Positions 1 to 64,000 of a stretch of 64,000 bases of DNA are shown in pieces. The translations under genes were made by a program, and so were the position numbers. The stretch's first letter is position 1; every line of letters begins with the position of its first letter. Origin of the DNA: Desulfopila aestuarii DSM 18488 (GTDB taxonomy: Bacteria; Desulfobacterota; Desulfobulbia; Desulfobulbales; Desulfocapsaceae); contig CAMBBS010000001.1 in assembly GCA_945863875.1 (NCBI GenBank), positions 62,001-126,000 on the forward strand. Direction: 5' to 3'. The notes under the pieces are model-generated. The model worked only from the letters and a program-made list of their open reading frames with translations, was not told where the DNA came from and searched no databases.

Positions 1-1
1 T

Positions 2-802
2 CTGGTCGATCGCCGGCTGTATCGCTATGTGGAACAGGAAGCCAGTGTTGAAGAAGAGATTGTCACCAAGGACGAGCTGTGGGGCGATCAATGTGCCCTG
101 CGCGCGATGGTGCAAAATGAGGGTGCGGTGGAATGTATTTACCAATTGGCCCTGCCGACGGGTAAAAAAACGATATGGTTGAAGGATCAGGCGACGATCG
201 AAATATTTTCCCGCGACGAGATCTGTCTCTCCATTGGCTGCCTGACCGAGGTCACCAAAGAGATGGAACAAAAAGGCTTGCTTGAAAAATTCGGCTATTT
301 TGATGAACTGACCAAGTTACCGAAACGATCTATCATGCAACGCATTATCGAAATGAATATCGGCAATCTGTATCGGGATTACATCAAAGACTTCATTTTT
401 GTGCTGCTCGATATTGATCATTTCAAAGAAGTGAACGACACCTATGGCCATCAGGCGGGAGATCAGCTGCTGCAGAGTTTAGCGGAAGTAATGTGCGCCA
501 CCAAACGGCATGAAGATGAGATTGGTCGCTATGGCGGGGATGAATTTTATGCTTTCTCCATTGGTGGCTTGCAGAATGGGTTACACTTTGCTGAACGTTT
601 GCGGCTGGCGGTAGAGGCCACCGATTTTGTTTACAACCGGCAGCCGATTCCGGTGACAATCTCCATCGGCCTGGTGGCTGCCAGTCAGCTGGTGGAGGCC
701 GGCAAGATTACCGTGGAGGACCTGGTCCGGGTAGCGGATCGGCGGTTATATATTGCCAAGCAAGGCGGAAGGAACCGGGTGGTTTGCGAAGATCCACAAT
801 AG
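2..802 (+). CDS. GGDEF diguanylate cyclase, 5' end cut by window edge
   Basis: The frame is open to the left edge, so the GTG at 29 is probably not the true start and the N-terminus lies outside the window. The last ~170 residues form a GGDEF domain: the linker FDELTKLPKR, the metal-binding stretch DIDHFKEVNDTYGH and the active-site motif RYGGDEF are all intact, so cyclic di-GMP synthesis from two GTP is expected. The residues before it resemble the end of a PAS-type sensory domain (a strand with WLKDQATIEIF, then an LTEVTKEMEQ helix), suggesting a PAS-GGDEF signalling protein. The next gene converges on it with a 35-bp gap. The domain call is firm; the sensory input is unknown. Confidence 0.88.
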   Translation: MVDRRLYRYVEQEASVEEEIVTKDELWGDQCALRAMVQNEGAVECIYQLALPTGKKTIWLKDQATIEIFSRDEICLSIGCLTEVTKEMEQKGLLEKFGYFDELTKLPKRSIMQRIIEMNIGNLYRDYIKDFIFVLLDIDHFKEVNDTYGHQAGDQLLQSLAEVMCATKRHEDEIGRYGGDEFYAFSIGGLQNGLHFAERLRLAVEATDFVYNRQPIPVTISIGLVAASQLVEAGKITVEDLVRVADRRLYIAKQGGRNRVVCEDPQ

Positions 803-837
803 GTAATGCCGTCCCCCCCCTCCCGACAGACGCAGGA

Positions 838-1389
838 TCAAGCCGTATGCCGTTTTATCCAGGCCACATAGCGGTCGATCCAACCCTGGAAAAAGGCTTT
901 GCTTTCCATGCCAATGTTACCGGACTCGTCAAATAAACCGTCCTTTGCCTGGACGAAGGCCTCCGGCTGGCCAAGTGTCGGTACATCCAGATAAGCGAGG
1001 ATAGTACGCAAATGTTGCTGCGCGATGGCCGTGCCGATAGTCCCCACGGAAACTCCCAGTACCCCCGCCGGTTTGCCGGTCCAGGCACTCTGGCCGTAGG
1101 GGCGGGAGGCATGATCAAGCGCATTTTTCAACACACCGGGCAGAGAACGGTTGTATTCCGGGGTTACAAAAAGCAAGCCCTGCGCCGCACGGACGTCACT
1201 CTTTAACCGTTTGACCGAATCGGCCGGATTACCGTCATCGTCCTGATTGTAGAGTGGCAAATCACCAATGTCCAGGTGCTTGAAAGTGAATTCCGAAGGT
1301 GCCAGCTTAATAATGGCGCTGGCCAGGGAACGGTTAAAGGAAGCCTTGCGCAGGCTGCCAACGATGACGGCAATGTGATAATGACGCAT
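838..1389 (-). CDS. NAD(P)H-dependent FMN reductase (ChrR/YieF-like)
   Basis: This is a 183-residue flavodoxin-like protein of the NADPH-dependent FMN reductase family, soluble and cytoplasmic, which uses NAD(P)H to reduce FMN, quinones or metals such as chromate. The N-terminal IVGSLRKASFNRSLA matches the family's FMN phosphate-binding loop, and TPEYNRSLPGVLKNALDHASRP is the hallmark second motif next to the isoalloxazine. The length is typical. The ATG is preceded by AGGAG at normal spacing. It stands alone, converging with the GGDEF gene and separated by about 125 bp from the hybrid kinase gene that ends beyond it. The physiological substrate cannot be told from sequence. Confidence 0.9.
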   Translation of the reverse strand: MRHYHIAVIVGSLRKASFNRSLASAIIKLAPSEFTFKHLDIGDLPLYNQDDDGNPADSVKRLKSDVRAAQGLLFVTPEYNRSLPGVLKNALDHASRPYGQSAWTGKPAGVLGVSVGTIGTAIAQQHLRTILAYLDVPTLGQPEAFVQAKDGLFDESGNIGMESKAFFQGWIDRYVAWIKRHTA

Positions 1390-1515
1390 GATTTTCTCCT
1401 GTAATCGATATTTTTTCTGTGCGGCGAAGTGCGGTTGTGCCTATCGGTGCTGCAGCCCATTTAGGCCGGTGCTACGAAAACTCCAGGGTTGCGAGGAGCT
1501 TTCTGATGCTCGGCT

Positions 1516-3498
1516 TTAAGCCGCTACACCCGCATGTTCCGCCCGACCATCAAGTACTTTCCTGATCAGAGCGGCAATGCTGTCTTTGGTCAGAGGTTTC
1601 AGGGCGAATCCTTTGATGCCTAAAAGCCTGGTTTTTTCTTCGGAGATGAGATTGCTGTAGCCGGTGCAGAGAATTATCGGCAGCTGGGGACGGACCTGCA
1701 GCAAACGTCGGGCCAGATCGAAGCCGGTCATGCCCGGCATGGTCTGATCGGTGATGACCAGATCGAAGGCTTCGGGCTGGTTTTTGAAGGTGTTCAGGGC
1801 TTCCAGGCTGCTGGTCCGCACCGTGACGGTATAGCCGAGCCTCTGCAGCATGGTCTGGGCCATCTCGCACAACATTTTTTCATCATCAACAAAGAGAATA
1901 CTCTCGGTACCGACGGGGAGCAGCTCGAAGGGTTTGGCCTCCGGTACCGGATGGTCGGCGAGGGCCGGCAGCATGATATGGAAAACACTGCCCTCGCCGG
2001 GGTGACTTTCGCAGCGGATAAGGCCGCCGTAACTCTTTACTATGCCGTGGACAATCGACAGGCCCAGACCGGTTCCTTTGCCGGTTTCCTTGGTGGTGAA
2101 ATAGGGATCAAATATTTTGTCGCGTATCTCCGCGGCAATCCCTCCACCGGTGTCGCTGATGGCCAGATGGACAAATTCTCCCGGCTGGACATGGGGCGCG
2201 CCGATCAGATCATCCTCGGTGAGAAGTTTCGTGGCCACGGCCACCGACAGGGTTCCTCCGGTTGTCTCCATGGCGTGGTAGGCGTTGGTGCAGATATTCA
2301 TGAGGATCTGATGGATCTGCGTCGGATCGGCAAAGATCACTCCGGTGTCCGGTGCCAGATCGACTTCGATGGCAATGGTTGACGGCAGGGAAGAGCGGAG
2401 CATTTTCAGGGTTTCCTTGACGATGACCGCAGGCTGCAGGTGAATCTGTTCGGCTTCCGCCTGGCGGCTGAAGGCGAGAATCTGCTTGACCAGATCCTTG
2501 GCCCGATTACCCGCCTTGATGACCTGGTCGAGATCGCGCGCGACCATTGTATGCGCCGGGCTGTCTTCGCGGGCCATTTCCGCATAGCCGAGGATTGCCC
2601 CGAGGATGTTGTTGAAATCATGGGCAATCCCGCCGGCCAGCCTGCCGATGGCCTCCATTTTCTGGGCATGGAGCAACTGGGACTGCAGTTTTTTCTTCTC
2701 TTCTTCCGCCTGCTTGCGGGCGGTGATATCAACAGCAAAGCCGTCGATGAGCGGCCCGTCAGGCTGTTCGTCACTTTCGTCGGGTGCAACCAGCCTGGCA
2801 TTCACGGCAATCCACAGGGTTTCGCCGTTTTTTCTGCGCGCCTCGTATTCAAAGTGCTGCACTGCCCCGTTGGCCTGGAGCAGATCGATAAACTGCCGCC
2901 GCCGATCGGGGTCGACATAGAGCTGGTCGGCAAGGCTGCTGAAACTGGTGATAGCCTCTTCGGCTGTGGTGCAGCCGACAATTTTGGCCATCTCGTTGTT
3001 TAGCGCCAGGGCTTTGCCGTCGAGGGTAGTGCGAAAAATACCCAGGGGCGAGTTCTCAAAAAGGTTGCGGTATTTCGCCTCGCTCCTGGCCAGGGCGAGA
3101 CGGCTTTCCTGTAACTGTCGGTCGAGGCTGTGGCGATGCAGGGCCATTTCGATGGTGGCTGCCAGTTCCCGTTCGGGCACCGGTTTGATCAGATAGCCAT
3201 AGGGGGCGGCAATTTTGGCCTGCTCAAGCAGGGGATCCTGGGAGAAGCCGGTAAGAAAAATGATCGGCACACTCGTGGTCTTGTGTAACTGTTCTGCGGC
3301 GGTAATACCGTTTATTCGCCCGGCGAGTTCAATATCCATAAGGACCAGATCTACCGGATGCTCCGCGGTAAAAGCCAGGGCCTCTTCCCCGGATGCCAGC
3401 GTGCCGGCGACCGTGTGGCCCATTCGCGACAGCATATCCTCAATATGCATGGCCAGGATGCCATCGTCTTCGACCAGCAGGATAATCGCATTACTCAT
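1516..3498 (-). CDS. hybrid sensor kinase: REC-PAS-HisKA-HATPase-REC
   Basis: A 660-residue cytoplasmic hybrid histidine kinase with no membrane segments. Domains in order: receiver (~1-120, phospho-Asp in LVLMDIELAG, Lys in YLIKP), PAS (~140-260), dimerisation/phosphoacceptor (GGIAHDFNNILG, ~290), HATPase with GTGLGLSIV (~390-510), and a second receiver (~530-650, LVITDQTMPGMTG, ALKP). The HDFNN form of the H-box is common in cytoplasmic hybrid kinases. The start has a good GGGAGAAAG ribosome site and overlaps the stop of the upstream kinase gene by 8 bp, so the two are almost certainly co-transcribed and probably form one phosphorelay. No output regulator is adjacent. Confidence 0.92.
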   Translation of the reverse strand: MSNAIILLVEDDGILAMHIEDMLSRMGHTVAGTLASGEEALAFTAEHPVDLVLMDIELAGRINGITAAEQLHKTTSVPIIFLTGFSQDPLLEQAKIAAPYGYLIKPVPERELAATIEMALHRHSLDRQLQESRLALARSEAKYRNLFENSPLGIFRTTLDGKALALNNEMAKIVGCTTAEEAITSFSSLADQLYVDPDRRRQFIDLLQANGAVQHFEYEARRKNGETLWIAVNARLVAPDESDEQPDGPLIDGFAVDITARKQAEEEKKKLQSQLLHAQKMEAIGRLAGGIAHDFNNILGAILGYAEMAREDSPAHTMVARDLDQVIKAGNRAKDLVKQILAFSRQAEAEQIHLQPAVIVKETLKMLRSSLPSTIAIEVDLAPDTGVIFADPTQIHQILMNICTNAYHAMETTGGTLSVAVATKLLTEDDLIGAPHVQPGEFVHLAISDTGGGIAAEIRDKIFDPYFTTKETGKGTGLGLSIVHGIVKSYGGLIRCESHPGEGSVFHIMLPALADHPVPEAKPFELLPVGTESILFVDDEKMLCEMAQTMLQRLGYTVTVRTSSLEALNTFKNQPEAFDLVITDQTMPGMTGFDLARRLLQVRPQLPIILCTGYSNLISEEKTRLLGIKGFALKPLTKDSIAALIRKVLDGRAEHAGVAA

Positions 3499-5770
3499 GG
3501 TACTTTCTCCCGTTACGGACTGAAAAAATAAGGGTAAAGGTGGTTCCCCCGGTATTATCGACCTGGTATCGGCCGCCTAGCTGATGTTGGCCGAGCATGC
3601 GCACGAGGGTCAGGCCCATGGTTTTGGCGGTGCTCCAGTCGTAGCCGGGAGGAAGGCCGACCCCGTTATCGGCCACCGTCAGGGTGAATATGTCGTCTTG
3701 GTGCTCAAGAGAGACGAGGATACGGTACGTCGTACGGCCGGAATCGCCCTTGCAATCGTTTTTATGGTTTTGAATATTGTCGGGGAAGGCGTACTTCAGG
3801 GCATTGGTCACCAGTTCGTTGATGATTATGCCGCAGGGCACGGCCAGGTCAAGCGGCAGGGTGACCTCGAGGGCGGCAATTTCACAGCGGATAAATAACG
3901 AGCCGAAAGAGTTGCGCAGATGGGATATCAACGAGTGGCAATAATCCTGAAAATCAACACGGGCAAGAGACGTGGAACGGTAGAGTTTTTCATGCACCAG
4001 GCTCATGGCCCGCACCCTGCTGCTCAGTTCGGCCAGAATAGTTCTGGCGCCGGGATCATCAATGGCCTGGCGCTGCATCTCGAAGAGACCGATAATCGCC
4101 GCCATATTGTTTTTCACCCGGTGGTGCACCTCCCGCAACAGTACCTCCTTTTCCGCCAGGGAATCGCGCAGGGCATCTTCCGCCCGTTTGCGGAGGACGA
4201 TATCCCAGGCTAAATTAGCCAGTGTCGTCACCAGATCGATATCCTCTTGATTATAATCGGTATCCTTGTTGCCGACAGCCATGAGCGCGACAATTTTACC
4301 GTGGCGAATAACCGGCACGGTCAGTTCCCTGACCAGCACCACATGGTTGGCCGGCATTCCTCGGCGGTGGTTCAGTGCCGCGTAGTCGTTATGGATAATC
4401 GCCCGGCCCTGCCGGATACAATCGGCCCATACCCCGGCCTTGTCCAGGGGGGAATGTGTTCTTTGGTTATTTCCGGTACAGATGGATGTGGTGGCGGTGG
4501 ACCAGGCTTGCAGGGACATGGCCTGCTGGTCGTCATTGAAAAAATGAAACAAGCCGATGCAGCTGCCGGTGAGAAGTTCCGCCTCGTCGATGATCTTTTG
4601 CAGAAGAGATTTAAGGTCGTGCGTTGCTGCGGCCTCGCTTAAGCGCAGCCGGGCCCTGAGCAGTTCTTCATTTTTTTTTCGTTTGGTGATGTCGGTGATA
4701 AAGTTCAGTGAGGCCGCTTTACCCTGCCAGTCAATCAGTGATGCATGCAGATCCAGCCACTTCACTGTACCGTCCTGACAGACGAGCCTGAAACTGTAGG
4801 CATGCGGCGCATCTTCTCCGCGCATACGCTTCCGATAATACGTCATGACCGTCTGCCGGTCTGCCGGATGAATGAATTCGATGAAGGGGGAGCGCAGTAA
4901 TTGCTCTGTCGAATAGCCGGTGAGCCTTGCCGTAGCCGGGTTTACCAGACAGAGGTGCTCGTTCTGGGTGATAATGATCGCTTCCGGACTGTTTTCCACA
5001 AGATGGCGGTAGTTCTTCTCGGAAGCGCGTAATTCTTCATCAGCCCGGTGCCTGGCCAGGGCGGTCGCCGCAGAGGCAACAAGGTTTTCGAGCAGGTCGA
5101 TTTTTCCAGGTGAAAAGCGGTCTTTTTCCCTGTCGTTGCACTGTAAAAGGCCGATGGTCGTGTCCCGGTAATGTAACGGGAGCAGGGCCACGGATTGGTA
5201 GCCTGCACTGATGCAGAGGTCGCACCTGCCGTTCGGGTGGTCGGTCGCCGTGGATGCAGCCGACAGTCCCGCAGCGCTGTTCGTCCAGAAACCGCCGCCT
5301 GCGGTAAAAAATGGTTGTGCCGGATCAAAGCGCCCGGAAAGAATATCGCCGCACAGACTCGCCGCTGCGGCGTTATGCGCTCGATCGGCGACCAGGCCAC
5401 CTGCTTGGTGACATGCGCCAAGAGATTTTTCGGCGGTAAGAAAGCTTTGCGGGAAGCCCCTGGTGGCGCAATAGGGGAAATGGTCGCCCTGGCGCAGGCG
5501 CAGGCCGACCGCCTGACAATTGGTGAACCGCTGCAGGAAAGGGAGCAGTAGATTTATGAGTTCATGCCGGTTGGTAGCGACATTGCAGATGTGCAGCACC
5601 TGCCGCGCCGCCGCATATTGTTCTTCCGACTGCCATGCTTCCAGTTGGTCAATTCTTTTTCGGAGAAAGGCCATCTCTATGTCGTCCGGGGGCTTCCGAT
5701 CATCTAAAATCCTTTCCCCTTGAAAAGGGTACTCGCCTGGGCGGTGAAAAACTGGTATCGCCGTTACCAT
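3491..5770 (-). CDS. GAF-PAS-GAF sensor kinase with HisKA_2 domain
   Basis: A 759-residue soluble sensor kinase. A first GAF-like region (~45-240), a PAS domain (~250-365, ending in ITDITKRKK), a second GAF domain (~375-535), then a HisKA_2 phosphoacceptor domain with the signature EVHHRVKNN (~560) and a HATPase domain (ADNGVGLPPGYDW, ~700) are visible. HisKA_2 kinases are a distinct subfamily that often pairs with stand-alone or PAS-linked receivers. The ATG at 5770 has GGGAG 5 bp upstream. Its end overlaps the following REC-PAS-HK-REC gene by 8 bp. Upstream lies a repeated AATTGAG pair (about 5795-5815) that could be part of its promoter region; no clear promoter was assigned. Confidence 0.9.
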   Translation of the reverse strand: MVTAIPVFHRPGEYPFQGERILDDRKPPDDIEMAFLRKRIDQLEAWQSEEQYAAARQVLHICNVATNRHELINLLLPFLQRFTNCQAVGLRLRQGDHFPYCATRGFPQSFLTAEKSLGACHQAGGLVADRAHNAAAASLCGDILSGRFDPAQPFFTAGGGFWTNSAAGLSAASTATDHPNGRCDLCISAGYQSVALLPLHYRDTTIGLLQCNDREKDRFSPGKIDLLENLVASAATALARHRADEELRASEKNYRHLVENSPEAIIITQNEHLCLVNPATARLTGYSTEQLLRSPFIEFIHPADRQTVMTYYRKRMRGEDAPHAYSFRLVCQDGTVKWLDLHASLIDWQGKAASLNFITDITKRKKNEELLRARLRLSEAAATHDLKSLLQKIIDEAELLTGSCIGLFHFFNDDQQAMSLQAWSTATTSICTGNNQRTHSPLDKAGVWADCIRQGRAIIHNDYAALNHRRGMPANHVVLVRELTVPVIRHGKIVALMAVGNKDTDYNQEDIDLVTTLANLAWDIVLRKRAEDALRDSLAEKEVLLREVHHRVKNNMAAIIGLFEMQRQAIDDPGARTILAELSSRVRAMSLVHEKLYRSTSLARVDFQDYCHSLISHLRNSFGSLFIRCEIAALEVTLPLDLAVPCGIIINELVTNALKYAFPDNIQNHKNDCKGDSGRTTYRILVSLEHQDDIFTLTVADNGVGLPPGYDWSTAKTMGLTLVRMLGQHQLGGRYQVDNTGGTTFTLIFSVRNGRKYHE

Positions 5771-6122
5771 GTATCTCCCAGGCAGTAGTGGTACTCAATT
5801 GTGCTCAATTTTGCAATTTTTTACTTTTCAACCTACTTTTTGAAAGAATTCCATAGGGCAGAGACGAGAGTCTCAGCTAACGTCAGAGGTCAGGGGGGCG
5901 GTACTTGTTTTGGAGATATTGTCCGGCAGATTCCGGCGGCGGGTGTTCATAAAGGCAGGATTTTCTGTCGTGCTGGGAGAATCAGCGCTCTTTGCCAGAA
6001 GGGGACATACTCTTTATGCAGTTTATCCTGTTATCCAGGATCTTTTCCGGAAAAGCAGGATAAACTGCGGGTTTTTATTTTTTTGCTGCCCTGCTTGTTT
6101 TACATCGCCGAAAATACAGTCT
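5771..6122. other. intergenic region with a large hairpin
   Basis: There is no convincing gene in these ~350 bp; open frames here lack ribosome sites and recognisable domains. The only clear structure is the hairpin at 6018-6068, listed separately. The region holds the promoter of the kinase pair to the left and the 3' end of the UspA gene to the right. Confidence 0.6.
6018..6068 (+). terminator. 13-bp perfect inverted repeat with inner palindrome and T-run
   Basis: GCAGTTTATCCTG (6018-6030) pairs perfectly with CAGGATAAACTGC (6056-6068). The loop contains a second palindrome, CTTTTCCGGAAAAG, and T-rich sequence follows on the plus strand. It sits just past the 3' end of the minus-strand UspA gene, but the T-run is on the plus side. 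It may therefore be a terminator for antisense/plus transcription, or a dispersed REP-like element, rather than a classical uspA terminator. Confidence 0.5.
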
Positions 6123-6581
6123 TTATCCTTTCTTGCCGGGTATAATCAGGGTTGGTATCGGAGAATACCTGATGACGTTCTCGGCCACTGATCCGATCAT
6201 TAAATGAGACAGGCCGGTGCGGCCGTGGGTCGACATGATAATCAGATCAATCTTTTTTTCCTTGGCGAATTCAATGATGACATCCGCGGCCCTGCCGATG
6301 AGAATAGAGGCCTCAACCACTATATTGCCCGGAACTTTTTTGGCGAGCGTCTCTTCCAGTGACTTGCGCGCTGATTGCATGAGATCCTGTTCATATTGCT
6401 GGATATCGAGGCCGCTCATTGACGGAATGGTATCGGTGTAGGTTGGGATTTCGGAAACGACCTGCAGTCCATACAGTTTCGCGCCGAATTGTTTCGCCAT
6501 TTCGGTGGCGACTTCCAAAGCTTGATTGGCAGCTTCGCTTGCATCGGATGGCCAGAGAATCGATTGAACGGGTAGCAGCAT
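6123..6581 (-). CDS. universal stress protein, UspA family
   Basis: A 152-residue single-domain Usp protein. The N-terminal strand QSILWPSDASEAANQALEVA and the C-terminal nucleotide-binding loop STHGRTGLSHLMIGSVAENV are present; the first Gly of the G-x2-G-x9-G(S) ATP-binding pattern is Ser here, but the rest is intact, so ATP binding is likely. The family contributes to survival under energy and redox stress. A strong AGGAGG-type ribosome site lies just upstream of the ATG. Neighbours are a TrkA-type protein upstream and a large hairpin downstream. A second, only distantly similar Usp gene lies at 44821-45249. Confidence 0.92.
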   Translation of the reverse strand: MLLPVQSILWPSDASEAANQALEVATEMAKQFGAKLYGLQVVSEIPTYTDTIPSMSGLDIQQYEQDLMQSARKSLEETLAKKVPGNIVVEASILIGRAADVIIEFAKEKKIDLIIMSTHGRTGLSHLMIGSVAENVIRYSPIPTLIIPGKKG

Positions 6582-6791
6582 ATTGTCCTCCTTCTGTTGT
6601 CTATTAGTTGCCGAAAGGTACGGGAAATCTTTTTCTGCCGAGCCATTCTCAGCTTGGTATCGTCAGCTGTTCACGGTCCATTTCCTTTTGCTGATTCAAC
6701 AAATATACCATCAGGAAAAAAAATGATGGAATGTCTGTGGTTGCCATATGATTCCAGTAAATTATAATATTTTCCGCTTGATTGCGGCACG

Positions 6792-6825
6792 TCCTGTTGA
6801 GGAGGAATAGTCCTGCTCAACAGGA
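6792..6825 (-). terminator. 10-bp inverted repeat after trkA-like gene
   Basis: TCCTGTTGAG (6792-6801) pairs with CTCAACAGGA (6816-6825) about 30 bp beyond the stop of the minus-strand RCK gene. There is no long T-run, so it may be a weak terminator or an RNA processing/stability hairpin between the RCK and UspA genes. Confidence 0.5.
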
Positions 6826-6856
6826 ATTTACATTTGCCGGCTATTCCAGAAAAATA

Positions 6857-7540
6857 TCATGGGATTAGTCGGTATTGTTCTTGACCATTTGGTTCTGCTG
6901 ATAAAAATTGTTTGCGCAGCTTGGCCAGATTCTCACTGTGGGTGAGAATGACCACTTCATCCTGCGGCTGGATAGTGTACTCCCCGTCAACCAGATGAAA
7001 CGTTTCGCCCCGATAATAACAGACGACTCGTGCCGATTTGGGCAAGGCAAGGTCATCGACCGGCCCTGCCTGGTTCTTGCCGGCAACGAAGGTGAAAAAA
7101 CGCGCCTCGTCCTTGATGACCGTCGAAAGCTCGAGGATGTCTATACCTTTGACAATATTGGCCAGGTAGCGGCCGATGGTCCGTGACGGACTGATGATAT
7201 CGTGCAGGCCCAATTCCCTGCAGATTGTTTCAAAATCATGATCTTCAATGCGGGTTACCACCCGGCTGAAGCCCAGCGCGCGTCCTACCATGCTGGTGAT
7301 GATGTTATTCTGATCGACATCGGACAGGCAAAACAGCACATCGGTCTGTTTCGGTGCCGCCTCGCGCAGAATTGGTGGTTTACTGCCGTCCCCCCGCAGA
7401 AAACGGCAATCGAGGTCATCGGCGAGTGTTTCGATCTTCTCTCTATCGGATTCGATGATGACAACTTCATGGCCCCGCTTGATCAGCAGCCGGGCCGTTT
7501 CCACGCTTAGTTCACCCGCACCGATGAAAACAATCCGCAT
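6857..7540 (-). CDS. TrkA-type RCK (KTN) regulatory protein
   Basis: A 227-residue cytoplasmic protein with an RCK_N/Rossmann domain (GAGELSVETARLLIKRGHEV, with acidic residues at the end of strand 2 suited to binding NAD(H) or nucleotide; DGSKPPILREA; FCLSDVDQNN) and a C-terminal TrkA_C domain (~140-215, ending in DEVVILTHSENLAKL). Such proteins gate Trk/Ktr potassium transporters or channels in response to nucleotides. No membrane subunit is encoded nearby, and this is half the length of a double-RCK TrkA, so the partner must be elsewhere. A candidate operator sits ~245 bp upstream (7783-7799). Confidence 0.88.
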   Translation of the reverse strand: MRIVFIGAGELSVETARLLIKRGHEVVIIESDREKIETLADDLDCRFLRGDGSKPPILREAAPKQTDVLFCLSDVDQNNIITSMVGRALGFSRVVTRIEDHDFETICRELGLHDIISPSRTIGRYLANIVKGIDILELSTVIKDEARFFTFVAGKNQAGPVDDLALPKSARVVCYYRGETFHLVDGEYTIQPQDEVVILTHSENLAKLRKQFLSAEPNGQEQYRLIP

Positions 7541-7863
7541 CTATGCCTCCGCTCGCTTGCCGATCCAGGTTTTTAGATAAAAAGGGATGATCCAGGCGAC
7601 TGTTTCCAGGCGGACCGGGCCATGCCGTTTAATGTCAGGCAGGGCAGGCCGGAATATCTGCCTGTTGTCCGGAAGCGGATAGCGTAACTCAGCTCTATTG
7701 CCTGTCGACCCCTGGCCGGATAAACATCGCCGAACAGCAAGGAAAAAACAGTACCTGTTGCGTAGGTACAAATGTTCACTGCTGTCCTGTTCCGCCGGAC
7801 TCACGCAACTGGGATCGGACGTCGGGTGAAAGAGAACGGATGAAGAGCAGTGGTTCTTCTCGG
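7541..7863. other. intergenic region between cfa and trkA-like gene
   Basis: No credible gene is seen in this 320-bp stretch; overlapping frames are out-of-frame extensions of the end of the cfa gene. It contains one copy of the shared 17-bp palindrome at 7783-7799. Confidence 0.5.
7783..7799 (-). promoter_or_regulatory. candidate operator, shared 17-bp palindrome
   Basis: Read on the minus strand this is TCCGG-CGGAA-CAGGACA, a full match to the TCCKG-N5-nnGGACA pattern found upstream of four other loci in this window. It lies ~245 bp before the TrkA-type gene. No sigma-54 promoter was recognised between the site and the gene, so its target is uncertain. Confidence 0.4.
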
Positions 7864-9015
7864 TCAATTGCGGGTGCACGCCGGATAGCGCAGGCATGTA
7901 TAGCCCCCTATTTTGCCATGGGGCGACATCACCACCTGCCAGACCTGGAGAGCTCTGGCCCGGAAACAACCGGCAACGGAAAGGAGGTAGTAACGCCACA
8001 TACGATAAAACCTTTCACTGTAGCGATTCTTCAGGCTGGGCCAGCTGCGCTCGAAATTTTCATGCCAGGCGAGCAGGGTACGATCGTAATCTACGCCGAT
8101 ATTGTGCCAGTCTTCCATGATAAACTGCTGTTCCATGGAGGCGCCGAGCTGTTTGATGGACGGGAGCATGCTGTTGGGAAAGATATATTTATCAAACCAG
8201 GGATCACAATGGCGAACGGTATTATTTGAGGCGATGGTATGCAGGAGGAAAAGGCCGTCATCTTTCAGGCAGTTGCGGGCCACCTCCATGAAGGTGCGAT
8301 GGTTCTTGTACCCGACGTGTTCGAACATGCCCACCGAAACGACGGCGTCAAAAGTCCCTTGCGTCTCGCGGTAATCCTGCAGACGTATTTCCACCGGTAG
8401 ATCTTCGCAGCGTCTTTCGGCCAGCGCGGCCTGTTCCCTGGAGATGGTCAGCCCGACCGCCGAAACGCCGTAATGGCGCGCCGCATACCGTACCAGGCTT
8501 CCCCAGCCGCAGCCGATGTCGAGCAGCTTCATGCCCGGCGAGAGCATCAGTTTACGGCAGATGAGCTCCAGCTTGGCCTCCTGGGCCTGGTGCAGATCCG
8601 CCGCTTCGTTCCAGTAGGCGCAACTGTAAACCATATGGGGATCAAGCATTTTTTCAAAAAGATCATTGCCGGCATCATAGTGTTTTTCGCCGACTTCAAA
8701 AGCCTTTCGCCGACTTTGACGATTGAAGATCATTGCTTTGATCGCATTGGTGACGACGGGTGGGCTGTTGCGGAACTTCTGTTCGATGCCATGCAGCATG
8801 AGTTTGTAAAAAAACTCATCCAAACTTTCGCATTCCCACCAGTCATCCATATACGCTTCCCCGAGGCCAAGGGAACCAGAGGCGGAGACACGCTCAAACA
8901 GTTCGCTGTTTTTTATCCGGATATCCCATGGTCTTGTCCCGTTGACCTGTATATCTGCCGTTGCCAGCAGATCGGTCATGTGCCGCTCGGCTGATTTTCG
9001 CATGAATGCCAGCAT
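7864..9015 (-). CDS. cfa: cyclopropane-fatty-acyl-phospholipid synthase
   Basis: 383 residues, the usual length for Cfa. The enzyme transfers a methylene from S-adenosylmethionine to the double bond of membrane phospholipid acyl chains, a typical stationary-phase or stress membrane modification. Visible are the N-terminal region (GLGEAYMDDWWECESLDEFF), the SAM-binding loop LLDIGCGWGSLVRYAA, the post-motif VSVGMFEHVG, the active-site region KYIFPNSMLPS and the C-terminal FRARALQVWQVV. The start has a strong GGAGGAG site. It is divergent from the HAD-OtsB-GH65 gene, with a ~395-bp shared regulatory region, and followed by the TrkA-type gene. Confidence 0.95.
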   Translation of the reverse strand: MLAFMRKSAERHMTDLLATADIQVNGTRPWDIRIKNSELFERVSASGSLGLGEAYMDDWWECESLDEFFYKLMLHGIEQKFRNSPPVVTNAIKAMIFNRQSRRKAFEVGEKHYDAGNDLFEKMLDPHMVYSCAYWNEAADLHQAQEAKLELICRKLMLSPGMKLLDIGCGWGSLVRYAARHYGVSAVGLTISREQAALAERRCEDLPVEIRLQDYRETQGTFDAVVSVGMFEHVGYKNHRTFMEVARNCLKDDGLFLLHTIASNNTVRHCDPWFDKYIFPNSMLPSIKQLGASMEQQFIMEDWHNIGVDYDRTLLAWHENFERSWPSLKNRYSERFYRMWRYYLLSVAGCFRARALQVWQVVMSPHGKIGGYTCLRYPACTRN

Positions 9016-9266
9016 ATCTCCTCCACGTCGGTGTTAAGAGTCAAATGCGGTCGTTCACTATGCAATACCTAGCAGTCTACAAAATGTATGCCAGTCGTCC
9101 GGGAAAAGTGCATGTCGTGCGTGCCGAACGGATTTTCTTTAACAGGAAAGAGAGTTGCTCCGTCCCTGGTGATCACTGTGGCGTTGCCGTATCGGCGGGG
9201 TTACCCCCGAAAATCGCCGGCTGCATCTTTTGTGCAGGGAACAATTGCGGTTGGCCTCGCGTCGAT

Positions 9267-9283
9267 TCCTGTCGCACAGGACA
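9267..9283 (+). promoter_or_regulatory. candidate enhancer site, shared 17-bp palindrome
   Basis: TCCTG-TCGCA-CAGGACA, one copy of the motif shared with atpD, DUF3047, glgE and trkA upstream regions. It is 100 bp before the -24 element of a sigma-54-like promoter, the spacing expected for an activator binding site. Confidence 0.5.
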
Positions 9284-9382
9284 GAACACACCGCATCGGC
9301 CAGTCTCCCCTTTCTCTCGTATCGTTCCCCGGGATCTTGCCGTGGCCAAGAGCCTGCAGCGCCATATTTTGCCCAGGATTAA

Positions 9383-9398
9383 CGGCACTTTTTTTGCA
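9383..9398 (+). promoter_or_regulatory. sigma-54-like promoter of HAD-OtsB-GH65 gene
   Basis: CGGCAC-N5-TTGCA: the invariant GG (9384-9385) and GC (9396-9397) are separated by exactly 10 bases, as sigma-54 requires. A transcript would begin around 9409, only about 2 nt before the ATG at 9411, implying an almost leaderless message. Confidence 0.6.
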
Positions 9399-9410
9399 GG
9401 ATTTTATCCT

Positions 9411-12400
9411 ATGAAACTCTATATGGAAAATATTGCCGCCTGCATCCTCGATATCGACGGTGTGGTTATGGAAGAAAAGGGGGAGGCTTTTGCTTCGACA
9501 ATCTCCTTTATCAAAAAAGGCCGCGCCGCCGGGCTGCGTTTTGCGTTGATTTCCGCCCGCCGCAATGGCCGGGCGATGCTCGAAACTGCCGGCGTGAGCC
9601 CTCTTTTCCAGGTGGTCATTGACGCACAGTGCGACGAGGCAATGGGTCTGGCCGCCAAACCTGCTCCTGATATCTTTCTTGAAGCCGCCGACAGGCTCGA
9701 TGTCGCGGCGGCCAGGACCCTGGTCGTCGCAGATGGTCCGGCCGGAGTGCAGGCGGCAAAAGCCGGGGGTTTTGCCAAACTTATCGGTCTTGACCTGCAC
9801 CATCAGGGCACGAAATTGAAAAACTCCGGCGCCGATCTGCTGGTGCAGAATCTTGCTGAACTGAGCCTGGACAGCGGTGCCGAGCCGGGTAAAAAAGAGA
9901 AAAAACTGCGGTCGGCCCTGGAGAAGACCGAGAGGATCTTCAAACGGCTGCAACAGGGGCTGCCGGCAATTTTTCTTGATTATGACGGGACGCTGACGCC
10001 CATTGTCGATGATCCCGCCGAGGCCAGGCTTGATGAAAAAACCAGGCGGGTACTGCAGCGGCTGGCCAGACATATGTTCGTCGCCGTCATCAGCGGCCGG
10101 AGCCTGGCCGACGTCGAGCAGATGGTCGGTATCGAGGAGCTGGCCTATGCCGGCAGCCATGGCTTTGAGATACGTTCCGGCATCGGTTACTTCGATGACG
10201 ACAAGTCGAGGCAGCGGTACCTGTCGATCCTGCAGCGGGCGGAAGACGAACTCACCGGAACCACTCGGCATCTGTTGGGGGTGCGTATCGAACGAAAGCC
10301 ATTTGCCATCGCCGTGCACTATCGCGGCGTGGAAGAGTCGCTCATTCCCGCGGTTGAAGGCCAGGTCGACAGCCTGGTCGAACGGTTTGCCGAACTGGTG
10401 AAAAGTTCCGGCAAGAAAATATTTGAGCTGCGTCCGGCGGTGGACTGGGATAAGGGTAAGGCCCTGCAGGCGATGCTTGACCAGTTTCATGTCGATTGTT
10501 CCCGGATGACGCCGCTCTATATCGGCGATGATACCACGGACGAAGATGCCTTTCGCAGCATCGGTGACAGGGGCATTGGTATTCTCGTCAGCGAGCAGCC
10601 CCGCCGGACCCATGCCCGCTTTATCCTGCGCGATCCCGCCGGAGTAACCATCTTTCTCGAAAAGCTGGCGGAACTGGCCGAACAAGAGATAATTAAAGGC
10701 ATCTGGTCATTGACCTATGATGGCTTTGATCCGGCACAGGAAAAACTGCGGGAATCGCTCTGTACCCTCGGGAACGGCTCTTTTGCCAGCCGCGGTGCCG
10801 CTCCGGAATCAACAGCCGGCAGGAAACATTATCCAGGCACCTATATCGCCGGCTGCTACAACCGCTTGCAGAGCAGTATCGCCGGGCAGACTATTGAAAA
10901 TGAAAGCCTGGTCAACATCCCCAACTGGCTGCCTTTGAGCTTTCGTCTTGAAGATGGACCCTGGTTCGGCGGCGACTTGCCGGAACCTGTCGCCTATCAC
11001 CAGGAACTGGATATGGCCTCCGGTATCCTGCACAGGAATATCCGCATCGTCGATGATAAAAGGAGAGAAATTCACCTGAGCGAGCGCCGTTTCGTCAATA
11101 TGGACATGGCCCATCTGGCCGGACTGGAAACCGTTATTACCGTGAAAAACTGGTCCGGCAACCTGTATCTTCGCTCGGCACTCGACGGGCGGGTAGCCAA
11201 TACCCTGGTCGCCCGCTACCGAGAACTGAACAATGATCATCTGCTGGCCGGCAGCCTCGGGGGCAGTGACGATGGCGAGGTCATCTGGCTGCAGGCTGAG
11301 ACCAGGCAGTCGCACATCCGTATTGCCGAAGCGGCCCGCACGCGGTTTTTTCGGGAGGGGAAACCGCTGGCCGGTCTAAAGCGCCGCCTGGTACAGGAAC
11401 CGGCTTATATCGCCCAGGAAGTGACTGTGCCGATCAGGGCCGGTGAAAAATTACGCCTGGAAAAGATTGTCGCCATTTATAATTCGCGAGACCGGGGTAT
11501 CTCGGAAAGTCTCGAGGAGGCGCGCCTGCAGGTGGCGAAGGTTCCTGGGTTTCATGTTCTGCTGCAGCGGCATCATCGGGCCTGGCGTCATCTCTGGCAG
11601 CGTTGCGGCTTTGATCTGCAGGCTTGCAGCCCGCGTATCGCGCAGATCCTCAATCTGCATATCTTTCATCTGCTGCAGACGGTATCGGTGCACTCCATCG
11701 ATCTTGACGCGGGGATTCCTCCCCGGGGCCTGCACGGCGAAGCCTACCGCGGCCTGATCATGTGGGACGAACTGTTCGTCTTTCCTTTCTTGAATCTGCG
11801 TATTCCGGATCTGACCCGGGCGCTGCTCAAATACCGCTATCGACGGCTGCCCCAGGCCAGGCTGGCGGCTGCGGCGGCAGGGTGTGACGGCGCCATGTTT
11901 CCCTGGCAGAGCGGCAGTAACGGCCGGGAGGAAGCCCAGACGCTGCATCTCAATCCGCAGTCGGGCCATTGGGTGCCGGATACGACGCACATTCAGCGCC
12001 ATATCAATATCGCCGTCGCCTACAATGTCTGGCTCTATTACCAGGTAACCGGCGACCGTCACTTCATGTCCTATTACGGCGCTGAAATGATCATAGAAAC
12101 AGCCAGGCTTTTTGCCGGCCTGGCCACCTACAACAGGTCCCTCGATCGCTACGAGATACAAGGTGTCATGGGGCCGGATGAGTTCCACACCGGCTATCCC
12201 GACGTACAAGAACCCGGCCTGGCCAATAACGCCTATACCAATATCATGGCGGCCTGGCTTTTCTGCCGGGCCATTGACGCCCTGGAGATGCTGCCGGAGG
12301 AACGGCGGCAGGCGACCTGGGAAAATCTTCACCTGCAGGACAGGGAACTGCAGCGCTGGCAGGATATGAGCTGCAAGATGCGGGTCGTTTTTCATGATGA

Positions 12401-13100
12401 CGGCATCATCAGTCAGTTCGAGGGGTATGACCGCCTCGAAGAGTTCGACTGGGAGGGGTACAGGCAAAAATACGATCATATTCACCGTCTCGACCGCATC
12501 CTCGAGGCCGAGGGTGACAGTCCCAATCGCTATAAGCTCTCCAAACAGGCCGACGTGCTCATGCTCTTTTATCTGCTGTCGGCCGATGAACTGGATCAGC
12601 TGTTCATGCGCCTTGGCTATCCCTTTGCCTTCGATACCATTCCGAAAAATATCGACTACTATCTCAAGCGCACGGCCCACGGCTCAACGCTCAGCCGGGT
12701 GGTGCACGCCTGGGTGCTGGCCAGGTCCAGACGGCAGCAATCCTGGCACCTGTTCTGTGACGCCCTGAGAAGCGATGTGCTGGATATCCAAGGCACCACC
12801 ACCCATGAAGGCATCCATCTCGGCGCCATGGCCGGGACGGTCGATCTGATACAGCGCTGTTACAGCGGCCTGGAAACCAGGCAGGACACGCTCTGGTTAA
12901 ACCCGGCCCTGCCCGAAGAGCTGAAGAGCCTGGCTTTCAACATCCTCTATCGTGACCATTGGCTGCGGGTGATCATACAAAAGAAAAGCATACGTGTTGT
13001 CAGCCGGGACGGGACTTCCGCCCCGATCAACCTGGGCTTGCGGGGAAAACTCTATGAACTGCAACCGGGTCGGGCCATTGAAGTGGACGTGAACCGCTGA
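9411..13100 (+). CDS. trifunctional fusion: HAD domain, OtsB phosphatase, GH65 phosphorylase
   Basis: Although the frame is open from 9006, I place the start at 9411 (1229 residues). Residues ~5-175 are a HAD domain with LDIDGVV, ISARRN, AKPAPDIF and VVADGPAGVQAAKAGG, but without the cap expected in beta-phosphoglucomutase. Residues ~185-425 are trehalose-6-phosphate phosphatase (FLDYDGTLTPIV, AVISGRS, GSHG, YIGDDTTDEDAF). Residues ~430-1225 are a family 65 glycoside phosphorylase, with the general acid in VMGPDEFH (Glu924) and the phosphate-binding HGSTLSRVVHAW. A coherent reading is trehalose-6-P to trehalose to glucose plus beta-glucose-1-P, with the HAD part acting on sugar phosphate. Substrate of the GH65 part (trehalose, maltose or kojibiose) is inferred from the OtsB fusion. 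Confidence 0.88.
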   Translation: MKLYMENIAACILDIDGVVMEEKGEAFASTISFIKKGRAAGLRFALISARRNGRAMLETAGVSPLFQVVIDAQCDEAMGLAAKPAPDIFLEAADRLDVAAARTLVVADGPAGVQAAKAGGFAKLIGLDLHHQGTKLKNSGADLLVQNLAELSLDSGAEPGKKEKKLRSALEKTERIFKRLQQGLPAIFLDYDGTLTPIVDDPAEARLDEKTRRVLQRLARHMFVAVISGRSLADVEQMVGIEELAYAGSHGFEIRSGIGYFDDDKSRQRYLSILQRAEDELTGTTRHLLGVRIERKPFAIAVHYRGVEESLIPAVEGQVDSLVERFAELVKSSGKKIFELRPAVDWDKGKALQAMLDQFHVDCSRMTPLYIGDDTTDEDAFRSIGDRGIGILVSEQPRRTHARFILRDPAGVTIFLEKLAELAEQEIIKGIWSLTYDGFDPAQEKLRESLCTLGNGSFASRGAAPESTAGRKHYPGTYIAGCYNRLQSSIAGQTIENESLVNIPNWLPLSFRLEDGPWFGGDLPEPVAYHQELDMASGILHRNIRIVDDKRREIHLSERRFVNMDMAHLAGLETVITVKNWSGNLYLRSALDGRVANTLVARYRELNNDHLLAGSLGGSDDGEVIWLQAETRQSHIRIAEAARTRFFREGKPLAGLKRRLVQEPAYIAQEVTVPIRAGEKLRLEKIVAIYNSRDRGISESLEEARLQVAKVPGFHVLLQRHHRAWRHLWQRCGFDLQACSPRIAQILNLHIFHLLQTVSVHSIDLDAGIPPRGLHGEAYRGLIMWDELFVFPFLNLRIPDLTRALLKYRYRRLPQARLAAAAAGCDGAMFPWQSGSNGREEAQTLHLNPQSGHWVPDTTHIQRHINIAVAYNVWLYYQVTGDRHFMSYYGAEMIIETARLFAGLATYNRSLDRYEIQGVMGPDEFHTGYPDVQEPGLANNAYTNIMAAWLFCRAIDALEMLPEERRQATWENLHLQDRELQRWQDMSCKMRVVFHDDGIISQFEGYDRLEEFDWEGYRQKYDHIHRLDRILEAEGDSPNRYKLSKQADVLMLFYLLSADELDQLFMRLGYPFAFDTIPKNIDYYLKRTAHGSTLSRVVHAWVLARSRRQQSWHLFCDALRSDVLDIQGTTTHEGIHLGAMAGTVDLIQRCYSGLETRQDTLWLNPALPEELKSLAFNILYRDHWLRVIIQKKSIRVVSRDGTSAPINLGLRGKLYELQPGRAIEVDVNR

Positions 13101-13190
13101 GGCTGTGCGTGAGGTACCTGTGCCCCTTGTATGGGTATTGAAAAGAATTTCGGCTTATTGACCGTTTACCGGGGTTGGGGAGGTGTTCCT

Positions 13191-13592
13191 ATGGATGCAG
13201 ACAAAAAACGCACAAAAAAAAGCACAATAGAAGACAAGCTCAGAGAGCGGCGGAAAGAACTTCTTGTCAAGCGCCTCGGTATTGAGGAGTCCTGGCGGAA
13301 CCTGCATTTGAGCGAAATCGAATTAACGGAAAAGGCCACCAATGAGTATCTGGCTGCCGGTCTTTCCCAGCTCGATGCACAGGACAAAGAAAAGATAGAG
13401 GCCATAGACCGTGCCCTAGCCAGGCTGCAGGCGGATATCTACGATATCTGCGAAAGCTGCGGCGAAGTCATTTCGGCAAGGCGGCTTGAGGCAGTGCCCT
13501 GGACAACCCTTTGTCGTGACTGTGCCGAGGAGAGGGAGCAAGGCGCAAGATTGACAGGGCCTGGGGCGGAAATCGAGGAAGAAACTGAGTAA
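13191..13592 (+). CDS. DksA/TraR-family C4 zinc-finger protein
   Basis: 133 residues from the ATG at 13191, chosen because GGGGAGG lies 7 bp upstream; the longer frame from 13131 lacks this. The first ~90 residues are a charged helical coiled coil, as in DksA, and the C-terminal zinc finger reads CESCGEVISARRLEAVPW followed by CRDC. DksA-like proteins enter the secondary channel of RNA polymerase and modulate transcription, often with ppGpp. The coiled-coil tip here does not show an obvious DxxDxA motif, so it is more probably a divergent TraR/YbiI-type member than true DksA. It follows the trehalose fusion gene and precedes the baeRF3 gene. Confidence 0.85.
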   Translation: MDADKKRTKKSTIEDKLRERRKELLVKRLGIEESWRNLHLSEIELTEKATNEYLAAGLSQLDAQDKEKIEAIDRALARLQADIYDICESCGEVISARRLEAVPWTTLCRDCAEEREQGARLTGPGAEIEEETE

Positions 13593-13728
13593 TCGATGGT
13601 GACGGGCGGGCAGGGCGGTAAAGTTTGGCCACGGAGCGAACGTCCTGCTGTAAGAGGAAGGGGAAAAACGATCTTTTACGGTTGGACAGGCCATGTCGAT
13701 CTAAAAATGACTACAAGGTGGTGGCAAT

Positions 13729-14883
13729 ATGGCAACGATAGAAAAACGCGATATCGAATCTCTGCTGCAGCATGAGGGATGGCCGGCAATATCGATCTAT
13801 ATGCCGGTCAGTCGCATTGGCGATCAACAGGATCCTCTGCGGTATAAAAAAATTATCACCGAGGTGACCAACAGGCTGATAAACGAGGGCATGCGCGCGC
13901 CGGAGGCCCGCAGCCTGCTGGAGCCGGAGTTCGCGCTGATGAGCGATGCCGATTACTGGAAGCATCTCGGCGCGGACGGCCTGGCGGTCTTTCTGGCCGG
14001 ACAGGCCGTCTGGCGCTACCCGCTGCCCCACTCCTTTGCCGAGCTGGTCATGGTGGGACGCCGTCTGCATATCCGGCCTCTGCTGCCCTTGCTGACCGGT
14101 GGGCCGTATCTGGTGCTGGCCCTCAGCCGCAAAAAGATGCAGCTTTTTCGCGGAGATCGCTATCAGCTGGAGGAAATCGCCCTGCCCGAGGGGACACCAA
14201 AAAGTATGGATGACGCCCTGCAGTACGATGATCCGCAGCGACACCTGCAGTTTCATACCAAAACCGGTACGTCCAGGGGGCAGAGAGACGCGATGTTCCA
14301 CGGGCACGGGATGGGCTTTGATGATCAGAACGAAGACCTGGTGCGCTATCTTCAGGCAATCGATCGCGTGCTTTTCCCCCGGCTGGAAGAGGAAAAGATG
14401 CCGATCATCCTCGCCGGCACTGAAGAACTGCATGCCGGTTACCGAAATATCACGAAAAGCCGCACCGTTTTGTCCCGTGGCATTGCCGGCAACGTGGGCG
14501 AGCTGTCGCCGGAAACGCTGCACCGGAAGGCCTGGGCCATCGCCCTGGACTATTTTACAGAAGAAGAACGGCAGGCGGTCGGCACGTATCAGGATAATCT
14601 CGGTGGCGACAGGGTGGTTGATGAGCTGCAGTCGGTCATGACGGCGGCCTTTGATGGGCGGGTGGACCACCTCTTCGTCGCGGAAAATGCGCAAATCTGG
14701 GGCCGGTTTGATCCGGACAAACGACAGGTGAGTGTCCAGAAGCCGGATGAATATGACGGTGCCCTCGTCGATCTGCTCGATGAGGCGGTGTACTGGACCT
14801 TGCAGAAAAAAGGAACGGTCTTCATCAAAACAAGAGACGCCATGCCGGTGGACAGGGTTGTCTGCGCGCTATTGCGTTATTGA
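13729..14883 (+). CDS. baeRF3-like protein (bacterial archaeo-eukaryotic release factor family)
   Basis: 384 residues. The N-terminal ISIYMPVSRIGDQQDPLRYK, the central LAVFLAGQAVWRYPLP and LHIRPLLPLLTGGPYLVLALS, and the His-rich loop FHGHGMGF match my recollection of bacterial eRF1-like family 3. These proteins resemble the eRF1/pelota middle domain and are thought to act in ribosome rescue or hibernation, but no member is well characterised. The ATG has AAGGTGG upstream. It lies ~135 bp after the DksA/TraR-like gene and converges on the cold-shock gene, so three genes of transcription/translation stress response are clustered. Family assignment is from motif memory and deserves an HMM check. 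Confidence 0.72.
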   Translation: MATIEKRDIESLLQHEGWPAISIYMPVSRIGDQQDPLRYKKIITEVTNRLINEGMRAPEARSLLEPEFALMSDADYWKHLGADGLAVFLAGQAVWRYPLPHSFAELVMVGRRLHIRPLLPLLTGGPYLVLALSRKKMQLFRGDRYQLEEIALPEGTPKSMDDALQYDDPQRHLQFHTKTGTSRGQRDAMFHGHGMGFDDQNEDLVRYLQAIDRVLFPRLEEEKMPIILAGTEELHAGYRNITKSRTVLSRGIAGNVGELSPETLHRKAWAIALDYFTEEERQAVGTYQDNLGGDRVVDELQSVMTAAFDGRVDHLFVAENAQIWGRFDPDKRQVSVQKPDEYDGALVDLLDEAVYWTLQKKGTVFIKTRDAMPVDRVVCALLRY

Positions 14884-14913
14884 TCCGGGGCAGCTTTCCC
14901 CGGCTGGCGGCAA

Positions 14914-14954
14914 GCGGAAGCGGCAATGGCCTGGTTCGCCGTTGCCGCTTCCGC
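14914..14954. terminator. bidirectional hairpin between convergent genes
   Basis: GCGGAAGCGGCAA (14914-14926) pairs perfectly with TTGCCGCTTCCGC (14942-14954) in the 91-bp gap between the converging baeRF3-like and cold-shock genes. It is GC-rich and strong, but a T-run is not obvious on either side. Confidence 0.6.
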
Positions 14955-14974
14955 GCCGGGGGGCGTTGATTCGT

Positions 14975-15175
14975 CTAGATACGGACAACGTTTGTCGCCA
15001 TCTGGCCCTTTTGGCCTTCGGCGATATCAAAGATGACCCGTTCTCCTTCATTTAAGGAACGAAATCCCTCCGACTGGATTGATGTATAGTGCACAAAAAT
15101 ATCCTTTCCGCCTTCCTGCTCGATAAAACCATAGCCTTTTGCCTCGTTAAACCATTTTACTGTTCCTTCAGCCAT
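14975..15175 (-). CDS. cold-shock domain protein, CspA family
   Basis: 66 residues, one OB-fold cold-shock domain. RNP1 (KGYGFIE) and RNP2 (DIFVHYTSI) are intact, as is the N-terminal GTVKWFN. Such proteins bind single-stranded RNA/DNA and act as RNA chaperones. AGGAG-like sequence (CAGGAGCAGGGAA) precedes the ATG. The long upstream leader carries two inverted repeats (15207-15248 and 15268-15305), consistent with post-transcriptional control common for csp mRNAs. Confidence 0.96.
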
Positions 15176-15206
15176 TTCCCTGCTCCTGTGTAATGTCGGT
15201 TGTTAT

Positions 15207-15305
15207 GTACCTTGGAAATCCATGGGTAAGAGAAGTTCGTCAAGGTACCTTCCTTCTTTCTTCCGTGGCGGCCTTGCCCCATTATCCATTAGCGGGACAG
15301 GCCGC
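15207..15305 (-). promoter_or_regulatory. structured leader upstream of cold-shock gene
   Basis: Two inverted repeats precede the csp gene on the minus strand: GTACCTTG/CAAGGTAC (15207-15214 with 15241-15248) and GCGGCCT/AGGCCGC (15268-15274 with 15299-15305). If transcribed they would form two stems in the 5' leader, reminiscent of the temperature-responsive leaders of cspA-type mRNAs. The rest of 15176-15465 shows no gene. Confidence 0.4.
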
Positions 15306-15465
15306 TAAACCGTTCGTTTGCAACAATTTTCACCTCCCTAATAAAAGTACTGCCCGAGATTGTAGTCAGGTCTTTTGACCTTCGCCGTTGTCGAGAAATA
15401 ACATGGCCAACGGTAATCCTGGTACGGCGTGAGAAGCGGTAACGAAATGGGCGAAAATGGCCGGG

Positions 15466-16128
15466 TTATTTCGTGACGGCTTCTAAACAGATTTCGGTGC
15501 AATACTCGACACCAAAACCAATACTGTTTTGCACATGAACTGTTCCGCCAAACAATCCGGCGATAATGCCGGCATAATAGAGGTTTGCCGAGGCCTGGCT
15601 GCCGCTCGATTTATTTCGTTTCCTGTCGGCGGGGAGAAAAAGGGCCTTCTCTTTTTCCAGAGGGATACCAAGGCCCGGGACGGTAAGAACAAAATAGATG
15701 GAACACCAGTTGCCGCTGAATGGCTCCCATTCCACCTCCAGCCCGGCCCCTGCCGAACCGAGATAGGCCTGACTGTAACTGGCGATATCCCAGAGGAGAA
15801 ACCCAAGCATCAACGGCTTGCCCTGGAAAAATCTCGGCAGATCAGGGCTGATGGTCGTGGTCAGACAGTATCCTGTGCGATCGATGGTCCTGTCGTACCA
15901 ATGGCAGAATTCGTCAAGGAACTTATGGAGATCGAATGGTCCTTTGCTGTCGGCAAGACGCCAGCATGCCTGGGCCGGTTCACAGGGCCTTTTGCAGGAG
16001 GAATACCGGGGTTCATTGCCATACGACTCCGGCATGCGGGAGAGGGCATCGAGGGTCTCCGCCGAATACATGGCCTGCCGATTGTCACAATTTGCTAAGT
16101 TTTGGATAGAGAGCAATTTTTCCTCCAT
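15466..16128 (-). CDS. degenerate HATPase-like protein, paralogue of 31207-31767
   Basis: 220 residues, no membrane segment. The C-terminal half resembles the ATP-binding domain of a histidine kinase without any phosphoacceptor domain: SANLYYAGIIAGLFGGTVHV followed by a GFGVEY tail corresponds to the region after the G2 box. The N-box Asn and the Asp of the DxGxG box are missing (PGLGIP instead), so ATP hydrolysis is unlikely. It is clearly paralogous to the product of 31207-31767 (shared FDL-x-xF, CxWY, YLGxxG, KEKxLF and ANLYYAG blocks). It lies 42 bp after a response regulator gene and ends the signalling operon. A TTG at 16116 behind GGAGG is an alternative start. Function unknown. Confidence 0.7.
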   Translation of the reverse strand: MEEKLLSIQNLANCDNRQAMYSAETLDALSRMPESYGNEPRYSSCKRPCEPAQACWRLADSKGPFDLHKFLDEFCHWYDRTIDRTGYCLTTTISPDLPRFFQGKPLMLGFLLWDIASYSQAYLGSAGAGLEVEWEPFSGNWCSIYFVLTVPGLGIPLEKEKALFLPADRKRNKSSGSQASANLYYAGIIAGLFGGTVHVQNSIGFGVEYCTEICLEAVTK

Positions 16129-16170
16129 ACAATGAATGGGTACTGTTTTAAAATCATCCTGGGCAACTTC

Positions 16171-16740
16171 TTACAGATTCCACTCAACCTTGAGCCTTTC
16201 AAGACAGGCCGGGCAGCAGCCGTGTGAAAGGATTATGCCTGTTTTGCATGTCAGATAGTCTTCCCATTGTATCCACTGCACATTTTCTTTATCCCCGCTG
16301 TCATCTTTGACATCTCGACAATAAGCGCAGAGGGTAAGAACTTTTTTGGGGAAGGTGATTTTCTGTCGTTCTTCCTGCCTTTCAAGAAGTTCCGTCAGTC
16401 GAAGCAGCAAATCTTCGGTATCAAGAGGTTTCAGGAGATAATCGTCGGCGCCGAGGCGCAGCGCCTCAACCGCCGATGTCATGTCACCATAGCCGGTGAG
16501 AACCAGGGCGCAGATCGCCGGATTGCGTTTTTTTGCCTGGCGCAATACCTCGATGCCGCTGGGACCGGGCATGACCAGGTCGGTAATGAGCATATTGAAG
16601 TTGTCTTCCCAGAGGGCGCGTATGGCCTCTTCTCCATTGGATGCGGTGGTGACGTGATAGTGTTCCGCCCGAAGATCCCGTGCGTACGAGCGCAGGATGC
16701 TCATCTCGTCGTCCACCAGCAGGAGGGTTTTGTTGGACAT
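16171..16740 (-). CDS. response regulator with C-terminal CxxC metal-binding tail
   Basis: 189 residues. A receiver domain (~1-120) has the acidic pocket VDDE, phospho-Asp in MLITDLVMPGPSG, Thr in LTGYG and Lys in YLLKPL. After a short helix comes a tail with CAYC and, ~35 residues on, HGCCPAC. This is the CxxC-x-n-CPxC module found at the C-terminus of many deltaproteobacterial PAS and REC proteins; it presumably binds a metal, and there is no DNA-binding domain. AAGGAG precedes the ATG. It lies between the kinase gene at 17064 and the degenerate ATPase-like gene. The regulator at 34583-35182 has the same architecture. Confidence 0.88.
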   Translation of the reverse strand: MSNKTLLLVDDEMSILRSYARDLRAEHYHVTTASNGEEAIRALWEDNFNMLITDLVMPGPSGIEVLRQAKKRNPAICALVLTGYGDMTSAVEALRLGADDYLLKPLDTEDLLLRLTELLERQEERQKITFPKKVLTLCAYCRDVKDDSGDKENVQWIQWEDYLTCKTGIILSHGCCPACLERLKVEWNL

Positions 16741-17063
16741 GTGCTACTCCTTCGTAGCTTCCAGAGGGCAGTGTGCCATCTGCCGACTTCTTCTTCGTTT
16801 GGGACCGTATGCGGGCGTCGTCAATTATGCTTATGTGGCGGTATTCTGCCATGGATAGCACTGCTTGCCTAGGTCATAAAATCAGGAATAGAATGGTGAG
16901 GCAGACTACCCATTGGTCGTGGGCCGGGTAGGGGGGGTGGATTTCTGGTCAAGCCCGGAATGACCGTAACGTATCGGTATCACTGCGGTATCGGTAAGAC
17001 TGTGCTGGGGGATGGCTGCGGTGTTGCAATGATGGCGGGGTGGTGCCGGCGGCGGATGTCTCT
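16741..17063. other. intergenic region within signalling cluster
   Basis: About 320 bp without a gene. A direct repeat GTATCGGTA occurs twice around 16970-17000. Nothing else could be assigned. Confidence 0.4.
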
Positions 17064-18422
17064 TTATCTGGCGCGGTCCGGTCCCCTTATGGGCAGGTTT
17101 ATGCGAAATTCCGAACCGTTGCCCGGGCTGCTGTGCACCGTGATGGTGCCGTTGTGATGCCTGATGATGCCATAACTGACGGACAGGCCGAGTCCGGTCC
17201 CTTTGACCTCGGACTTGGTGGAAAAAAACGGCTCGAAGATACGGTCCTGGTGCAGTGGGTTGATACCGACCCCGTTATCCTTGATGATGAGCGTGATGCA
17301 TGCCTGGTCCGCCTGCGTGCTGATGCGGATAATGCCGCCGCCTTCACAGGCATCAACGGCGTTGGCGAGAATATTCATGGCAACCTGTTTGATCTGGTCG
17401 GCGATCGCATACAGGATGGGTATCTGCTCCCCATAGTGTTTCTCGACCCTGATGTTTTTTGTGTCAAACTTCTTTTTGTAGAGCAGCAGGACGCTGTCCA
17501 GCGTGCTGTGCAGGTCAAGAGGCGCACGGGTGCCGGATGTCGGCCGGTTGAAATCCTGCAGTGCCTTGAGCAGGTTGCGCATGCGCTTGCATTCATCGAC
17601 CGCGATGTCCATCAGTTCGCTGTCTTCCGGGTCGAGAGAAACCCGGCGCCTGACGCCCTTGAGGACATTGAGCACGCCCTGCAGCGGATTGTTCAGCTCA
17701 TGGGCAATTGAGGCGGCGAGGGTGCCGATGGCGGCGAGTTTTTCTGAGTGCAGCAACTGGCTCTGCGTTTCCTGCAATTTGATGGTGCGTTGCCGGACGT
17801 GCCGCTGCAGTTCTTTATTGAGGGCGGTAATCTCTGTTTTTGCCTGTTCCAGTGCGGTAATGTCGGTCATGGTCATCAGCACCTGCCCGGCGACCTCTTC
17901 GTGCTCAAGTCGAAGGGCGCTCGCCAGCTGGACGTAGAGGGGCGAACCGTTATCGGTTTTCAGGCGCAGGTGGATGGATTGGCGCTGTCCTGAATCGCGC
18001 AACTGCTGTTTATGCAGGTGAAAGATATCCTGGTCGTTAACATGGATAAATGCGGCGAATTTCCGGTTGAGAAGTTGCCCTTTGGACATGTTCAGCATCT
18101 GCGCGGCCCGTCGGTTCGTGTCGACGATGCGGCAATCGCCGTCAAGCGTCAGATAGCCCACCGGGGCAAATTCATAGAGCTCATTGTAGTTCAGCCGGGA
18201 GATTTCGATTTCCGTCTGGGCAATGCGCAGATCCTCGTTCTGCAGCTCGAGTTCGATTCTGTTGGTGTCGAGTTCGACGATTAATTTTTTGATATTGCCG
18301 TTAAAGATCTCCGGATCCGTCTGCTCGTAATGGTCAAGCAGGTCGAGGGCCCGCCGGCGTAAATCGGCAAATCTTTCATTGGCTGCCTTTTTATGCATAT
18401 ATGCCTGCCGTCCATGGATCAA
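17064..18422 (-). CDS. PAS sensor histidine kinase
   Basis: 452 residues, soluble. A helical N-terminus is followed by a PAS domain (~85-205: YEFAPVGYLTLDGDCRIVD through MTDITALEQA), a coiled coil, the phosphoacceptor motif AASIAHELNNPLQG (~255) and a HATPase domain with NILANAVDA, DNGVGINPL and GTGLGLSVS. All catalytic residues are present. Its ATG overlaps the stop of the CheB-CheR-PAS gene as ATGA, so they are translationally coupled. It is very similar to the kinase at 33576-34370, which has lost its phosphoacceptor His. The likely partner is the regulator at 16171 or the receiver-containing proteins across the insertion. Confidence 0.92.
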   Translation of the reverse strand: MIHGRQAYMHKKAANERFADLRRRALDLLDHYEQTDPEIFNGNIKKLIVELDTNRIELELQNEDLRIAQTEIEISRLNYNELYEFAPVGYLTLDGDCRIVDTNRRAAQMLNMSKGQLLNRKFAAFIHVNDQDIFHLHKQQLRDSGQRQSIHLRLKTDNGSPLYVQLASALRLEHEEVAGQVLMTMTDITALEQAKTEITALNKELQRHVRQRTIKLQETQSQLLHSEKLAAIGTLAASIAHELNNPLQGVLNVLKGVRRRVSLDPEDSELMDIAVDECKRMRNLLKALQDFNRPTSGTRAPLDLHSTLDSVLLLYKKKFDTKNIRVEKHYGEQIPILYAIADQIKQVAMNILANAVDACEGGGIIRISTQADQACITLIIKDNGVGINPLHQDRIFEPFFSTKSEVKGTGLGLSVSYGIIRHHNGTITVHSSPGNGSEFRINLPIRGPDRAR

Positions 18423-21391
18423 GACGACGCCTCCTTGGAATGAACTCCGGCATAGACGACCGCGCCTTGCTTGCCCTTATAGACAATCGGGGCGACGGAA
18501 ACGTCACACTGAATGGTGCTGCCATCCAGACGGAGATATTTTTCCTTGCTGGCCGGCAATAATTTCCGTTCGTTTTGCATGCTTTTCAGCTGTTCAAGCC
18601 ATCGCTCCCGTGTTTCTTCAGGCACCCGGTGAATAATGGATGTGCCGAGAAGCTGCCGAGGGGAGGAGGCGCCAAGCATCTCGCAGCCGGTTGGATTGAC
18701 ATAGCTGAAGTTCTCCTCGGTGAGGACAAAGATGCCCACCGGCGTGTGTTCGACCAGCTCCTGCCACGAGGCTTCACTCTCGGCCAGGGCATCGACCATT
18801 TTCTGGAAATCCGTCACGTTTTCAAAGGTGACGACGACGCCTTCGATGACATTGCCCACGGTTCGAAAAGGTCTGACCCGCATGCGATACTGCTGCCCCC
18901 GGTTATCGACCACCAGTGACTCGTATTTCTCCAGACTGCGCAGCACCTGCGTGGCGTGGCTTTTTATGTCCACGTCTTTCAGGGTTGTGGCAAAATGCTC
19001 GATGGACCGGCCGATGTCCGAGGGAGTCAGATGAAAGAAACTGGCAATCAGCGGGGTGAATCGCCTGATGTTCAGATTGATATCGAGAAAAATTGTCGCT
19101 ACGTCGGTTGAGTCGAGCAGGTTCTTGATGTCGTCGTTGGCCGAAACAAGTTCATCTATCCGGCCCTGCAGTTCGGCGTTGACCGTCGACGCCTCCTCGT
19201 TCAATGACTGCAGTTCCTCCTTGGATGTCTCCAGCTCTTCATTGGTGCTCTGCAGCTCCTCGTTGGCCGACTGCAGTTCTTCATTGGTCGACTTTAATTC
19301 CTCGTTGGAGGTCTCCAGCTCCTCAATGGTCGTCTGTAAATTTTCTCTGGTATAACGCAGTTCATCCTCGAGCCTTTTGGTATCCTGGACTGTCGCATCC
19401 TGATGCTTCTCCCTGATGTAACCTTTTGCCCTGGGGGCGACCTTTTTTTCCTTTTCGTGGGGCGTTTCGTCAAAGATGATCAGCATCAAACCCCGGTGAC
19501 CACTTTGGATATCCGGTAACGGTCTGACGATCAGGCTGATGTCCTGGGCATCGCCGTTATTCTGCACCCGGAGGTTTTTGATGGTAATTTCCGCCCGTTC
19601 CGCGGACATCTTGCGGATGGCGTGGGTCAGGCCGGCCCTCAGGCCCGGCCGCGCCATCTGCAAGATATTGCTGCTGGCCTCGCCTTCAGCCGGTTCCAGG
19701 AAGCGGCCGGTCCGTCCATGGGCATACATCAAATCCGCCTTGTCGTCGACGACCACACAAACCGGCAGGTCGCTTTGCGAAAGGATCGCTTTTAACAATC
19801 GGATGGTGGCGACATCTCTGGACGTCCTGCCGGTCATGGCCGTGTCTTCGATCTGCACCCGGTCGACGGGTTGGAGTGTTGGTAATGTGATCGATGCCGT
19901 GTTGCCGTCGTGGGTGGTGCGCCTCTCGAATATCTTCCATTTTTTATCGAGCAGGGTGAACTGATCGGTCGCCCGGCCAATGTTTTCCGAGGTGCCGAGC
20001 AAGAGAATGCCGCCCTGCTTGAGACTATAGTGAAAGGTCGGCAGTAATTTTTCCTGGAGTTCCGGCCCGAAGTAAATCATCAGGTTCCGGCAGCTCAACA
20101 TATCCAGTTTGGTGAACGGCGGATCCTTGATGACGTTCTGTTCGGCGAAGACGGCCATGGCGCGGATATTTTTCTTGATCTGGTAGTGACCGTTCACCTT
20201 GTTAAAAAACCTTTCAAGGCGTTCCGGGCTGACATCAATGGAGATGGAATCGGGGTAGATACCCGCCCGTGCCACACGTATGGCCTCTTCGTCGAGATCG
20301 GTGCCAAAGAGCTGGACATTGATATTGCGGCCGAGATTTTCCAGGCATTCCTTGACAATGATGGCCAGGGAATAGACCTCCTCACCGCTGCTGCAGCCCG
20401 GGACCCAGATGCGAAAGTCATAGCCGTCCGGTTTGTGCTGCAGCAGATTGAGCAGGTATTTTTCTTTCAGCAATCGAAAGGTTTCGCCGTCCCGGAAGAA
20501 ACTGGTAACACCGATCAGCAGTTCCTTGAACAAAATGACCACTTCCCGTTCAGACTCCTGCAGATACCCGACATATTGATCAATGGTGTCGATCTGGTGC
20601 ACGTACATGCGCCTCTCGATGCGCCGGGAGATGGTGTTTTTTTTGTACTGCGAAAAATCATGGCCGGTCACGGAACGAATAAGGACAAAGATTTTCTGCA
20701 GGGCGTGGTTTATTTTGTCTTCTTCTATGTGCTCCATCGCTTTTTCTACTTTATCGTAATGATGGAGAAAGTGCACCAGCTGCTCGGGCATCTTCTCCGG
20801 CGGGAGGATGTGGTCGGCCAGCCCGGTGGCGGCGGCATTGGACGGCATGCCGTCAAATTTCGCCGAGTCCTTGTCCTGGACGATTATCAATCCGGCACAG
20901 GCCTTGATGGCCTTGATGCCCAGGGTACCGTCGGTGCCGGTGCCGGAAAGAATGATGCCGACTGCCTTATTGCCCTGATCCTCGGCAAGAGATCGAAAGA
21001 AGGTATCAATTGGCCGGTGCAGACTCTCCGCCTGTTTTCTGTCGAGCAATTGCAGGCGGCCATGTAACATGGCCAGCTCCTTGTCCGGCGGGATGACGTA
21101 AATCCGGTTGGCGGCAACACGCATGTTGTCTGTAATCTGGTGGACCGGCATCTTTGTCTTGTTCTGGATAAGCTCCGGCAGCATGCTGGTGTGTTTTGGA
21201 TCAAGATGGGAAACCAGGACGAAAGCCAGACCTGAATCCTCGGGCATGGCGGTAAAGAACTGTGTCAAGGCCTCAAGCCCGCCGGCGGAAGAACCAATGC
21301 CGACCACCCCGGCCATCGGCGAGGGTTTGTTCTGCCTGGTGCATGGCTGCTGATCCTTCGCTGCAGCGGGGGACTGTTTTTCGTCGGCCAT
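18419..21391 (-). CDS. CheB-CheR fusion with coiled coil and PAS domains
   Basis: 990 residues. Residues ~25-215 are a CheB-type methylesterase (GIGSSAGGLEAL, SHLDPKH, GTGTDGTLG supply the Ser-His-Asp triad). Residues ~225-480 are a CheR-type methyltransferase (SRRIERRM, FFRDGETF, VPGCSSGEEVYSLA). A PAS-like segment (~535-640) is followed by a long coiled coil built of repeated NEELxS/T heptads (~680-755) and two PAS domains (~760-870 and ~875-985). Such fusions, without a chemoreceptor nearby, are thought to control non-chemotaxis kinases by reversible methylation. The start follows AAAGGAAAGG. The promoter region is only 122 bp from the left end of the integrated element. Confidence 0.93.
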   Translation of the reverse strand: MADEKQSPAAAKDQQPCTRQNKPSPMAGVVGIGSSAGGLEALTQFFTAMPEDSGLAFVLVSHLDPKHTSMLPELIQNKTKMPVHQITDNMRVAANRIYVIPPDKELAMLHGRLQLLDRKQAESLHRPIDTFFRSLAEDQGNKAVGIILSGTGTDGTLGIKAIKACAGLIIVQDKDSAKFDGMPSNAAATGLADHILPPEKMPEQLVHFLHHYDKVEKAMEHIEEDKINHALQKIFVLIRSVTGHDFSQYKKNTISRRIERRMYVHQIDTIDQYVGYLQESEREVVILFKELLIGVTSFFRDGETFRLLKEKYLLNLLQHKPDGYDFRIWVPGCSSGEEVYSLAIIVKECLENLGRNINVQLFGTDLDEEAIRVARAGIYPDSISIDVSPERLERFFNKVNGHYQIKKNIRAMAVFAEQNVIKDPPFTKLDMLSCRNLMIYFGPELQEKLLPTFHYSLKQGGILLLGTSENIGRATDQFTLLDKKWKIFERRTTHDGNTASITLPTLQPVDRVQIEDTAMTGRTSRDVATIRLLKAILSQSDLPVCVVVDDKADLMYAHGRTGRFLEPAEGEASSNILQMARPGLRAGLTHAIRKMSAERAEITIKNLRVQNNGDAQDISLIVRPLPDIQSGHRGLMLIIFDETPHEKEKKVAPRAKGYIREKHQDATVQDTKRLEDELRYTRENLQTTIEELETSNEELKSTNEELQSANEELQSTNEELETSKEELQSLNEEASTVNAELQGRIDELVSANDDIKNLLDSTDVATIFLDINLNIRRFTPLIASFFHLTPSDIGRSIEHFATTLKDVDIKSHATQVLRSLEKYESLVVDNRGQQYRMRVRPFRTVGNVIEGVVVTFENVTDFQKMVDALAESEASWQELVEHTPVGIFVLTEENFSYVNPTGCEMLGASSPRQLLGTSIIHRVPEETRERWLEQLKSMQNERKLLPASKEKYLRLDGSTIQCDVSVAPIVYKGKQGAVVYAGVHSKEASS

Positions 21392-21512
21392 ATCCTTTCC
21401 TTTTGTCTGCCAATATCTCCCAGGGACTGAAAAGCGTTGCAGCGTGTTGCCCTTCTGCCGGGGTCGGAAACAATAGCGTATAAAGTATCCTGAATTATAG
21501 TACTGTATTACG

Positions 21513-21529
21513 CACGGATAGACAATCCC
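21513..21529 (+). repeat. attL: 17-bp direct repeat CACGGATAGACAATCCC
   Basis: Identical to 31129-31145. It lies ~290 bp upstream of the integrase gene and 122 bp from the start of the CheB-CheR gene. The sequences on either side diverge at once, as expected for an attachment core. Confidence 0.85.
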
Positions 21530-21582
21530 AAAAATAGCCTTTCACACACTTTCACTTAGCCACACTTCAACACTGTTTTTCA

Positions 21583-21612
21583 TTGCACAAACAAATACAT
21601 ATCGTGTATAAT
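21583..21612 (+). promoter_or_regulatory. sigma-70-like promoter for integrase
   Basis: TTGCAC (21583-21588), 18-bp spacer, TATAAT (21607-21612), inside the left end of the element. The tandem GAGCGGTACAG repeats follow ~45 bp downstream and could repress this promoter. Confidence 0.55.
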
Positions 21613-21656
21613 GCTTCATATATCGTAATTTGCTTTAATTCGATTTAACACCATTA

Positions 21657-21770
21657 GAGCGGTACAGGAGCGGTACAGGAGCGGTACAGAATTTCAAGAT
21701 TAGCTACACACGGACTATTTGAACGGATTTTTTGAAGGTTGCCCCACCTTTGTACCGCTTTTGTACCGCT
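21657..21770 (+). repeat. left-end iterated repeats GAGCGGTACAG, three direct and two inverted
   Basis: Three head-to-tail 11-bp copies of GAGCGGTACAG (21657-21689) are followed by two inverted copies TTGTACCGCT (21750-21759 and 21761-21770). Two more copies lie just inside the right end (31019-31039). This arrangement, at both ends near the att cores and next to int, fits arm-type binding sites for integrase or excisionase; operator or iteron function is possible. Confidence 0.7.
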
Positions 21771-21818
21771 TGTCGCATCTATCAAATTGATTTCTAAAAC
21801 AAAAAAAAGAGGCTACCC

Positions 21819-23012
21819 ATGGCGATATGGACAAAATGCAAGACAACCGGCATAAGGTTTCGTTTGCACCCTACCCGGAAACATGGCGTTAATTTTGACA
21901 GGTATTTCACCATTCGATACAAGGTTGACGGTAAAGAGAAATCCGAGGCGCTTGGATGGTCGAGCAATGGATGGACGGAAACGAAAGCGGCAGCGGCACT
22001 TGCCGAGCTGAGGGCAAACCATACCATGGGTGAAGGTCCGCGAAGCCTTGCAGAGAAAAGAGATATCCGGGTACAGGCAGAGATAGAAGCAACTGAGCGC
22101 GAGCAGGAAGAGAAGGCCCGGAATATTACTTACGGTGAGATCTTCACAGATCATTACTATCCACATGTGCAGCATAACCGGAGAAATCAGAGGAGTATCA
22201 GGCGGGAAGAGGATTTACATCGCCTGTGGATTGCCCCTGTTCTCGCTGACAGGCCAATCAGGGAAGTAATGCCCATTCACCTGGAGAGAATAAAAAAGAA
22301 CATGCTGAAGGCAGGAAGGGCACCCCGAACCGTTCAATACTGCCTTGCCGTTGTCCGGCAGTTATTCAACTACGCATTAAACAACAATCTCTTTGAAGGG
22401 AAGAACCCGGCAGGCGCAACAGGTGGAGTAAAGCGCCCAAAGGTTGATAATCGCCGAACACGTTTCCTGTCCAGGGAAGAGGCGGCGGACATATTAAAAA
22501 TATTGTCAGATCGGACACCTAATGTTCACGATATCGCGCTATTTGCTCTCTACACAGGCGCAAGAGCAGGGGAGGTTTTCAATCTGAAATGGGGCGATGT
22601 TGATCTGTTCCAGGGCGTGGCGATGCTGAAGGACACAAAGAGCGGAAAAAACAGGGCGGTATACCTCACTAAAGAGGTGAAGAATATGCTGGCCCACAGA
22701 CGACCGGAAAACGCACAGGGGGGGGCTCTCGTATTCACAGGGCGGGACGGTATAAAGATAATGAGGATATCGAATAGTTTTACCAATGTGATAAACGAGC
22801 TGAAACTTAATGAAGGCGTTACGGACCCGCGACAAAGGGTAATGTTCCACACTCTGAGACATACCTTTGCAAGCTGGCTGGCGATGGACGGTATAAATCC
22901 TTTTCACCTCAAAGAATTAATGGGACACTCTGATTTAAAACTGACAGAGCGGTATAGTCACTTGTCGGAATCGACATTGAAACAGGCGGCGATGAGAATA
23001 AGCCAAGGATAA
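21819..23012 (+). CDS. int: tyrosine recombinase integrase
   Basis: 397 residues. An N-terminal DNA-binding region (~1-95) precedes a SAM-like core-binding domain (~105-190) and a catalytic domain (~215-390). The catalytic set is complete: Arg249 (TGARAGE), Lys274 (TKSGKNR), His344/Arg347 (HTLRHTF), His370 (MGHSD) and Tyr379 (ERYSHL). It should catalyse integration and excision at the 17-bp repeats. The start is set by AAAAAAGAGG 8 bp upstream. As in P4-type and PICI elements it lies at one end of the element next to attL, reading inward. It is followed by a structured intergenic segment. Confidence 0.95.
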   Translation: MAIWTKCKTTGIRFRLHPTRKHGVNFDRYFTIRYKVDGKEKSEALGWSSNGWTETKAAAALAELRANHTMGEGPRSLAEKRDIRVQAEIEATEREQEEKARNITYGEIFTDHYYPHVQHNRRNQRSIRREEDLHRLWIAPVLADRPIREVMPIHLERIKKNMLKAGRAPRTVQYCLAVVRQLFNYALNNNLFEGKNPAGATGGVKRPKVDNRRTRFLSREEAADILKILSDRTPNVHDIALFALYTGARAGEVFNLKWGDVDLFQGVAMLKDTKSGKNRAVYLTKEVKNMLAHRRPENAQGGALVFTGRDGIKIMRISNSFTNVINELKLNEGVTDPRQRVMFHTLRHTFASWLAMDGINPFHLKELMGHSDLKLTERYSHLSESTLKQAAMRISQG

Positions 23013-23020
23013 AAATATTT

Positions 23021-23076
23021 TCACCGGGATAGGTTCGCTACCGAAAAGCCGTGAACCCTGACGGCCTGCCCGGTGA
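23021..23076 (+). terminator. nested stem structure after integrase gene
   Basis: TCACCGGG (23021-23028) pairs with CCCGGTGA (23069-23076), enclosing GGTTC (23032-23036) with GAACC (23053-23057) or CCGT with ACGG. It follows the int stop by 9 bp and precedes the next gene. It could end or attenuate int transcription; a small structured RNA is another possibility. Confidence 0.5.
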
Positions 23077-23105
23077 TTCTTTCAGGGTATCTTTATGGGT
23101 GAGAT

Positions 23106-23792
23106 ATGAAAAATGTTCGAGAGTATTTTCAAAACTTGTGTGATGGATCTAAGCCTGTTGACCTAGATCTCTATTTTGACCAAAAAGCAAATATTCTGGA
23201 ATCTGTCATGCAACACTATTCCACAGAATATGGTTCTTCTCTGCGGGAGGAAGAACCCGACGAAGAATCTATTTTGCCGGTTCATCAAGAACCAATTTTC
23301 ACATCTAACGGCGAACTACTGATTGCATTATACGACGAAATTCTTTCAGACAACTATGTTCCACCGTTCGACAATCTCACCGGGTTACAATTTCACCTGT
23401 ACGCATTATGGACATTTTACAATGTCGTCAGACCTGAAGAAATCACACTCGAGACCCTTCTTAAATTAGACTTGGCAACAATCAGACTGATTAGCATTGC
23501 AGCACCTGCAGCGGTATTAATGAAACCCATTACAGCGAAAAAAAAGCAACGACGAGGTGTACAGGGAGGCAAGGCTCGTCAAAAAGAAACGACACGGCAA
23601 GATGTTTTTGATGCCTATAAATCAATGGGTGCCTATTGGACTGATGGAATAAAACCAATTACCGTTGGAGAGGAATCTTTTTCGATAAGCGGCTTTGCTT
23701 TGAAACAGATAATAATCCAGGCGGGGGTGAATTTGGATCAAAAAACCGTTATCGGTCATTTAAAAGAACTCAAAAAAGATGGAATTATATAA
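23106..23792 (+). CDS. hypothetical protein of the satellite, possible winged-helix C-terminus
   Basis: 228 residues, not recognised. The first ~80 residues are acidic; a basic stretch with KKKQRRGVQGGKARQKE (~140-160) could contact nucleic acid; the last ~60 residues (ISGFALKQIIIQAGV, TVIGHLKELKKDGII) look like the recognition helix and wing of a winged-helix domain. Position after int and before the HTH/primase block is where satellites usually place their regulator. A GGGTGAG ribosome site precedes the ATG. A role as transcriptional regulator is plausible but unproven. Confidence 0.6.
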   Translation: MKNVREYFQNLCDGSKPVDLDLYFDQKANILESVMQHYSTEYGSSLREEEPDEESILPVHQEPIFTSNGELLIALYDEILSDNYVPPFDNLTGLQFHLYALWTFYNVVRPEEITLETLLKLDLATIRLISIAAPAAVLMKPITAKKKQRRGVQGGKARQKETTRQDVFDAYKSMGAYWTDGIKPITVGEESFSISGFALKQIIIQAGVNLDQKTVIGHLKELKKDGII

Positions 23793-23831
23793 TATAATTC
23801 CGAACTGAATAATATAAGTCGGAAGTATATA

Positions 23832-23853
23832 ATATGCTGTAATTGCAGCATAT
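23832..23853 (+). repeat. 8-bp inverted repeat upstream of HTH gene
   Basis: ATATGCTG and CAGCATAT separated by 6 bp, in a very AT-rich gap that also contains repeated TATAATATAA-like stretches (23785-23835). Candidate operator/promoter region for the HTH-primase gene block, or a weak terminator. Confidence 0.4.
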
Positions 23854-23923
23854 TTCACAAGGCCGTAAAGTGTCTCACATAGCAAGCCGATAACCGGCGG
23901 GCATGGATTTAAAGAGGCACTTT

Positions 23924-24166
23924 ATGGAATCATCTCTTAGACAATCTGCAGCAAAAGTCATTCAGGAATCAGCAGCAAATTACCCCACAAGGTTTATTGC
24001 CCGGTCGGAAGTAAAGAGATTCACCGGCGGCGTATATTCGTCGGGCTATCTTGCGAACCACGATTCAATGGGCACTGGCCCTAAAGGCGCTTTCAAAATT
24101 GGTCGGCAAAAATGTTATCCAGTCGATAGCCTGTGTGATTGGCTTGTCGAACGGCTGGAGGCGTAG
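23924..24166 (+). CDS. AlpA/excisionase-like helix-turn-helix protein
   Basis: 80 residues from the ATG at 23924, chosen because AAAGAGG lies 6-7 bp upstream; an upstream in-frame ATG at 23903 has no ribosome site. The second half (TRFIARSEVKRFTGG, SGYLANHDSMGTGPKG, KIGRQKCYPVDSLCDWLVERL) has the MerR/AlpA-type winged HTH layout: recognition of a promoter or att site, a wing, then a YPVDSL-x-x-W helix. In P4- and PICI-like elements such genes act as excisionase or activator. It opens a run of four genes (23924-26483) linked by 3-bp gaps or 4-bp overlaps. Confidence 0.75.
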   Translation: MESSLRQSAAKVIQESAANYPTRFIARSEVKRFTGGVYSSGYLANHDSMGTGPKGAFKIGRQKCYPVDSLCDWLVERLEA

Positions 24167-24169
24167 CCG

Positions 24170-24346
24170 ATGACCCAAGAACAAAAAATCAGCGCAATCA
24201 ACAGCCTTTGCCTGACCAATCAATTCGGGTTACTCGCTCAATTAATGACATCGATGCCGGGTAGCCTTGCAATTCTTTTGAGCGATCGACCTGCGGAACA
24301 GAAACGGCGCGACCTGCTAAAATTGTTGAAGGAGGGCGCGAAATGA
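24170..24346 (+). CDS. small hypothetical protein (58 aa)
   Basis: A 58-residue reading frame starting 3 bp after the HTH gene stop and overlapping the next gene by 4 bp (ATGA). The product begins MTQEQKISAINSLC and ends KRRDLLKLLKEGAK; it is amphipathic and helical. It is unrecognised. Support comes from the tight spacing and coupled start/stop within the primase operon. Confidence 0.6.
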   Translation: MTQEQKISAINSLCLTNQFGLLAQLMTSMPGSLAILLSDRPAEQKRRDLLKLLKEGAK

Positions 24347-24477
24347 CGGCAAAAAGAAACCCTGGCCAGGTGGTGACACACCCGGCGCAGGGCAAAAACA
24401 AAAGCAATCGACGTTTGTATAATAAGCCCCCAATCCGCAAACAGCAAGTTTTTTTACGGCGCGGGGGTAGACGATGA
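24343..24477 (+). CDS. small basic hypothetical protein (44 aa)
   Basis: A 44-residue, strongly basic protein (MTAKRNPGQVV ... NKSNRRLYNKPP ... LRRGGRR). Both its start and its stop overlap neighbouring genes as ATGA, so it is flanked by two translational couplings. The composition suggests nucleic acid binding, but no family is recognised. Confidence 0.55.
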   Translation: MTAKRNPGQVVTHPAQGKNKSNRRLYNKPPIRKQQVFLRRGGRR

Positions 24478-26483
24478 CCGCACCCTATACAGCAATATAT
24501 TCCTCAGTTGGTAATCTTGATTTTCTGGACAGCAGCTTCAGCGATGAGATGACCACCTGTGACCAGTATGCCAATGTTCCGGATGAACTCCGCGGCAAAA
24601 GCAATTGGCTTGTCTGGAAGCTTATCCCAAATGAAGACCCGACCAAAAAACCGCGAAAAGTACCCTTCAACCCACGAACAGGGGGGCTTGCAAGTAGCAC
24701 GAACCCGACAGATTGGACAACGCTCGGTGAGGCCCTGGCGGCTGTTAATGGCGGCTCATACACAGGGGTGGGGTTTGTGTTCGATGGAACCGGCATCGTC
24801 GGTGTTGACCTTGATAATGTCCGCGATCCTGCAACAGGGACGGTCGAACCATGGGCGGAAGATGAGATAAACTACTTTGGATCATATACGGAAGTCTCCC
24901 CCAGCGGGACCGGCTTTCATATCCTGTGTAGGTCCGACCTCCAGCACATTGGCGTGAACAATGGACAGGTAGAAATCTATTCCAGCGGGCGATTCTTCAC
25001 AGTCACAGGCAATCTGTACGATGAAGGCCTGAACACCCTGGAGGATTGTTCCGAGCAACACCGGCGGCTGTACACTGAATATGCACCGAAAAACAAACAG
25101 ACCGATGCGCAACCGGCAGCAACCTGTGACCGCTCAGTAATGACCGCTGAAGACAAAACACTGTGTGACCGGATAGGCGCCAGCAAGCAAGGCGAGAAAT
25201 TCACCGACCTGTTTACTGGCCAGTGGTCAGAGAAATATCCGTCACAGTCTGAGGCGGACATGGCGATGTTGTTTATGCTCGCTTTCTGGACCGGCAAGGA
25301 TAGCAAGCAGATGGATAGAATTTTCCGATCTTCGAGGCTACACCGCGACAAATGGGACAGTATGCGCGGTGACACCACTTATGGGCAAATCTGCCTGGGG
25401 CGGGCGATATCCGGCACAGGTGATGCTATCGGCAGCAAGAGCCCTACCCATTACAGCGCTGAAGATCTGAGCCCGGCACCACCGGCGGCGAAGGTTAACA
25501 AGTTTCAATTTGTTCCTGCTGCTTCGTTACAGTGTAACACTCAGATAGAATGGCAAATCGAAGGTGTCATGGAGTATTGCGCTTTCTCTTTGATGTTTGG
25601 CGATAGCGGCACAATGAAAAGTTTTGTGGCGCTGGACATGGGGCTGTGCATCGCCACCGGAATTGATTACCACGGCAGGAAAGTCAGGCAAGGTCCTGTT
25701 GTAATCATCATAGGCGAAGGTTTGGCCGGATATGGTCGCAGGATAGCAGCATGGTCAAAATATCACGGCATCGACCTGACAGACCACCCGGTATTCGTTT
25801 CGACCATGGCGGCGCAATTTCTGGACGATAACAGCGCAGGAGAAGTTGAAGAGGCTGTCAACGCTATATCCATGAAATACGGAGAGGTCCGGCTGGTAAT
25901 CGTTGACACTTTGAATCGAAATTTTGGACCAGGCGATGAGAGCAGCACCGCCGATATGACAAAGTTCATTGGAGCGCTTGACATGCGCCTGGGGAACAGA
26001 GTCACGAAAATGATAGTTCACCATACAGGCCATGGGGACAAGACCAGGGCGCGAGGAGCATATGCACTCAAGGCAGCGCTTGATTGTGAGATCCAGATAA
26101 GCCGTTTGCTTGGAAAAATAGTTCTGACCAACACGAAACAAAAAGATGCACCGGAATTTTCTCCTATCACATTTGATTCACAGGTAGTCGACCTGGACCA
26201 CGAAGGCGAGATTGATTTACTCGACCCCATGACATCTTTGGTCTTGACCGAGAACGACGAAACACCACACGAGAAGCATCCGTCACTGTCTCCCAAAATG
26301 GGAATGGCGCTCTCATTATTGGACTTAATGAACAGAAAAAGCGGTCCTACTTGCCTCTCTCATTGGATGCACATGTGCGGTGAGGAAAAGGTGTATAGCA
26401 AGTCGCCTTTCTACACAGCTACTAAGACCATGGAGGACAAGAAGGTTATTGTAATATCAAATGGTTATGTAATGCGGTCCTAG
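24474..26483 (+). CDS. satellite replication protein: AEP primase fused to RepA-type helicase
   Basis: 669 residues. The N-terminal ~200 residues form an archaeo-eukaryotic-type primase/polymerase domain: metal-binding VDLDNV (Asp112, Asp114) and SPSGTGFHI (His149) are the first two catalytic motifs. A linker leads to a RepA/RecA-fold ATPase with Walker A GDSGTMKS (376-383) and Walker B LVIVD (474-478). Together these would prime and unwind an origin, so the element can replicate autonomously after excision. The ATG overlaps the previous stop (ATGA). Iterons begin inside its last codons and continue downstream, as in SaPI rep-ori modules. The C-terminus (~580-669) may be a DNA-binding domain. 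Confidence 0.88.
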   Translation: MTAPYTAIYSSVGNLDFLDSSFSDEMTTCDQYANVPDELRGKSNWLVWKLIPNEDPTKKPRKVPFNPRTGGLASSTNPTDWTTLGEALAAVNGGSYTGVGFVFDGTGIVGVDLDNVRDPATGTVEPWAEDEINYFGSYTEVSPSGTGFHILCRSDLQHIGVNNGQVEIYSSGRFFTVTGNLYDEGLNTLEDCSEQHRRLYTEYAPKNKQTDAQPAATCDRSVMTAEDKTLCDRIGASKQGEKFTDLFTGQWSEKYPSQSEADMAMLFMLAFWTGKDSKQMDRIFRSSRLHRDKWDSMRGDTTYGQICLGRAISGTGDAIGSKSPTHYSAEDLSPAPPAAKVNKFQFVPAASLQCNTQIEWQIEGVMEYCAFSLMFGDSGTMKSFVALDMGLCIATGIDYHGRKVRQGPVVIIIGEGLAGYGRRIAAWSKYHGIDLTDHPVFVSTMAAQFLDDNSAGEVEEAVNAISMKYGEVRLVIVDTLNRNFGPGDESSTADMTKFIGALDMRLGNRVTKMIVHHTGHGDKTRARGAYALKAALDCEIQISRLLGKIVLTNTKQKDAPEFSPITFDSQVVDLDHEGEIDLLDPMTSLVLTENDETPHEKHPSLSPKMGMALSLLDLMNRKSGPTCLSHWMHMCGEEKVYSKSPFYTATKTMEDKKVIVISNGYVMRS

Positions 26484-26575
26484 AGTCCTAATGCGGTCCT
26501 AATGCGGTCCTAGTACCAAGGTGCAGGTCGGTAGTCCTAGTCCTACCCCCCTTTAGGGGTAGGACAACTAGGACT
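26471..26575 (+). repeat. candidate replication origin: iterons plus nested hairpin
   Basis: Three 11-bp copies of AATGCGGTCCT (26471-26481, 26490-26500, 26501-26511), the first within the end of the rep gene, are followed by a long inverted repeat: GTCCTACCCC/GGGGTAGGAC (26540-26549 with 26556-26565) inside AGTCCTA/TAGGACT (26533-26539 with 26569-26575). Iterons plus a hairpin directly after a primase-helicase gene is the usual form of a satellite or plasmid origin. The hairpin could also be a terminator, but no T-run follows. Confidence 0.6.
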
Positions 26576-26622
26576 GCACAGAAAATGAAAAAAATCAGTC
26601 AAAAACAAACGAGAGGCTAAAA

Positions 26623-26844
26623 ATGACAAAACCGAAATCACCAATTTTCAAACACGACCACCCGACAGTACCTGATGCATGCCGTCTTTGTTGGGCGCTC
26701 CAGGTCCGAAAAATCGGCGGCAGGTGTCAGAGTGGATGCACCCCACAACACTGTGAATGGCAGGCACATCCTGCGAACTTTACCGGACGACCATGCGATC
26801 CGTCGAGAGTTGAAAATATGCTTCCCACAATGGAGAATCTATGA
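26623..26844 (+). CDS. small Cys-rich protein, possible zinc binder
   Basis: 73 residues with CRLC, then CQSGC and HC spaced like a small zinc ribbon, and a C-terminal PCDPSRVE. GAGAGG lies 8 bp before the ATG. It overlaps the next gene by 4 bp. No family is recognised; the location after the origin suggests an early satellite function. Confidence 0.6.
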   Translation: MTKPKSPIFKHDHPTVPDACRLCWALQVRKIGGRCQSGCTPQHCEWQAHPANFTGRPCDPSRVENMLPTMENL

Positions 26845-27011
26845 CCACAAACCTTTTTTATCCAAATGACGTTTCACGGCAAAAGATGCTGGCAGACTTC
26901 GATATATTGATTGACGCTATCGCCGCTCGAGATCAGGCCGCAATTCCGACCGAAACGACTTTACCCGAAAATAACGATGACATTATGTCGTCAGAACCAG
27001 AGGAAATATAA
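26841..27011 (+). CDS. small acidic hypothetical protein (56 aa)
   Basis: A 56-residue frame whose ATG overlaps the stop of the Cys-rich gene (ATGA). The product is acidic (DFDILIDAIAARDQ, ENNDDIMSSEPEE). It is unrecognised. The next gene starts 1 bp after its stop, so it is part of one operon. Confidence 0.55.
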   Translation: MTTNLFYPNDVSRQKMLADFDILIDAIAARDQAAIPTETTLPENNDDIMSSEPEEI

Positions 27012-27012
27012 T

Positions 27013-27309
27013 ATGAGCGGCAAATTGAAAATCTCTGAGAGTTTGATTGTCTGTGCTGATTTTATCAAATCGGCGGAAACGGCACGACCTGACGTTGTTG
27101 TCAACAGCCTGCTTGATTTGGCCCTGCAATTGGTACGCGCAACGTGTTTACCAGGGACCGACGAAGAGACTATTACCGTGCTTGCGGTCTATACAGCCAC
27201 TCAGGTATTGGAGCGATCCGAGGTGAATCTTGAAAAAATGATATCCGATGCAGAGTACGAGGCGGCGCATGCTGAAGACATCGCACGTTCAGGCGGAACC
27301 CTTCAGTAA
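27013..27309 (+). CDS. hypothetical protein of the satellite (98 aa)
   Basis: 98 residues from the ATG at 27013, which has AGAGGAA 6 bp upstream; the same frame is open further upstream but that part overlaps the preceding gene. The product is an all-helical, slightly acidic protein (ISESLIVCADFIKSAETARPD, LLDLALQLVRATC). It is not recognised. It is followed after 2 bp by the next gene. Confidence 0.6.
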   Translation: MSGKLKISESLIVCADFIKSAETARPDVVVNSLLDLALQLVRATCLPGTDEETITVLAVYTATQVLERSEVNLEKMISDAEYEAAHAEDIARSGGTLQ

Positions 27310-27311
27310 CC

Positions 27312-27749
27312 ATGCAGAGAATCAAACATTTACTCTCGGTTTTGGCGACGATAAACAAACACGGCGACCGGGCGGCGGCGGAATGGTTTTCTAAGGGATG
27401 CCGTCAATATCTTACCGGCGCACAGGACACACTCGACAAGGCTTGTGGGCTAACATCGACCTCTGGCAAGTACAAGGCCAGAACACTTTGGGCGCGGCAA
27501 GAACGGGACCGTCTTATCAGGCAGGCAATGACCTTCATCGACCCTGACCTTGGACATACCAGGCGCTGTGAGTTGTTGGCCGATCAGATACGCAGTTTTG
27601 AGGCTCGCATATGGCCGAGGCTGAGAGATCTTGATGAGCTGCCGGCGGAGGTATCGGAGTTGAGAAAATCGCTATGGTTGGCGAAGAGAACCGGCGCGAG
27701 CCTTCCGGCTACCTGGCGCGGAGTATATCGCTCTGTTTATGGGTATTAG
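27312..27749 (+). CDS. hypothetical protein of the satellite (145 aa)
   Basis: 145 residues, basic and rich in Arg/Trp (NKHGDRAAAEWFSKG, ARTLWARQERDRLIRQA, WRGVYRSVYGY). It is predicted helical and not recognised. It starts 2 bp after the previous stop, so it is coupled. It is unusual in being strongly basic in contrast to its acidic neighbours. Confidence 0.6.
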   Translation: MQRIKHLLSVLATINKHGDRAAAEWFSKGCRQYLTGAQDTLDKACGLTSTSGKYKARTLWARQERDRLIRQAMTFIDPDLGHTRRCELLADQIRSFEARIWPRLRDLDELPAEVSELRKSLWLAKRTGASLPATWRGVYRSVYGY

Positions 27750-27880
27750 TGACTGAATTTATGTCAGGAGCCTACCTGCTCTTGTCAGGAAAAAAGTGGT
27801 CTAATGATTTTATCAGCAGGACAAAACAGGGTATTCACCATGAAGGCGATACCACAAATCAAATTTACGAGGCTTTAAAA

Positions 27881-28051
27881 ATGAAAGAGAGAGAGAATTT
27901 AGATTACACCGATCAGAAATGTTATGACGCTTGTAAACTTCGCTGGGAAAGAGAGCCTAAATTAAAAGAGGAATATCTCGAATTCGATAACTTTTTTGCA
28001 TTCCAACGTGCAGACGAAAAAGGCCGGATCAGGATTGCCGGGAGACGCTAA
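27881..28051 (+). CDS. small hypothetical protein (56 aa)
   Basis: 56 residues from the ATG at 27881, chosen because ACGAGG lies ~9 bp upstream. The frame is open back to 27674 (possible starts at 27674 and 27762), which would overlap the preceding gene. The product is rich in charged and aromatic residues (YTDQKCYDACKLRWERE, EFDNFFAFQRADEKG). Its stop overlaps the next start by 1 bp (TAATG). It is unrecognised. Confidence 0.5.
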   Translation: MKERENLDYTDQKCYDACKLRWEREPKLKEEYLEFDNFFAFQRADEKGRIRIAGRR

Positions 28052-28575
28052 TGCTGTTCGATAAAGGCCTGCAGAAACTTAAGGAAAGCATAGGGATCTT
28101 TGCTACCGAGGCGGAGAAAATCAAGCGTGACCTGAGCGAAAAGCTGGACCGGCGCAGTGACTTGATGACCTTGCCATTACCTCAGCATGACTTTGCCGAT
28201 TCAGTTTGTGAAGCGATCGACAGCGGCCTGGGAACCGACTTCAGCAGGCGTTTGCGCCATACGATGGACCTTGCCATAAGCCAACCTCTTCAGCCAATTG
28301 GAAACGAGCGATTTAATCCGCTCACCACGTTCGATGCTACCAAGCTTGACCATGCGGGGATATTGTTCTGTATGAAGGACAGTATCAAGGCAGGAGTCCG
28401 CGAAACTATCATGAGCTGGACCGACTGGGCGAAGGAGTGCGGACCAACCAGGGCGGAACGGCTGAAGGAATTAGCAGCACTGGACAAACAGATTGAAGCA
28501 CTGCAGGAGAAGCTTACAAAGATCCATGGCATTGCAAGCGATCAAGGCGTTAACCTATCAGGCCTTGGTCGATGA
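28051..28575 (+). CDS. hypothetical protein with C-terminal coiled coil
   Basis: 174 residues. The N-terminal helix (LQKLKESIGIFATEAEKIKRDLSEKL) and the C-terminal helix (RAERLKELAALDKQIEALQEKLTKIHG) are coiled-coil-like; the middle has no recognisable motif. It is coupled to the preceding gene by a 1-bp overlap. It is the last gene before the structured gap that precedes the small terminase. A role in capsid-size redirection or packaging is possible by position only. Confidence 0.55.
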   Translation: MLFDKGLQKLKESIGIFATEAEKIKRDLSEKLDRRSDLMTLPLPQHDFADSVCEAIDSGLGTDFSRRLRHTMDLAISQPLQPIGNERFNPLTTFDATKLDHAGILFCMKDSIKAGVRETIMSWTDWAKECGPTRAERLKELAALDKQIEALQEKLTKIHGIASDQGVNLSGLGR

Positions 28576-28892
28576 AGTATCACCCCTGTGTGCAAATGTC
28601 GGGTAAGGCAGGGGTATTGCTCCACCCTCACAGAACCTCATGGGCTTATCGCTTCTCGACTTGGCGGCAGGCTGTGCACTGTGAGGAGATCCACCCCATA
28701 TAGTGTGGGACCTCAAACCTGCAGGCGGCGCGAAAGTGTTTGCTTGCAGGTTTTTTTATTGAATTAGGTTATGTGATTGATATTGTTAAAACATTTGGGT
28801 CCTTACGGGCGTTTCCGAATGAGGGTATTTCGGCAGCTCGATATATCTCTAATTACAAAAATGTAATTCAAAAACTACTACTTTAAAAAAAA
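28576..28892 (+). other. structured non-coding gap before small terminase
   Basis: 317 bp without a gene. Inverted repeats: ACCCCTG/CAGGGGT (28582-28588 with 28609-28615); CTCACAG/CTGTGAG (28627-28633 with 28679-28685); AAACCTGCA/TGCAGGTTT (28713-28721 with 28743-28751), the last followed by a T-run and so a good intrinsic terminator. Phage and satellite packaging sites often lie directly upstream of terS, so this gap is also a candidate cos/pac region. Confidence 0.5.
28713..28755 (+). terminator. intrinsic terminator
   Basis: 9-bp stem (AAACCTGCA/TGCAGGTTT) with a 21-nt loop, followed by a run of T residues. It would end the early operon that starts at the HTH/primase block. Confidence 0.65.
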
Positions 28893-29330
28893 ATGATAGC
28901 CAATCGATCAGAGACAGCAGATATTTTTGGAGTAGCCAAAAGCACATTAGACACATGGCGGCGCGATGGATGCCCCGTGATAGAAACGGGCGGCAAAGGT
29001 TTTCCGTCGAAGTATGATTCCGTAGCCGTTTTCAAGTGGCTGTTGGCACGAAACGAGATTGAAGATTATTCAGTGTTGCTCGACAAAGAAAGATACCTGA
29101 AGTTGAAACGAGAAAACGAAATCGAGGATAAACTTGTCGCTCCAATCGAATTGCTTACCGATGCACTTCAGCAAGTGGCGGCTCAAATGGTGCCGCTACT
29201 CGAATCCTTGCCCTTGAAGATGAAACGGAACAATCCTTCCTTGACTGGCCACGACATAACGCTTGTTAAAAAGGCAGTGTGCGAGTGCCGGAATCTCATT
29301 GCAAAAATAAAACTCGACGCAGATGATTGA
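28893..29330 (+). CDS. terS: small terminase subunit, lambda Nu1-like
   Basis: 145 residues. The N-terminal ETADIFGVAKSTLDTWRRDG, CPVIETGGKGFPSKYDS and VFKWLLARNEIED closely follow the layout of lambda Nu1 (winged HTH, GGGKG loop, YDS-x-AVxxW). A helical oligomerisation region follows. TerS recognises the packaging site and recruits the large subunit. No large terminase, portal or capsid gene follows, which is the hallmark of satellites that hijack a helper's TerL. No ribosome site is visible before the ATG (A-rich AAAAAAAA instead). It overlaps the next small gene by 8 bp. Confidence 0.78.
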   Translation: MIANRSETADIFGVAKSTLDTWRRDGCPVIETGGKGFPSKYDSVAVFKWLLARNEIEDYSVLLDKERYLKLKRENEIEDKLVAPIELLTDALQQVAAQMVPLLESLPLKMKRNNPSLTGHDITLVKKAVCECRNLIAKIKLDADD

Positions 29331-29532
29331 CCGCGATCAGCTCGGAACCTTGATAAAGAATTTTTCCACAGATCAACAAGCGGTACTTTCGGAAATTGCC
29401 AAACGCCTGGCAATAATCAAAATTGAGCATTTTACCGGGCAGATCATTTTTGAAGTGGTTTACAGCAAGAGTGATATTGTCGATGCGTCCGTAACGACAA
29501 AAAGCAAAATCAGGATAATAGCGAAAAGGTAG
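29323..29532 (+). CDS. small hypothetical protein (69 aa)
   Basis: 69 residues overlapping the end of terS by 8 bp. The product (NFSTDQQAVLSEIAKRLAIIKIEHFTGQIIFEVVYSK) has a helix followed by strands. It is unrecognised. Overlap with terS suggests co-translation. Confidence 0.5.
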   Translation: MIDRDQLGTLIKNFSTDQQAVLSEIAKRLAIIKIEHFTGQIIFEVVYSKSDIVDASVTTKSKIRIIAKR

Positions 29533-29539
29533 AGATCCA

Positions 29540-29788
29540 ATGGAAATTATACAGCAGAACCAACACGACCGACCGCGACCAACCCGGCAGCTATGCCGAG
29601 GAAAATCATATCGCCTGAAAATCGAAGACTTGCTTACTGATTGCGGAGAGCTCGACACATCGATGTCTAAATGGTGCGAGCACCGCCGGGATGATGGAGC
29701 CATTCTTTTCCTTTCGTCAGATCATGGCAAAGGTCATGCTCAGCTAGAAGCGCGGAGAATGGGCGTTGAGAGCCTTTTTTCGTGGTAG
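29540..29788 (+). CDS. small hypothetical protein (82 aa), possibly decayed
   Basis: 82 residues starting 7 bp after the preceding stop with a weak AGAG ribosome site. It contains MSKWCEHRRDDGAILFLS, not matched to a family. It is the last complete frame before the decayed ParB-like segment, so it may itself be a remnant. Confidence 0.4.
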   Translation: MEIIQQNQHDRPRPTRQLCRGKSYRLKIEDLLTDCGELDTSMSKWCEHRRDDGAILFLSSDHGKGHAQLEARRMGVESLFSW

Positions 29789-29864
29789 CCTGTAGTTTTC
29801 CCCTTTCCGGTGAATAACACCATATATTCGAAATTGCTCGTATTCATAAAATTATCATTAGTGA

Positions 29865-30224
29865 TTCCTTGCCCTGGACCAACCACCTTTGGTCGAGCGT
29901 CAACGCGGGATTTTGGAGGCACAGGCTAAGGCTCGGCAGGTTGCAACACAGATAAAAGGTGGCTCTCCTCCGGTGGGGTCACAAGTGACCCCACCGGACG
30001 AAGGGAACGAAATCCCCGATGGGCCACAAGTGGCCACTCGGGACAAACATAAGGCTCGGAAGATTGCCACACAGAACAATAAGGCGGCTGGAGCTGCCCT
30101 CAAATCTGAGGGCAGCAACCCCTACAACGGCAAGACCCGACCCTTTACCGTAAATTTATGGAAAACCCAAGATCGACCAGCAACGGAGCCGAGCATATTT
30201 AAGGCGCTCAGAATCTCCGTTTAA
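29865..30224 (+). pseudogene. ParB-like gene remnant, copy 1
   Basis: The frame (stop just upstream, no proper start) encodes PPLVERQRGILEAQAKARQVATQIKG and then an unusual tail (see hairpins at 29970-30116). The first ~85 bp are near-identical to 30766-30860, so the segment was duplicated. The upstream catalytic part of the ParB-like domain is missing. Confidence 0.55.
29970..30116 (+). repeat. three successive hairpins in ParB-like remnant
   Basis: CCGGTGGGGTCAC-AA-GTGACCCCACCGG (29970-29997, perfect 13-bp arms); an imperfect 13-bp stem with the same AA loop (30015-30042); GCTGCCCTCA-AATC-TGAGGGCAGC (30093-30116, perfect 10-bp arms). The first two share the core CCACAAGTGG/TCACAAGTGA, suggesting iteration of one hairpin unit. 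Confidence 0.65.
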
Positions 30225-30516
30225 ACCGGCATTCCCGCAACAGAATATCCAATCACTGATACCATTATTAATTACACGCTCAGAACGTCAGAATAAGCCA
30301 TTCTAAGAGCTTCCTTGCATGGCCCGGGCTCTGGCAAGCATTACCTGTGAAAACGCTGTCATGCGCCAATCAGGCAGCATAACACAGGACGGCACATGCA
30401 CATCTACAATCAGTAAGCGGCCATTGTCAGGAATCGACATTTACGACGATACAGGCGATTATTTAGTTGTTCAGGTAGGTATTTCTTGATGGGCTATCCA
30501 TTAGAAGGGATAATAA
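30225..30516 (+). other. mostly non-coding stretch with one possible 56-aa frame
   Basis: No recognised gene. A 56-codon frame at 30319-30489 (ATG after AAGAG; product with LSGIDIYDDTGDYLVVQVG) is possible but weakly supported. An IR-like GAGCTTCC...GGCCCGGGCTC occurs near 30307-30331. Confidence 0.3.
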
Positions 30517-30969
30517 TCCATTTTCAGTACAGGCAAGGTCGGCACCGGCGATGATATTTTACATGGGCGCGGCCAGGTTGGAGGGCATAGGCGGCTGGTA
30601 GCCAAATCTGGTAGCCAGGCTTGTGTCCACGGTTACGCACCGAAAAGCACCAAGCACGGCATCGAGTACCGGACAGAGCAGGCGGACATCTCAAATCGTG
30701 ACGAAGCTGTTCTGTGGATCATCAAGAATCAGCTCGGACGACGAAATCTTCAGGCTATTGACCGGGTTCCATTGGTCGAACGCCAACGCGGGATTTTAGA
30801 GGCGCAGGCTAAATTGCGGAAAGAAGCAACACAGATGAAAGGTGGCTCGCCTCCGGTGGTAATAGAATCCCGACAACCGGAAAAAGGAAAAGTTGCAGAC
30901 GCTTTAGCAAAAATCTTTTTTTATGTCCAGCGGGGAAACGTTTCCGGAAACGGAATTATGCAAGGGTGA
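30517..30969 (+). pseudogene. ParB-superfamily gene remnant, copy 2
   Basis: The frame runs open from the stops at 30511-30516 but has no start codon in a sensible place. Its translation contains GQVGGHRRLVAKSG, then DISNRDEAVLWIIKNQLGRRNL and VERQRGILEAQAK, which is the end of a ParB/Spo0J-like N-terminal domain as seen in plasmid and phage ParB-like proteins. The N-terminus is lost and the C-terminus (QPEKGKVADALAKIFF) shifts into unrelated sequence. It is the last element gene before attR. Confidence 0.6.
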
Positions 30970-31018
30970 TTCTGGGAACCAGCCTGGATAATTATTTTCA
31001 GGGCATGAAATATTTTAG

Positions 31019-31039
31019 GGCGGTACAGGAGCGGTACAA
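31019..31039 (+). repeat. right-end copies of GAGCGGTACAG repeat
   Basis: Two tandem copies (GGCGGTACAG, GAGCGGTACAA) 90 bp inside attR, matching the three direct copies near attL. Likely arm-type sites for the integrase/excisionase. Confidence 0.65.
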
Positions 31040-31128
31040 AATGACCTGAACGCAAAAAAGCAATTAAAAAGAAGTGCTCTAAGTGCTTGATATAAGAGTT
31101 AAAGTAGAACAGATTACGACAATCGAAT

Positions 31129-31145
31129 CACGGATAGACAATCCC
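31129..31145 (+). repeat. attR: 17-bp direct repeat CACGGATAGACAATCCC
   Basis: Perfect copy of 21513-21529, 61 bp beyond the last codon of the degenerate ATPase-like gene on the minus strand. Removing one repeat plus the intervening DNA would restore a compact minus-strand signalling cluster. Confidence 0.85.
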
Positions 31146-31206
31146 TGAGCAGGGGTGACCGGCATCTTTGTTTTCTCGCCGGAATATCTCGGGATGATAG
31201 GCAGGA

Positions 31207-31767
31207 TCAAACCGGACTGCTTAAGAGGCGGACCTTAATCTGGTACCGTGTACCAGAGCCGAAGCTGTTTTCCACACGGATAGCGCCGCCGAGAATGGTG
31301 GCAATCACCCCGGCATAATAGAGATTGGCCGAACGCGACGAAAAACCATCCCGGGTTGTTTGCCCTGCCTGTCCAGGCGGCGGCTGGAAAAGATCTTTTT
31401 CTTTGGCCGGCGGCATGCCTTTGCCGGGAGAAATTATGTTGAAGTGAATTGCGTAGCGGCGACCGGCGAGCTGCTCCGGTTCTATTTCCAGAAAGACCCC
31501 GCCGGCGCCTAGGTAGAGGAGGCTGTTTCTCGCCGTCGCAAAAATGAGGTGCCTGGTGAGCAGGGGATTGCCGAAGAAATATCGTGGTATTGCCCCGCTG
31601 ATTTTCATTCTCAGTCGCAGGTTTCTTTCGGTCAGGACCTGTTTGTACCAGCTGCAGAAATTATTAATCAGGGCCAGGAGATCAAACTGCTGCCTGGCCA
31701 AACCAGCATCCAGTGATGGTGCAGAGGCCGGGTTTGTTTTTTCTCTGTATATCTGCACGCAAGTCAT
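31207..31767 (-). CDS. degenerate HATPase-like protein, paralogue of 15466-16128
   Basis: 186 residues, cytoplasmic, with no phosphoacceptor domain. It shares with the product of 15466-16128 the blocks FDLLALINNFCSWY, FFGNPLL, YLGAGGVFLEIE, PGKGMPPAKEKDLF and SANLYYAGVIATILGG followed by a GSGTRY tail. An N-box-like Asn is retained (ARNSLLYLG) but the DxGxG loop is SPGKGM, lacking Asp, so ATP turnover is doubtful. It could act as a kinase-binding scaffold or anti-kinase. It follows the REC-PAS-LuxR gene after 171 bp, at the end of its operon and just before the integrated element. Confidence 0.7.
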   Translation of the reverse strand: MTCVQIYREKTNPASAPSLDAGLARQQFDLLALINNFCSWYKQVLTERNLRLRMKISGAIPRYFFGNPLLTRHLIFATARNSLLYLGAGGVFLEIEPEQLAGRRYAIHFNIISPGKGMPPAKEKDLFQPPPGQAGQTTRDGFSSRSANLYYAGVIATILGGAIRVENSFGSGTRYQIKVRLLSSPV

Positions 31768-31938
31768 CTCCGTAGTTGTTACCGGGAGACTACAGGCACT
31801 GCCTGGCTCCCGGGCCGGTGGACGATTATGACCAACTCCTTTGTGCCTGGTACTATCATCGCAGACTTGATGCTGTTTGCAAAGGTCATATGTTTGGGTG
31901 CATAATGGTTACGAGAAATACCTAGTGTGCAGGGGGGG

Positions 31939-33576
31939 TCACTCCTCCGCCATGGCGCTGAGAAATGTCTGCAGGTTGACGGATTTGTTTCTGAGACCGA
32001 GTTTTTTGCGGATCTTTTTGCGGTGGACATTGATCGTATCCGGGGCGAGGCAGAGGATGTCGGCTATTTCTTTTGTCGGCTTTCCCTGCTTGACATGGGT
32101 GGCCACCTGTATCTCCATCGGCGTCAGACCGGCATACTGACTGGTAAGTTTTGTCACAAAAGAAGACGTGATGTCGCGCAGGTTATCTTCGATTTCCGCA
32201 AGGATCTGCGCCTGATCACCGGTGAGTGCGGTCCGGTGCAGTCTTTTGACCAGGGGCTCTATGAGATTGAGCACATTTTCACTGAGTCGCTGTTCTACCT
32301 CCCCTTTGTCCTGCTGCCGTTTTTTCAGCAGGACGGTCAATGCGGCGTTGGCTTCCGTCAGCTCTTCGTTGTGTCTGGCCAGTTCTGCGGTTTTTTTGGC
32401 AACATTTTGCTCCAGCAGTTTTTTATCACGAATAAAATTCTGCTGCAGCGCCTTGGGGCCGGCGATGTCGCTGAAAAGGCCGATCAAGCGCAGCGGGACA
32501 CCGTTGCCATCCCGCTCCACCACCATGCCTCGGGAGTGAAACCACATCCAGCTGCCGTCGGCTTTTTGCAGACGCCACTCATGGTCATAGTCATCCTTCA
32601 GGCCGTCGACACAGTCCTGGATGGCGTTCAACACGGAGATTTTGTCGTCCGGATGGAGGAGCTCCAGAGGGCTTTTGCCCATTTCCTGCAAGGCGCCCGG
32701 GGCATAGCCAAGGAGTTTGTTCCAGTTGTCGCAATAAAAAATATTCCCGCTGGTGAGATCACAGTCCATAAAACCATTGGCGGACAGCGAGTGCACCATT
32801 CGCAGTCGTTCCTCACTCTGCTGCAGGTCGATGTTGTCGTGGAGGATATTCGTGACATCTTTCATGACTATTGCCGCCGATGTCACGGCCGCTGCATCGT
32901 CTTTGATCACCGGATAGTAGGAGACCACCATGCTGCGAACGCCGCGGCCGGCCAGTTTGAAGAGATCCAGGTGCTGCACGGCGGTCCGGGAAAAACAGCG
33001 GCCGAGCCATGGGCTGATTTTTGCCTCGAACAGTTCACGGCCGACAACATCGGCCATGGAGCAGCCGAGCAGCTCCGCGGTGCTTTTGTCGTAGGCGTCG
33101 AGATAGGCACGGTTCGCCGCCAGATAGGTGCCGTTTTCATCGACCAGGGCGATGAGATCCTCGGTCGCCCGGAAAATTTTATCACAGATCTTGATTTTCT
33201 TGAATAAATCCTGCCGCTCAAACGTTTTGTCGATACGCAGTAACAGCTCTTCAATATCGCAGGGTTTTAGTAAAAAATCATCTGCCCCCGCCCGCAGAGC
33301 CTCGATGACGGCGCCTATTTCGCCATAGGCGGTAATGATAATGACATACATCTCCGGGCTGTGCGTCTTGACGTTTTTCAGCAGTTCCAGGCCGTTCAAG
33401 CCGGGCATGACAAGATCGGTTATGAGAAGATCAAATTGTTTGTGCGACAGAAAGGCAAGTGCTTCCTGATAGCTGGAAGCCAGGGTGACGTCGTAATATT
33501 CCTGCAGCTCTCGCTTGAACGACAGCCTTATGACCTCTTCATCGTCAACCAGGAGTATTTTCTTGTTTTTTTGCAT
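31939..33576 (-). CDS. response regulator: REC-PAS-PAS-LuxR HTH
   Basis: 545 residues. A receiver (~1-125: VDDEE, LLITDLVMPGLNG, IITAYG, FLLKPC), two PAS domains (~140-265 and ~270-390), a coiled coil, and a C-terminal LuxR/FixJ-type helix-turn-helix (LTPMEIQVATHVKQGKPTKEIADIL, then TINVHRKKIRKKLGL). This is a transcription factor combining phosphorylation and PAS sensing, an uncommon layout. Its ATG overlaps the stop of the upstream kinase gene by 1 bp (TGATG). The probable phosphate donor is that kinase or, since its phosphoacceptor His is missing, another kinase of the split cluster. Confidence 0.9.
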   Translation of the reverse strand: MQKNKKILLVDDEEVIRLSFKRELQEYYDVTLASSYQEALAFLSHKQFDLLITDLVMPGLNGLELLKNVKTHSPEMYVIIITAYGEIGAVIEALRAGADDFLLKPCDIEELLLRIDKTFERQDLFKKIKICDKIFRATEDLIALVDENGTYLAANRAYLDAYDKSTAELLGCSMADVVGRELFEAKISPWLGRCFSRTAVQHLDLFKLAGRGVRSMVVSYYPVIKDDAAAVTSAAIVMKDVTNILHDNIDLQQSEERLRMVHSLSANGFMDCDLTSGNIFYCDNWNKLLGYAPGALQEMGKSPLELLHPDDKISVLNAIQDCVDGLKDDYDHEWRLQKADGSWMWFHSRGMVVERDGNGVPLRLIGLFSDIAGPKALQQNFIRDKKLLEQNVAKKTAELARHNEELTEANAALTVLLKKRQQDKGEVEQRLSENVLNLIEPLVKRLHRTALTGDQAQILAEIEDNLRDITSSFVTKLTSQYAGLTPMEIQVATHVKQGKPTKEIADILCLAPDTINVHRKKIRKKLGLRNKSVNLQTFLSAMAEE

Positions 33577-34370
33577 CAGGCCCTTTTTTCGGGAGCAGAA
33601 TTTTCCGTGATACCGGTGTTGTCACTGTTACAAATGGGCAGGGTGATTTTAAAGACCGAACCTTTTTCGCGGTCGACGGCTGTCTCGATGGAGCCGCCAT
33701 GCATGGTTATGATCGCATAACTTTTGGCAAGTCCCAGGCAGCCTGTCCATTTTTTCGGGTCTCTCGTGTTACATGGATCAAAGAGTTGTGAGATAACGGA
33801 AGGGTCGATGCCGCGGCCGTTATCTGTTATCTGTACAACGACCCTATCCTGGTCAAAGGAGGTTGCCAACCGAATGGTGCCCCCGTGGCCGCAGGCCTCG
33901 ATACCATTATCGAGCAGGCTTTGAAACACGGTCCTGAGCTGCTCTGCCGCCGCATGAATCATCGGCACATCTTCAGCAAATTCACTGGCAATGACAATTC
34001 CTTTGCCGGCGAGCCGCGGCCTGTATCCGGCAATGATCTTTTCAAGCTCCAGCCGCACATCGAACAGGTCTGTTTTGCCGCGAATCGGCTGGTAAAATTC
34101 CCGCAGCTCCCTGACCATTTTGTTGAGTTTGATGGTCTCCCGATAGGCGAGATCCACCAGCGCCATGTCTTCCGGATCGATAAAACCGCGGCGATGAATG
34201 CCGCCCAGCACATTGGTTATTGCCTGCAGCGGATCGTTAAACTGCTGGACGATGGCCGCCGAGACCCGGCCGACCGCGGCGAGTTTTTCGCTGTGGAAAA
34301 GAAGGCGCTGGAGTTGTTGTGAGGTAACGGCGTCTGCACCCGCTGGTGCTTTTTTCGTCGATTCCGTCAT
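33576..34370 (-). CDS. histidine kinase-like protein lacking the phosphoacceptor His
   Basis: 264 residues from the ATG at 34370, which has AAGGAA 8 bp upstream; a longer frame reaches 34568 without a ribosome site. It is paralogous to the C-terminal half of the kinase at 17064-18422 (LLFHSEKLAAVGR, PLQAITNVLGGIHRR, DPEDMALVDLA) but the H-box IAHELNNPL reads IVQQFNDPL: the phosphorylatable His is Gln42 and the following Glu is Gln43. The ATPase part keeps the N-box Asn (LLDNGIEA) and DNGRGID, whereas GTGLGLS is altered to WTGCLGLA. It has no PAS domain. Probably a pseudokinase that senses or titrates the downstream regulator. Confidence 0.85.
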   Translation of the reverse strand: MTESTKKAPAGADAVTSQQLQRLLFHSEKLAAVGRVSAAIVQQFNDPLQAITNVLGGIHRRGFIDPEDMALVDLAYRETIKLNKMVRELREFYQPIRGKTDLFDVRLELEKIIAGYRPRLAGKGIVIASEFAEDVPMIHAAAEQLRTVFQSLLDNGIEACGHGGTIRLATSFDQDRVVVQITDNGRGIDPSVISQLFDPCNTRDPKKWTGCLGLAKSYAIITMHGGSIETAVDREKGSVFKITLPICNSDNTGITENSAPEKRA

Positions 34371-34582
34371 GCCGGGAATTCCTTGGGCAATACGTATTCC
34401 ACCTGTCTTTTCGACCTCGGGCAGACGTAAAACGGCATCGATCTGCGTGATATGAAGGGCATGGGTCGCGTAGCACTTCAATTTATTTAATTGATTTGCA
34501 AAACATTTGGAACCATTTTTACGGATAGCCAGGAAAAGAGGTGTGCCGCACCGGGGCGGACGGGGCATAACAGCAAGGATGG

Positions 34583-35182
34583 TTAATTATTGTCGATATC
34601 CTCGCGGCAGTCAGGGCATAGGGGCCTGATCACCTTTCTGCCGGCGGCCTGATGGACATATTCTTCCAGGGTCATCCAGTGGTGGTCCTGATGGAGGATT
34701 TTTTTACAGCCAAGGCAAATGGGCAGGAGGCTTTCCAGATGGTCTATTTTCTCCAGGGCGAGGACGAGGTCGCTGAGAATATCGTACTTTTCCTGGAGCA
34801 CTCTCTTGCGGCCAATCGCATAATGTATCGATTTGCAGAGCAAGGCGGACGAAAGAAGATTTTTCTCCAGATAATCCTCGGCGCCATAGCGGACCGCCTG
34901 CTGGGCTATGGCATCATTTTCCCCATCGGCAAGAACGAGAATCGCCGTCTCTGCATATTCCGTGATGACGCGGCGGGCGGTATCCAGCCCCGAGGAATCC
35001 GGCAGGTCAAGATCCAGCAGGACAACGTCAAAGTCATGGTGAGCGAGGAGAGACAGCGCCGCCCGCAGGGAATCTGCCTCCATCAAGTCGTACAAAAAGG
35101 GAGGTCTGGCGGCGAGATACTCTTTTATAAGTGCCACATCAAGCGGATTGTCCTCAACTAAGAGCAGCAGATTTTTGTTCAT
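34583..35182 (-). CDS. response regulator with C-terminal CxxC tail
   Basis: 199 residues from the ATG at 35182, set by AAGGAAAGAAAG; the frame is open to 35254 but without a ribosome site. Receiver (~1-125): VEDNPLD, phospho-Asp in VVLLDLDLPDSSG; the switch Lys region reads YLEKNL. Helices then lead to CLGCKKI and, ~30 residues on, CPDC, the same metal-binding tail type as in 16171-16740. No DNA-binding domain is present. First gene of the right-hand half of the signalling cluster. Confidence 0.87.
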   Translation of the reverse strand: MNKNLLLLVEDNPLDVALIKEYLAARPPFLYDLMEADSLRAALSLLAHHDFDVVLLDLDLPDSSGLDTARRVITEYAETAILVLADGENDAIAQQAVRYGAEDYLEKNLLSSALLCKSIHYAIGRKRVLQEKYDILSDLVLALEKIDHLESLLPICLGCKKILHQDHHWMTLEEYVHQAAGRKVIRPLCPDCREDIDNN

Positions 35183-35513
35183 CTTTCTTTCCTTGCATCG
35201 AATTGACCAGTGCCGTACCGGCGAAACTTTTTCAATCTGACTTGCAAAAAACATACCCAGTGGCAGCCGAGGCCGGATATGCCATTTTCTAATAAAATGG
35301 CGATGTTATTATGACCCTGACGGTTCGGCGCTGAAAATGTGATGCATCAATGCGCTGGGTAGACGGGAGTGCATAGCAAATTTAGTGAATTATTCCTTTA
35401 TTTAGTGTTTACTGCATGGAGCGATACCTTTTGATTCGTCAACGGCACGAGAATGTTATACCGGCTTGCTTCCTTTTTACCGGGGGCAGGCGATGCTGTA
35501 TGGAAGGGTACCT
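35183..35513. other. divergent intergenic region
   Basis: 330 bp between the divergent regulator genes. The one structure is GCCATTTT/AAAATGGC (35281-35288 with 35294-35301), a palindromic hairpin. No promoter was assigned. Confidence 0.4.
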
Positions 35514-36965
35514 ATGCCGGATGTTGATGCCACTGTCCTGATAATTGACAATGACCGTAACGTATTCGATATACTGCTGAAATGCACGGACAAAGGCGAG
35601 GTTCGCCTGAGCTACGCTGCCAGCCTCAGGGAAGGTCTGCAAAAAAATCAAAGAGAGTGTTTCCAGGTCATCCTGATGCGCGACTCCCTGCCGGACGGTG
35701 ACGCCTGCTATGCCCTGCAGGATTTCCAGTGTGAGAGCGACTCGCCGGAGATTGTCATCTTGTCCACCCGGGGCGATTCGGAGCAGGCGGAAATCGCCTT
35801 GAAAAGCGGTGCCTGGGATTATGTCATCGACATCGAACCGGAAAAATCCCTGCCGCACCTCCTCCGGCGTGCACTGCGCTATCGGCACGGTAAACAGGAT
35901 ACAGCGCGGCTGCTGTCAAACGACATCGGGGTTCAGGTAAAACACCACGGCATAATCGGCCGGAGCAGGCTGACCCAGAAATGCATCAATTTTGCGGCAA
36001 AGATTGCCCAGACCGATGCAAACGTCCTCATCAGCGGAGAAACAGGCACCGGCAAGGAACTTTTTGCCACCATTATTCACAACCTGAGCGCTCGGGCCTC
36101 GAAAAATCTGACCATTGTCGATTGTGCCGCACTGCCGTCGACCCTGGTGGAAAGTATCCTCTTCGGCCATGTCAGAGGCTCTTTCACGGGAGCAGATAAA
36201 GCCCAGCCGGGTATTATCAAGCAGTCCGACGGTGGCACGCTCTTTCTCGATGAGGTTGCCGAGATGCCGCCTGAGATACAGAAAAAATTCCTGCGCGTCA
36301 TCCAGGAACGAAAGTATCTTCCCGTCGGCGGCACCATCGAAACAAACAGCGATTTCCGGCTTATCGCGGCAACCAATAAAGATCTGTACGCCATGGTTGA
36401 GCAGGGCACCTTTCGCCAGGACCTGCTCTTTCGCCTGAAGACCTTTCATCTTGAGCTGCCCCCTCTGCGCCTGCGGACCGCGGATATCACCGAACTCGTC
36501 TATTATTATCGGGATGAGTACTGCAAGCGCACTCTGTTAAAAAAGAAAAAGCTCTCCCCCGACTATGTCATGTTTCTCACCCAATACTCCTGGCCGGGAA
36601 ACGTTCGTGAGTTATTTCAGGCAATCGAATGTTCGATAGCCAATGCTGGGGACAGTGCCATTCTCTACTCGAAGCATCTGCCTTTAGGCATTAGAATCGA
36701 GATTACCAAAAACAAAATAAAAGAAATGGAAATGGCGACAGCCGGGTCGCGGCATGACCGGGATGACCCGGCGCAATGGAAACTCGAGGACCTGCCGATG
36801 CTGAAAGAGGCACGAGACCGGGCGATCGCAGATCAGGAGGAAAAATATCTGCACCGGCTGCTCACCCTGACCGAGGGAAATATCCAGAAATGCTGCGCAA
36901 TCTCCGGGCTGTCCCGCTCAAGGCTGTACGATCTGCTGAAGAAATATCACCTTTCCAGCAAATAA
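35514..36965 (+). CDS. sigma-54 activator with degenerate receiver domain
   Basis: 483 residues, start at 35514 (GGAAGG 6 bp upstream; frame open from 35466). Receiver (~1-125): the phospho-Asp is replaced by Arg56 (LMRDSLP), the acidic pair is DN and the switch Lys is lost (DYVIDI), so phosphorylation control is unlikely. The AAA+ domain (~145-385) has Walker A GETGTGKE, GSFTGA (the sigma-54 contact loop, usually GAFTGA), Walker B GGTLFLDEV and the arginine-finger region. A Fis-type HTH ends the protein (NIQKCCAISGLSRSRLYDLL). It lies directly upstream of the ATPase operon, whose promoter region contains tandem palindromes and a sigma-54-like promoter, so it is the prime candidate regulator. 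Confidence 0.93.
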   Translation: MPDVDATVLIIDNDRNVFDILLKCTDKGEVRLSYAASLREGLQKNQRECFQVILMRDSLPDGDACYALQDFQCESDSPEIVILSTRGDSEQAEIALKSGAWDYVIDIEPEKSLPHLLRRALRYRHGKQDTARLLSNDIGVQVKHHGIIGRSRLTQKCINFAAKIAQTDANVLISGETGTGKELFATIIHNLSARASKNLTIVDCAALPSTLVESILFGHVRGSFTGADKAQPGIIKQSDGGTLFLDEVAEMPPEIQKKFLRVIQERKYLPVGGTIETNSDFRLIAATNKDLYAMVEQGTFRQDLLFRLKTFHLELPPLRLRTADITELVYYYRDEYCKRTLLKKKKLSPDYVMFLTQYSWPGNVRELFQAIECSIANAGDSAILYSKHLPLGIRIEITKNKIKEMEMATAGSRHDRDDPAQWKLEDLPMLKEARDRAIADQEEKYLHRLLTLTEGNIQKCCAISGLSRSRLYDLLKKYHLSSK

Positions 36966-36982
36966 TCGGCAGGCAACCGTTC

Positions 36983-37018
36983 TCCTGTCTGAATGGACAA
37001 ATCCTGTCTCTCAGGACA
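36983..37018 (+). promoter_or_regulatory. tandem 17-bp palindromes, candidate enhancer for atp operon
   Basis: TCCTG-TCTGA-ATGGACA (36983-36999) and TCCTG-TCTCT-CAGGACA (37002-37018), separated by AA, i.e. 19-bp period. The identical arrangement (TCCnG-N5-nnGGACA, AA, repeat) occurs at 45530-45565. The distance to the -24 element is ~85 bp. Confidence 0.6.
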
Positions 37019-37056
37019 GCTTGCCACCATAGGCGCCTCCTTTGCCGCTCCTTTGA

Positions 37057-38934
<1,878 letters not shown>

Positions 38935-38942
<8 letters not shown>

Positions 38943-39327
38943 TCGGCGGAACAGCAGGCCAGCCATGCCGCAGGCGCAGCAGGATCTCGAAACATTCAAG
39001 AAAGAGGTCAGAAAGAGAGAAAAGCGAAAATTGGCCATGCTGCAAGACGGCAAGGAATCGGTCTGGTTCGGTCTGGGTATGTTCGGTTTGATCGGCTGGT
39101 CGATTGCCATCCCGACACTGCTTGGCATTGCCTTCGGTATCTGGCTTGATAAGCGCTGGCAGCAGGGACAGGTTTCCTGGACCCTGACCTTTCTCGTGGT
39201 AGGCCTGTGCCTCGGCTGTGTCAATGCCTGGTTCTGGATGGTCAGAGAGCGTGAAGCCCTCCATGCAAAGGATGGAAATAACACTAAAGAAGACCGCCGG
39301 AAAACAAAACAGCACAAACCGTTGTAA
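38935..39327 (+). CDS. atpQ: N-type ATPase accessory membrane protein AtpQ (AtpI-like)
   Basis: 130 residues from the ATG at 38935. A charged N-terminal helix is followed by two membrane segments (SVWFGLGMFGLIGWSIAIPT and WTLTFLVVGLCLGC), and the short loop LDKRW between them. AtpQ/AtpI proteins are thought to help assemble the c-ring. It overlaps atpC by 8 bp. A start at 38845 is possible in frame but would lie inside atpC. Confidence 0.82.
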
Positions 39328-39390
39328 CCGGGGCGGTCGCAACATGATCCGGCAGTGGAAAAGAGTAACGGCGCCAACAGGGAGATCGGG

Positions 39391-39684
39391 ATGGAAGATA
39401 CCATGGTAACGCAGGCAGCGGTTTTTATCGGCGGCCTGCTGACCGGCGGCAGCAACTACCTTGGTTTGTGGTTGACGGTCAAAAAAGTTGCCGGCAGCAG
39501 CCGGCCGACACGCCTCGTTTTGTCAAGTATGCTGCTGCGACTTGCTGCGTGTGTGGCACTCTTTTCTCTGCTTATGGACTCTCGCGGGGAAAGACTTGTG
39601 CCGGTTTTGGCGGGATTTTATCTGTCCCGGATTCTGGCATGCCGGCGATTCGGCGTTTCACCTGGCACATCTCGTCTTCGCTGA
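39391..39684 (+). CDS. atpR: N-type ATPase accessory membrane protein AtpR
   Basis: 97 residues from the ATG at 39391, preceded by AGGGAG; an in-frame ATG at 39355 has no ribosome site. Three hydrophobic segments (~5-30, ~45-63, ~70-85) with conserved arginines (RPTRLVLSSMLLRLAAC, LSRILACRR), the hallmark of AtpR, proposed to interact with the c-subunit glutamates during assembly. It is unique to N-type operons and supports the classification of the whole locus. Confidence 0.8.
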   Translation: MEDTMVTQAAVFIGGLLTGGSNYLGLWLTVKKVAGSSRPTRLVLSSMLLRLAACVALFSLLMDSRGERLVPVLAGFYLSRILACRRFGVSPGTSRLR

Positions 39685-39714
39685 GGCGAAGATTTCATAA
39701 AATTTCGAGGGCCT

Positions 39715-40434
39715 ATGCCTATCAGTCCGGACAAGGTCGTTTATCTGCAATGGGGAGGCGTCACAATCAATGCCACCATTGTCTTTACCTGGGCTGTCGT
39801 GCTCGTCTTGAGCCTCGGCTCGTGGCTCATCACCAGGCGCTTGTCGACCACGGAAGACTTGTCCCGCTGGCAGAACCTGCTCGAAGTGCTTGTCGACGGC
39901 ATGCGTCAGCAGATTCGTCAGATCAGTCAGCAGGAACCGGACCAGTACCTGGAATTTATCGGCACCCTTTTTCTTTTTATCGCCTCTGCCAATATCCTGA
40001 CCATCGTCCCCGGCTACCTGCCGCCGACCGGGTCCCTTTCCACCACCGCGGGCCTGGCCGCCTGCGTCTTTATTGCCGTACCTCTGTATGGTGTCATGCA
40101 TCAGGGGCTGGCCGGTTATCTGCGACATTACCTGCAGCCGTCACTGTTTATGCTGCCGTTCAATGTCATCGGTGAATTTTCCCGCACCGTTGCCCTGGCG
40201 GTGCGGCTTTTCGGCAATGTCATGAGCGGCCATATGATCGTCGCCATTCTGGTTTCTATCGTACCGCTTCTCTTCCCCATAATCATGCAGGTTTTCGGCC
40301 TTCTGACCGGTCTCATTCAGGCCTACATCTTTGCGGTCCTGGCCATTGTCTACATCGCTTCCTCGGCACGGTCATTGAAAGAGAAACAGTCCCCGGATGA
40401 ACATAACGATATGGAGCAAGAACACTATGGATAA
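39715..40434 (+). CDS. atpB: N-type ATPase subunit a
   Basis: 239 residues with five or six membrane segments. The essential Arg is in ALAVRLFGNVMSGH, and the following helices (FPIIMQVFGLLTGLIQAYIF) carry the conserved Gln. Subunit a forms the two ion half-channels against the c-ring. It is followed by atpE with an 8-bp overlap. Confidence 0.92.
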   Translation: MPISPDKVVYLQWGGVTINATIVFTWAVVLVLSLGSWLITRRLSTTEDLSRWQNLLEVLVDGMRQQIRQISQQEPDQYLEFIGTLFLFIASANILTIVPGYLPPTGSLSTTAGLAACVFIAVPLYGVMHQGLAGYLRHYLQPSLFMLPFNVIGEFSRTVALAVRLFGNVMSGHMIVAILVSIVPLLFPIIMQVFGLLTGLIQAYIFAVLAIVYIASSARSLKEKQSPDEHNDMEQEHYG

Positions 40435-40705
40435 CCTGACCCTGATCGGCATGGTATCGATTGCCATCTCCGGTATCACCATGGCCATCGGTTCCATCGC
40501 CCCGGCACTCGGCGAAGGCCGGGCCGTGGCCAGCGCCCTTGCCGCACTGGCACAGCAGCCCGATGAAGCAAACACCATCACCCGGACGCTCTTTGTCAGC
40601 CTGGCGATGATTGAATCGACAGGCATTTACTGCTTTGTCGTGTCGATGATTCTGCTGTTTGCCAACCCTTTCTGGGAGTATTTTCTTCAACAGGCCGGTG
40701 GCTGA
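40427..40705 (+). CDS. atpE: N-type ATPase subunit c
   Basis: 92 residues in a two-helix hairpin, from the ATG at 40427 (GGAG ~10 bp upstream). Helix 1 contains SIAPALGEGRA, with Glu30 where Na+-type F-ATPases have Gln; helix 2 contains the ion carboxylate Glu63 in AMIESTGIYCF with Ser64 and Tyr68. Two carboxylates per site, with EST and Tyr, is the N-type arrangement. EST/Y was used to predict Na+ specificity, yet a related N-type ring from Burkholderia was reported as H+-specific, so the coupling ion here is open. The loop is AQQPDEA. Confidence 0.93.
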   Translation: MDNLTLIGMVSIAISGITMAIGSIAPALGEGRAVASALAALAQQPDEANTITRTLFVSLAMIESTGIYCFVVSMILLFANPFWEYFLQQAGG

Positions 40706-40707
40706 TC

Positions 40708-41520
40708 ATGCCCGTGGACTGGTTCACGACGATTGCCCAGACAGGTAATTTTCTTCTCCTGGTCTTTCTGCTGAGGCACTTCCTCTACGGCCCGATCATC
40801 AAGGCGATGGAGAAACGGGAACAGAAGATTGCCAGGCGTATCGAGGATGCCGAATCTGCCAGGCGGGAAGCGGAGGAGAACAAGAGGCAGTTTGAAGAAG
40901 AATCGGCACGGCTGCGGCAACAAAAGGAACTGGTCCTGGACGAGGCCAAAAAGCAGGCGGAAAGTGAGCGGCAGCAGAAGCGCCAGGAGATGGACGGTCA
41001 CTTGGCCGAAATGGCAGAGCGCTGGCAAGGCGATCTGGCGAAACAGCAGCAGGCCTTTATCGACGAGCTGGCCCGCCGCACGGCGGAACAGGTTCTTTTG
41101 ACGGCAAGCCGTGCCCTGCAGGATCTTGCCGGGCAGGATCTGCAGGAGCGGATGATCGAGGTCTTCATCAGCAGGCTGGTAAATCTTGATAAAAACAAGG
41201 TGCAGCGGCTTCGGCATTCCCTGGCAAAAGAAGATCCGTCGGTGACCATAACCGCTGTCTTCGCGCTGAATAGTGCCGCAAGGGAGCGACTGACGCGGGC
41301 CTTGCACGAGGTGTTCGGCAGCAGGGTCGCGGTCCTCTATGCGCGCGACGCAAAGCTGTTGGCCGGGGTGAAACTGGACAGCGGCAATGATGTCGTGGCC
41401 TGGAACCTGGAGGAATATATCGCCGGCTTGAGGAAAGAAACAGCTCGTATCATGGCGGGGCGGCAGCCCGCCGAGGACGATGACAGGGCCGAAAAAATAA
41501 CGGCAGGCGGGTTTCGGTGA
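40708..41520 (+). CDS. atpF: N-type ATPase subunit b with delta-like C-terminus
   Basis: 270 residues, longer than a normal b subunit (~160). One N-terminal membrane helix (FTTIAQTGNFLLLVFLLRHFLYGP), a long charged coiled coil (~35-150), then ~110 residues (SRLVNLDKNKVQRLRHSLAKEDPSVTI through SGNDVVAWNLEEYIAGL) resembling the C-terminal domain of delta. No separate atpH is present, so this fusion should serve as both stator b and delta. It starts 2 bp after atpE. Confidence 0.9.
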   Translation: MPVDWFTTIAQTGNFLLLVFLLRHFLYGPIIKAMEKREQKIARRIEDAESARREAEENKRQFEEESARLRQQKELVLDEAKKQAESERQQKRQEMDGHLAEMAERWQGDLAKQQQAFIDELARRTAEQVLLTASRALQDLAGQDLQERMIEVFISRLVNLDKNKVQRLRHSLAKEDPSVTITAVFALNSAARERLTRALHEVFGSRVAVLYARDAKLLAGVKLDSGNDVVAWNLEEYIAGLRKETARIMAGRQPAEDDDRAEKITAGGFR

Positions 41521-41523
41521 TAT

Positions 41524-43110
41524 ATGAACGACGGGAAGAGAGAAACGAAAGATGCCGGAACAACGGTGGATCTCTCGACGGTCGTCGAACATATCTTTTC
41601 CTCGCTGCACAAGGCGACCAAGGCCTATACACCGCGCCTCGAAGTGCATGAGGTCGGCCGTGTTCTGGCCATAGCCGGCGGGGTGGCCACCGTCGGTGGA
41701 TTGAGCCGGGTCCAGTCGGAGGAACTGCTTCACTTCCCCGATAATGTTTACGGTCTGGCCTTCAATCTCGATCCGGACGGGATCGGTGTCGTCATGCTTG
41801 GTGACGGTGACAACATCGGTGCCGGCTCCCGGGTGAGGCGAACCGGCCGGGTCATAGACATTCCCGTGGGTGAAGAACTGCTCGGCCGGGTGATAAATGT
41901 CCTCGGCCAGCCCCTGGATGGAAAAAACAGTCCGCGGGCATCAGATCGTTATCAGGTTGAGCGGGACGCCCCGGCCATCATGGATCGGGCGCCGGTCACC
42001 GTGCCGCTCGAAACCGGCATCAAGGTCATTGACGCCCTGATTCCCGTCGGTCGCGGCCAGCGGGAACTCATTCTCGGCGATCGCCAGACCGGAAAGACGG
42101 CCATCGCCCTTGATACCATTGTCAACCAGAAGGGCAAGGATGTCGTCTGTGTGTACTGCTCCATCGGCCGGCGCAGCTCGGCCACGGCGACGCTGACCAA
42201 TGACCTGCGCAAAAAAGGCGCCATGGAGCATACCGTCATTGTCGTCGCCGCCGGGGAGCAGCCGCCGGGAGTGCGTTATATCGCACCCTATGCGGCAACC
42301 GCCATTGGTGAATATTTCATGGATCGAGGCCGTGACGTTCTGGTCGTCTACGACGACCTGACCCAGCATGCCGTTGCCTACCGGGAACTGTCGCTGCTGC
42401 TGCGGCGGCCGCCCGGCCGGGAGGCCTATCCCGGGGATATTTTTTATATCCACTCGCGTCTGCTCGAACGGTCAACCCATCTGCGTCCGGCCCTGGGCGG
42501 AGGTTCCCTGACCGCCCTGCCGATTATCGAAACCGAAGCGCAGAACGTCTCCGCCTATATCCCGACCAATCTGATTTCAATCACCGACGGCCAGATCTAC
42601 CTGTCGCCGGACCTTTTTAAAAAAGGTGTTCTGCCGGCGGTCGACCCCGGCAAGTCGGTCTCTCGGGTCGGTGGAAAAACCCAGCTGCCGGCATACCAGG
42701 CGGTAGCCGGTACGCTGCGCCTGTCCTATGCACAGTTCGTCGAGCTGGAAAAATTCGCCCGGTTCAGTACCCGCCTCGATGCAGCGACGCAAAAGGATCT
42801 CGAGCGCGGGCGACGGGTTCGGGAAATCCTTAAACAGCACCGTTTTGCACCCCTGTCACCGACCCAGCAGGTTGTTAGCCTGCTGGCGGTCAATGCAGGA
42901 GTCTTTGACGATGTGGCGGTCGGTACGGTGCGCGGTGCCGAGGAGAAGATCATTGCCGCCGTTGATGACAAACTGGCCGGTGTCCGTGATCGTCTGCACC
43001 GGGGAGAAAAGCTTACCGCCGAGGACCGCGAGAAAATTCTCGCCGTGGCCCGGCAGGTTGTTGCCGAGCAGGTAAAATCCTCAACCGATTCTGCAGGTCA
43101 ACAAGGATAA
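41524..43110 (+). CDS. atpA: N-type ATPase alpha subunit
   Basis: 528 residues. Non-catalytic nucleotide-binding alpha subunit: P-loop [44 protein letters not shown] (shared signature), and the arginine finger in [23 protein letters not shown]. The N-terminal extension ([17 protein letters not shown]) is a little longer than in housekeeping AtpA. It is separated from atpF by 3 bp. Confidence 0.94.
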
Positions 43111-43116
43111 AAGATC

Positions 43117-44010
43117 ATGCAGACCGCCGAACAGCTGACACGGCGTATCAACAGCGCCACCGACCTGCTTGACATCGTCAGGACCATGAAGGGCCTGGCG
43201 GCGGTGAGCATCAACCGGTATGAGCGGGCGGTCAATTCGATCGATGAATACTATCGCACCGTCCTCCTCGGGCTGCAGGCGGTGCTGCAGGCTGGGCCGA
43301 CCGGTATGCGCCGCCGGCAGGAGCGGCGGACTGAAGCGAGGCGTTTGGGCATTGTTGTCTTCGGCTCCGACCAGGGCATGTGTGGCGGTTTTAATGACAG
43401 GATCGGCCATTTTGCCATCGGCAGGATCCCCCGGCTGCATGACAACCGGAGCCCGCCACGTCTTCTCTGTGTCGGTGCCAGAGTGGCTGCATTTCTCGAA
43501 GCGGCAGGGTTTCCTGTCGAAGAAGTGTACGCGGTTCCCGGTTCGCTGGACGGCATTGTCCCCCAGTCGCAGAATATTCTGGCGGCCATTGATGGATGGC
43601 GGGAACAGGATCAGGTGAATACCGTTAAACTGTTCCATAACAGCAAGGCCAAGGGTGTTTCCGCTCAACAGCAAGAGATCCACCTGCTGCCCCTGGCCGA
43701 TGAGTGGTATGGCGATATCGTTGCCCGTCCATGGGCGTCCCGGTCCCTTCCGGTGTACACCCTCGGGCGCAACCGGCTTTTTTCGTCCCTGCTTCGCCAG
43801 TATCTTTTTGTCTCCCTGTACCGTGCCTTTGCCCAGTCCATGGCGACGGAAAATGCCGGTCGCCTCTCTGCCATGCAGGCGGCGGAAGAAAATATCGACG
43901 AACGGCTGGAAGATCTTTTCGCGGAATATCGCCGGCAACGGCAGTCGTCGATCACCTCGGAGCTGCTCGATATTGTTTCCGGCTTTGAGGCTATGTCTGT
44001 CGAAAAGTGA
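43117..44010 (+). CDS. atpG: N-type ATPase gamma subunit
   Basis: 297 residues. N- and C-terminal helices of the rotor coiled coil (LTRRINSATDLLDIVRTMKGLAAV; MQAAEENIDERLEDLFAEYRRQRQSSITSELLDIVSG) around a Rossmann-like core (GIVVFGSDQGMCGGFND). N-type gamma is more divergent than F-type gamma, as seen here. It is the last gene of the atp operon, 6 bp after atpA. A short CTCCTG/CAGGAG hairpin follows at ~44047. Confidence 0.92.
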   Translation: MQTAEQLTRRINSATDLLDIVRTMKGLAAVSINRYERAVNSIDEYYRTVLLGLQAVLQAGPTGMRRRQERRTEARRLGIVVFGSDQGMCGGFNDRIGHFAIGRIPRLHDNRSPPRLLCVGARVAAFLEAAGFPVEEVYAVPGSLDGIVPQSQNILAAIDGWREQDQVNTVKLFHNSKAKGVSAQQQEIHLLPLADEWYGDIVARPWASRSLPVYTLGRNRLFSSLLRQYLFVSLYRAFAQSMATENAGRLSAMQAAEENIDERLEDLFAEYRRQRQSSITSELLDIVSGFEAMSVEK

Positions 44011-44156
44011 TTGGCCTGGCTTTTATGTCGGGCAATGGTTTTGTTGCTCCTGGCAGGAGTCACAGTGAAAAAAACAGGCATGGAAATTGAATCCATAATC
44101 ATAAAAAGCGAAGGACAACCGGTCTGATTATTGGGAAATATCAAAGGGATAAAAAA

Positions 44157-44813
44157 ATGTCTCCAACACAGTTGAGTGATTTCCAGCGAGTCAGGGAAGC
44201 AATGGCTGATGTGCAGCTTGTCCGGCGGGGGATACGTGACCCGGCGGTCCTGGCCGCGATGCGAAAAATAGCGCGGCATCGCTTCGTCCCGGCGCATCTG
44301 CAGATGCTGGCCTACGAGGATCAACCCCTCCCGATTGATCGTCAGCAGACCATTTCACAGCCGTATATGGTGGCCTTGATGACTGAGGCACTGGTCTTGT
44401 CGAAAAATGACACGGTACTGGAAGTAGGCACCGGCAGCGGGTATCAGGCCGCTGTTCTGGCCGAACTCTGCCGCGCGGTGTACACGGTTGAAAAAATTCC
44501 CGAACTGGCGGAAAAGGCGGCGGCCGTTCTGCACCAGCTCGGCTACGGTAATATTACCATCAGCGTGGCCGACGGAACCCGAGGCTGGCCGGAACATCAG
44601 CCTTACAACGGGATTATCGTCACTGCCGGTGCACCCCATGTTCCCCAGCCGCTGCTCGATCAGCTCGCCGAGGGAGGCCGGCTGCTCATACCGGTCGGCG
44701 ATCATGACCTGCAGCAGCTGCTGCGACTGACCCGCACCCCGGACGGAATAGTGAAGGAAGATCTGGGCGGATGCCGTTTCGTCCCTCTGCGTGGCGAGTA
44801 CGGCTGGGCATAG
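44157..44813 (+). CDS. pcm: protein-L-isoaspartate O-methyltransferase
   Basis: 218 residues, typical Pcm length. It repairs isomerised Asp/Asn residues by methylating L-isoaspartate with S-adenosylmethionine in the cytosol. Visible are MRKIARHRFVP, the YEDQPLPIDRQQTISQPYMVA substrate loop, the SAM motif LEVGTGSGYQAAVLA, and NGIIVTAGAPHVPQPLLDQL. It lies 146 bp after atpG and converges on the second UspA gene. Confidence 0.94.
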   Translation: MSPTQLSDFQRVREAMADVQLVRRGIRDPAVLAAMRKIARHRFVPAHLQMLAYEDQPLPIDRQQTISQPYMVALMTEALVLSKNDTVLEVGTGSGYQAAVLAELCRAVYTVEKIPELAEKAAAVLHQLGYGNITISVADGTRGWPEHQPYNGIIVTAGAPHVPQPLLDQLAEGGRLLIPVGDHDLQQLLRLTRTPDGIVKEDLGGCRFVPLRGEYGWA

Positions 44814-44820
44814 GCTGTCT

Positions 44821-45249
44821 TCACGGAACGACCAGAACCGGGCAGTAAATAGTATTCAGTACCTTATGGGTGACACTGCCGAGAAAAAGTCCGGTAATAT
44901 TCGAGTGGCCGTGCGAACCCATGATTATCAGGTCAAATTCTTTCGATCTGGCCAGGTCGGTAAGCACTTTTCCCGGCGAACCGAGAATACTTTTCGTGGT
45001 GAAATCGACTCCCGCCTCCTGCAGCTGCTGTGCTGCTTTCTCCAGGATTTTATTTGACTGATTTTCAACACTTTTGCTCACTTCCTTGGCAAAGATGCCG
45101 CTGACCTCCAGGCTGGCATCCAGCAATTCATAACAGTTTACCGCACAGATCCTGGCACTGGAAACCTTGGCCAGGTCAATGGCGCATTCTATTGCGTGGG
45201 CGGAGAAGCTGGAGCCGTCGACGGGAACAAGAATATTGGTGATATGCAT
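44821..45249 (-). CDS. universal stress protein, UspA family
   Basis: 142 residues, single Usp domain. The N-terminal NILVPVDGSSFSAHAIECAIDLA and the complete ATP-binding loop MGSHGHSNITGLFLGSVTHKVL (G-x2-G-x9-GS) mark an ATP-binding type. AGGAGAA precedes the ATG. It converges with pcm (7-bp gap) and is divergent from the DUF3047 gene. The tandem 17-bp palindromes at 45530-45565 lie ~280 bp upstream of it and ~10 bp upstream of the DUF3047 start, so they could serve either gene. Confidence 0.93.
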   Translation of the reverse strand: MHITNILVPVDGSSFSAHAIECAIDLAKVSSARICAVNCYELLDASLEVSGIFAKEVSKSVENQSNKILEKAAQQLQEAGVDFTTKSILGSPGKVLTDLARSKEFDLIIMGSHGHSNITGLFLGSVTHKVLNTIYCPVLVVP

Positions 45250-45529
45250 GGGAATTCTCCTGCTGTTGAGGTTGATGGCATCGCAGCAACATTTTTTTAC
45301 GCAGCCATCTTGACGTCCGACTTTCTACCAGTTCATCAGGATATACCGCCGTGACATCGCCGGGGGCCGGCACGGGGGACATGCGAAAATTATAAGTCGC
45401 TGCAGAGGTTCGGGCAAGGGTGGCGCCTGGCAAGATCCGCAGGAAGGAAGAAAGGACAGCAACTCCTCTTTAGTCTATGCTAAAAAAGAGCGAGCCGGTA
45501 TAGTCGGACCGGGTGCATCTCTTTTTTCG

Positions 45530-45565
45530 TCCCGTAGCAACGGACAAATCCGGTCTTTTCGGACA
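45530..45565 (+). promoter_or_regulatory. tandem 17-bp palindromes, same layout as at atpD
   Basis: TCCCG-TAGCA-ACGGACA (45530-45546), AA, then TCCGG-TCTTT-TCGGACA (45549-45565). Period 19, identical to 36983-37018. A sigma-54-like element lies ~63 bp downstream at 45628-45642. Confidence 0.55.
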
Positions 45566-45575
45566 AGAGCTATTC

Positions 45576-46277
45576 ATGGGAAATTCAAATCACCGGGCGC
45601 AGATGCGATATGAAAGGGTGTATCGGCAATGGCACTATTTTTGCCTGTTCCTGGCGACCGTTGTTTTCTTAGCGTCGGCCCCGGCCTGGACCAAGGAACT
45701 GCTGGTCAGTGATTTTGCCCGTGAGGGCCTGGCAGGGTGGAATACGAAGATTTTTGCCGGGGAGACCGGTTATCAGTTGGCCGAGGATGGCGGACGTGTC
45801 GTTTTGCGGGCCGTCAGCCAGGCGGCGGCGTCCTGCCTGATCAAGGAGATAGAGTTTCAACCGGCGGAGTACCGATATCTGCGCTGGTCGTGGAAGATCG
45901 ACCAGACGATCAGGGGAGGTGACGAAAAAACCAAGGCCGGAGATGATTATGCCGCCCGCCTCTATGTCGTTTTCCCCGGCCGTTTTTTCTGGCAGACCAG
46001 GGCCATCAATTATATCTGGGCCAATCAACTGGCCAAAAATGCTTCTATCGCCAATGCCTATACCGCCCAGGCGATGATGATCGCCATCGAGTCCGGCCCG
46101 GCGTCGGCCGGCAGGTGGTTGTCCGAAGAGCGAGATATCTGGGCGGATTACCAGCGTCTTTTTGGCGAAGAACCGAAAAAAGCCGCCGCCATTGCCATTA
46201 TGACCGATACCGACAATACCGGCGGGAGTGCCGTGGCCTGGTATGGCGATATCATCCTGGCAACGTCGCCGCGATAA
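45576..46277 (+). CDS. DUF3047-like secreted protein
   Basis: 233 residues from the ATG at 45576 (AAGAG upstream); another start at 45603 is possible. A signal peptide is evident (HYFCLFLATVVFLASAPAW, cleavage near TKE). The mature part (DFAREGLAGWNTKIFAGETGYQL, LRWSWKIDQTIRGGDEKTKAGDDYAARLYVVFPG, NYIWANQL, DTDNTGGSAVAWYGDI) fits the DUF3047 family, a beta-rich periplasmic domain of unknown function. A sigma-54 consensus match overlaps the signal-peptide codons, which would put transcription inside the gene, so either that match is chance or translation starts unusually. A strong hairpin follows the stop. Confidence 0.75.
   Translation: MGNSNHRAQMRYERVYRQWHYFCLFLATVVFLASAPAWTKELLVSDFAREGLAGWNTKIFAGETGYQLAEDGGRVVLRAVSQAAASCLIKEIEFQPAEYRYLRWSWKIDQTIRGGDEKTKAGDDYAARLYVVFPGRFFWQTRAINYIWANQLAKNASIANAYTAQAMMIAIESGPASAGRWLSEERDIWADYQRLFGEEPKKAAAIAIMTDTDNTGGSAVAWYGDIILATSPR
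45628..45642 (+). promoter_or_regulatory. sigma-54 consensus match overlapping DUF3047 signal peptide
   Basis: TGGCAC-N5-TTGC, a perfect match with 10 bp between GG and GC, 63 bp downstream of the tandem palindromes. Its location within the coding region argues against function, its pairing with the palindromes argues for it. Confidence 0.35.
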
Positions 46278-46290
46278 CAGGCGACGTGCC
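46257..46290 (+). terminator. hairpin at end of DUF3047 gene
   Basis: GGCAACGTCGCC pairs with GGCGACGTGCC across the stop codon, with one mismatch/bulge. GC-rich; T-run absent. Confidence 0.45.
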
Positions 46291-46425
46291 TTCGACTGTC
46301 AATCAGCAGGGTCAGCAGGTCTTCCCGCCATAGACAACCTCCGCACAAAATCCCCGAACAAAACCTTGTCCATTGCCCGGTGATGATGCCACCGTTGCAT
46401 CATCGCGGTTGGATTTTAACAAAAA

Positions 46426-46440
46426 TGGCATATCACTTGC
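46426..46440 (+). promoter_or_regulatory. sigma-54-like promoter upstream of glgE operon
   Basis: TGGCAT-N5-TTGC with exact GG-N10-GC spacing. It would give a leader of ~235 nt before glgE. Confidence 0.45.
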
Positions 46441-46573
46441 TCTGTTGTTTTATAGAAAAGAGAGGGTACCCGGAAACATCAGGAAGAACAGCCCCATGTC
46501 GAGGCGCGGTATCTTTTCTGGAGGGTGCAGGACCCTGCCCGACTATCACTGAACCCCTCCACGGCCGGTCTCG

Positions 46574-46590
46574 TCCTGCCGCACAGGACA
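46574..46590 (+). promoter_or_regulatory. shared 17-bp palindrome upstream of glgE
   Basis: TCCTG-CCGCA-CAGGACA, ~97 bp before the glgE ATG. It lies downstream of the sigma-54-like element at 46426, so it would act as a downstream enhancer, an operator, or serve an unrecognised promoter. Confidence 0.45.
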
Positions 46591-46686
46591 TGATCCATTA
46601 TCGCAAGATCATGATCTTCTTCGGTACTCTTGCCGCCTCGATTGACCTGTCACGATTGACCAGTCACTCTTTGCAGGAGAAAGAAC

Positions 46687-48693
46687 ATGCAACAGGAACA
46701 GCCACAGCACCCGCTTGCCGAAGAAAAGGCCTGCCGGGTATGGATAGAGGCGATCACCCCGCGCATTGACTGCGGTCGTTTTCCAATCAAAAGGGTGGTG
46801 GGCGAGCAAGTCGAGGTTTCCGCCGCTATTTTTGCCGATGCCCACGATCTGCTGAAGGCGGTTCTGCAGTACCGGCATGGGAACAACGAATGGCGTGAGC
46901 TGCCCATGTGCAACAGGGGTAATGACTTATGGACTGTCGAATTTACCGTCGATACGCTCGGCATCTATCAGTACACCGTCGGGGCCTGGATCGATCATTT
47001 TTCCACCTGGCAGCGGGACCTGTTAAAAAAAATCCAGGCCGGTCAAGATGTTGCGAGTGAACTGCTCGAGGGGGCGGCGATGATTGAAACCACGGCCTCC
47101 AGGGCACTTTCTCCCGATGATGACTGGCTGTCGACCATGGCGGCCTTGCTGCGGGCGGTGGAACCGCAGGAACACATGGTGGCCAAGGCAACAGGGGCGG
47201 ATATCACCGCCATGATGCACCGCTATCCGGAACGGTGCAGGGAAGCGGTCTTTGCCCCGGCCCTGTCGGTGATCGTCGAAGCACGGAGAGCCGGCTGCAG
47301 TGCCTGGTATGAAATATTTCCGCGTTCGGTCACCGCTGACCCGAAAAAGAGTGGGACATTCAAAGATGTCGAACAGCTCGTGCCGGAAATCGTCGGCATG
47401 GGCTTTGATGTCCTCTATCTGCCGCCCATCCACCCCATTGGCCGGACCAATCGCAAGGGCCGCAACAACAGCCTGGACCGAGCCTCCGGCGACCCCGGCA
47501 GCCCGTGGGCCATCGGGGCCGAAGAAGGCGGCCATAAGGCGGTCCATCCGGATCTCGGCACCCTGGAAGATTTTGAGCACCTGGTCACCGTCGCCCGGGC
47601 CCAGGGCCTTGAGACCGCCCTTGACATCGCCTTTCAATGTTCACCGGATCATCCCTATGTCCGGGAACATCCGGAATGGTTTCGCCACCGTCCCGACGGA
47701 ACGATTAAATTTGCCGAAAATCCACCCAGGAAATATGAGGATATCTATCCGTTTTTCTTTGATTGCAGGGATTGGCAGGCTCTCTGGCATGAGCTGAAGA
47801 GCATCGTTCTCTTCTGGATCGAACGGGGGGTGCGTCTCTTCAGGGTCGACAATCCGCATACCAAGCCACTGCCTTTCTGGGAATGGCTGATAACCGAAAT
47901 ACGCAACGATTATCCGGACGTCGTCTTTCTTGCCGAGGCCTTTACCCGGTCCCGGGTCATGTACGGCCTGGCGAAAGTCGGCTTCAGCCAGTCGTACACC
48001 TACTTCACCTGGCGCAACAGCAAACATGAATTGACCAGCTATCTGCGCGAACTGGTGGAGACCGAAGTGCGGGAGTACTATCGGCCCAACTTTTTCGCCA
48101 ATACCCCGGACATCCTGCCGGAATATCTGCAATTCGGCGGCCGCGGGGCCTTTATCAGCCGCCTGGTGCTGGCGGCGACACTTTCTTCCTGCTACGGCAT
48201 CTACAGCGGTTACGAACTCACGGAAAACCAGGCGCTGCCCGGAACCGAAGAGTATCTCAACTCGGAAAAGTTTGAAATAAAACCGCGTAACTGGAAAAGC
48301 CCCGGCAATATCCGTGCCTTCATTACCCGGATAAACAGTATCCGGAAAAACAATATCGCGCTGGCATCGAACAGAAGGCTGGCCTTTTACCCGGTCGACA
48401 ACGAACAGCTGCTGTTCTACGGCAAGAGCACGAAGGATCTCGACAATATCATCCTGGTGGCGGTGAACCTCGATCCTCACCATGTCCAGGCCGGCTGGCT
48501 GGAGGTCCCCCTCGAGGGGTTTCATATCGAGGAACAGGAGGTGTATCAGGTGCATGAACTGCTCTTTGACAATCGCTTTCTCTGGCAGGGCAGAAAAAAT
48601 TACGTGCGCCTTGATCCAGCCGAAAGTCCGGCGCAGATCTTTCTGCTGCGCCGGAAGCTGCGGACGGAACGTGATTTTGATTATTTCATGTAG
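46687..48693 (+). CDS. glgE: alpha-1,4-glucan:maltose-1-phosphate maltosyltransferase
   Basis: 668 residues, GH13 subfamily 3. It transfers maltose from alpha-maltose-1-phosphate to linear alpha-glucan. N-terminal dimerisation/starch-binding-like domain (~1-110), inserted helices, then the (beta/alpha)8 barrel with WYEIFPRS, LPPIHPIG, the nucleophile in FRVDNPHTKP, the acid/base in LAEAFTR and a C-terminal beta domain. A GCAGGAGAAAG ribosome site precedes the ATG. It heads the operon; its substrate is provided by the maltokinase domain of the next gene. Confidence 0.95.
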   Translation: MQQEQPQHPLAEEKACRVWIEAITPRIDCGRFPIKRVVGEQVEVSAAIFADAHDLLKAVLQYRHGNNEWRELPMCNRGNDLWTVEFTVDTLGIYQYTVGAWIDHFSTWQRDLLKKIQAGQDVASELLEGAAMIETTASRALSPDDDWLSTMAALLRAVEPQEHMVAKATGADITAMMHRYPERCREAVFAPALSVIVEARRAGCSAWYEIFPRSVTADPKKSGTFKDVEQLVPEIVGMGFDVLYLPPIHPIGRTNRKGRNNSLDRASGDPGSPWAIGAEEGGHKAVHPDLGTLEDFEHLVTVARAQGLETALDIAFQCSPDHPYVREHPEWFRHRPDGTIKFAENPPRKYEDIYPFFFDCRDWQALWHELKSIVLFWIERGVRLFRVDNPHTKPLPFWEWLITEIRNDYPDVVFLAEAFTRSRVMYGLAKVGFSQSYTYFTWRNSKHELTSYLRELVETEVREYYRPNFFANTPDILPEYLQFGGRGAFISRLVLAATLSSCYGIYSGYELTENQALPGTEEYLNSEKFEIKPRNWKSPGNIRAFITRINSIRKNNIALASNRRLAFYPVDNEQLLFYGKSTKDLDNIILVAVNLDPHHVQAGWLEVPLEGFHIEEQEVYQVHELLFDNRFLWQGRKNYVRLDPAESPAQIFLLRRKLRTERDFDYFM

Positions 48694-48710
48694 GGGGCAG
48701 GGGGGGCAAT

Positions 48711-51700
48711 ATGCTCAAAGGAAAAACGGGCGCCCTCTGGTATAAAGACGCCATTATCTATGAATTGCACGTCAAGGCCTTTAAAGACGGCAATGATGAC
48801 GGTACCGGGGATTTCCGGGGCCTGATTGAAAAGCTCGATTATATAGAGGCCCTCGGCGTCAATGCCATCTGGCTCCTGCCTTTCTATCCTTCACCGTTCA
48901 GGGATGACGGCTACGATATATCTGATTATCGAGGCATACATCCCGGCTACGGCAGTCTTCGAGATTTCCGTACCTTTATCCGCGAGGCCCACCGCCGCCA
49001 GATAAAGGTTATCACCGAACTGGTCATCAACCATACATCGGATCAGCATCCCTGGTTTCAACTGGCCCGGAGGGCGAAAAAAAACTCGGCACGGCACAAA
49101 TATTATGTCTGGAGTGACACCAGCAGCAAGTTCGCTGCAACACGGATAATATTCACCGACAGCGAGCTGTCCAACTGGGCCTGGGATCCGCTGGCCAAGG
49201 CCTACTACTGGCATCGTTTTTTTTCCCACCAGCCGGACCTGAATCACAACAATCCGAAAGTTGTGCAGGCTGTCCTGAAGGTAATGCGTTTTTGGCTCGA
49301 GATGGGGGTCGACGGCCTGCGTCTCGATGCCGTGCCCTATCTCTGTGTTCGGGAGGGAACCAATAATGAGAATCTGCCGGAAACCCTGGCGGTCCTGAAA
49401 CAGTTCCGCAAACACCTCGATCAACATTATGCCGAGCGTATGTTTCTGGCCGAGGCCAATCAATGGCCGGAAGACGTCCTGCCCTATTTCGGTGATGGTG
49501 ACGTCTGTCATATGGCCTATCATTTCCCGCTGATGCCGAGGATCTTCATGTCGCTGCGTCAGGAGGACCGGCACCCGATTACCGATATCCTCGATCGTAC
49601 CCCGCCAATACCCGACACCTGTCAATGGGCGCTGTTTCTGCGCAACCATGACGAGCTGACGCTGGAAATGGTCACCGACGCCGAGCGCGATTATATGTAC
49701 CGCGAATATGCCAAAGATGGCAGGATGCGACTGAATATCGGTATACGGCGGCGACTGGCGCCACTCATCGACAACAGCCGCCGCCGCATGGAACTGTTGA
49801 ATTCCCTGCTCTTTTCCATGCCGGGATCCCCGGTCATCTATTACGGTGACGAACTGGGCATGGGTGATAATATCTTTCTCGGCGATCGGGACGGCGTCCG
49901 CACGCCGATGCAGTGGAGTATGGACAGAAACGGCGGCTTTTCCAGGGCGGATTCGGCCCGTCTCTATCTGCCGCTGATCATGGACCCGGTGTACGGTTAT
50001 CAATCGGTCAATGTCGAAGCCCAGGAGCGCGACCCGTCGTCCATGCTGCATTTCATGCGCAGGATGATTGCCTTGCGCCGGCAGCATAAGGCCTTTGGCC
50101 GCGGCAGTCTGGAATTTATCAGGCCGGACAACCGGGCTATACTCGCCTTTATCCGCCGCTACAAGGGCGAGATACTCATGGTGATCGCCAATCTTTCCAG
50201 GTTCGTCCAGCCGGCAGAGCTCGACCTGTCGGAATTCAAGGGGCATATCCCCGTTGAGATGATCGGCAGAACTGATTTTCCGGCCATCGGCGAGCTGCCC
50301 TATTTCATCACCCTGGGACCGCACAGTTTTTACTGGTTCAGACTCGAATCGCCGGCGGAACCGATAAAAGTGGTCCGTGCCGGAACAATTGAATTGCAGA
50401 AGATTCCACAATTTACCCTTGATAAGATGTGGGACAGTCTGCTGGAACCGCACTATCTTTTTGCCCTCGGCAACGATATCCTGCCATCATATCTTGCCCG
50501 GCAGCGCTGGTTTGGCGGTAAGGCCAAAGGCATCACCTCCTGCGGTCTGGTCGACTGGTGCAAGATGGGCGCGTCCTTTTACAGCACCTTTCTCCGCCTG
50601 CAGTATGAATCAGGTGAGCAGGAAGACTATGCCGTACCGATGAAAATCGTCCAGGGGCAATTGGCGCTGACCCTTGCCGAAGAAATACCCGACAGCGTTC
50701 TCGCCTTTGTCAATAACCGCAAGGGTGGCGGGATTCTTTACGACGCGCTCATGGACAGAGCCTCCTACGATATTTTCTTAACCGCCATCGGGGATGGCCG
50801 ACAGTACAGGACCGCCAAGGGTGGCATTATCAAGGCATTACCGACAAAAATCTATGATGCATTGATCGGGGCAGGCGATAGCTGCACCTCGGTGCGCAAG
50901 CTGCCCGCCGAACAGAGCAATACCTCAATCATCATTGGCGATACCTTCGTGCTGAAACTCTATCGAAAACTGGAAAAGGGGATAAACCCCGATGTCGAGA
51001 TAAGCCTCTATCTGACCGGGAAAAGTAATTTCAGCTCAGTTGCCCGGGTTGCCGGGACATTGCAGTACCTCGACGCGGCGGGACAGGAGGCAACGATGGG
51101 CATGCTGCAGGAATTTATCCCGAACCTGGGTGACGGCTGGTCGTATAGCCTGTCGGCGTTGCAGGCTTATTACCAGCAGGCGAAAAAAGGCCTTGCCGCG
51201 GGAGAGTCTGCACCCGCAATGGAGCTGCCGGTCATGGAGGCCTCCCGGGAGGCTCCGCCCGCCGCTTTTACGGTCATGACCGATGCCTATCTTCAGGCCA
51301 TCAGGACCGTTGGCCGTCGGACCGCGGAATTTCATCTGGCCCTGGCGGATGAGAAGAAAAATCCGGCCTTCAAGCCGGAAAAATCGACGGTCGCCTTTAC
51401 GGCGCAGCTCGCCGAGTCGGTAACCCGGCAGATTCAGGACGCTCTGTTGAGTCTCAACGTGAGAATGAATGAGTTGCCGGCGGAGTTGCGAGACAATTGT
51501 GCCCTGGTCCTCGAGGAGGTCCCGGCATTGCTGGACGGGGTCGGTGAGATGACGGAAATGGGCGCGGCCCTGGGCCAATTGATCAGGCACCATGGGGACT
51601 ATCATCTGGGGCAGATTTTACGGACCAAGGACCATGATTTCCTCCTGGTTGATTTTGAAGGCGAACCTCTGCGGCCGATGGCGGCCAGACGCCTGAAGGG

Positions 51701-52079
51701 GTCGCCTTTAAAAGACCTTGCCGGCATGATGCGCTCCTTCCAGTATGCAGCGGAAACCGCCCTGGTGGCGGCAATTGGCGAAGGTGACGGTGTCGACCAG
51801 GGTGACCCTGTCGCTAAAAGGAGGGGGCTTCTCCCCTGGGGCCGGGCCTGGTACCAGTGGGTGAGCAGTGTCTTCGTCGGGGCCTATTGGCAGACTGCCG
51901 CAGGCGCGCCGTTTTTGCCCACCGCGGATGCCGACTTCATCCTCGATGTCTTTCTCCTGGAGAAGGTGTTTTACGAGCTGAAGTACGAATTGAATAATCG
52001 GCCGGACTGGGTGCACATTCCGCTGACCGGTATCGTCGACATCATCGAGAGAAAAAGAACCAGTAAAAGGAAAAAGTGA
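48711..52079 (+). CDS. treS: trehalose synthase-maltokinase fusion
   Basis: 1122 residues. Residues ~1-550 are GH13 trehalose synthase (WYKDAIIYELHVKAFKDGN, DGYDISDY, nucleophile in DGLRLDAVPYL, acid/base in FLAEANQWPEDV, LRNHDEL), which isomerises trehalose and maltose. Residues ~560-1115 are an aminoglycoside-kinase-like maltokinase (RQRWFGGK, LPAEQSNTSIIIG, catalytic loop RHHGDYHLGQIL, metal-binding LVDFEGEP), which makes maltose-1-phosphate from ATP. The fused pair channels trehalose toward GlgE. It starts 17 bp after glgE and is 4 bp from glgB. Confidence 0.95.
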   Translation: MLKGKTGALWYKDAIIYELHVKAFKDGNDDGTGDFRGLIEKLDYIEALGVNAIWLLPFYPSPFRDDGYDISDYRGIHPGYGSLRDFRTFIREAHRRQIKVITELVINHTSDQHPWFQLARRAKKNSARHKYYVWSDTSSKFAATRIIFTDSELSNWAWDPLAKAYYWHRFFSHQPDLNHNNPKVVQAVLKVMRFWLEMGVDGLRLDAVPYLCVREGTNNENLPETLAVLKQFRKHLDQHYAERMFLAEANQWPEDVLPYFGDGDVCHMAYHFPLMPRIFMSLRQEDRHPITDILDRTPPIPDTCQWALFLRNHDELTLEMVTDAERDYMYREYAKDGRMRLNIGIRRRLAPLIDNSRRRMELLNSLLFSMPGSPVIYYGDELGMGDNIFLGDRDGVRTPMQWSMDRNGGFSRADSARLYLPLIMDPVYGYQSVNVEAQERDPSSMLHFMRRMIALRRQHKAFGRGSLEFIRPDNRAILAFIRRYKGEILMVIANLSRFVQPAELDLSEFKGHIPVEMIGRTDFPAIGELPYFITLGPHSFYWFRLESPAEPIKVVRAGTIELQKIPQFTLDKMWDSLLEPHYLFALGNDILPSYLARQRWFGGKAKGITSCGLVDWCKMGASFYSTFLRLQYESGEQEDYAVPMKIVQGQLALTLAEEIPDSVLAFVNNRKGGGILYDALMDRASYDIFLTAIGDGRQYRTAKGGIIKALPTKIYDALIGAGDSCTSVRKLPAEQSNTSIIIGDTFVLKLYRKLEKGINPDVEISLYLTGKSNFSSVARVAGTLQYLDAAGQEATMGMLQEFIPNLGDGWSYSLSALQAYYQQAKKGLAAGESAPAMELPVMEASREAPPAAFTVMTDAYLQAIRTVGRRTAEFHLALADEKKNPAFKPEKSTVAFTAQLAESVTRQIQDALLSLNVRMNELPAELRDNCALVLEEVPALLDGVGEMTEMGAALGQLIRHHGDYHLGQILRTKDHDFLLVDFEGEPLRPMAARRLKGSPLKDLAGMMRSFQYAAETALVAAIGEGDGVDQGDPVAKRRGLLPWGRAWYQWVSSVFVGAYWQTAAGAPFLPTADADFILDVFLLEKVFYELKYELNNRPDWVHIPLTGIVDIIERKRTSKRKK

Positions 52080-52083
52080 CACT

Positions 52084-53997
52084 ATGAAAACAATGACAAC
52101 CGCCAATGGACCCATAAGCGAATATGACCTGCACCTGCTCGCCGAGGGCACCCATTACCGGTCCTGGGAAAAACTCGGCGCGCACAGCATAAAAAATGAC
52201 CGCATGCAGGGCACCTTCTTCACCCTCTGGGCGCCGAACGCCGAGGAAGTGGCGGTCATCGGGGACTTCAACGGCTGGCAGAGTACGGATAATCCCCTGG
52301 CCAGAATCAAGGATTCGGGCTACTGGCAGGGCTTTGTCGCAGGCGTTGAGCAGGGGGCACTGTACAAGTTCGCCATCACCTCAAAATTGAAGAGTTACCG
52401 GGTTGAAAAAACCGATCCCTATGCCTTCCACGGTGAAATACGCCCCGCCTCGGCCTCGGTCGTCTGGGACCTTGCCGGCTATGACTGGCAGGACAGTGGG
52501 TGGTTGGCTGCCCGGCGGGACCATCACCATGCGGCCCCGATCTCCGTTTACGAGCTGCATCTCGGCTCATGGATGCGGCGCGACGACGGCAGCTGGCTGA
52601 CCTACCGGGAACTGGCGGGAAAGCTGGCCGACTATGCCAGCCATATGGGTTTTACCCATGTGGAACTGCTGCCGGTCAACGAACACCCGCTTGATGCCTC
52701 CTGGGGCTATCAGACCATCGGCTATTTTGCGCCGACCAGCCGCTTCGGCACGCCGCAGGATTTTATGTACCTGGTCGATACCCTGCACCAGGCCGGTGTC
52801 GGCGTCATCCTCGACTGGGTACCGGCGCATTTTCCGCGTGATGCCCACGGCCTCGCCTATTTTGACGGCTCGCATCTCTATGAACACGCCGACCCGCGCC
52901 AGGGAGAGCATCGGGACTGGGGGACGCTGATCTTTAATTACGGCCGGACCGAAGTCGCAGAATTCCTGCTGTCCAATGCCCTTTTCTGGCTGGACGTCTA
53001 TCATGTTGATGGCCTGCGGGTCGATGCCGTCGCCTCGATGCTCTATCTGGATTATTCCCGTGGGGACGGGGAATGGATACCGAATCGCTACGGCGGCAGG
53101 GAAAATCTTGAGGCGATAGCCTTCCTCAAACGATTCAATGCGCTGGTCTACCAGGAACATCCCGATGTGATGACCTTTGCCGAGGAATCGACCGCCTATC
53201 CGATGGTGTCACGGCCGACCTATCTGGGCGGGCTGGGCTTTGGTTTCAAATGGAATATGGGCTGGATGCACGATACCCTGGCCTATATGAGCCATGACCC
53301 GGTACATCGTTCCTATCACCATCACCGGCTGACCTTCAGCCTGCTCTACGCCTATCATGAAAATTTCATGCTGCCCTTTTCCCACGATGAAGTAGTGCAT
53401 GGCAAAGGCTCGATGATCGGCAAAATGCCCGGCGACTACTGGCGCAAGTTCGCCAATTTGCGTCTGCTCTACGGCTATATGTTTACCCATCCCGGCAAAA
53501 AACTGCTGTTCATGGGAGGGGAAATCGGCCAGTGGACCGAGTGGAATCATGAGGGGGCACTCGATTGGCCCCTGCTTGATTTTCCCTTTCACCAGGGGCT
53601 GCAGCGCTGGGTTCGCGACCTGAATACTTTTCTGCGCGGCGAACCGGCGCTGTATGAACTCGATAACGATCCAGCCGGATTTTCCTGGATCGACTGCAAC
53701 GACAGCCAACAGTCCATCCTCAGCTATATTCGCCGGGGCAAAACTTCCGGCGACGTGGTGGTCTGCATCGGTAATTTCACCCCGGTGCCGCGGCACAATT
53801 ATCGACTGGGTGTCCCGGCAATGGGCTATTGGCAGGAAGTGCTCAACAGTGACGCGGTGATCTACGGCGGCAGCGGCCAGGGCAATTTCGGCGGCAAGGA
53901 GGCGACGCCCTTATCGGTCCATGGCGAGAGCCATTCCCTCAACGTGACCCTGCCGCCCCTGGCCATGATGGTCTTTCGCCTGAAACGGGGAGACTGA
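52084..53997 (+). CDS. glgB: 1,4-alpha-glucan branching enzyme
   Basis: 637 residues. N-terminal CBM48 (FTLWAPNAEEVAVIGDFNGW), then GH13 barrel: VELLPVNEHP, YFAPTSRFG, nucleophile in DGLRVDAVASML, acid/base in TFAEESTAYP, FSHDEVVHGKGSM; C-terminal beta domain. It introduces alpha-1,6 branches into the polymer made by GlgE. It lacks the extra N1 domain of some GlgB proteins, which explains the shorter length. It is spaced 2 bp from the next gene. Confidence 0.96.
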   Translation: MKTMTTANGPISEYDLHLLAEGTHYRSWEKLGAHSIKNDRMQGTFFTLWAPNAEEVAVIGDFNGWQSTDNPLARIKDSGYWQGFVAGVEQGALYKFAITSKLKSYRVEKTDPYAFHGEIRPASASVVWDLAGYDWQDSGWLAARRDHHHAAPISVYELHLGSWMRRDDGSWLTYRELAGKLADYASHMGFTHVELLPVNEHPLDASWGYQTIGYFAPTSRFGTPQDFMYLVDTLHQAGVGVILDWVPAHFPRDAHGLAYFDGSHLYEHADPRQGEHRDWGTLIFNYGRTEVAEFLLSNALFWLDVYHVDGLRVDAVASMLYLDYSRGDGEWIPNRYGGRENLEAIAFLKRFNALVYQEHPDVMTFAEESTAYPMVSRPTYLGGLGFGFKWNMGWMHDTLAYMSHDPVHRSYHHHRLTFSLLYAYHENFMLPFSHDEVVHGKGSMIGKMPGDYWRKFANLRLLYGYMFTHPGKKLLFMGGEIGQWTEWNHEGALDWPLLDFPFHQGLQRWVRDLNTFLRGEPALYELDNDPAGFSWIDCNDSQQSILSYIRRGKTSGDVVVCIGNFTPVPRHNYRLGVPAMGYWQEVLNSDAVIYGGSGQGNFGGKEATPLSVHGESHSLNVTLPPLAMMVFRLKRGD

Positions 53998-53999
53998 CA

Positions 54000-55910
54000 G
54001 TGCAGGAAAAGATAGGCCGGGCGCTTCAACTTCTCGGCATCCGCAACTTGCTGCTCGGGGTGCACGACGCGGCTTTTCCCAGCCTGCCGGAGGAGAACCT
54101 GGGCCGTGGTTCCCCCTATTCCGCCGGCGCCGCCGATTTTTTCGAGTTTGCCGCATCCCTCGGCTTCACCGGCATGCAGCTGGGGCCGCAGGGCATAACC
54201 ACCGGGGCAAACCCTTCGCCCTATGACGGCAGCCTTTTTTCCAGGAATCCTCTGTCCCTGGCCCCACTCTCCCTGACCGGATCAACTTGTCCCCTGCTGG
54301 AACGAGACAGGCTGGCCGGGATCATCGACCAGTTCCATTTTGCACCTGACAGGGTGGATGATACCTTTGCCAGGCTGGCCATAGACGATATTTCCGCCGA
54401 AATATGCAGGCGGTTTCATCTGGAGGTGACGGCTGGGCGATCCGCCGCCTGCCGGGCGCTGAGGCATTCTCACGATGAATATCGCCGACACAATGCACCC
54501 TGGCTGGAACGAGACGCCCTGTATCAGCTTCTACGCCGCCATTACGCCGGCAAGAGCTGGAGACAATGGGCAGGCACCAAAGAGGCCCGGCTCGACAGGC
54601 ATCTTTTCGCGCCGCCGGCAGGTCTGGCGGAAGCGGTGCGCCTGCGCCGGGAGGCTCTGGGGCGGGACTATCGGCAGGCGATTGACGACTATTGTTTCAT
54701 CCAGTTCCTGCTGGCCAAGCAGCACCGGGAATTAAGAGAGCGATGCCGGGATCTCGGCCTGAAACTGTTCGGCGACTTTCAGATTGGCCTGTCAGGCCGC
54801 GACGCCTGGTATGGCCAGGCCTTCCTGCTGTCCGGGTATGTCATGGGGGCGCCGCCCAGCCGGACCAATCCCAGGGGACAGCCGTGGAACTATGCCGTGC
54901 TTGATCCCCACCGCTATTTTGTCGAGAGCGCTGATGGGTCCAGGCAACCGGGCCCCGCGGTGCAATTTCTCCAGGCACGGATAGAAAAAATGGCCGATGA
55001 ATTCGATGGCCTGCGTCTGGACCATCCCCACGGCCTGATCTGCCCATGGGTTTACAGGTCGGATCAGGACGATCCCTTCCTGGCGGTGGAAAATGGCGCG
55101 CGTCTCTTTGCTTCGCCGATGCTGCCCGATCATCCGATGCTGGCGCAATTCGCCATAGTCCGGCCGGAGCAGGTCAATTTGCACAAGCACCGTTATGACG
55201 ACACCTGGGTGACCAGCCTGGATGCAGAGCAGGTCGGGCGCTATGGTCAGCTCTTTGAGGTAATAATCAAGACGACCGGGAAACAATGGGCGAACCTGGG
55301 CACGATAGCCTGTGAAATTCTCAGCACCCAGCCCTATCCGGTTAAACGGGTCATGGACGTGCACGGGCTGGGCCGTTTCCGGGTGACGCAGAAGGCTGAT
55401 TTGAACAATGCCCTCGACGTCTACCGCAGCGAGAACGCCCGGCCGGAGGATTGGCTGATGCTCGGCAGTCATGATACCCCGACCATTTGGCAGGCGGCGG
55501 AGCGATGGCTGGAAGAAGGCGTTGCACCCCGGCAGGCAGAATATCTGGCCATGCGTCTGCGTATCCCCGCAGCGGAACAGACGGGCTGGAAAGAACGTCT
55601 GGCCGTTGATGCCGGGGCGCTGGTCCAGGCCAAGTTTGCCGATTTATTTGTCGGCCCGGCGCAAAACATCATGGTGTATTTTACCGATCTTCTGGGCGGC
55701 ATGGAAAGTTATAACCGGCCGGGTACCATAAGCAAGGATAACTGGATGCTGCGTATTCCCAGCGACTTTAAAAAAATCTACCGCGAAAAATTGGCCGTCG
55801 GCCATGCGCTGAACATTGCCAAGGCACTGGCCATGGCGCTGCGGTCAAAGGAGGATCACACCGGCCCGCCCCACCGTGAACTGATTGGCGGGCTGGAGGG
55901 ATCGAGGTAA
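54000..55910 (+). CDS. malQ: 4-alpha-glucanotransferase, GH77
   Basis: 636 residues. GTG start at 54000 with GGGGAG 8 bp upstream. The family 77 barrel has MQLGPQGITTGANPSPYDGS (the loop that replaces the usual SPY motif), nucleophile in DGLRLDHPHGL, acid/base in IACEIL and the third acid in GSHDTPTIW. All three carboxylates are present, in contrast to the GH77 domain of the 57847-63027 gene. It should disproportionate maltodextrins, supplying chains to GlgE and TreY. It lacks the N-terminal domain of E. coli MalQ. Confidence 0.9.
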   Translation: MQEKIGRALQLLGIRNLLLGVHDAAFPSLPEENLGRGSPYSAGAADFFEFAASLGFTGMQLGPQGITTGANPSPYDGSLFSRNPLSLAPLSLTGSTCPLLERDRLAGIIDQFHFAPDRVDDTFARLAIDDISAEICRRFHLEVTAGRSAACRALRHSHDEYRRHNAPWLERDALYQLLRRHYAGKSWRQWAGTKEARLDRHLFAPPAGLAEAVRLRREALGRDYRQAIDDYCFIQFLLAKQHRELRERCRDLGLKLFGDFQIGLSGRDAWYGQAFLLSGYVMGAPPSRTNPRGQPWNYAVLDPHRYFVESADGSRQPGPAVQFLQARIEKMADEFDGLRLDHPHGLICPWVYRSDQDDPFLAVENGARLFASPMLPDHPMLAQFAIVRPEQVNLHKHRYDDTWVTSLDAEQVGRYGQLFEVIIKTTGKQWANLGTIACEILSTQPYPVKRVMDVHGLGRFRVTQKADLNNALDVYRSENARPEDWLMLGSHDTPTIWQAAERWLEEGVAPRQAEYLAMRLRIPAAEQTGWKERLAVDAGALVQAKFADLFVGPAQNIMVYFTDLLGGMESYNRPGTISKDNWMLRIPSDFKKIYREKLAVGHALNIAKALAMALRSKEDHTGPPHRELIGGLEGSR

Positions 55911-55931
55911 ACATTCTACCCTGTGACGTGT

Positions 55932-57854
55932 ATGTTTTCAGATAGATTCCCCCAAGGTCATTTTTCAATGCAATTCGGCACCTGCCTCGACCCTGCCGGT
56001 GGCGTTCTTTTTCGTTTGTGGGCGCCGCAGGCCCGGCAGGTCGACCTGTGTCTAAACCCTGGCGGGCCAGAAAGGCGGGTGTTGCCGATGGCAAGCCGGC
56101 GGGGTGGCTGGTTTACCGTGCAGCCCCGGGCGGCCCGGCCAGGCGATTGGTATCAATTTATCATTGATAATGATCTGCTCGTGCCCGATCCTGTCAGCCG
56201 CTGTCAGGCTTTGGATATCCACGGACCAAGTGTCGTCTGCAATCCCGGCGGATACACCTGGCATGACGGACACTGGCCGGGCAGACCCTGGGAGGAAACG
56301 GTTTTCTATGAGCTGCACGTTGGTGCCTTTTCCCCCGAGGGAACCTTTCAGGGCGTCACGAAACGACTCGATTACCTTGTGCAACTCGGCATAACCGCCA
56401 TTGAACTGATGCCGGTCGCCCAGTTTCCCGGTCACTGTAACTGGGGCTATGACGGCGCGCTGCTCTTTGCCCCGTGCCGCAGGTATGGCGGACCGGATGG
56501 GCTGAAGGAACTGGTCGATGGTGCGCATCAGCGGGGCCTGATGGTCTTTCTTGATGTCGTCTACAATCATTTTGGCCCGGAAGGCAATTATTTGTACGTC
56601 TATGCCCGGGAGGCCTTTTTTACCGAGCGGTTCCACACCCCATGGGGCGCGGCGATTAATTATTCCGGACCAGACAGCAGCGTCGTCAGGGATTTCTATA
56701 TTGCCAATGCCCTCTACTGGCTGGAAGAATTCCATATGGATGGCCTGCGCTTTGATGCCGTGCACTCGATTTTTGATCAGTCCCGGCCGGACATTCTCGA
56801 GGAAATAGCCCAGAGGGTGCGTGAGGGCCCGGGCAGCCGACGGCGGATTCATCTGATTCTGGAAAACGACCATAACTGTGCACGCTACCTTGCCCGGCAA
56901 CCGAGCGGACAACCGCAATTTTTCACCGCGCAGTGGAACGATGACTTTCACCATGCCTGCCACATCCTGTTGACCGGGGAAAAAGAAGGGTACTACCAGG
57001 ATTATAGTGATAAGCCGATAGACCATCTGGGCCGGTGCCTTACCGAAGGTTTTGCCTACCAGGGTGAAAAGTCTGTCTATCGCCAGGGGGAAACACGCGG
57101 GGAGCCGAGCGCCCATCTGCCGCCGTCGGCATTTGTCTCTTTCCTGCAAAATCATGATCAGATCGGCAACCGCGCCCTGGGAGAAAGACTCCCTGCGCTC
57201 TGTGATCAGCGGGATCTGCCAATAGTCATCGCGCTTTTCCTGCTTGCTCCCTCGCCGCCGCTGCTGTTCATGGGTGAGGAGTTCGGCGCGCAAACGCCTT
57301 TTTATTATTTCTGCGACTTTTCCGGCGAACTCGCCGCCGGTGTTACCGCCGGCAGGGGAAAGGAGTTTGCCCGGTTCGCCCAGTTCCGTTCCCCAAAAAA
57401 CCGTGCGCGCATCCCCGATCCCAATTCGAGGGAAACGTTTCTCCAGTCAAGGCTCAACTGGCAGGCTGTTGAGCAAAATCCCGGCAGTTCTTTTTTGCTG
57501 TTGTACCGAAACCTGCTGCTTTTGCGTCAACAGCTCATTGTCCCCCGTGTGAAAGCCATGCGGGGAAATGGGGCGGGTTTTCAGGTCCTGGCAGAAAAAT
57601 CGCTGAAAGCATGGTGGCAATCGGCAAAGGATGAGCGCCTCACGGTGATCTTCAATCTCCATGACCTGGCCATCAGCATCGATGCCCGATCAGCGGATAT
57701 CTCGTCGGCACAGAGAGCCGACAGCATGGCCGGTGAACGTTCGCAGCTTGTCTACCAATACGGTTCACAACCCGGCCGGACCTGGCCGCAGAACGTTATT
57801 GCCCCAAAGAGTATTTATTGGATGATAACAAAGACAGGAGGCGAAAATGACTGA
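55932..57854 (+). CDS. treZ: malto-oligosyltrehalose trehalohydrolase
   Basis: 640 residues from the ATG at 55932; the ATG at 55968 behind CCAAGG is an equally good start and matches the family N-terminus. CBM48-type N-terminal domain (GGVLFRLWAPQARQVDL), then GH13 barrel: FYELHVGAFSPEG, NWGYDGALLFAP, nucleophile in DGLRFDAVHSIFDQ, acid in LILENDHN, LQNHDQIGNRALGERL. It releases trehalose from maltooligosyl-trehalose. It overlaps the following TreY fusion gene by 8 bp, coupling the two steps of the TreY-TreZ pathway. Confidence 0.94.
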   Translation: MFSDRFPQGHFSMQFGTCLDPAGGVLFRLWAPQARQVDLCLNPGGPERRVLPMASRRGGWFTVQPRAARPGDWYQFIIDNDLLVPDPVSRCQALDIHGPSVVCNPGGYTWHDGHWPGRPWEETVFYELHVGAFSPEGTFQGVTKRLDYLVQLGITAIELMPVAQFPGHCNWGYDGALLFAPCRRYGGPDGLKELVDGAHQRGLMVFLDVVYNHFGPEGNYLYVYAREAFFTERFHTPWGAAINYSGPDSSVVRDFYIANALYWLEEFHMDGLRFDAVHSIFDQSRPDILEEIAQRVREGPGSRRRIHLILENDHNCARYLARQPSGQPQFFTAQWNDDFHHACHILLTGEKEGYYQDYSDKPIDHLGRCLTEGFAYQGEKSVYRQGETRGEPSAHLPPSAFVSFLQNHDQIGNRALGERLPALCDQRDLPIVIALFLLAPSPPLLFMGEEFGAQTPFYYFCDFSGELAAGVTAGRGKEFARFAQFRSPKNRARIPDPNSRETFLQSRLNWQAVEQNPGSSFLLLYRNLLLLRQQLIVPRVKAMRGNGAGFQVLAEKSLKAWWQSAKDERLTVIFNLHDLAISIDARSADISSAQRADSMAGERSQLVYQYGSQPGRTWPQNVIAPKSIYWMITKTGGEND

Positions 57855-60800
57855 GAAGCTGCTGCGGGAAATCGCCTCTATCTATGGCATCAACGTTGAA
57901 ACGGCGGCCGGGGAGGGCGACCGGGTGGAGATTGAAGAGTATCTTGTCGCCCTGTTACAGCGGGCGAATCTGCCGATCACCGTGGCCGCTGATGCGGCAA
58001 CCCTGCTGCTGGAGTTGCAGGAACAACGGCTGCAGCGGATGCTCGATCCCGTGCGGGTAATAGAGGAAACGGAGAGGGCCCTGACTCTGCCCGTGCGGCT
58101 GTTGCTGGGCGATGACCGGCAGTACCGGTGGACCCTCACCGCCGAGAGTGGTGCACTCTCTCAGGGCAGTTTTCTGCAAAAGGATCTCGCTCTTTTGTCA
58201 CAAACCGCAGTGAACGGCAGGATATATGCTGTCCATACTCTTCCCCTGGGGCTGACCCTGCCCCCCGGTTACCATGAGTTGACGGTAGAGGCCGCAGGGC
58301 AGAGGGAGGGGGAAGGCGAGGGCGCCCCAGCGGCGCAGCTCCTCATCGTCGCCCCGCGCCATTGTTATGTGTCCGCCGGACTTTCCGGCGATAACCGGGT
58401 CTGGGGCCTGAGTACCCATCTGCATGCCGTTAAATCGATGGAGAACTGGGGCATCGGCGATTTCTCTGATGTGCTGAAGATTCTCGGTATAAGTGCCGAG
58501 GCGGGAGCCGGTACCCTGCATGTCGCCCCTCTGGTCTCTTGTCTGCCGCATCATCCGGACCAGATGAGGTTGCCGAATCCTTACCGTCCCTCCTGCCGAT
58601 CGCAGCTCAATGTCCTGTTTATCGATGTTCAGGCAATTGCCGATTTTGTCGAATGCGGCGCTGCCGGGGAGATCCTGCAGCAAACCGAATTCCATGCCCG
58701 GTTGGCGATGATAAGGGATCGGGATCGGATCGATTATGCAGAAATCGGCACCTTGAAAGACCAGGTGTTACGCCGGCTCTGGGAGCATTTCAACGCTGGC
58801 CACCTGCATCCAACGACGTCCCGGGGCAGAGAATTCCGCGATTTTCAGCAGAGAGGCGGGCCAACGCTGCGGCATTTTGCACTCTTTTCCGCACTGCACG
58901 AAAAGTTTGCCTCCGATGGGCAGTATGCAGCAGGCTGGCCCAGCTGGCCCGTTGCATTCAGAGATTGTCATTCTCCCGAGGCGGTCGACTTTGCCGGGCA
59001 GTACGAATATGAAATGGAATACTACCAGTACCTGCAGTGGCAGGCAGAAATACAGCTGGCAGCAATCGGCCGCCGTTCCATGGAGCTGGGCCTGCAAGTC
59101 GGCCTGCTGGGCGAATTTCCTTTTGCCGTCGACACACACGGCTTTGAATCCTGGCGCTACAAGGAGGCGTTGCTGGCTGGAGCAGTGGTGACCAGACGGC
59201 CCGATGATGGTCCTGGGCAGGATCCTGCTGTCGGTCTGCCGCTATTCTTACCGCATTGCCTGCAGAAGAATCGCTATCGACCGTTTATTGAAGGGCTGCG
59301 GCAGGGCATGCGATATTTCGGAGCGCTGACAATCGGCTCCATAGCGAACTATTACCGGACCTTTTTTACCCTTGGGGCAATGGACGAAAAGTTTCGCCCC
59401 TCTGTCTCTTTTCCTTTTGACGACATGCTTGGTATTATCACTCTGGAAAGCCAGCGAAATCGCTGCCTGATCATTGCCGATATGGTGCATTTACTGCCCG
59501 TAGAGCAGCAACAGCAGTTAGAGCAAAGGCACATATTTTCCAGCAGTGCCTTATTGACAGCGAAAAAAGATCAGGCCGAGTGGCTCGGTGCGGCAGACTA
59601 TCCGGCACACGCGGTGCTGCGTTGTTCGGCGCCATTTCTCGTTACCGGGAAAGGATTCTGGAAGAGCAGCGACATCGCCCTTCTCGCCGAGGAACACCTT
59701 TTTGCCGATGATGCGGAAAAGGAAAAAACGATGGTTGCCAGGGCGGCTGATCGGGTCCATTTGCTGCTTACGCTTGATCACGAGGGGCTGCTCCCGGACG
59801 GCTGCACTGTGGAAAAGAGCATTTCGGCGGAACTGGACCAGTCTCTGCTGACCGGTCTGCAGGTGTTTTTGGCCAGGACGCCGGGGAAAATTCTCCTTGT
59901 GGCCATCAACGATCTCCTCGGCCTGGACCGCCAGGCGGAACCCCCGGCTTTCATCTGTCAGAAGTTCTGGGGAAAAACTTATCCACTCGATATTGAGGAG
60001 ATTCTCGGCAGCCAGGAGGTTGCCTCGCTGTTCAAGGCCCTGTGCCGCGAACGGGGGGTCGGCAATGTTCGGCCATCGGCTTTGATCTCTGCTCGGAAAA
60101 AGAGACCGGGGCAGGCGCTGCCGCGATCTTTTTATCGTCTGCAGCTGCATAAGGGCTTTACCTTTCAGCAGGCGGCGGCAATTACCCCCTATCTCTCTCA
60201 ACTCGGCATAAGTCATTGCTACGTTTCGCCCTTCTTGATGGCCCGCCCCGGCAGCTCCCACGGCTATGATATTATCGATCATTCGACAATAAATCCGGAA
60301 ATCGGCAGCAGGGAGGATTTTGAAGGTTTTCTTGCCGTTCTCGAGGCACAGAACATGGCGCTGATCCTCGATGTCGTTCCCAATCACATGGGCATCGGCT
60401 CTGATAACCAATGGTGGATGGATGTGCTGGAAAACGGTGAGGCGTCGAAATATGCCCGGTTTTTTGATATAAACTGGCTGCCCCAGCAACCGGAGCTTGC
60501 CGGACGGCTTCTGTTGCCGGTTCTCGGCGATTATTACGGGAAAATTCTCGAAGAGGGGCAGCTGACGCTTTCTTTTGATGATGCCTCAGGAAGCTTTTTC
60601 GTGCGATACTACGACCATCAATTTCCCGTCAGTCCACGGTCCTGTCCCCTCCTGCTGAGCTATGATCTGCAGCGTCTTGAGAAACGACTGGGAGCAGCTC
60701 ACCATAGTTTCCAGGAATTTCAGAACCTTATTCACGCCCTGGCCAACCTGCCGGGACACCGGAAAACGTCCTTGGAAATGATGCAGGTTCGTCACCGCAG

Positions 60801-63027
60801 CAAAGAAGTGAGCAAAAGAACACTTGTGCGACTGTGCCGGAAAAGTTCAGAACTCAAACAGTTTATTGAGGAAAATGTCATCCTTTTTAACGGGCTGCCA
60901 GGCAAGCCGGAAAGTTTTGATCTTCTTCATGCCCTGCTGGAAGAACAACCTTACCGCCTTGCTTTCTGGCGGGTCGCCGCCGACGAAATCAATTATCGCC
61001 GGTTTTTCGACATCAATGAACTGGCGGCCCTGCGTATGGAGGGAATTGAGGTTTTCCGCGAAACCCACCGGTTGATATTGGACCTTGTCGCCACCGGCAG
61101 GCTTGATGGCCTGCGCATCGATCATCCCGACGGACTGTATGATCCGTATGAATATTTTTGCCGGCTGCAGACCTTTGCCGCCGGCGAATCCGAGGCAGAT
61201 TCTTCCCGGTGTCGACGAGAGAGAGGGGAAGGGGAGGGTGCGCCCCTGTATGTCGTTGTCGAAAAAATCCTCGCCGGCTTTGAGTCGCTGCCGGATAACT
61301 GGCCGATCAGCGGCACCACCGGATATGAGTTTTCCAACCTGCTCAACGGCCTTTTTGTCAATGCCGCCGCCGAAAAGAAAATGACCGCCATCTATCATCG
61401 ATTCATTGGCGGGAAACGAGAGTACGACCAGCTGCTCTATGACAGCAAGAAATTGATTATCCGTTCGTTAATGGCCGGTGAACTCAACGTACTGGCCAGT
61501 TTGTTGTACCGGCTGGCCCAGGCGGATCGTCGAACCAGAGATTTGACCTTCAACAGCCTGCGCGATGGTTTGATTGAAGTTGTCTGCTTTTTTCCCGTCT
61601 ACCGCACCTACACTTCTCAGGATAAAATAGCTGACCGGGATGCCCAGTTTATAAAGTGGGCACTGGCCAGGGCACAGATCAGACAACACCTGGACAACGC
61701 CAGTGTCTTTGGTTTTATCAGATCGGTGCTCCTGCTGGAAACCGAGGAAAACGCTGCCAGAAAGAGTAATTACCTTGATTTTGTCATGAAATTTCAGCAG
61801 TATACCGGTCCGGTGATGGCCAAAGGTCTCGAGGATACTTTCTTTTATCGCTACAATCGCCTCCTCTCCTTAAACGAGGTCGGTGGCAGTCCAAAGAACT
61901 TCGGCGTTTCCCTTGCCGCCTTTCATCAGACGAATCAAAACCGCAGGCACCATTGGCCGCACAGCATGTTGAACACCTCAACCCATGACTCGAAACGAAG
62001 CGAAGATGTGCGGGCGCGAATAAATGTCCTCACGGAAATGACCACGGAATGGCAAAACCGTCTCAAGCGCTGGAACATGCAGAACCGTTCCTATACAACA
62101 ACCCTCGAAGCGAGTCCGGCCCCGTCAAAAAATGATGAATATGCTTTTTATCAAAATCTGCTCGGCGCATGGCCGCTCGCGCCGCTCAACGAAGAGACTC
62201 GGGGCATCTTTATTGAGCGCATGAAAAACATGTTCCTGAAAACCAGCCGGGAAGCAAAAGTGCATACCAGTTGGACGAACCCGAACATTTTGTATGAAAA
62301 CGCCCTGATGCGCTTTGTCGAGGGGAGTCTTGGAACGTCGAACAAGCCGTTTCACAATGATTTTCTTGCTTTTCATGAGGATGTTGCCTGGTTTGGCATG
62401 TTGAACAGCCTGTCCCAGGTCTTGTTGAAACTGGTTGCTCCTGGTATTCCAGATATTTACCAGGGCAATGAAACCTGGCGTTTCTGCCTGGTTGACCCGG
62501 ATAATCGCCGGCCGGTGGATTTTGCCAGGAGGGAGGCGATGTTGTTTGCTCTGCTGGAACGAATTCATGCCGAAAACGCCCGGCTGGAAACGCTGCACCA
62601 GGAGTTGCTGGCCAATCTGTCGGATGGACGGGCGAAAATGTACGTCATCGCGCAAACCCTGCGGTTGAGGCATGACCAGCATGATCTTTTTACCGGTGGC
62701 AGCTATCTGCCCCTTGATGTGACAGGCAGCAAGGGCCACCATGTCTGTGCCTTTGCCAGGAAAAAAAATGACCGGCTGCTGGTTGCTGTCGCACCGCGGC
62801 TTTATGTGACCCTCATGCAGGGCAAAAAGGATTTACCGCTGGCCGACTCCGTCTGGCATGATACCACGGTGCAGCTGCCGGAGGACTGCACCGGCGTACC
62901 GCTGCACAATATCTTCTCCGATGAACCGGAGTCCCTCGTTGAAACGGACAATCGTCCGCCGTCAATCAAGGTTGGCCGTCTGCTGCAGTCCTGGCCGGTT
63001 GCCCTGCTGCAGGGGGCTGCTGGATAA
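57847..63027 (+). CDS. treY: fusion of inactive GH77 domain with malto-oligosyltrehalose synthase
   Basis: 1726 residues. Residues ~60-750 follow MalQ (ENWGIGDFSD, NPYRPSCRSQLNVLFIDVQAI, RYRPFIEGLRQGMRYFGAL), but the three catalytic carboxylates are gone: Gly497 for the nucleophile Asp (LTIGSIA), Asp545 for the acid/base Glu (IIADMVH), Ser594 for the third Asp (RCSAP for THDLP). Residues ~755-1720 are TreY, GH13 subfamily 26: FYRLQLHKGFTF, nucleophile Asp1092 (GLRIDHPDG), acid/base Glu1139 (VVVEKIL), STHDSKRSEDVRAR, all intact. It converts terminal maltose of alpha-glucan to trehalose. The dead GH77 part may serve as a glucan-binding module. Confidence 0.92.
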   Translation: MTEKLLREIASIYGINVETAAGEGDRVEIEEYLVALLQRANLPITVAADAATLLLELQEQRLQRMLDPVRVIEETERALTLPVRLLLGDDRQYRWTLTAESGALSQGSFLQKDLALLSQTAVNGRIYAVHTLPLGLTLPPGYHELTVEAAGQREGEGEGAPAAQLLIVAPRHCYVSAGLSGDNRVWGLSTHLHAVKSMENWGIGDFSDVLKILGISAEAGAGTLHVAPLVSCLPHHPDQMRLPNPYRPSCRSQLNVLFIDVQAIADFVECGAAGEILQQTEFHARLAMIRDRDRIDYAEIGTLKDQVLRRLWEHFNAGHLHPTTSRGREFRDFQQRGGPTLRHFALFSALHEKFASDGQYAAGWPSWPVAFRDCHSPEAVDFAGQYEYEMEYYQYLQWQAEIQLAAIGRRSMELGLQVGLLGEFPFAVDTHGFESWRYKEALLAGAVVTRRPDDGPGQDPAVGLPLFLPHCLQKNRYRPFIEGLRQGMRYFGALTIGSIANYYRTFFTLGAMDEKFRPSVSFPFDDMLGIITLESQRNRCLIIADMVHLLPVEQQQQLEQRHIFSSSALLTAKKDQAEWLGAADYPAHAVLRCSAPFLVTGKGFWKSSDIALLAEEHLFADDAEKEKTMVARAADRVHLLLTLDHEGLLPDGCTVEKSISAELDQSLLTGLQVFLARTPGKILLVAINDLLGLDRQAEPPAFICQKFWGKTYPLDIEEILGSQEVASLFKALCRERGVGNVRPSALISARKKRPGQALPRSFYRLQLHKGFTFQQAAAITPYLSQLGISHCYVSPFLMARPGSSHGYDIIDHSTINPEIGSREDFEGFLAVLEAQNMALILDVVPNHMGIGSDNQWWMDVLENGEASKYARFFDINWLPQQPELAGRLLLPVLGDYYGKILEEGQLTLSFDDASGSFFVRYYDHQFPVSPRSCPLLLSYDLQRLEKRLGAAHHSFQEFQNLIHALANLPGHRKTSLEMMQVRHRSKEVSKRTLVRLCRKSSELKQFIEENVILFNGLPGKPESFDLLHALLEEQPYRLAFWRVAADEINYRRFFDINELAALRMEGIEVFRETHRLILDLVATGRLDGLRIDHPDGLYDPYEYFCRLQTFAAGESEADSSRCRRERGEGEGAPLYVVVEKILAGFESLPDNWPISGTTGYEFSNLLNGLFVNAAAEKKMTAIYHRFIGGKREYDQLLYDSKKLIIRSLMAGELNVLASLLYRLAQADRRTRDLTFNSLRDGLIEVVCFFPVYRTYTSQDKIADRDAQFIKWALARAQIRQHLDNASVFGFIRSVLLLETEENAARKSNYLDFVMKFQQYTGPVMAKGLEDTFFYRYNRLLSLNEVGGSPKNFGVSLAAFHQTNQNRRHHWPHSMLNTSTHDSKRSEDVRARINVLTEMTTEWQNRLKRWNMQNRSYTTTLEASPAPSKNDEYAFYQNLLGAWPLAPLNEETRGIFIERMKNMFLKTSREAKVHTSWTNPNILYENALMRFVEGSLGTSNKPFHNDFLAFHEDVAWFGMLNSLSQVLLKLVAPGIPDIYQGNETWRFCLVDPDNRRPVDFARREAMLFALLERIHAENARLETLHQELLANLSDGRAKMYVIAQTLRLRHDQHDLFTGGSYLPLDVTGSKGHHVCAFARKKNDRLLVAVAPRLYVTLMQGKKDLPLADSVWHDTTVQLPEDCTGVPLHNIFSDEPESLVETDNRPPSIKVGRLLQSWPVALLQGAAG

Positions 63028-63084
63028 AATCACCCCTGGGCACACGACAGCCGCACGCTCTGCCGCACCGATCGGTGACGGCCA

Positions 63085-63990
63085 TTATCCCCTGAGGACC
63101 TGCTCAAGGGCGCTGTCGAGGTCGCCGTACATAAAGTGGAAGCCAGCCTTCTGCAAACGAGCCGGTTGCGTCCTTTGGCTGCAGAGCAGGGCTTTGCCGA
63201 AACCACCGAGGACCGTGGTCAGTACAAAAGCCGGTGCCGGCAGCATCACCGGGCGGTTGAGCTTGCCTGCCAGGGTTTTGGTCAGCTCGATGTTGCGTAC
63301 CGGAAGGGGCGCACACCAGTTGGCCGGCCCGCTGATTTCCGTGTTCTTGATGGCGAAGCGATAGGCGGCGATCAGGTCCTGCAGGTGTATCCAGGGAAAC
63401 CATTGCCGGCCGCTGCCGAGGCGTCCGCCCAGAAACAGCTTGAAGGCGGGGATCATCGAGGCGAGGGCTCCGCCGTTGCGGTCGAACACGATGCCAAAGC
63501 GGGTTATGACGACGCGGATGCGATCCGTCTGCGCCTTCAAGGCTTCGCCTTCCCAGTCCCGGCAGACGCTGGCGAGGAAATCGTCGCCCGGTGGCTCGTC
63601 TTCGGTGAGCACATCCTCGCCGCGGTCACCATAATAGCCGGGGGCGGAGGTACTGAAAAATATGGTATCACCCGCGCCCGTGAGACTGGCGGCAAGAAGA
63701 CGCGTGGTCAGAACGCGGCTGTTGTAGATCTGCTCTTTTACCTTTTTCGTCCAGTAAGTGAAAATCGATTTTCCGGCCAGGTTGATGACAATATCGTGTC
63801 CAGCGACGCGGTTCTGCCAGTTCCCTGGTTTGGTGGTATCAGCCGGCAGGAAGGTAAATGATCGGCGCTGCCTGAGGGCGGTCGGCTTGCCGCTCCGTCC
63901 AGCAGCGGTGATCTGGTGGCCATCTTCCAGCAGGGCCACGGCGAGATGGTGGCCGATAAAGCCTGATCCGCCGGTCATGAATATTTTCAT
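63085..63990 (-). CDS. TIGR01777-type SDR epimerase-like protein (YfcH family)
   Basis: 301 residues. Extended SDR fold: GGSGFIGHHLAVALLEDGH (NAD(P) loop), NLAGKSI, FFSTSAPGYYGDRGEDVLTEDEPPGDDFLA, TRFGIVFDRNGGALASMIPAF, GSGRQWFPWIHLQDLIAAY are hallmarks of the TIGR01777/YfcH-SulA group of epimerase-like proteins, whose substrate is unknown. It converges on the TreY fusion gene with a 57-bp gap that has no clear terminator. The start lies 10 bp from the window edge. Confidence 0.9.
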   Translation of the reverse strand: MKIFMTGGSGFIGHHLAVALLEDGHQITAAGRSGKPTALRQRRSFTFLPADTTKPGNWQNRVAGHDIVINLAGKSIFTYWTKKVKEQIYNSRVLTTRLLAASLTGAGDTIFFSTSAPGYYGDRGEDVLTEDEPPGDDFLASVCRDWEGEALKAQTDRIRVVITRFGIVFDRNGGALASMIPAFKLFLGGRLGSGRQWFPWIHLQDLIAAYRFAIKNTEISGPANWCAPLPVRNIELTKTLAGKLNRPVMLPAPAFVLTTVLGGFGKALLCSQRTQPARLQKAGFHFMYGDLDSALEQVLRG

Positions 63991-64000
63991 ATCGTCCCCC

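Follow-up and report, generated by a model that had tools for sequence, protein, structure and literature searches.

The window, by which we mean the whole 64-kb stretch of chromosomal DNA, from a Desulfopila-like bacterium, that was analysed, contains a block of 9,633 bp that is richer in A and T than its surroundings (GC 0.479 inside, against 0.557 for the window outside the block) and is flanked by exact direct repeats of 17 bp. The left copy of this core, CACGGATAGACAATCCC, of attL type, occupies positions 21513..21529 of the + strand, and the right copy, of attR type, positions 31129..31145 of the same strand; the 4.69-Mb assembly, searched with at most one mismatch allowed, contains only these two copies, at the two ends of the element. 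Just within both ends lie arm-like repeats of the kind associated with integrases, which add to what a preliminary description of this DNA had observed. The motif GCGGTACA occurs three times at the left end (at 21659, 21670 and 21681, spanning 21659..21688, + strand) and, as part of the same 19-mer, at 31020 and 31031 at the right end (31020..31038, + strand); the inverted form TGTACCGC is found at 21751 and 21762 (21751..21769, − strand). Each of the five direct copies of GCGGTACA in the window is at an element end, and outside the element there is a single further copy, inverted, at 49696.

All genes of the block lie on the + strand, in the order integrase, orphan, winged-helix excisionase-like gene, primase-helicase, iterons, small orphans and Nu1-type terminase small subunit (TerS). 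Apart from the integrase and the primase, the largest ORF has 228 amino acids, which leaves no room for a large terminase subunit (TerL), a portal or a capsid protein, and no TerL, portal, capsid, tail or lysis family was matched among the element proteins scanned against Pfam and PHROG. The preliminary description had listed the repeats, the AT-rich one-strand block, the integrase, the primase-helicase, the iterons, the many small orphans, the Nu1-like TerS and the absence of these structural and lysis genes, and all of them were recovered. The end of the element, 29540..30969 on the + strand, was judged by reading to be poorly coding, and contains two copies, 84% alike, of a 91-bp segment (29886-29976 and 30769-30859); since the final 1.5 kb or so apparently codes poorly, the element may have undergone some decay. 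Near-identical DNA was absent from phage and plasmid records, and scans of the element for consensus promoters and terminators gave background levels.

Integration, replication and orphan genes

The int gene (21819..23012, + strand) encodes a tyrosine integrase of 397 amino acids (PF00589, E = 6.3e-27; phrog_1, 4.5e-65), with relatives at 76, 70 and 69% at loci L050, L051 and L052, respectively. In the interval that separates it from the excisionase-like gene, an orphan of 228 amino acids (23106..23792, +) has a weak C-terminal winged-helix match, the best being PF13412 at E = 0.062, no viral relative in IMG/VR and no match in PADLOC.

The next protein, of 87 amino acids (23903..24166, +), looks by its predicted structure like a winged-helix protein of the excisionase/RDF type, and may act as a regulator. 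A gene matching its sequence profile, A2, stands within 7 kb of int, on the same strand, at 30 of the 53 testable loci in named genomes; a control on the upstream side gave 0 of 45. The structural model has a pLDDT of 93.6; its top Foldseek match is RdfS (8dgl), a weak one at E = 8.8e-3, with none at or below 0.001, and the VIA comparison with RdfS, at Z = 6.7 over 55 residues, is weak and tied by a MerR regulator. We take RdfS to come from a symbiosis ICE. The label AlpA/Xis-like, given in the preliminary description, is supported, weakly, at the level of the modelled fold alone; the Pfam AlpA family matched none of 11 members.

Two small orphans of 58 and 44 amino acids (24170..24346 and 24343..24477, both +), neither with a PHROG match at E ≤ 1, precede the primase-helicase, a protein of 669 amino acids (24474..26483, +; NrS-1 HBD 1.3e-25, AAA_25 2.4e-24, phrog_1829 1e-84). 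At 26477-26574 the hexamer GTCCTA is repeated six times directly and twice inverted, the densest such cluster in the window, and together with the adjoining AT-rich stretch these iterons make up a putative replication origin (26470..26640, +). Beyond them come small overlapping ORFs of 73, 56, up to 132, 145 and up to 125 amino acids (26623..28051, +), with no confident family match, and an orphan of 174 amino acids (28051..28575, +), with none in searches that included Pfam, PHROG, IMG/VR and PADLOC. IMG/VR has no close relatives of the primase, of TerS or of the 174-, 228- and 145-residue orphans; for Int, 80 of 450 relatives were listed. In 2,366 shuffle-controlled comparisons of the orphans with other elements, a single z of 6.8 was obtained (the 174-residue orphan against locus L106) and the rest stayed at or below 5.3. 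Most small genes of the element are without relatives.

Relatives of the element

The element is one of a family found mainly in sulfate-reducing bacteria. The preliminary description had called for a search for similar blocks between att-type repeats, and 45 loci were surveyed: the window, L081 and 43 of a set of 80 loci. Repeat-bounded ends were found at 23 of the 45, at distances of 7.0-30.4 kb, compared with 7 of 439 mismatched pairs used as control; the 22 others have no bounding repeat of 18 bp, 12 of them with less than 10 kb and 10 with 14.6-38 kb of downstream sequence. The first look at sizes covered about 10 kb downstream at most loci; larger spans, of up to 30 kb, emerged once 21 more loci had been extended to at most 38 kb where the contig allowed, 18 of the 21 being testable. 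Among the 13 relatives first delimited, ten have a tRNA gene at the right repeat, according to ARAGORN. Excisionase-like genes are placed differently at a few loci: L081 has no match, and in L148 and L131 the gene is on the opposite strand.

Relatives in the form of full prophages had been named beforehand as evidence against a satellite. What we found is that 16 of the 23 bounded copies measure at most 13.3 kb, and that no TerL, portal or capsid appears in these compact copies among the 25 of 69 families listed for 97 ORFs, a tally that sets aside int, presumed primases, excisionase-like genes, ORFs under 70 amino acids and most minus-strand ORFs under 100; nor does any appear among the 25 of 32 families listed for 28 long ORFs, where the L089 baseplate-hub gene and many shorter ORFs are also set aside. 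Tail-type genes occur in two compact relatives, the baseplate-hub gene of L089 and a minor-tail-like gene of L125.

The packaging genes of the relatives vary. In L114, L117 and L148, all repeat-bounded, a TerS was found and no TerL (phrog_57 8.3e-28, phrog_57 6.4e-22 and phrog_4102 7e-15, respectively); in some relatives no TerS was recognised. Only strong phrog_57 matches inside elements were used, because a general search matches 30 of 48 genomes or records at E ≤ 0.001, mostly weakly and over short lengths, and 6 of 14 control genomes as well. Two relatives of about 15 kb, L280 and L141, combine related integrases with TerL- and capsid-like genes, some large relatives carry cargo judged by reading to be non-phage, and the sister element of Desulfopila sp. 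IMCC35006 has a type I-E CRISPR-Cas system between its ends, with a spacer possibly directed at a capsid gene from a Mu-like phage. The family includes TerS-only, probably capsid-encoding, and cargo-bearing versions.

The terminase small subunit

A possible terminator, a hairpin followed by a T run that is visible in the sequence and in its predicted fold and was missed by the consensus scan, lies between the upstream genes and terS (28711..28757, +). The terS gene itself (28893..29330, +) encodes a Nu1/lambda-type protein of 145 amino acids (PF07471, E = 1.8e-16; phrog_57, 1.3e-21), whose match to the lambda Nu1 structure 1j9i, at E = 1.1e-10, covers the N-terminal winged-helix DNA-binding domain of Nu1. 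A non-packaging HTH family had been the other outcome named in advance against the satellite; the families matched are those of packaging TerS proteins.

Compared with the TerS of a phage of the same genus, the two halves of the protein are very unequally conserved: 11 of 65 positions are identical in the N-terminal half (17%), and 41 of 77 in the C-terminal half (53%). Similar figures are obtained for the TerS of satellite L114 against that of the TerL-bearing L281 (13/84 and 28/60), and for phage N15 against phi80 (20/71 and 74/94). In lambda, the C-terminal part of TerS binds TerL, according to PMC6739421, and by sequence the C-terminal half of the window TerS is predicted to be the TerL-binding region. 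A conserved TerL-binding half joined to a divergent DNA-binding half is the pattern expected if TerS redirects the terminase of a helper to its own DNA.

The satellite proposed in the preliminary description is supported: the unique cores with their arm-like repeats, the lack of further long ORFs, the recurrent pairing of integrase and excisionase-like gene, the repeat-bounded relatives, many of them at tRNA genes, the copies with TerS and no TerL found, and the inequality of the TerS halves all speak for it. To the reading of the block as an integrated phage satellite, similar to the PICIs of Gram-negative bacteria, that uses its own TerS to exploit a lambda-type cos helper phage, we give a probability of roughly 0.8. 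The integrase and the winged-helix excisionase-like protein would recombine the 17-bp cores by means of the GCGGTACA arm sites at both ends; the primase-helicase would start replication at the iteron origin; and the element would spread inside particles of a helper with a Nu1/gpA-type terminase, its TerS capturing the helper TerL through the conserved C-terminal half and steering the terminase to satellite DNA through its different N-terminal half. Points against this reading are the loci with no bounding repeat, the tail-type genes of L089 and L125, the missing or displaced excisionase-like genes of L081, L148 and L131, the poorly coding last part, the small genes without relatives, and the searches described below in which neither a helper prophage nor a cos site was recognised.

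An unlikely alternative is that the block is the decayed remnant of a larger element, a capsid-forming satellite or a lambda-like prophage, that lost TerL and its head genes. In the phage of the same genus, a gpA-type TerL comes after TerS, and next in order is a 76-residue relative of the gene that overlaps terS in the element (69 amino acids, 29323..29532, +), with a pairwise score of 66 against a maximum of 47 in 5000 shuffles, so that the TerS and 69-residue pair could be the scar of a deleted TerL. The relatives of 15 kb with TerL- and capsid-like genes make loss from a larger satellite possible, and the poorly coding 3' end points the same way. However, other repeat-bounded copies also have TerS proteins, from different families, and no TerL that was recognised, and int, the excisionase-like gene, the primase, the iterons and both sets of repeats look intact. 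The 69-residue gene is also weakened as proof of phage descent: in another genus (G208), a zinc-ribbon-like protein resembles it equally well in its C-terminal part. Neither the 69-residue gene nor its phage relative has a match in phage records.

It is quite improbable that the protein is a packaging redirector of the Rpp type, which would bind the TerS of the helper as in the PICIs of E. coli. RppC (6hlk) is among its PDB matches, weakly, at E = 2.8e-4 over residues 4-58; but the C-terminal part of RppC serves dimerisation, according to PMC6739421, while that of the window protein is the half shared with phage TerS, through which lambda TerS contacts TerL. Lambda-type TerS structures also match far better. 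As for an integrative, IME-like island without phage packaging, in which the Nu1-type gene would be a recruited regulator, the relatives without a recognised TerS, the non-phage cargo and the likeness to RdfS speak for it, and it is very doubtful in view of TerS homology over the full length, TerL-binding half included, of the several TerS families in sister elements, and of the fact that none of the families matched by the element proteins is a relaxase.

Known satellites, helper and attachment site

Gram-negative PICIs of the EcCICFT073 type (PMC6092414) have many traits in common with the element: int in first position, transcription in one direction, a small winged-helix regulator or excisionase, a primase, iterons, no structural genes, a length of about 10 kb, and an implied lambda-type cos helper. 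The element corresponds only in part to the formal PICI definition. It has the integrase, the replication module and, if the winged-helix gene is indeed the master regulator, the regulator in a one-direction order; but a single dense iteron set was seen, adjoining an AT-rich stretch, where PICIs have two sets flanking an AT-rich region, and its 9.6 kb compare with a typical 12-15 kb (PMC6092414). Pfam does not assign its winged-helix protein to AlpA, and most of its delimited relatives are at tRNA genes. A full-length TerS of cos type is encoded by the element itself; EcCICFT073, by contrast, lacks one (PMC6092414) and redirects the TerS of its helper by Rpp (PMC6739421). TerS-encoding SaPIs resemble it in combining their own TerS with the TerL of a helper, but their TerS serves headful (pac) packaging, according to PMC6092414, and that of the element is of Nu1/cos type. 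Capsid genes and TerL of their own define cfPICIs, which L280 and L141 resemble; the block holds none. In the terminases of lambda, N15 and phi80, also of Nu1 type, the two halves of TerS likewise diverge at different rates, but the element has no TerL gene after terS.

In a limited search of the open-access literature we found no report of such PICI-like satellites in Desulfobacterota, or in sulfate-reducing and related bacteria, in keeping with the earlier remark that the lineage is little described in this respect. With about even odds, we propose a satellite family in Desulfobacterota and some other groups, in which one integrase and excisionase-like module, mostly targeting tRNA genes, freely exchanges packaging modules (Nu1-type, P27-like or other TerS, or TerL with capsid), TerS joins a satellite-specific DNA-binding half to a helper-specific TerL-binding half, and some members carry defence cargo, such as the I-E system of the same genus with its possible anti-Mu spacer. 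If this is true, sulfate-reducing and related bacteria commonly harbour elements that parasitise phages in the manner of PICIs. Sister elements with one integration module and several packaging strategies make the origin of satellites testable; the unequal conservation of the TerS halves supplies a rule, based on sequence, by which helpers may be predicted in genomes; and the sister with the CRISPR-Cas system suggests that adaptive immunity can travel on satellites.

No helper prophage with the gpA-type TerL of the same-genus phage was found in this assembly, where the sole phrog_2 match (E = 5.5e-5) falls in an ORF read as RecD-like. No cos site was recognised in the element; a 10-bp match to lambda-like cosB upstream of terS was rejected as chance, being equalled in 284 of 1484 control windows and 63 of 500 shuffles.

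A further trait of PICIs is an attachment site that prophages never occupy. In 92 other genomes of the family, the 17-mer has only one copy with one mismatch, in G014; it was rejected as an empty site, since its flanks have no colinear similarity beyond the core and about 2 chance matches are expected in 93 genomes, by estimate. For the gene on the right flank, the 14 other genomes of the genus contain no close homologue (best E = 2.7e-13, 23% identity). The core shares 12 of 16 positions with the anticodon arm of the tRNA-Phe gene of L148, a suggestive likeness, compared with 10, 10 and 6 for three other repeat ends, in a comparison that covers part of the possible registers. The genome that carries the element has its own tRNA-Phe gene at G000:C23.

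Ends and gene content of the element

The block at 21513-31145 of the window is a real, well-delimited element. The perfect 17-bp direct repeats reported in the preliminary description are exact in both copies, and no third copy exists in the assembly with up to one mismatch allowed. The span from core to core is 9,633 bp, and its GC content of 47.9%, against 55.7% in the rest of the window, agrees with the AT-richer block described. A second type of repeat, GCGGTACAGGAGCGGTACA, lies about 130 bp inward of the left core and 90 bp inward of the right core. Its unit GCGGTACA has five copies in the 64-kb window, every one at the two element ends; the inverted unit has two copies at the left end and one elsewhere. 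This arrangement, a core accompanied by arm-like repeats at either end, is what would be expected if both ends are attachment sites for a single tyrosine integrase.

The insertion falls between the start of a gene at 21391, of CheB/CheR-type signalling by our reading of the open reading frame, and the end of the other neighbouring gene at 31207: it is intergenic, so neither neighbour is interrupted. No tRNA gene was found at this site, and the core is like the anticodon arm of one tRNA-Phe at 12 of 16 positions, a resemblance by which the site may be a secondary one. The tRNA-Phe of the assembly itself (L286:1-76, contig C23) lies exactly at a contig end, where the repeats of relatives begin; a second element might be present there.

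All convincing genes are on the + strand. The integrase gene int (PF00589, 6.3e-27) is followed by an orphan of 228 aa, the 87-aa winged-helix gene, two very short ORFs and a primase-helicase of 669 aa (PF22763, 1.3e-25; PF13481, 2.4e-24). Next come clustered GTCCTA iterons, some five small orphan genes, a larger orphan of 174 aa, terS (PF07471, 1.8e-16; phrog_57, 1.3e-21) and a 69-aa gene. The iterons, six in direct and two in inverted orientation within about 100 bp, form the densest cluster of such kind within the window. The 3' tail seems poorly coding and contains two diverged copies of a 91-bp segment, at 29886-29976 and 30769-30859, that are 84% alike; each lies close to the beginning of an ORF that has LVERQRGILEAQAK or something similar, and no family match was found for these ORFs. 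The one-strand block with int, primase-helicase, iterons, small orphan genes and Nu1-like TerS is borne out by Pfam and phrog matches, repeat counts and ORF reading. Apart from int and the primase-helicase, no gene exceeds 228 aa, so that TerL, portal and the usual capsid gene are absent by size alone, as the preliminary description had it.

The winged-helix gene had been called AlpA/Xis-like, a name that is borne out in fold alone: Pfam detects AlpA in none of 11 family members. A model built by AlphaFold from 36 sequences (mean pLDDT 93.6) has the RdfS excisionase 8dgl as its top Foldseek match (E 8.8e-3, probability 1.00), no match reaching 0.001. VIA-align gives Z 6.7 and 2.9 A over 55 residues, with a MerR-family regulator tied and a phage Xis and Tn916 Xis among the next rows, Z values in a range where a common arrangement may be all there is. 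We name the protein excisionase-like on these weak structure matches. In the E. coli PICI EcCICFT073, according to an extract of PMC6092414, AlpA activates transcription.

A family of related elements

A scan of named genomes by Int alignment yielded 437 relatives, of which the best 80 are, by record titles, mostly Desulfobacterota (Deltaproteobacteria), a smaller share being Alphaproteobacteria and other groups. The host itself stands near Desulfopila, and the Int relatives in loci L050, L051 and L052 stand at 76, 70 and 69%, respectively. Where at least 4 kb of sequence follows int (53 such loci), the winged-helix gene lies within 7 kb of it and on its strand in 30, against 0/45 for the upstream control region; in IMG/VR loci, which are more distant Int matches, the pairing occurs in 5/55.

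The ends were sought in 45 loci (the window, L081 and 43 of the best 80), as a direct repeat shared by the sequence preceding int and a downstream stretch, with a minimum length of 18 bp (17 in the window); the survey lists the 19-bp arm repeat for the window. A bounding repeat is present in 23 of the 45 loci, against 7 of 439 mismatched locus pairs, with spans of 7.0-30.4 kb, 16 of them at most 13.3 kb. None was found in the other 22, ten of which were searched over 14.6-38 kb downstream. Some of the long spans may simply be two tRNA genes paired by chance. Judged from their ORFs, L123 contains large genes of non-phage type, L105 signalling genes of host type, and L150 is mixed in content. 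In L116, from a Desulfovibrio MAG, an Int relative lies in a 27.5-kb span flanked by tRNA-like repeats that match each other; this span includes ORFs that we read as nif genes and may also be such a chance pair.

In 10 of the 13 relatives delimited first, a tRNA gene predicted by ARAGORN overlaps the right-hand repeat (Phe and Arg three times each, Ala, SeC, Thr and Val). Of these 13, L081 is without an excisionase-like match, and L148 and L131 have theirs on the strand opposite int.

Satellites or prophages

Are the related copies full prophages, the alternative raised in the preliminary description? The copies surveyed do not simply bear this out. The repeat-bounded L114 and L117 have a Nu1-type TerS and no recognised TerL; the TerS of L148 belongs to a different family (phrog_4102), and that of the Desulfopila element L052/L091 to a third (phrog_1889). 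We tallied 97 ORFs, 96 from 13 relatives plus the window TerS, leaving aside int, presumed primases, excisionase-like genes and the shortest ORFs: the 25 of 69 families listed include TerS and a baseplate hub, and no TerL, portal or capsid. None of these three appears either among the 25 of 32 families listed for 28 long ORFs, the L089 hub excluded. The hub (phrog_196, 1e-75) lies at L089:16106-17113, inside a compact relative of 10.2 kb, with the same gene in L050, and the compact L125 encodes a protein resembling a minor tail protein (phrog_329, 1.2e-7); such tail-type genes speak against any strict rule that structural genes are lacking.

On the other side, L280 and the repeat-bounded L141 have three long proteins in common, with 50, 55 and 67% identity. 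The 306-aa protein weakly matches the major capsid protein structure 3j4u (E 0.0023), and we read the remaining two as TerL- and portal-like; one of them, of 582 aa, has no PDB match. Given these proteins, the family probably includes capsid-forming members. L280, L141 and, from ORF reading only, L282 are elements of about 15 kb in which a related integrase occurs together with genes like those for TerL and capsid. L281, from IMG/VR, has TerS, one small ORF, then a protein 31% identical to N15 TerL.

By gene content, ends and repeat-bounded relatives, a phage satellite remains by far the best reading of the block. Its features suggest that it would work like a PICI, formal membership being established only in part. 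On its own it is a new member; the family is a variant, set apart by a small regulator of another kind, insertion at tRNA genes, a cos-type TerS of its own and its cargo. That satellites are little described in this lineage agrees with searches of one open-access library, its coverage short of many subscription papers and of bioRxiv, in which no report of them came up for Desulfobacterota, Deltaproteobacteria, Desulfovibrio or sulfate reducers.

In a second genome of the genus, G006, a relative of TerS is followed by a gpA-type TerL. The window and G006 TerS are identical at 11/65 positions in the N-terminal part (to residue 68) and at 41/77 in the remainder. The satellite L114 and the TerL-bearing L281 compare likewise (13/84, 28/60), as do N15 and phi80 (20/71, 74/94), N15 with HK225 and O276 being similar. 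Most others of the 45 TerS pairs show little bias or the reverse, as for the window and lambda-type O276 (25/65, 17/76) or P24 and N15 (33/69, 28/95). In lambda TerS, residues 100-181 bind TerL and the N-terminal domain binds DNA (extract of PMC6739421). The simplest reading of these sequences is that the satellite TerS would recruit a G006-type helper TerL and steer it to satellite DNA. In E. coli PICIs, by contrast, the helper TerS is redirected by Rpp; RppC matches the window TerS only weakly.

Searches with G006 TerL and phrog_2 gave no match and no convincing TerL, respectively, in the host assembly (98.5% complete), and thus no fitting resident helper. Among 93 family genomes, G006 TerL is matched in eight, at full length in G006 and with 22-31% identity in the others. 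Helpers not native to the satellite's strain are reported (extract of PMC11389934).

The 69-aa gene overlaps terS in the same way as terL does in the G006 phage, where the ORF that follows terL is its relative (score 66; 5,000 shuffles gave at most 47). That it forms with terS a phage cassette deleted of terL is weakened by a zinc-ribbon-like protein in genome G208 (score 62, z 11.2): since this matches about equally, the phage link is just suggestive. A search with the 69-aa gene also led to another element, in a genome from another family of the order (L347:2467-7786, ends undelimited), with int, excisionase-like and primase genes by ORF reading and a P27-like TerS (PF05119, 4.8e-5, just short of the cut-off).

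A sister element with CRISPR-Cas

The relative in Desulfopila sp. IMCC35006 (L052, contig C92 of G005, a genome of the same genus as the host) is bounded by a tRNA-derived 52-bp repeat that, over the 50 kb examined, is found just twice, 22.3 kb apart, the right copy within tRNA-Arg(tcg). Inside both of these lies a matching 21-bp repeat, GTTGTACAGGGGTTGTACAAA. Inside this att-bounded, TerS-bearing element sits a type I-E CRISPR-Cas system (L249:363-8680): Cas8e, Cas11e, Cas7e, Cas5e, Cas6e, Cas1e and Cas2e between TerS and the right end, preceded by a 1,107-aa ORF that we take, from ORF reading only, for Cas3, and an array of 33 repeats and 32 spacers. By title and abstract, the papers listed in literature searches on satellites carrying CRISPR-Cas all concern V. 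cholerae. The IMG/VR contig L174 agrees with spacer 8 at 29 of 32 bases, and this spacer also matches, at an E value of 0.2, the gene for the major head protein in Mu-like phages of Pseudomonas.
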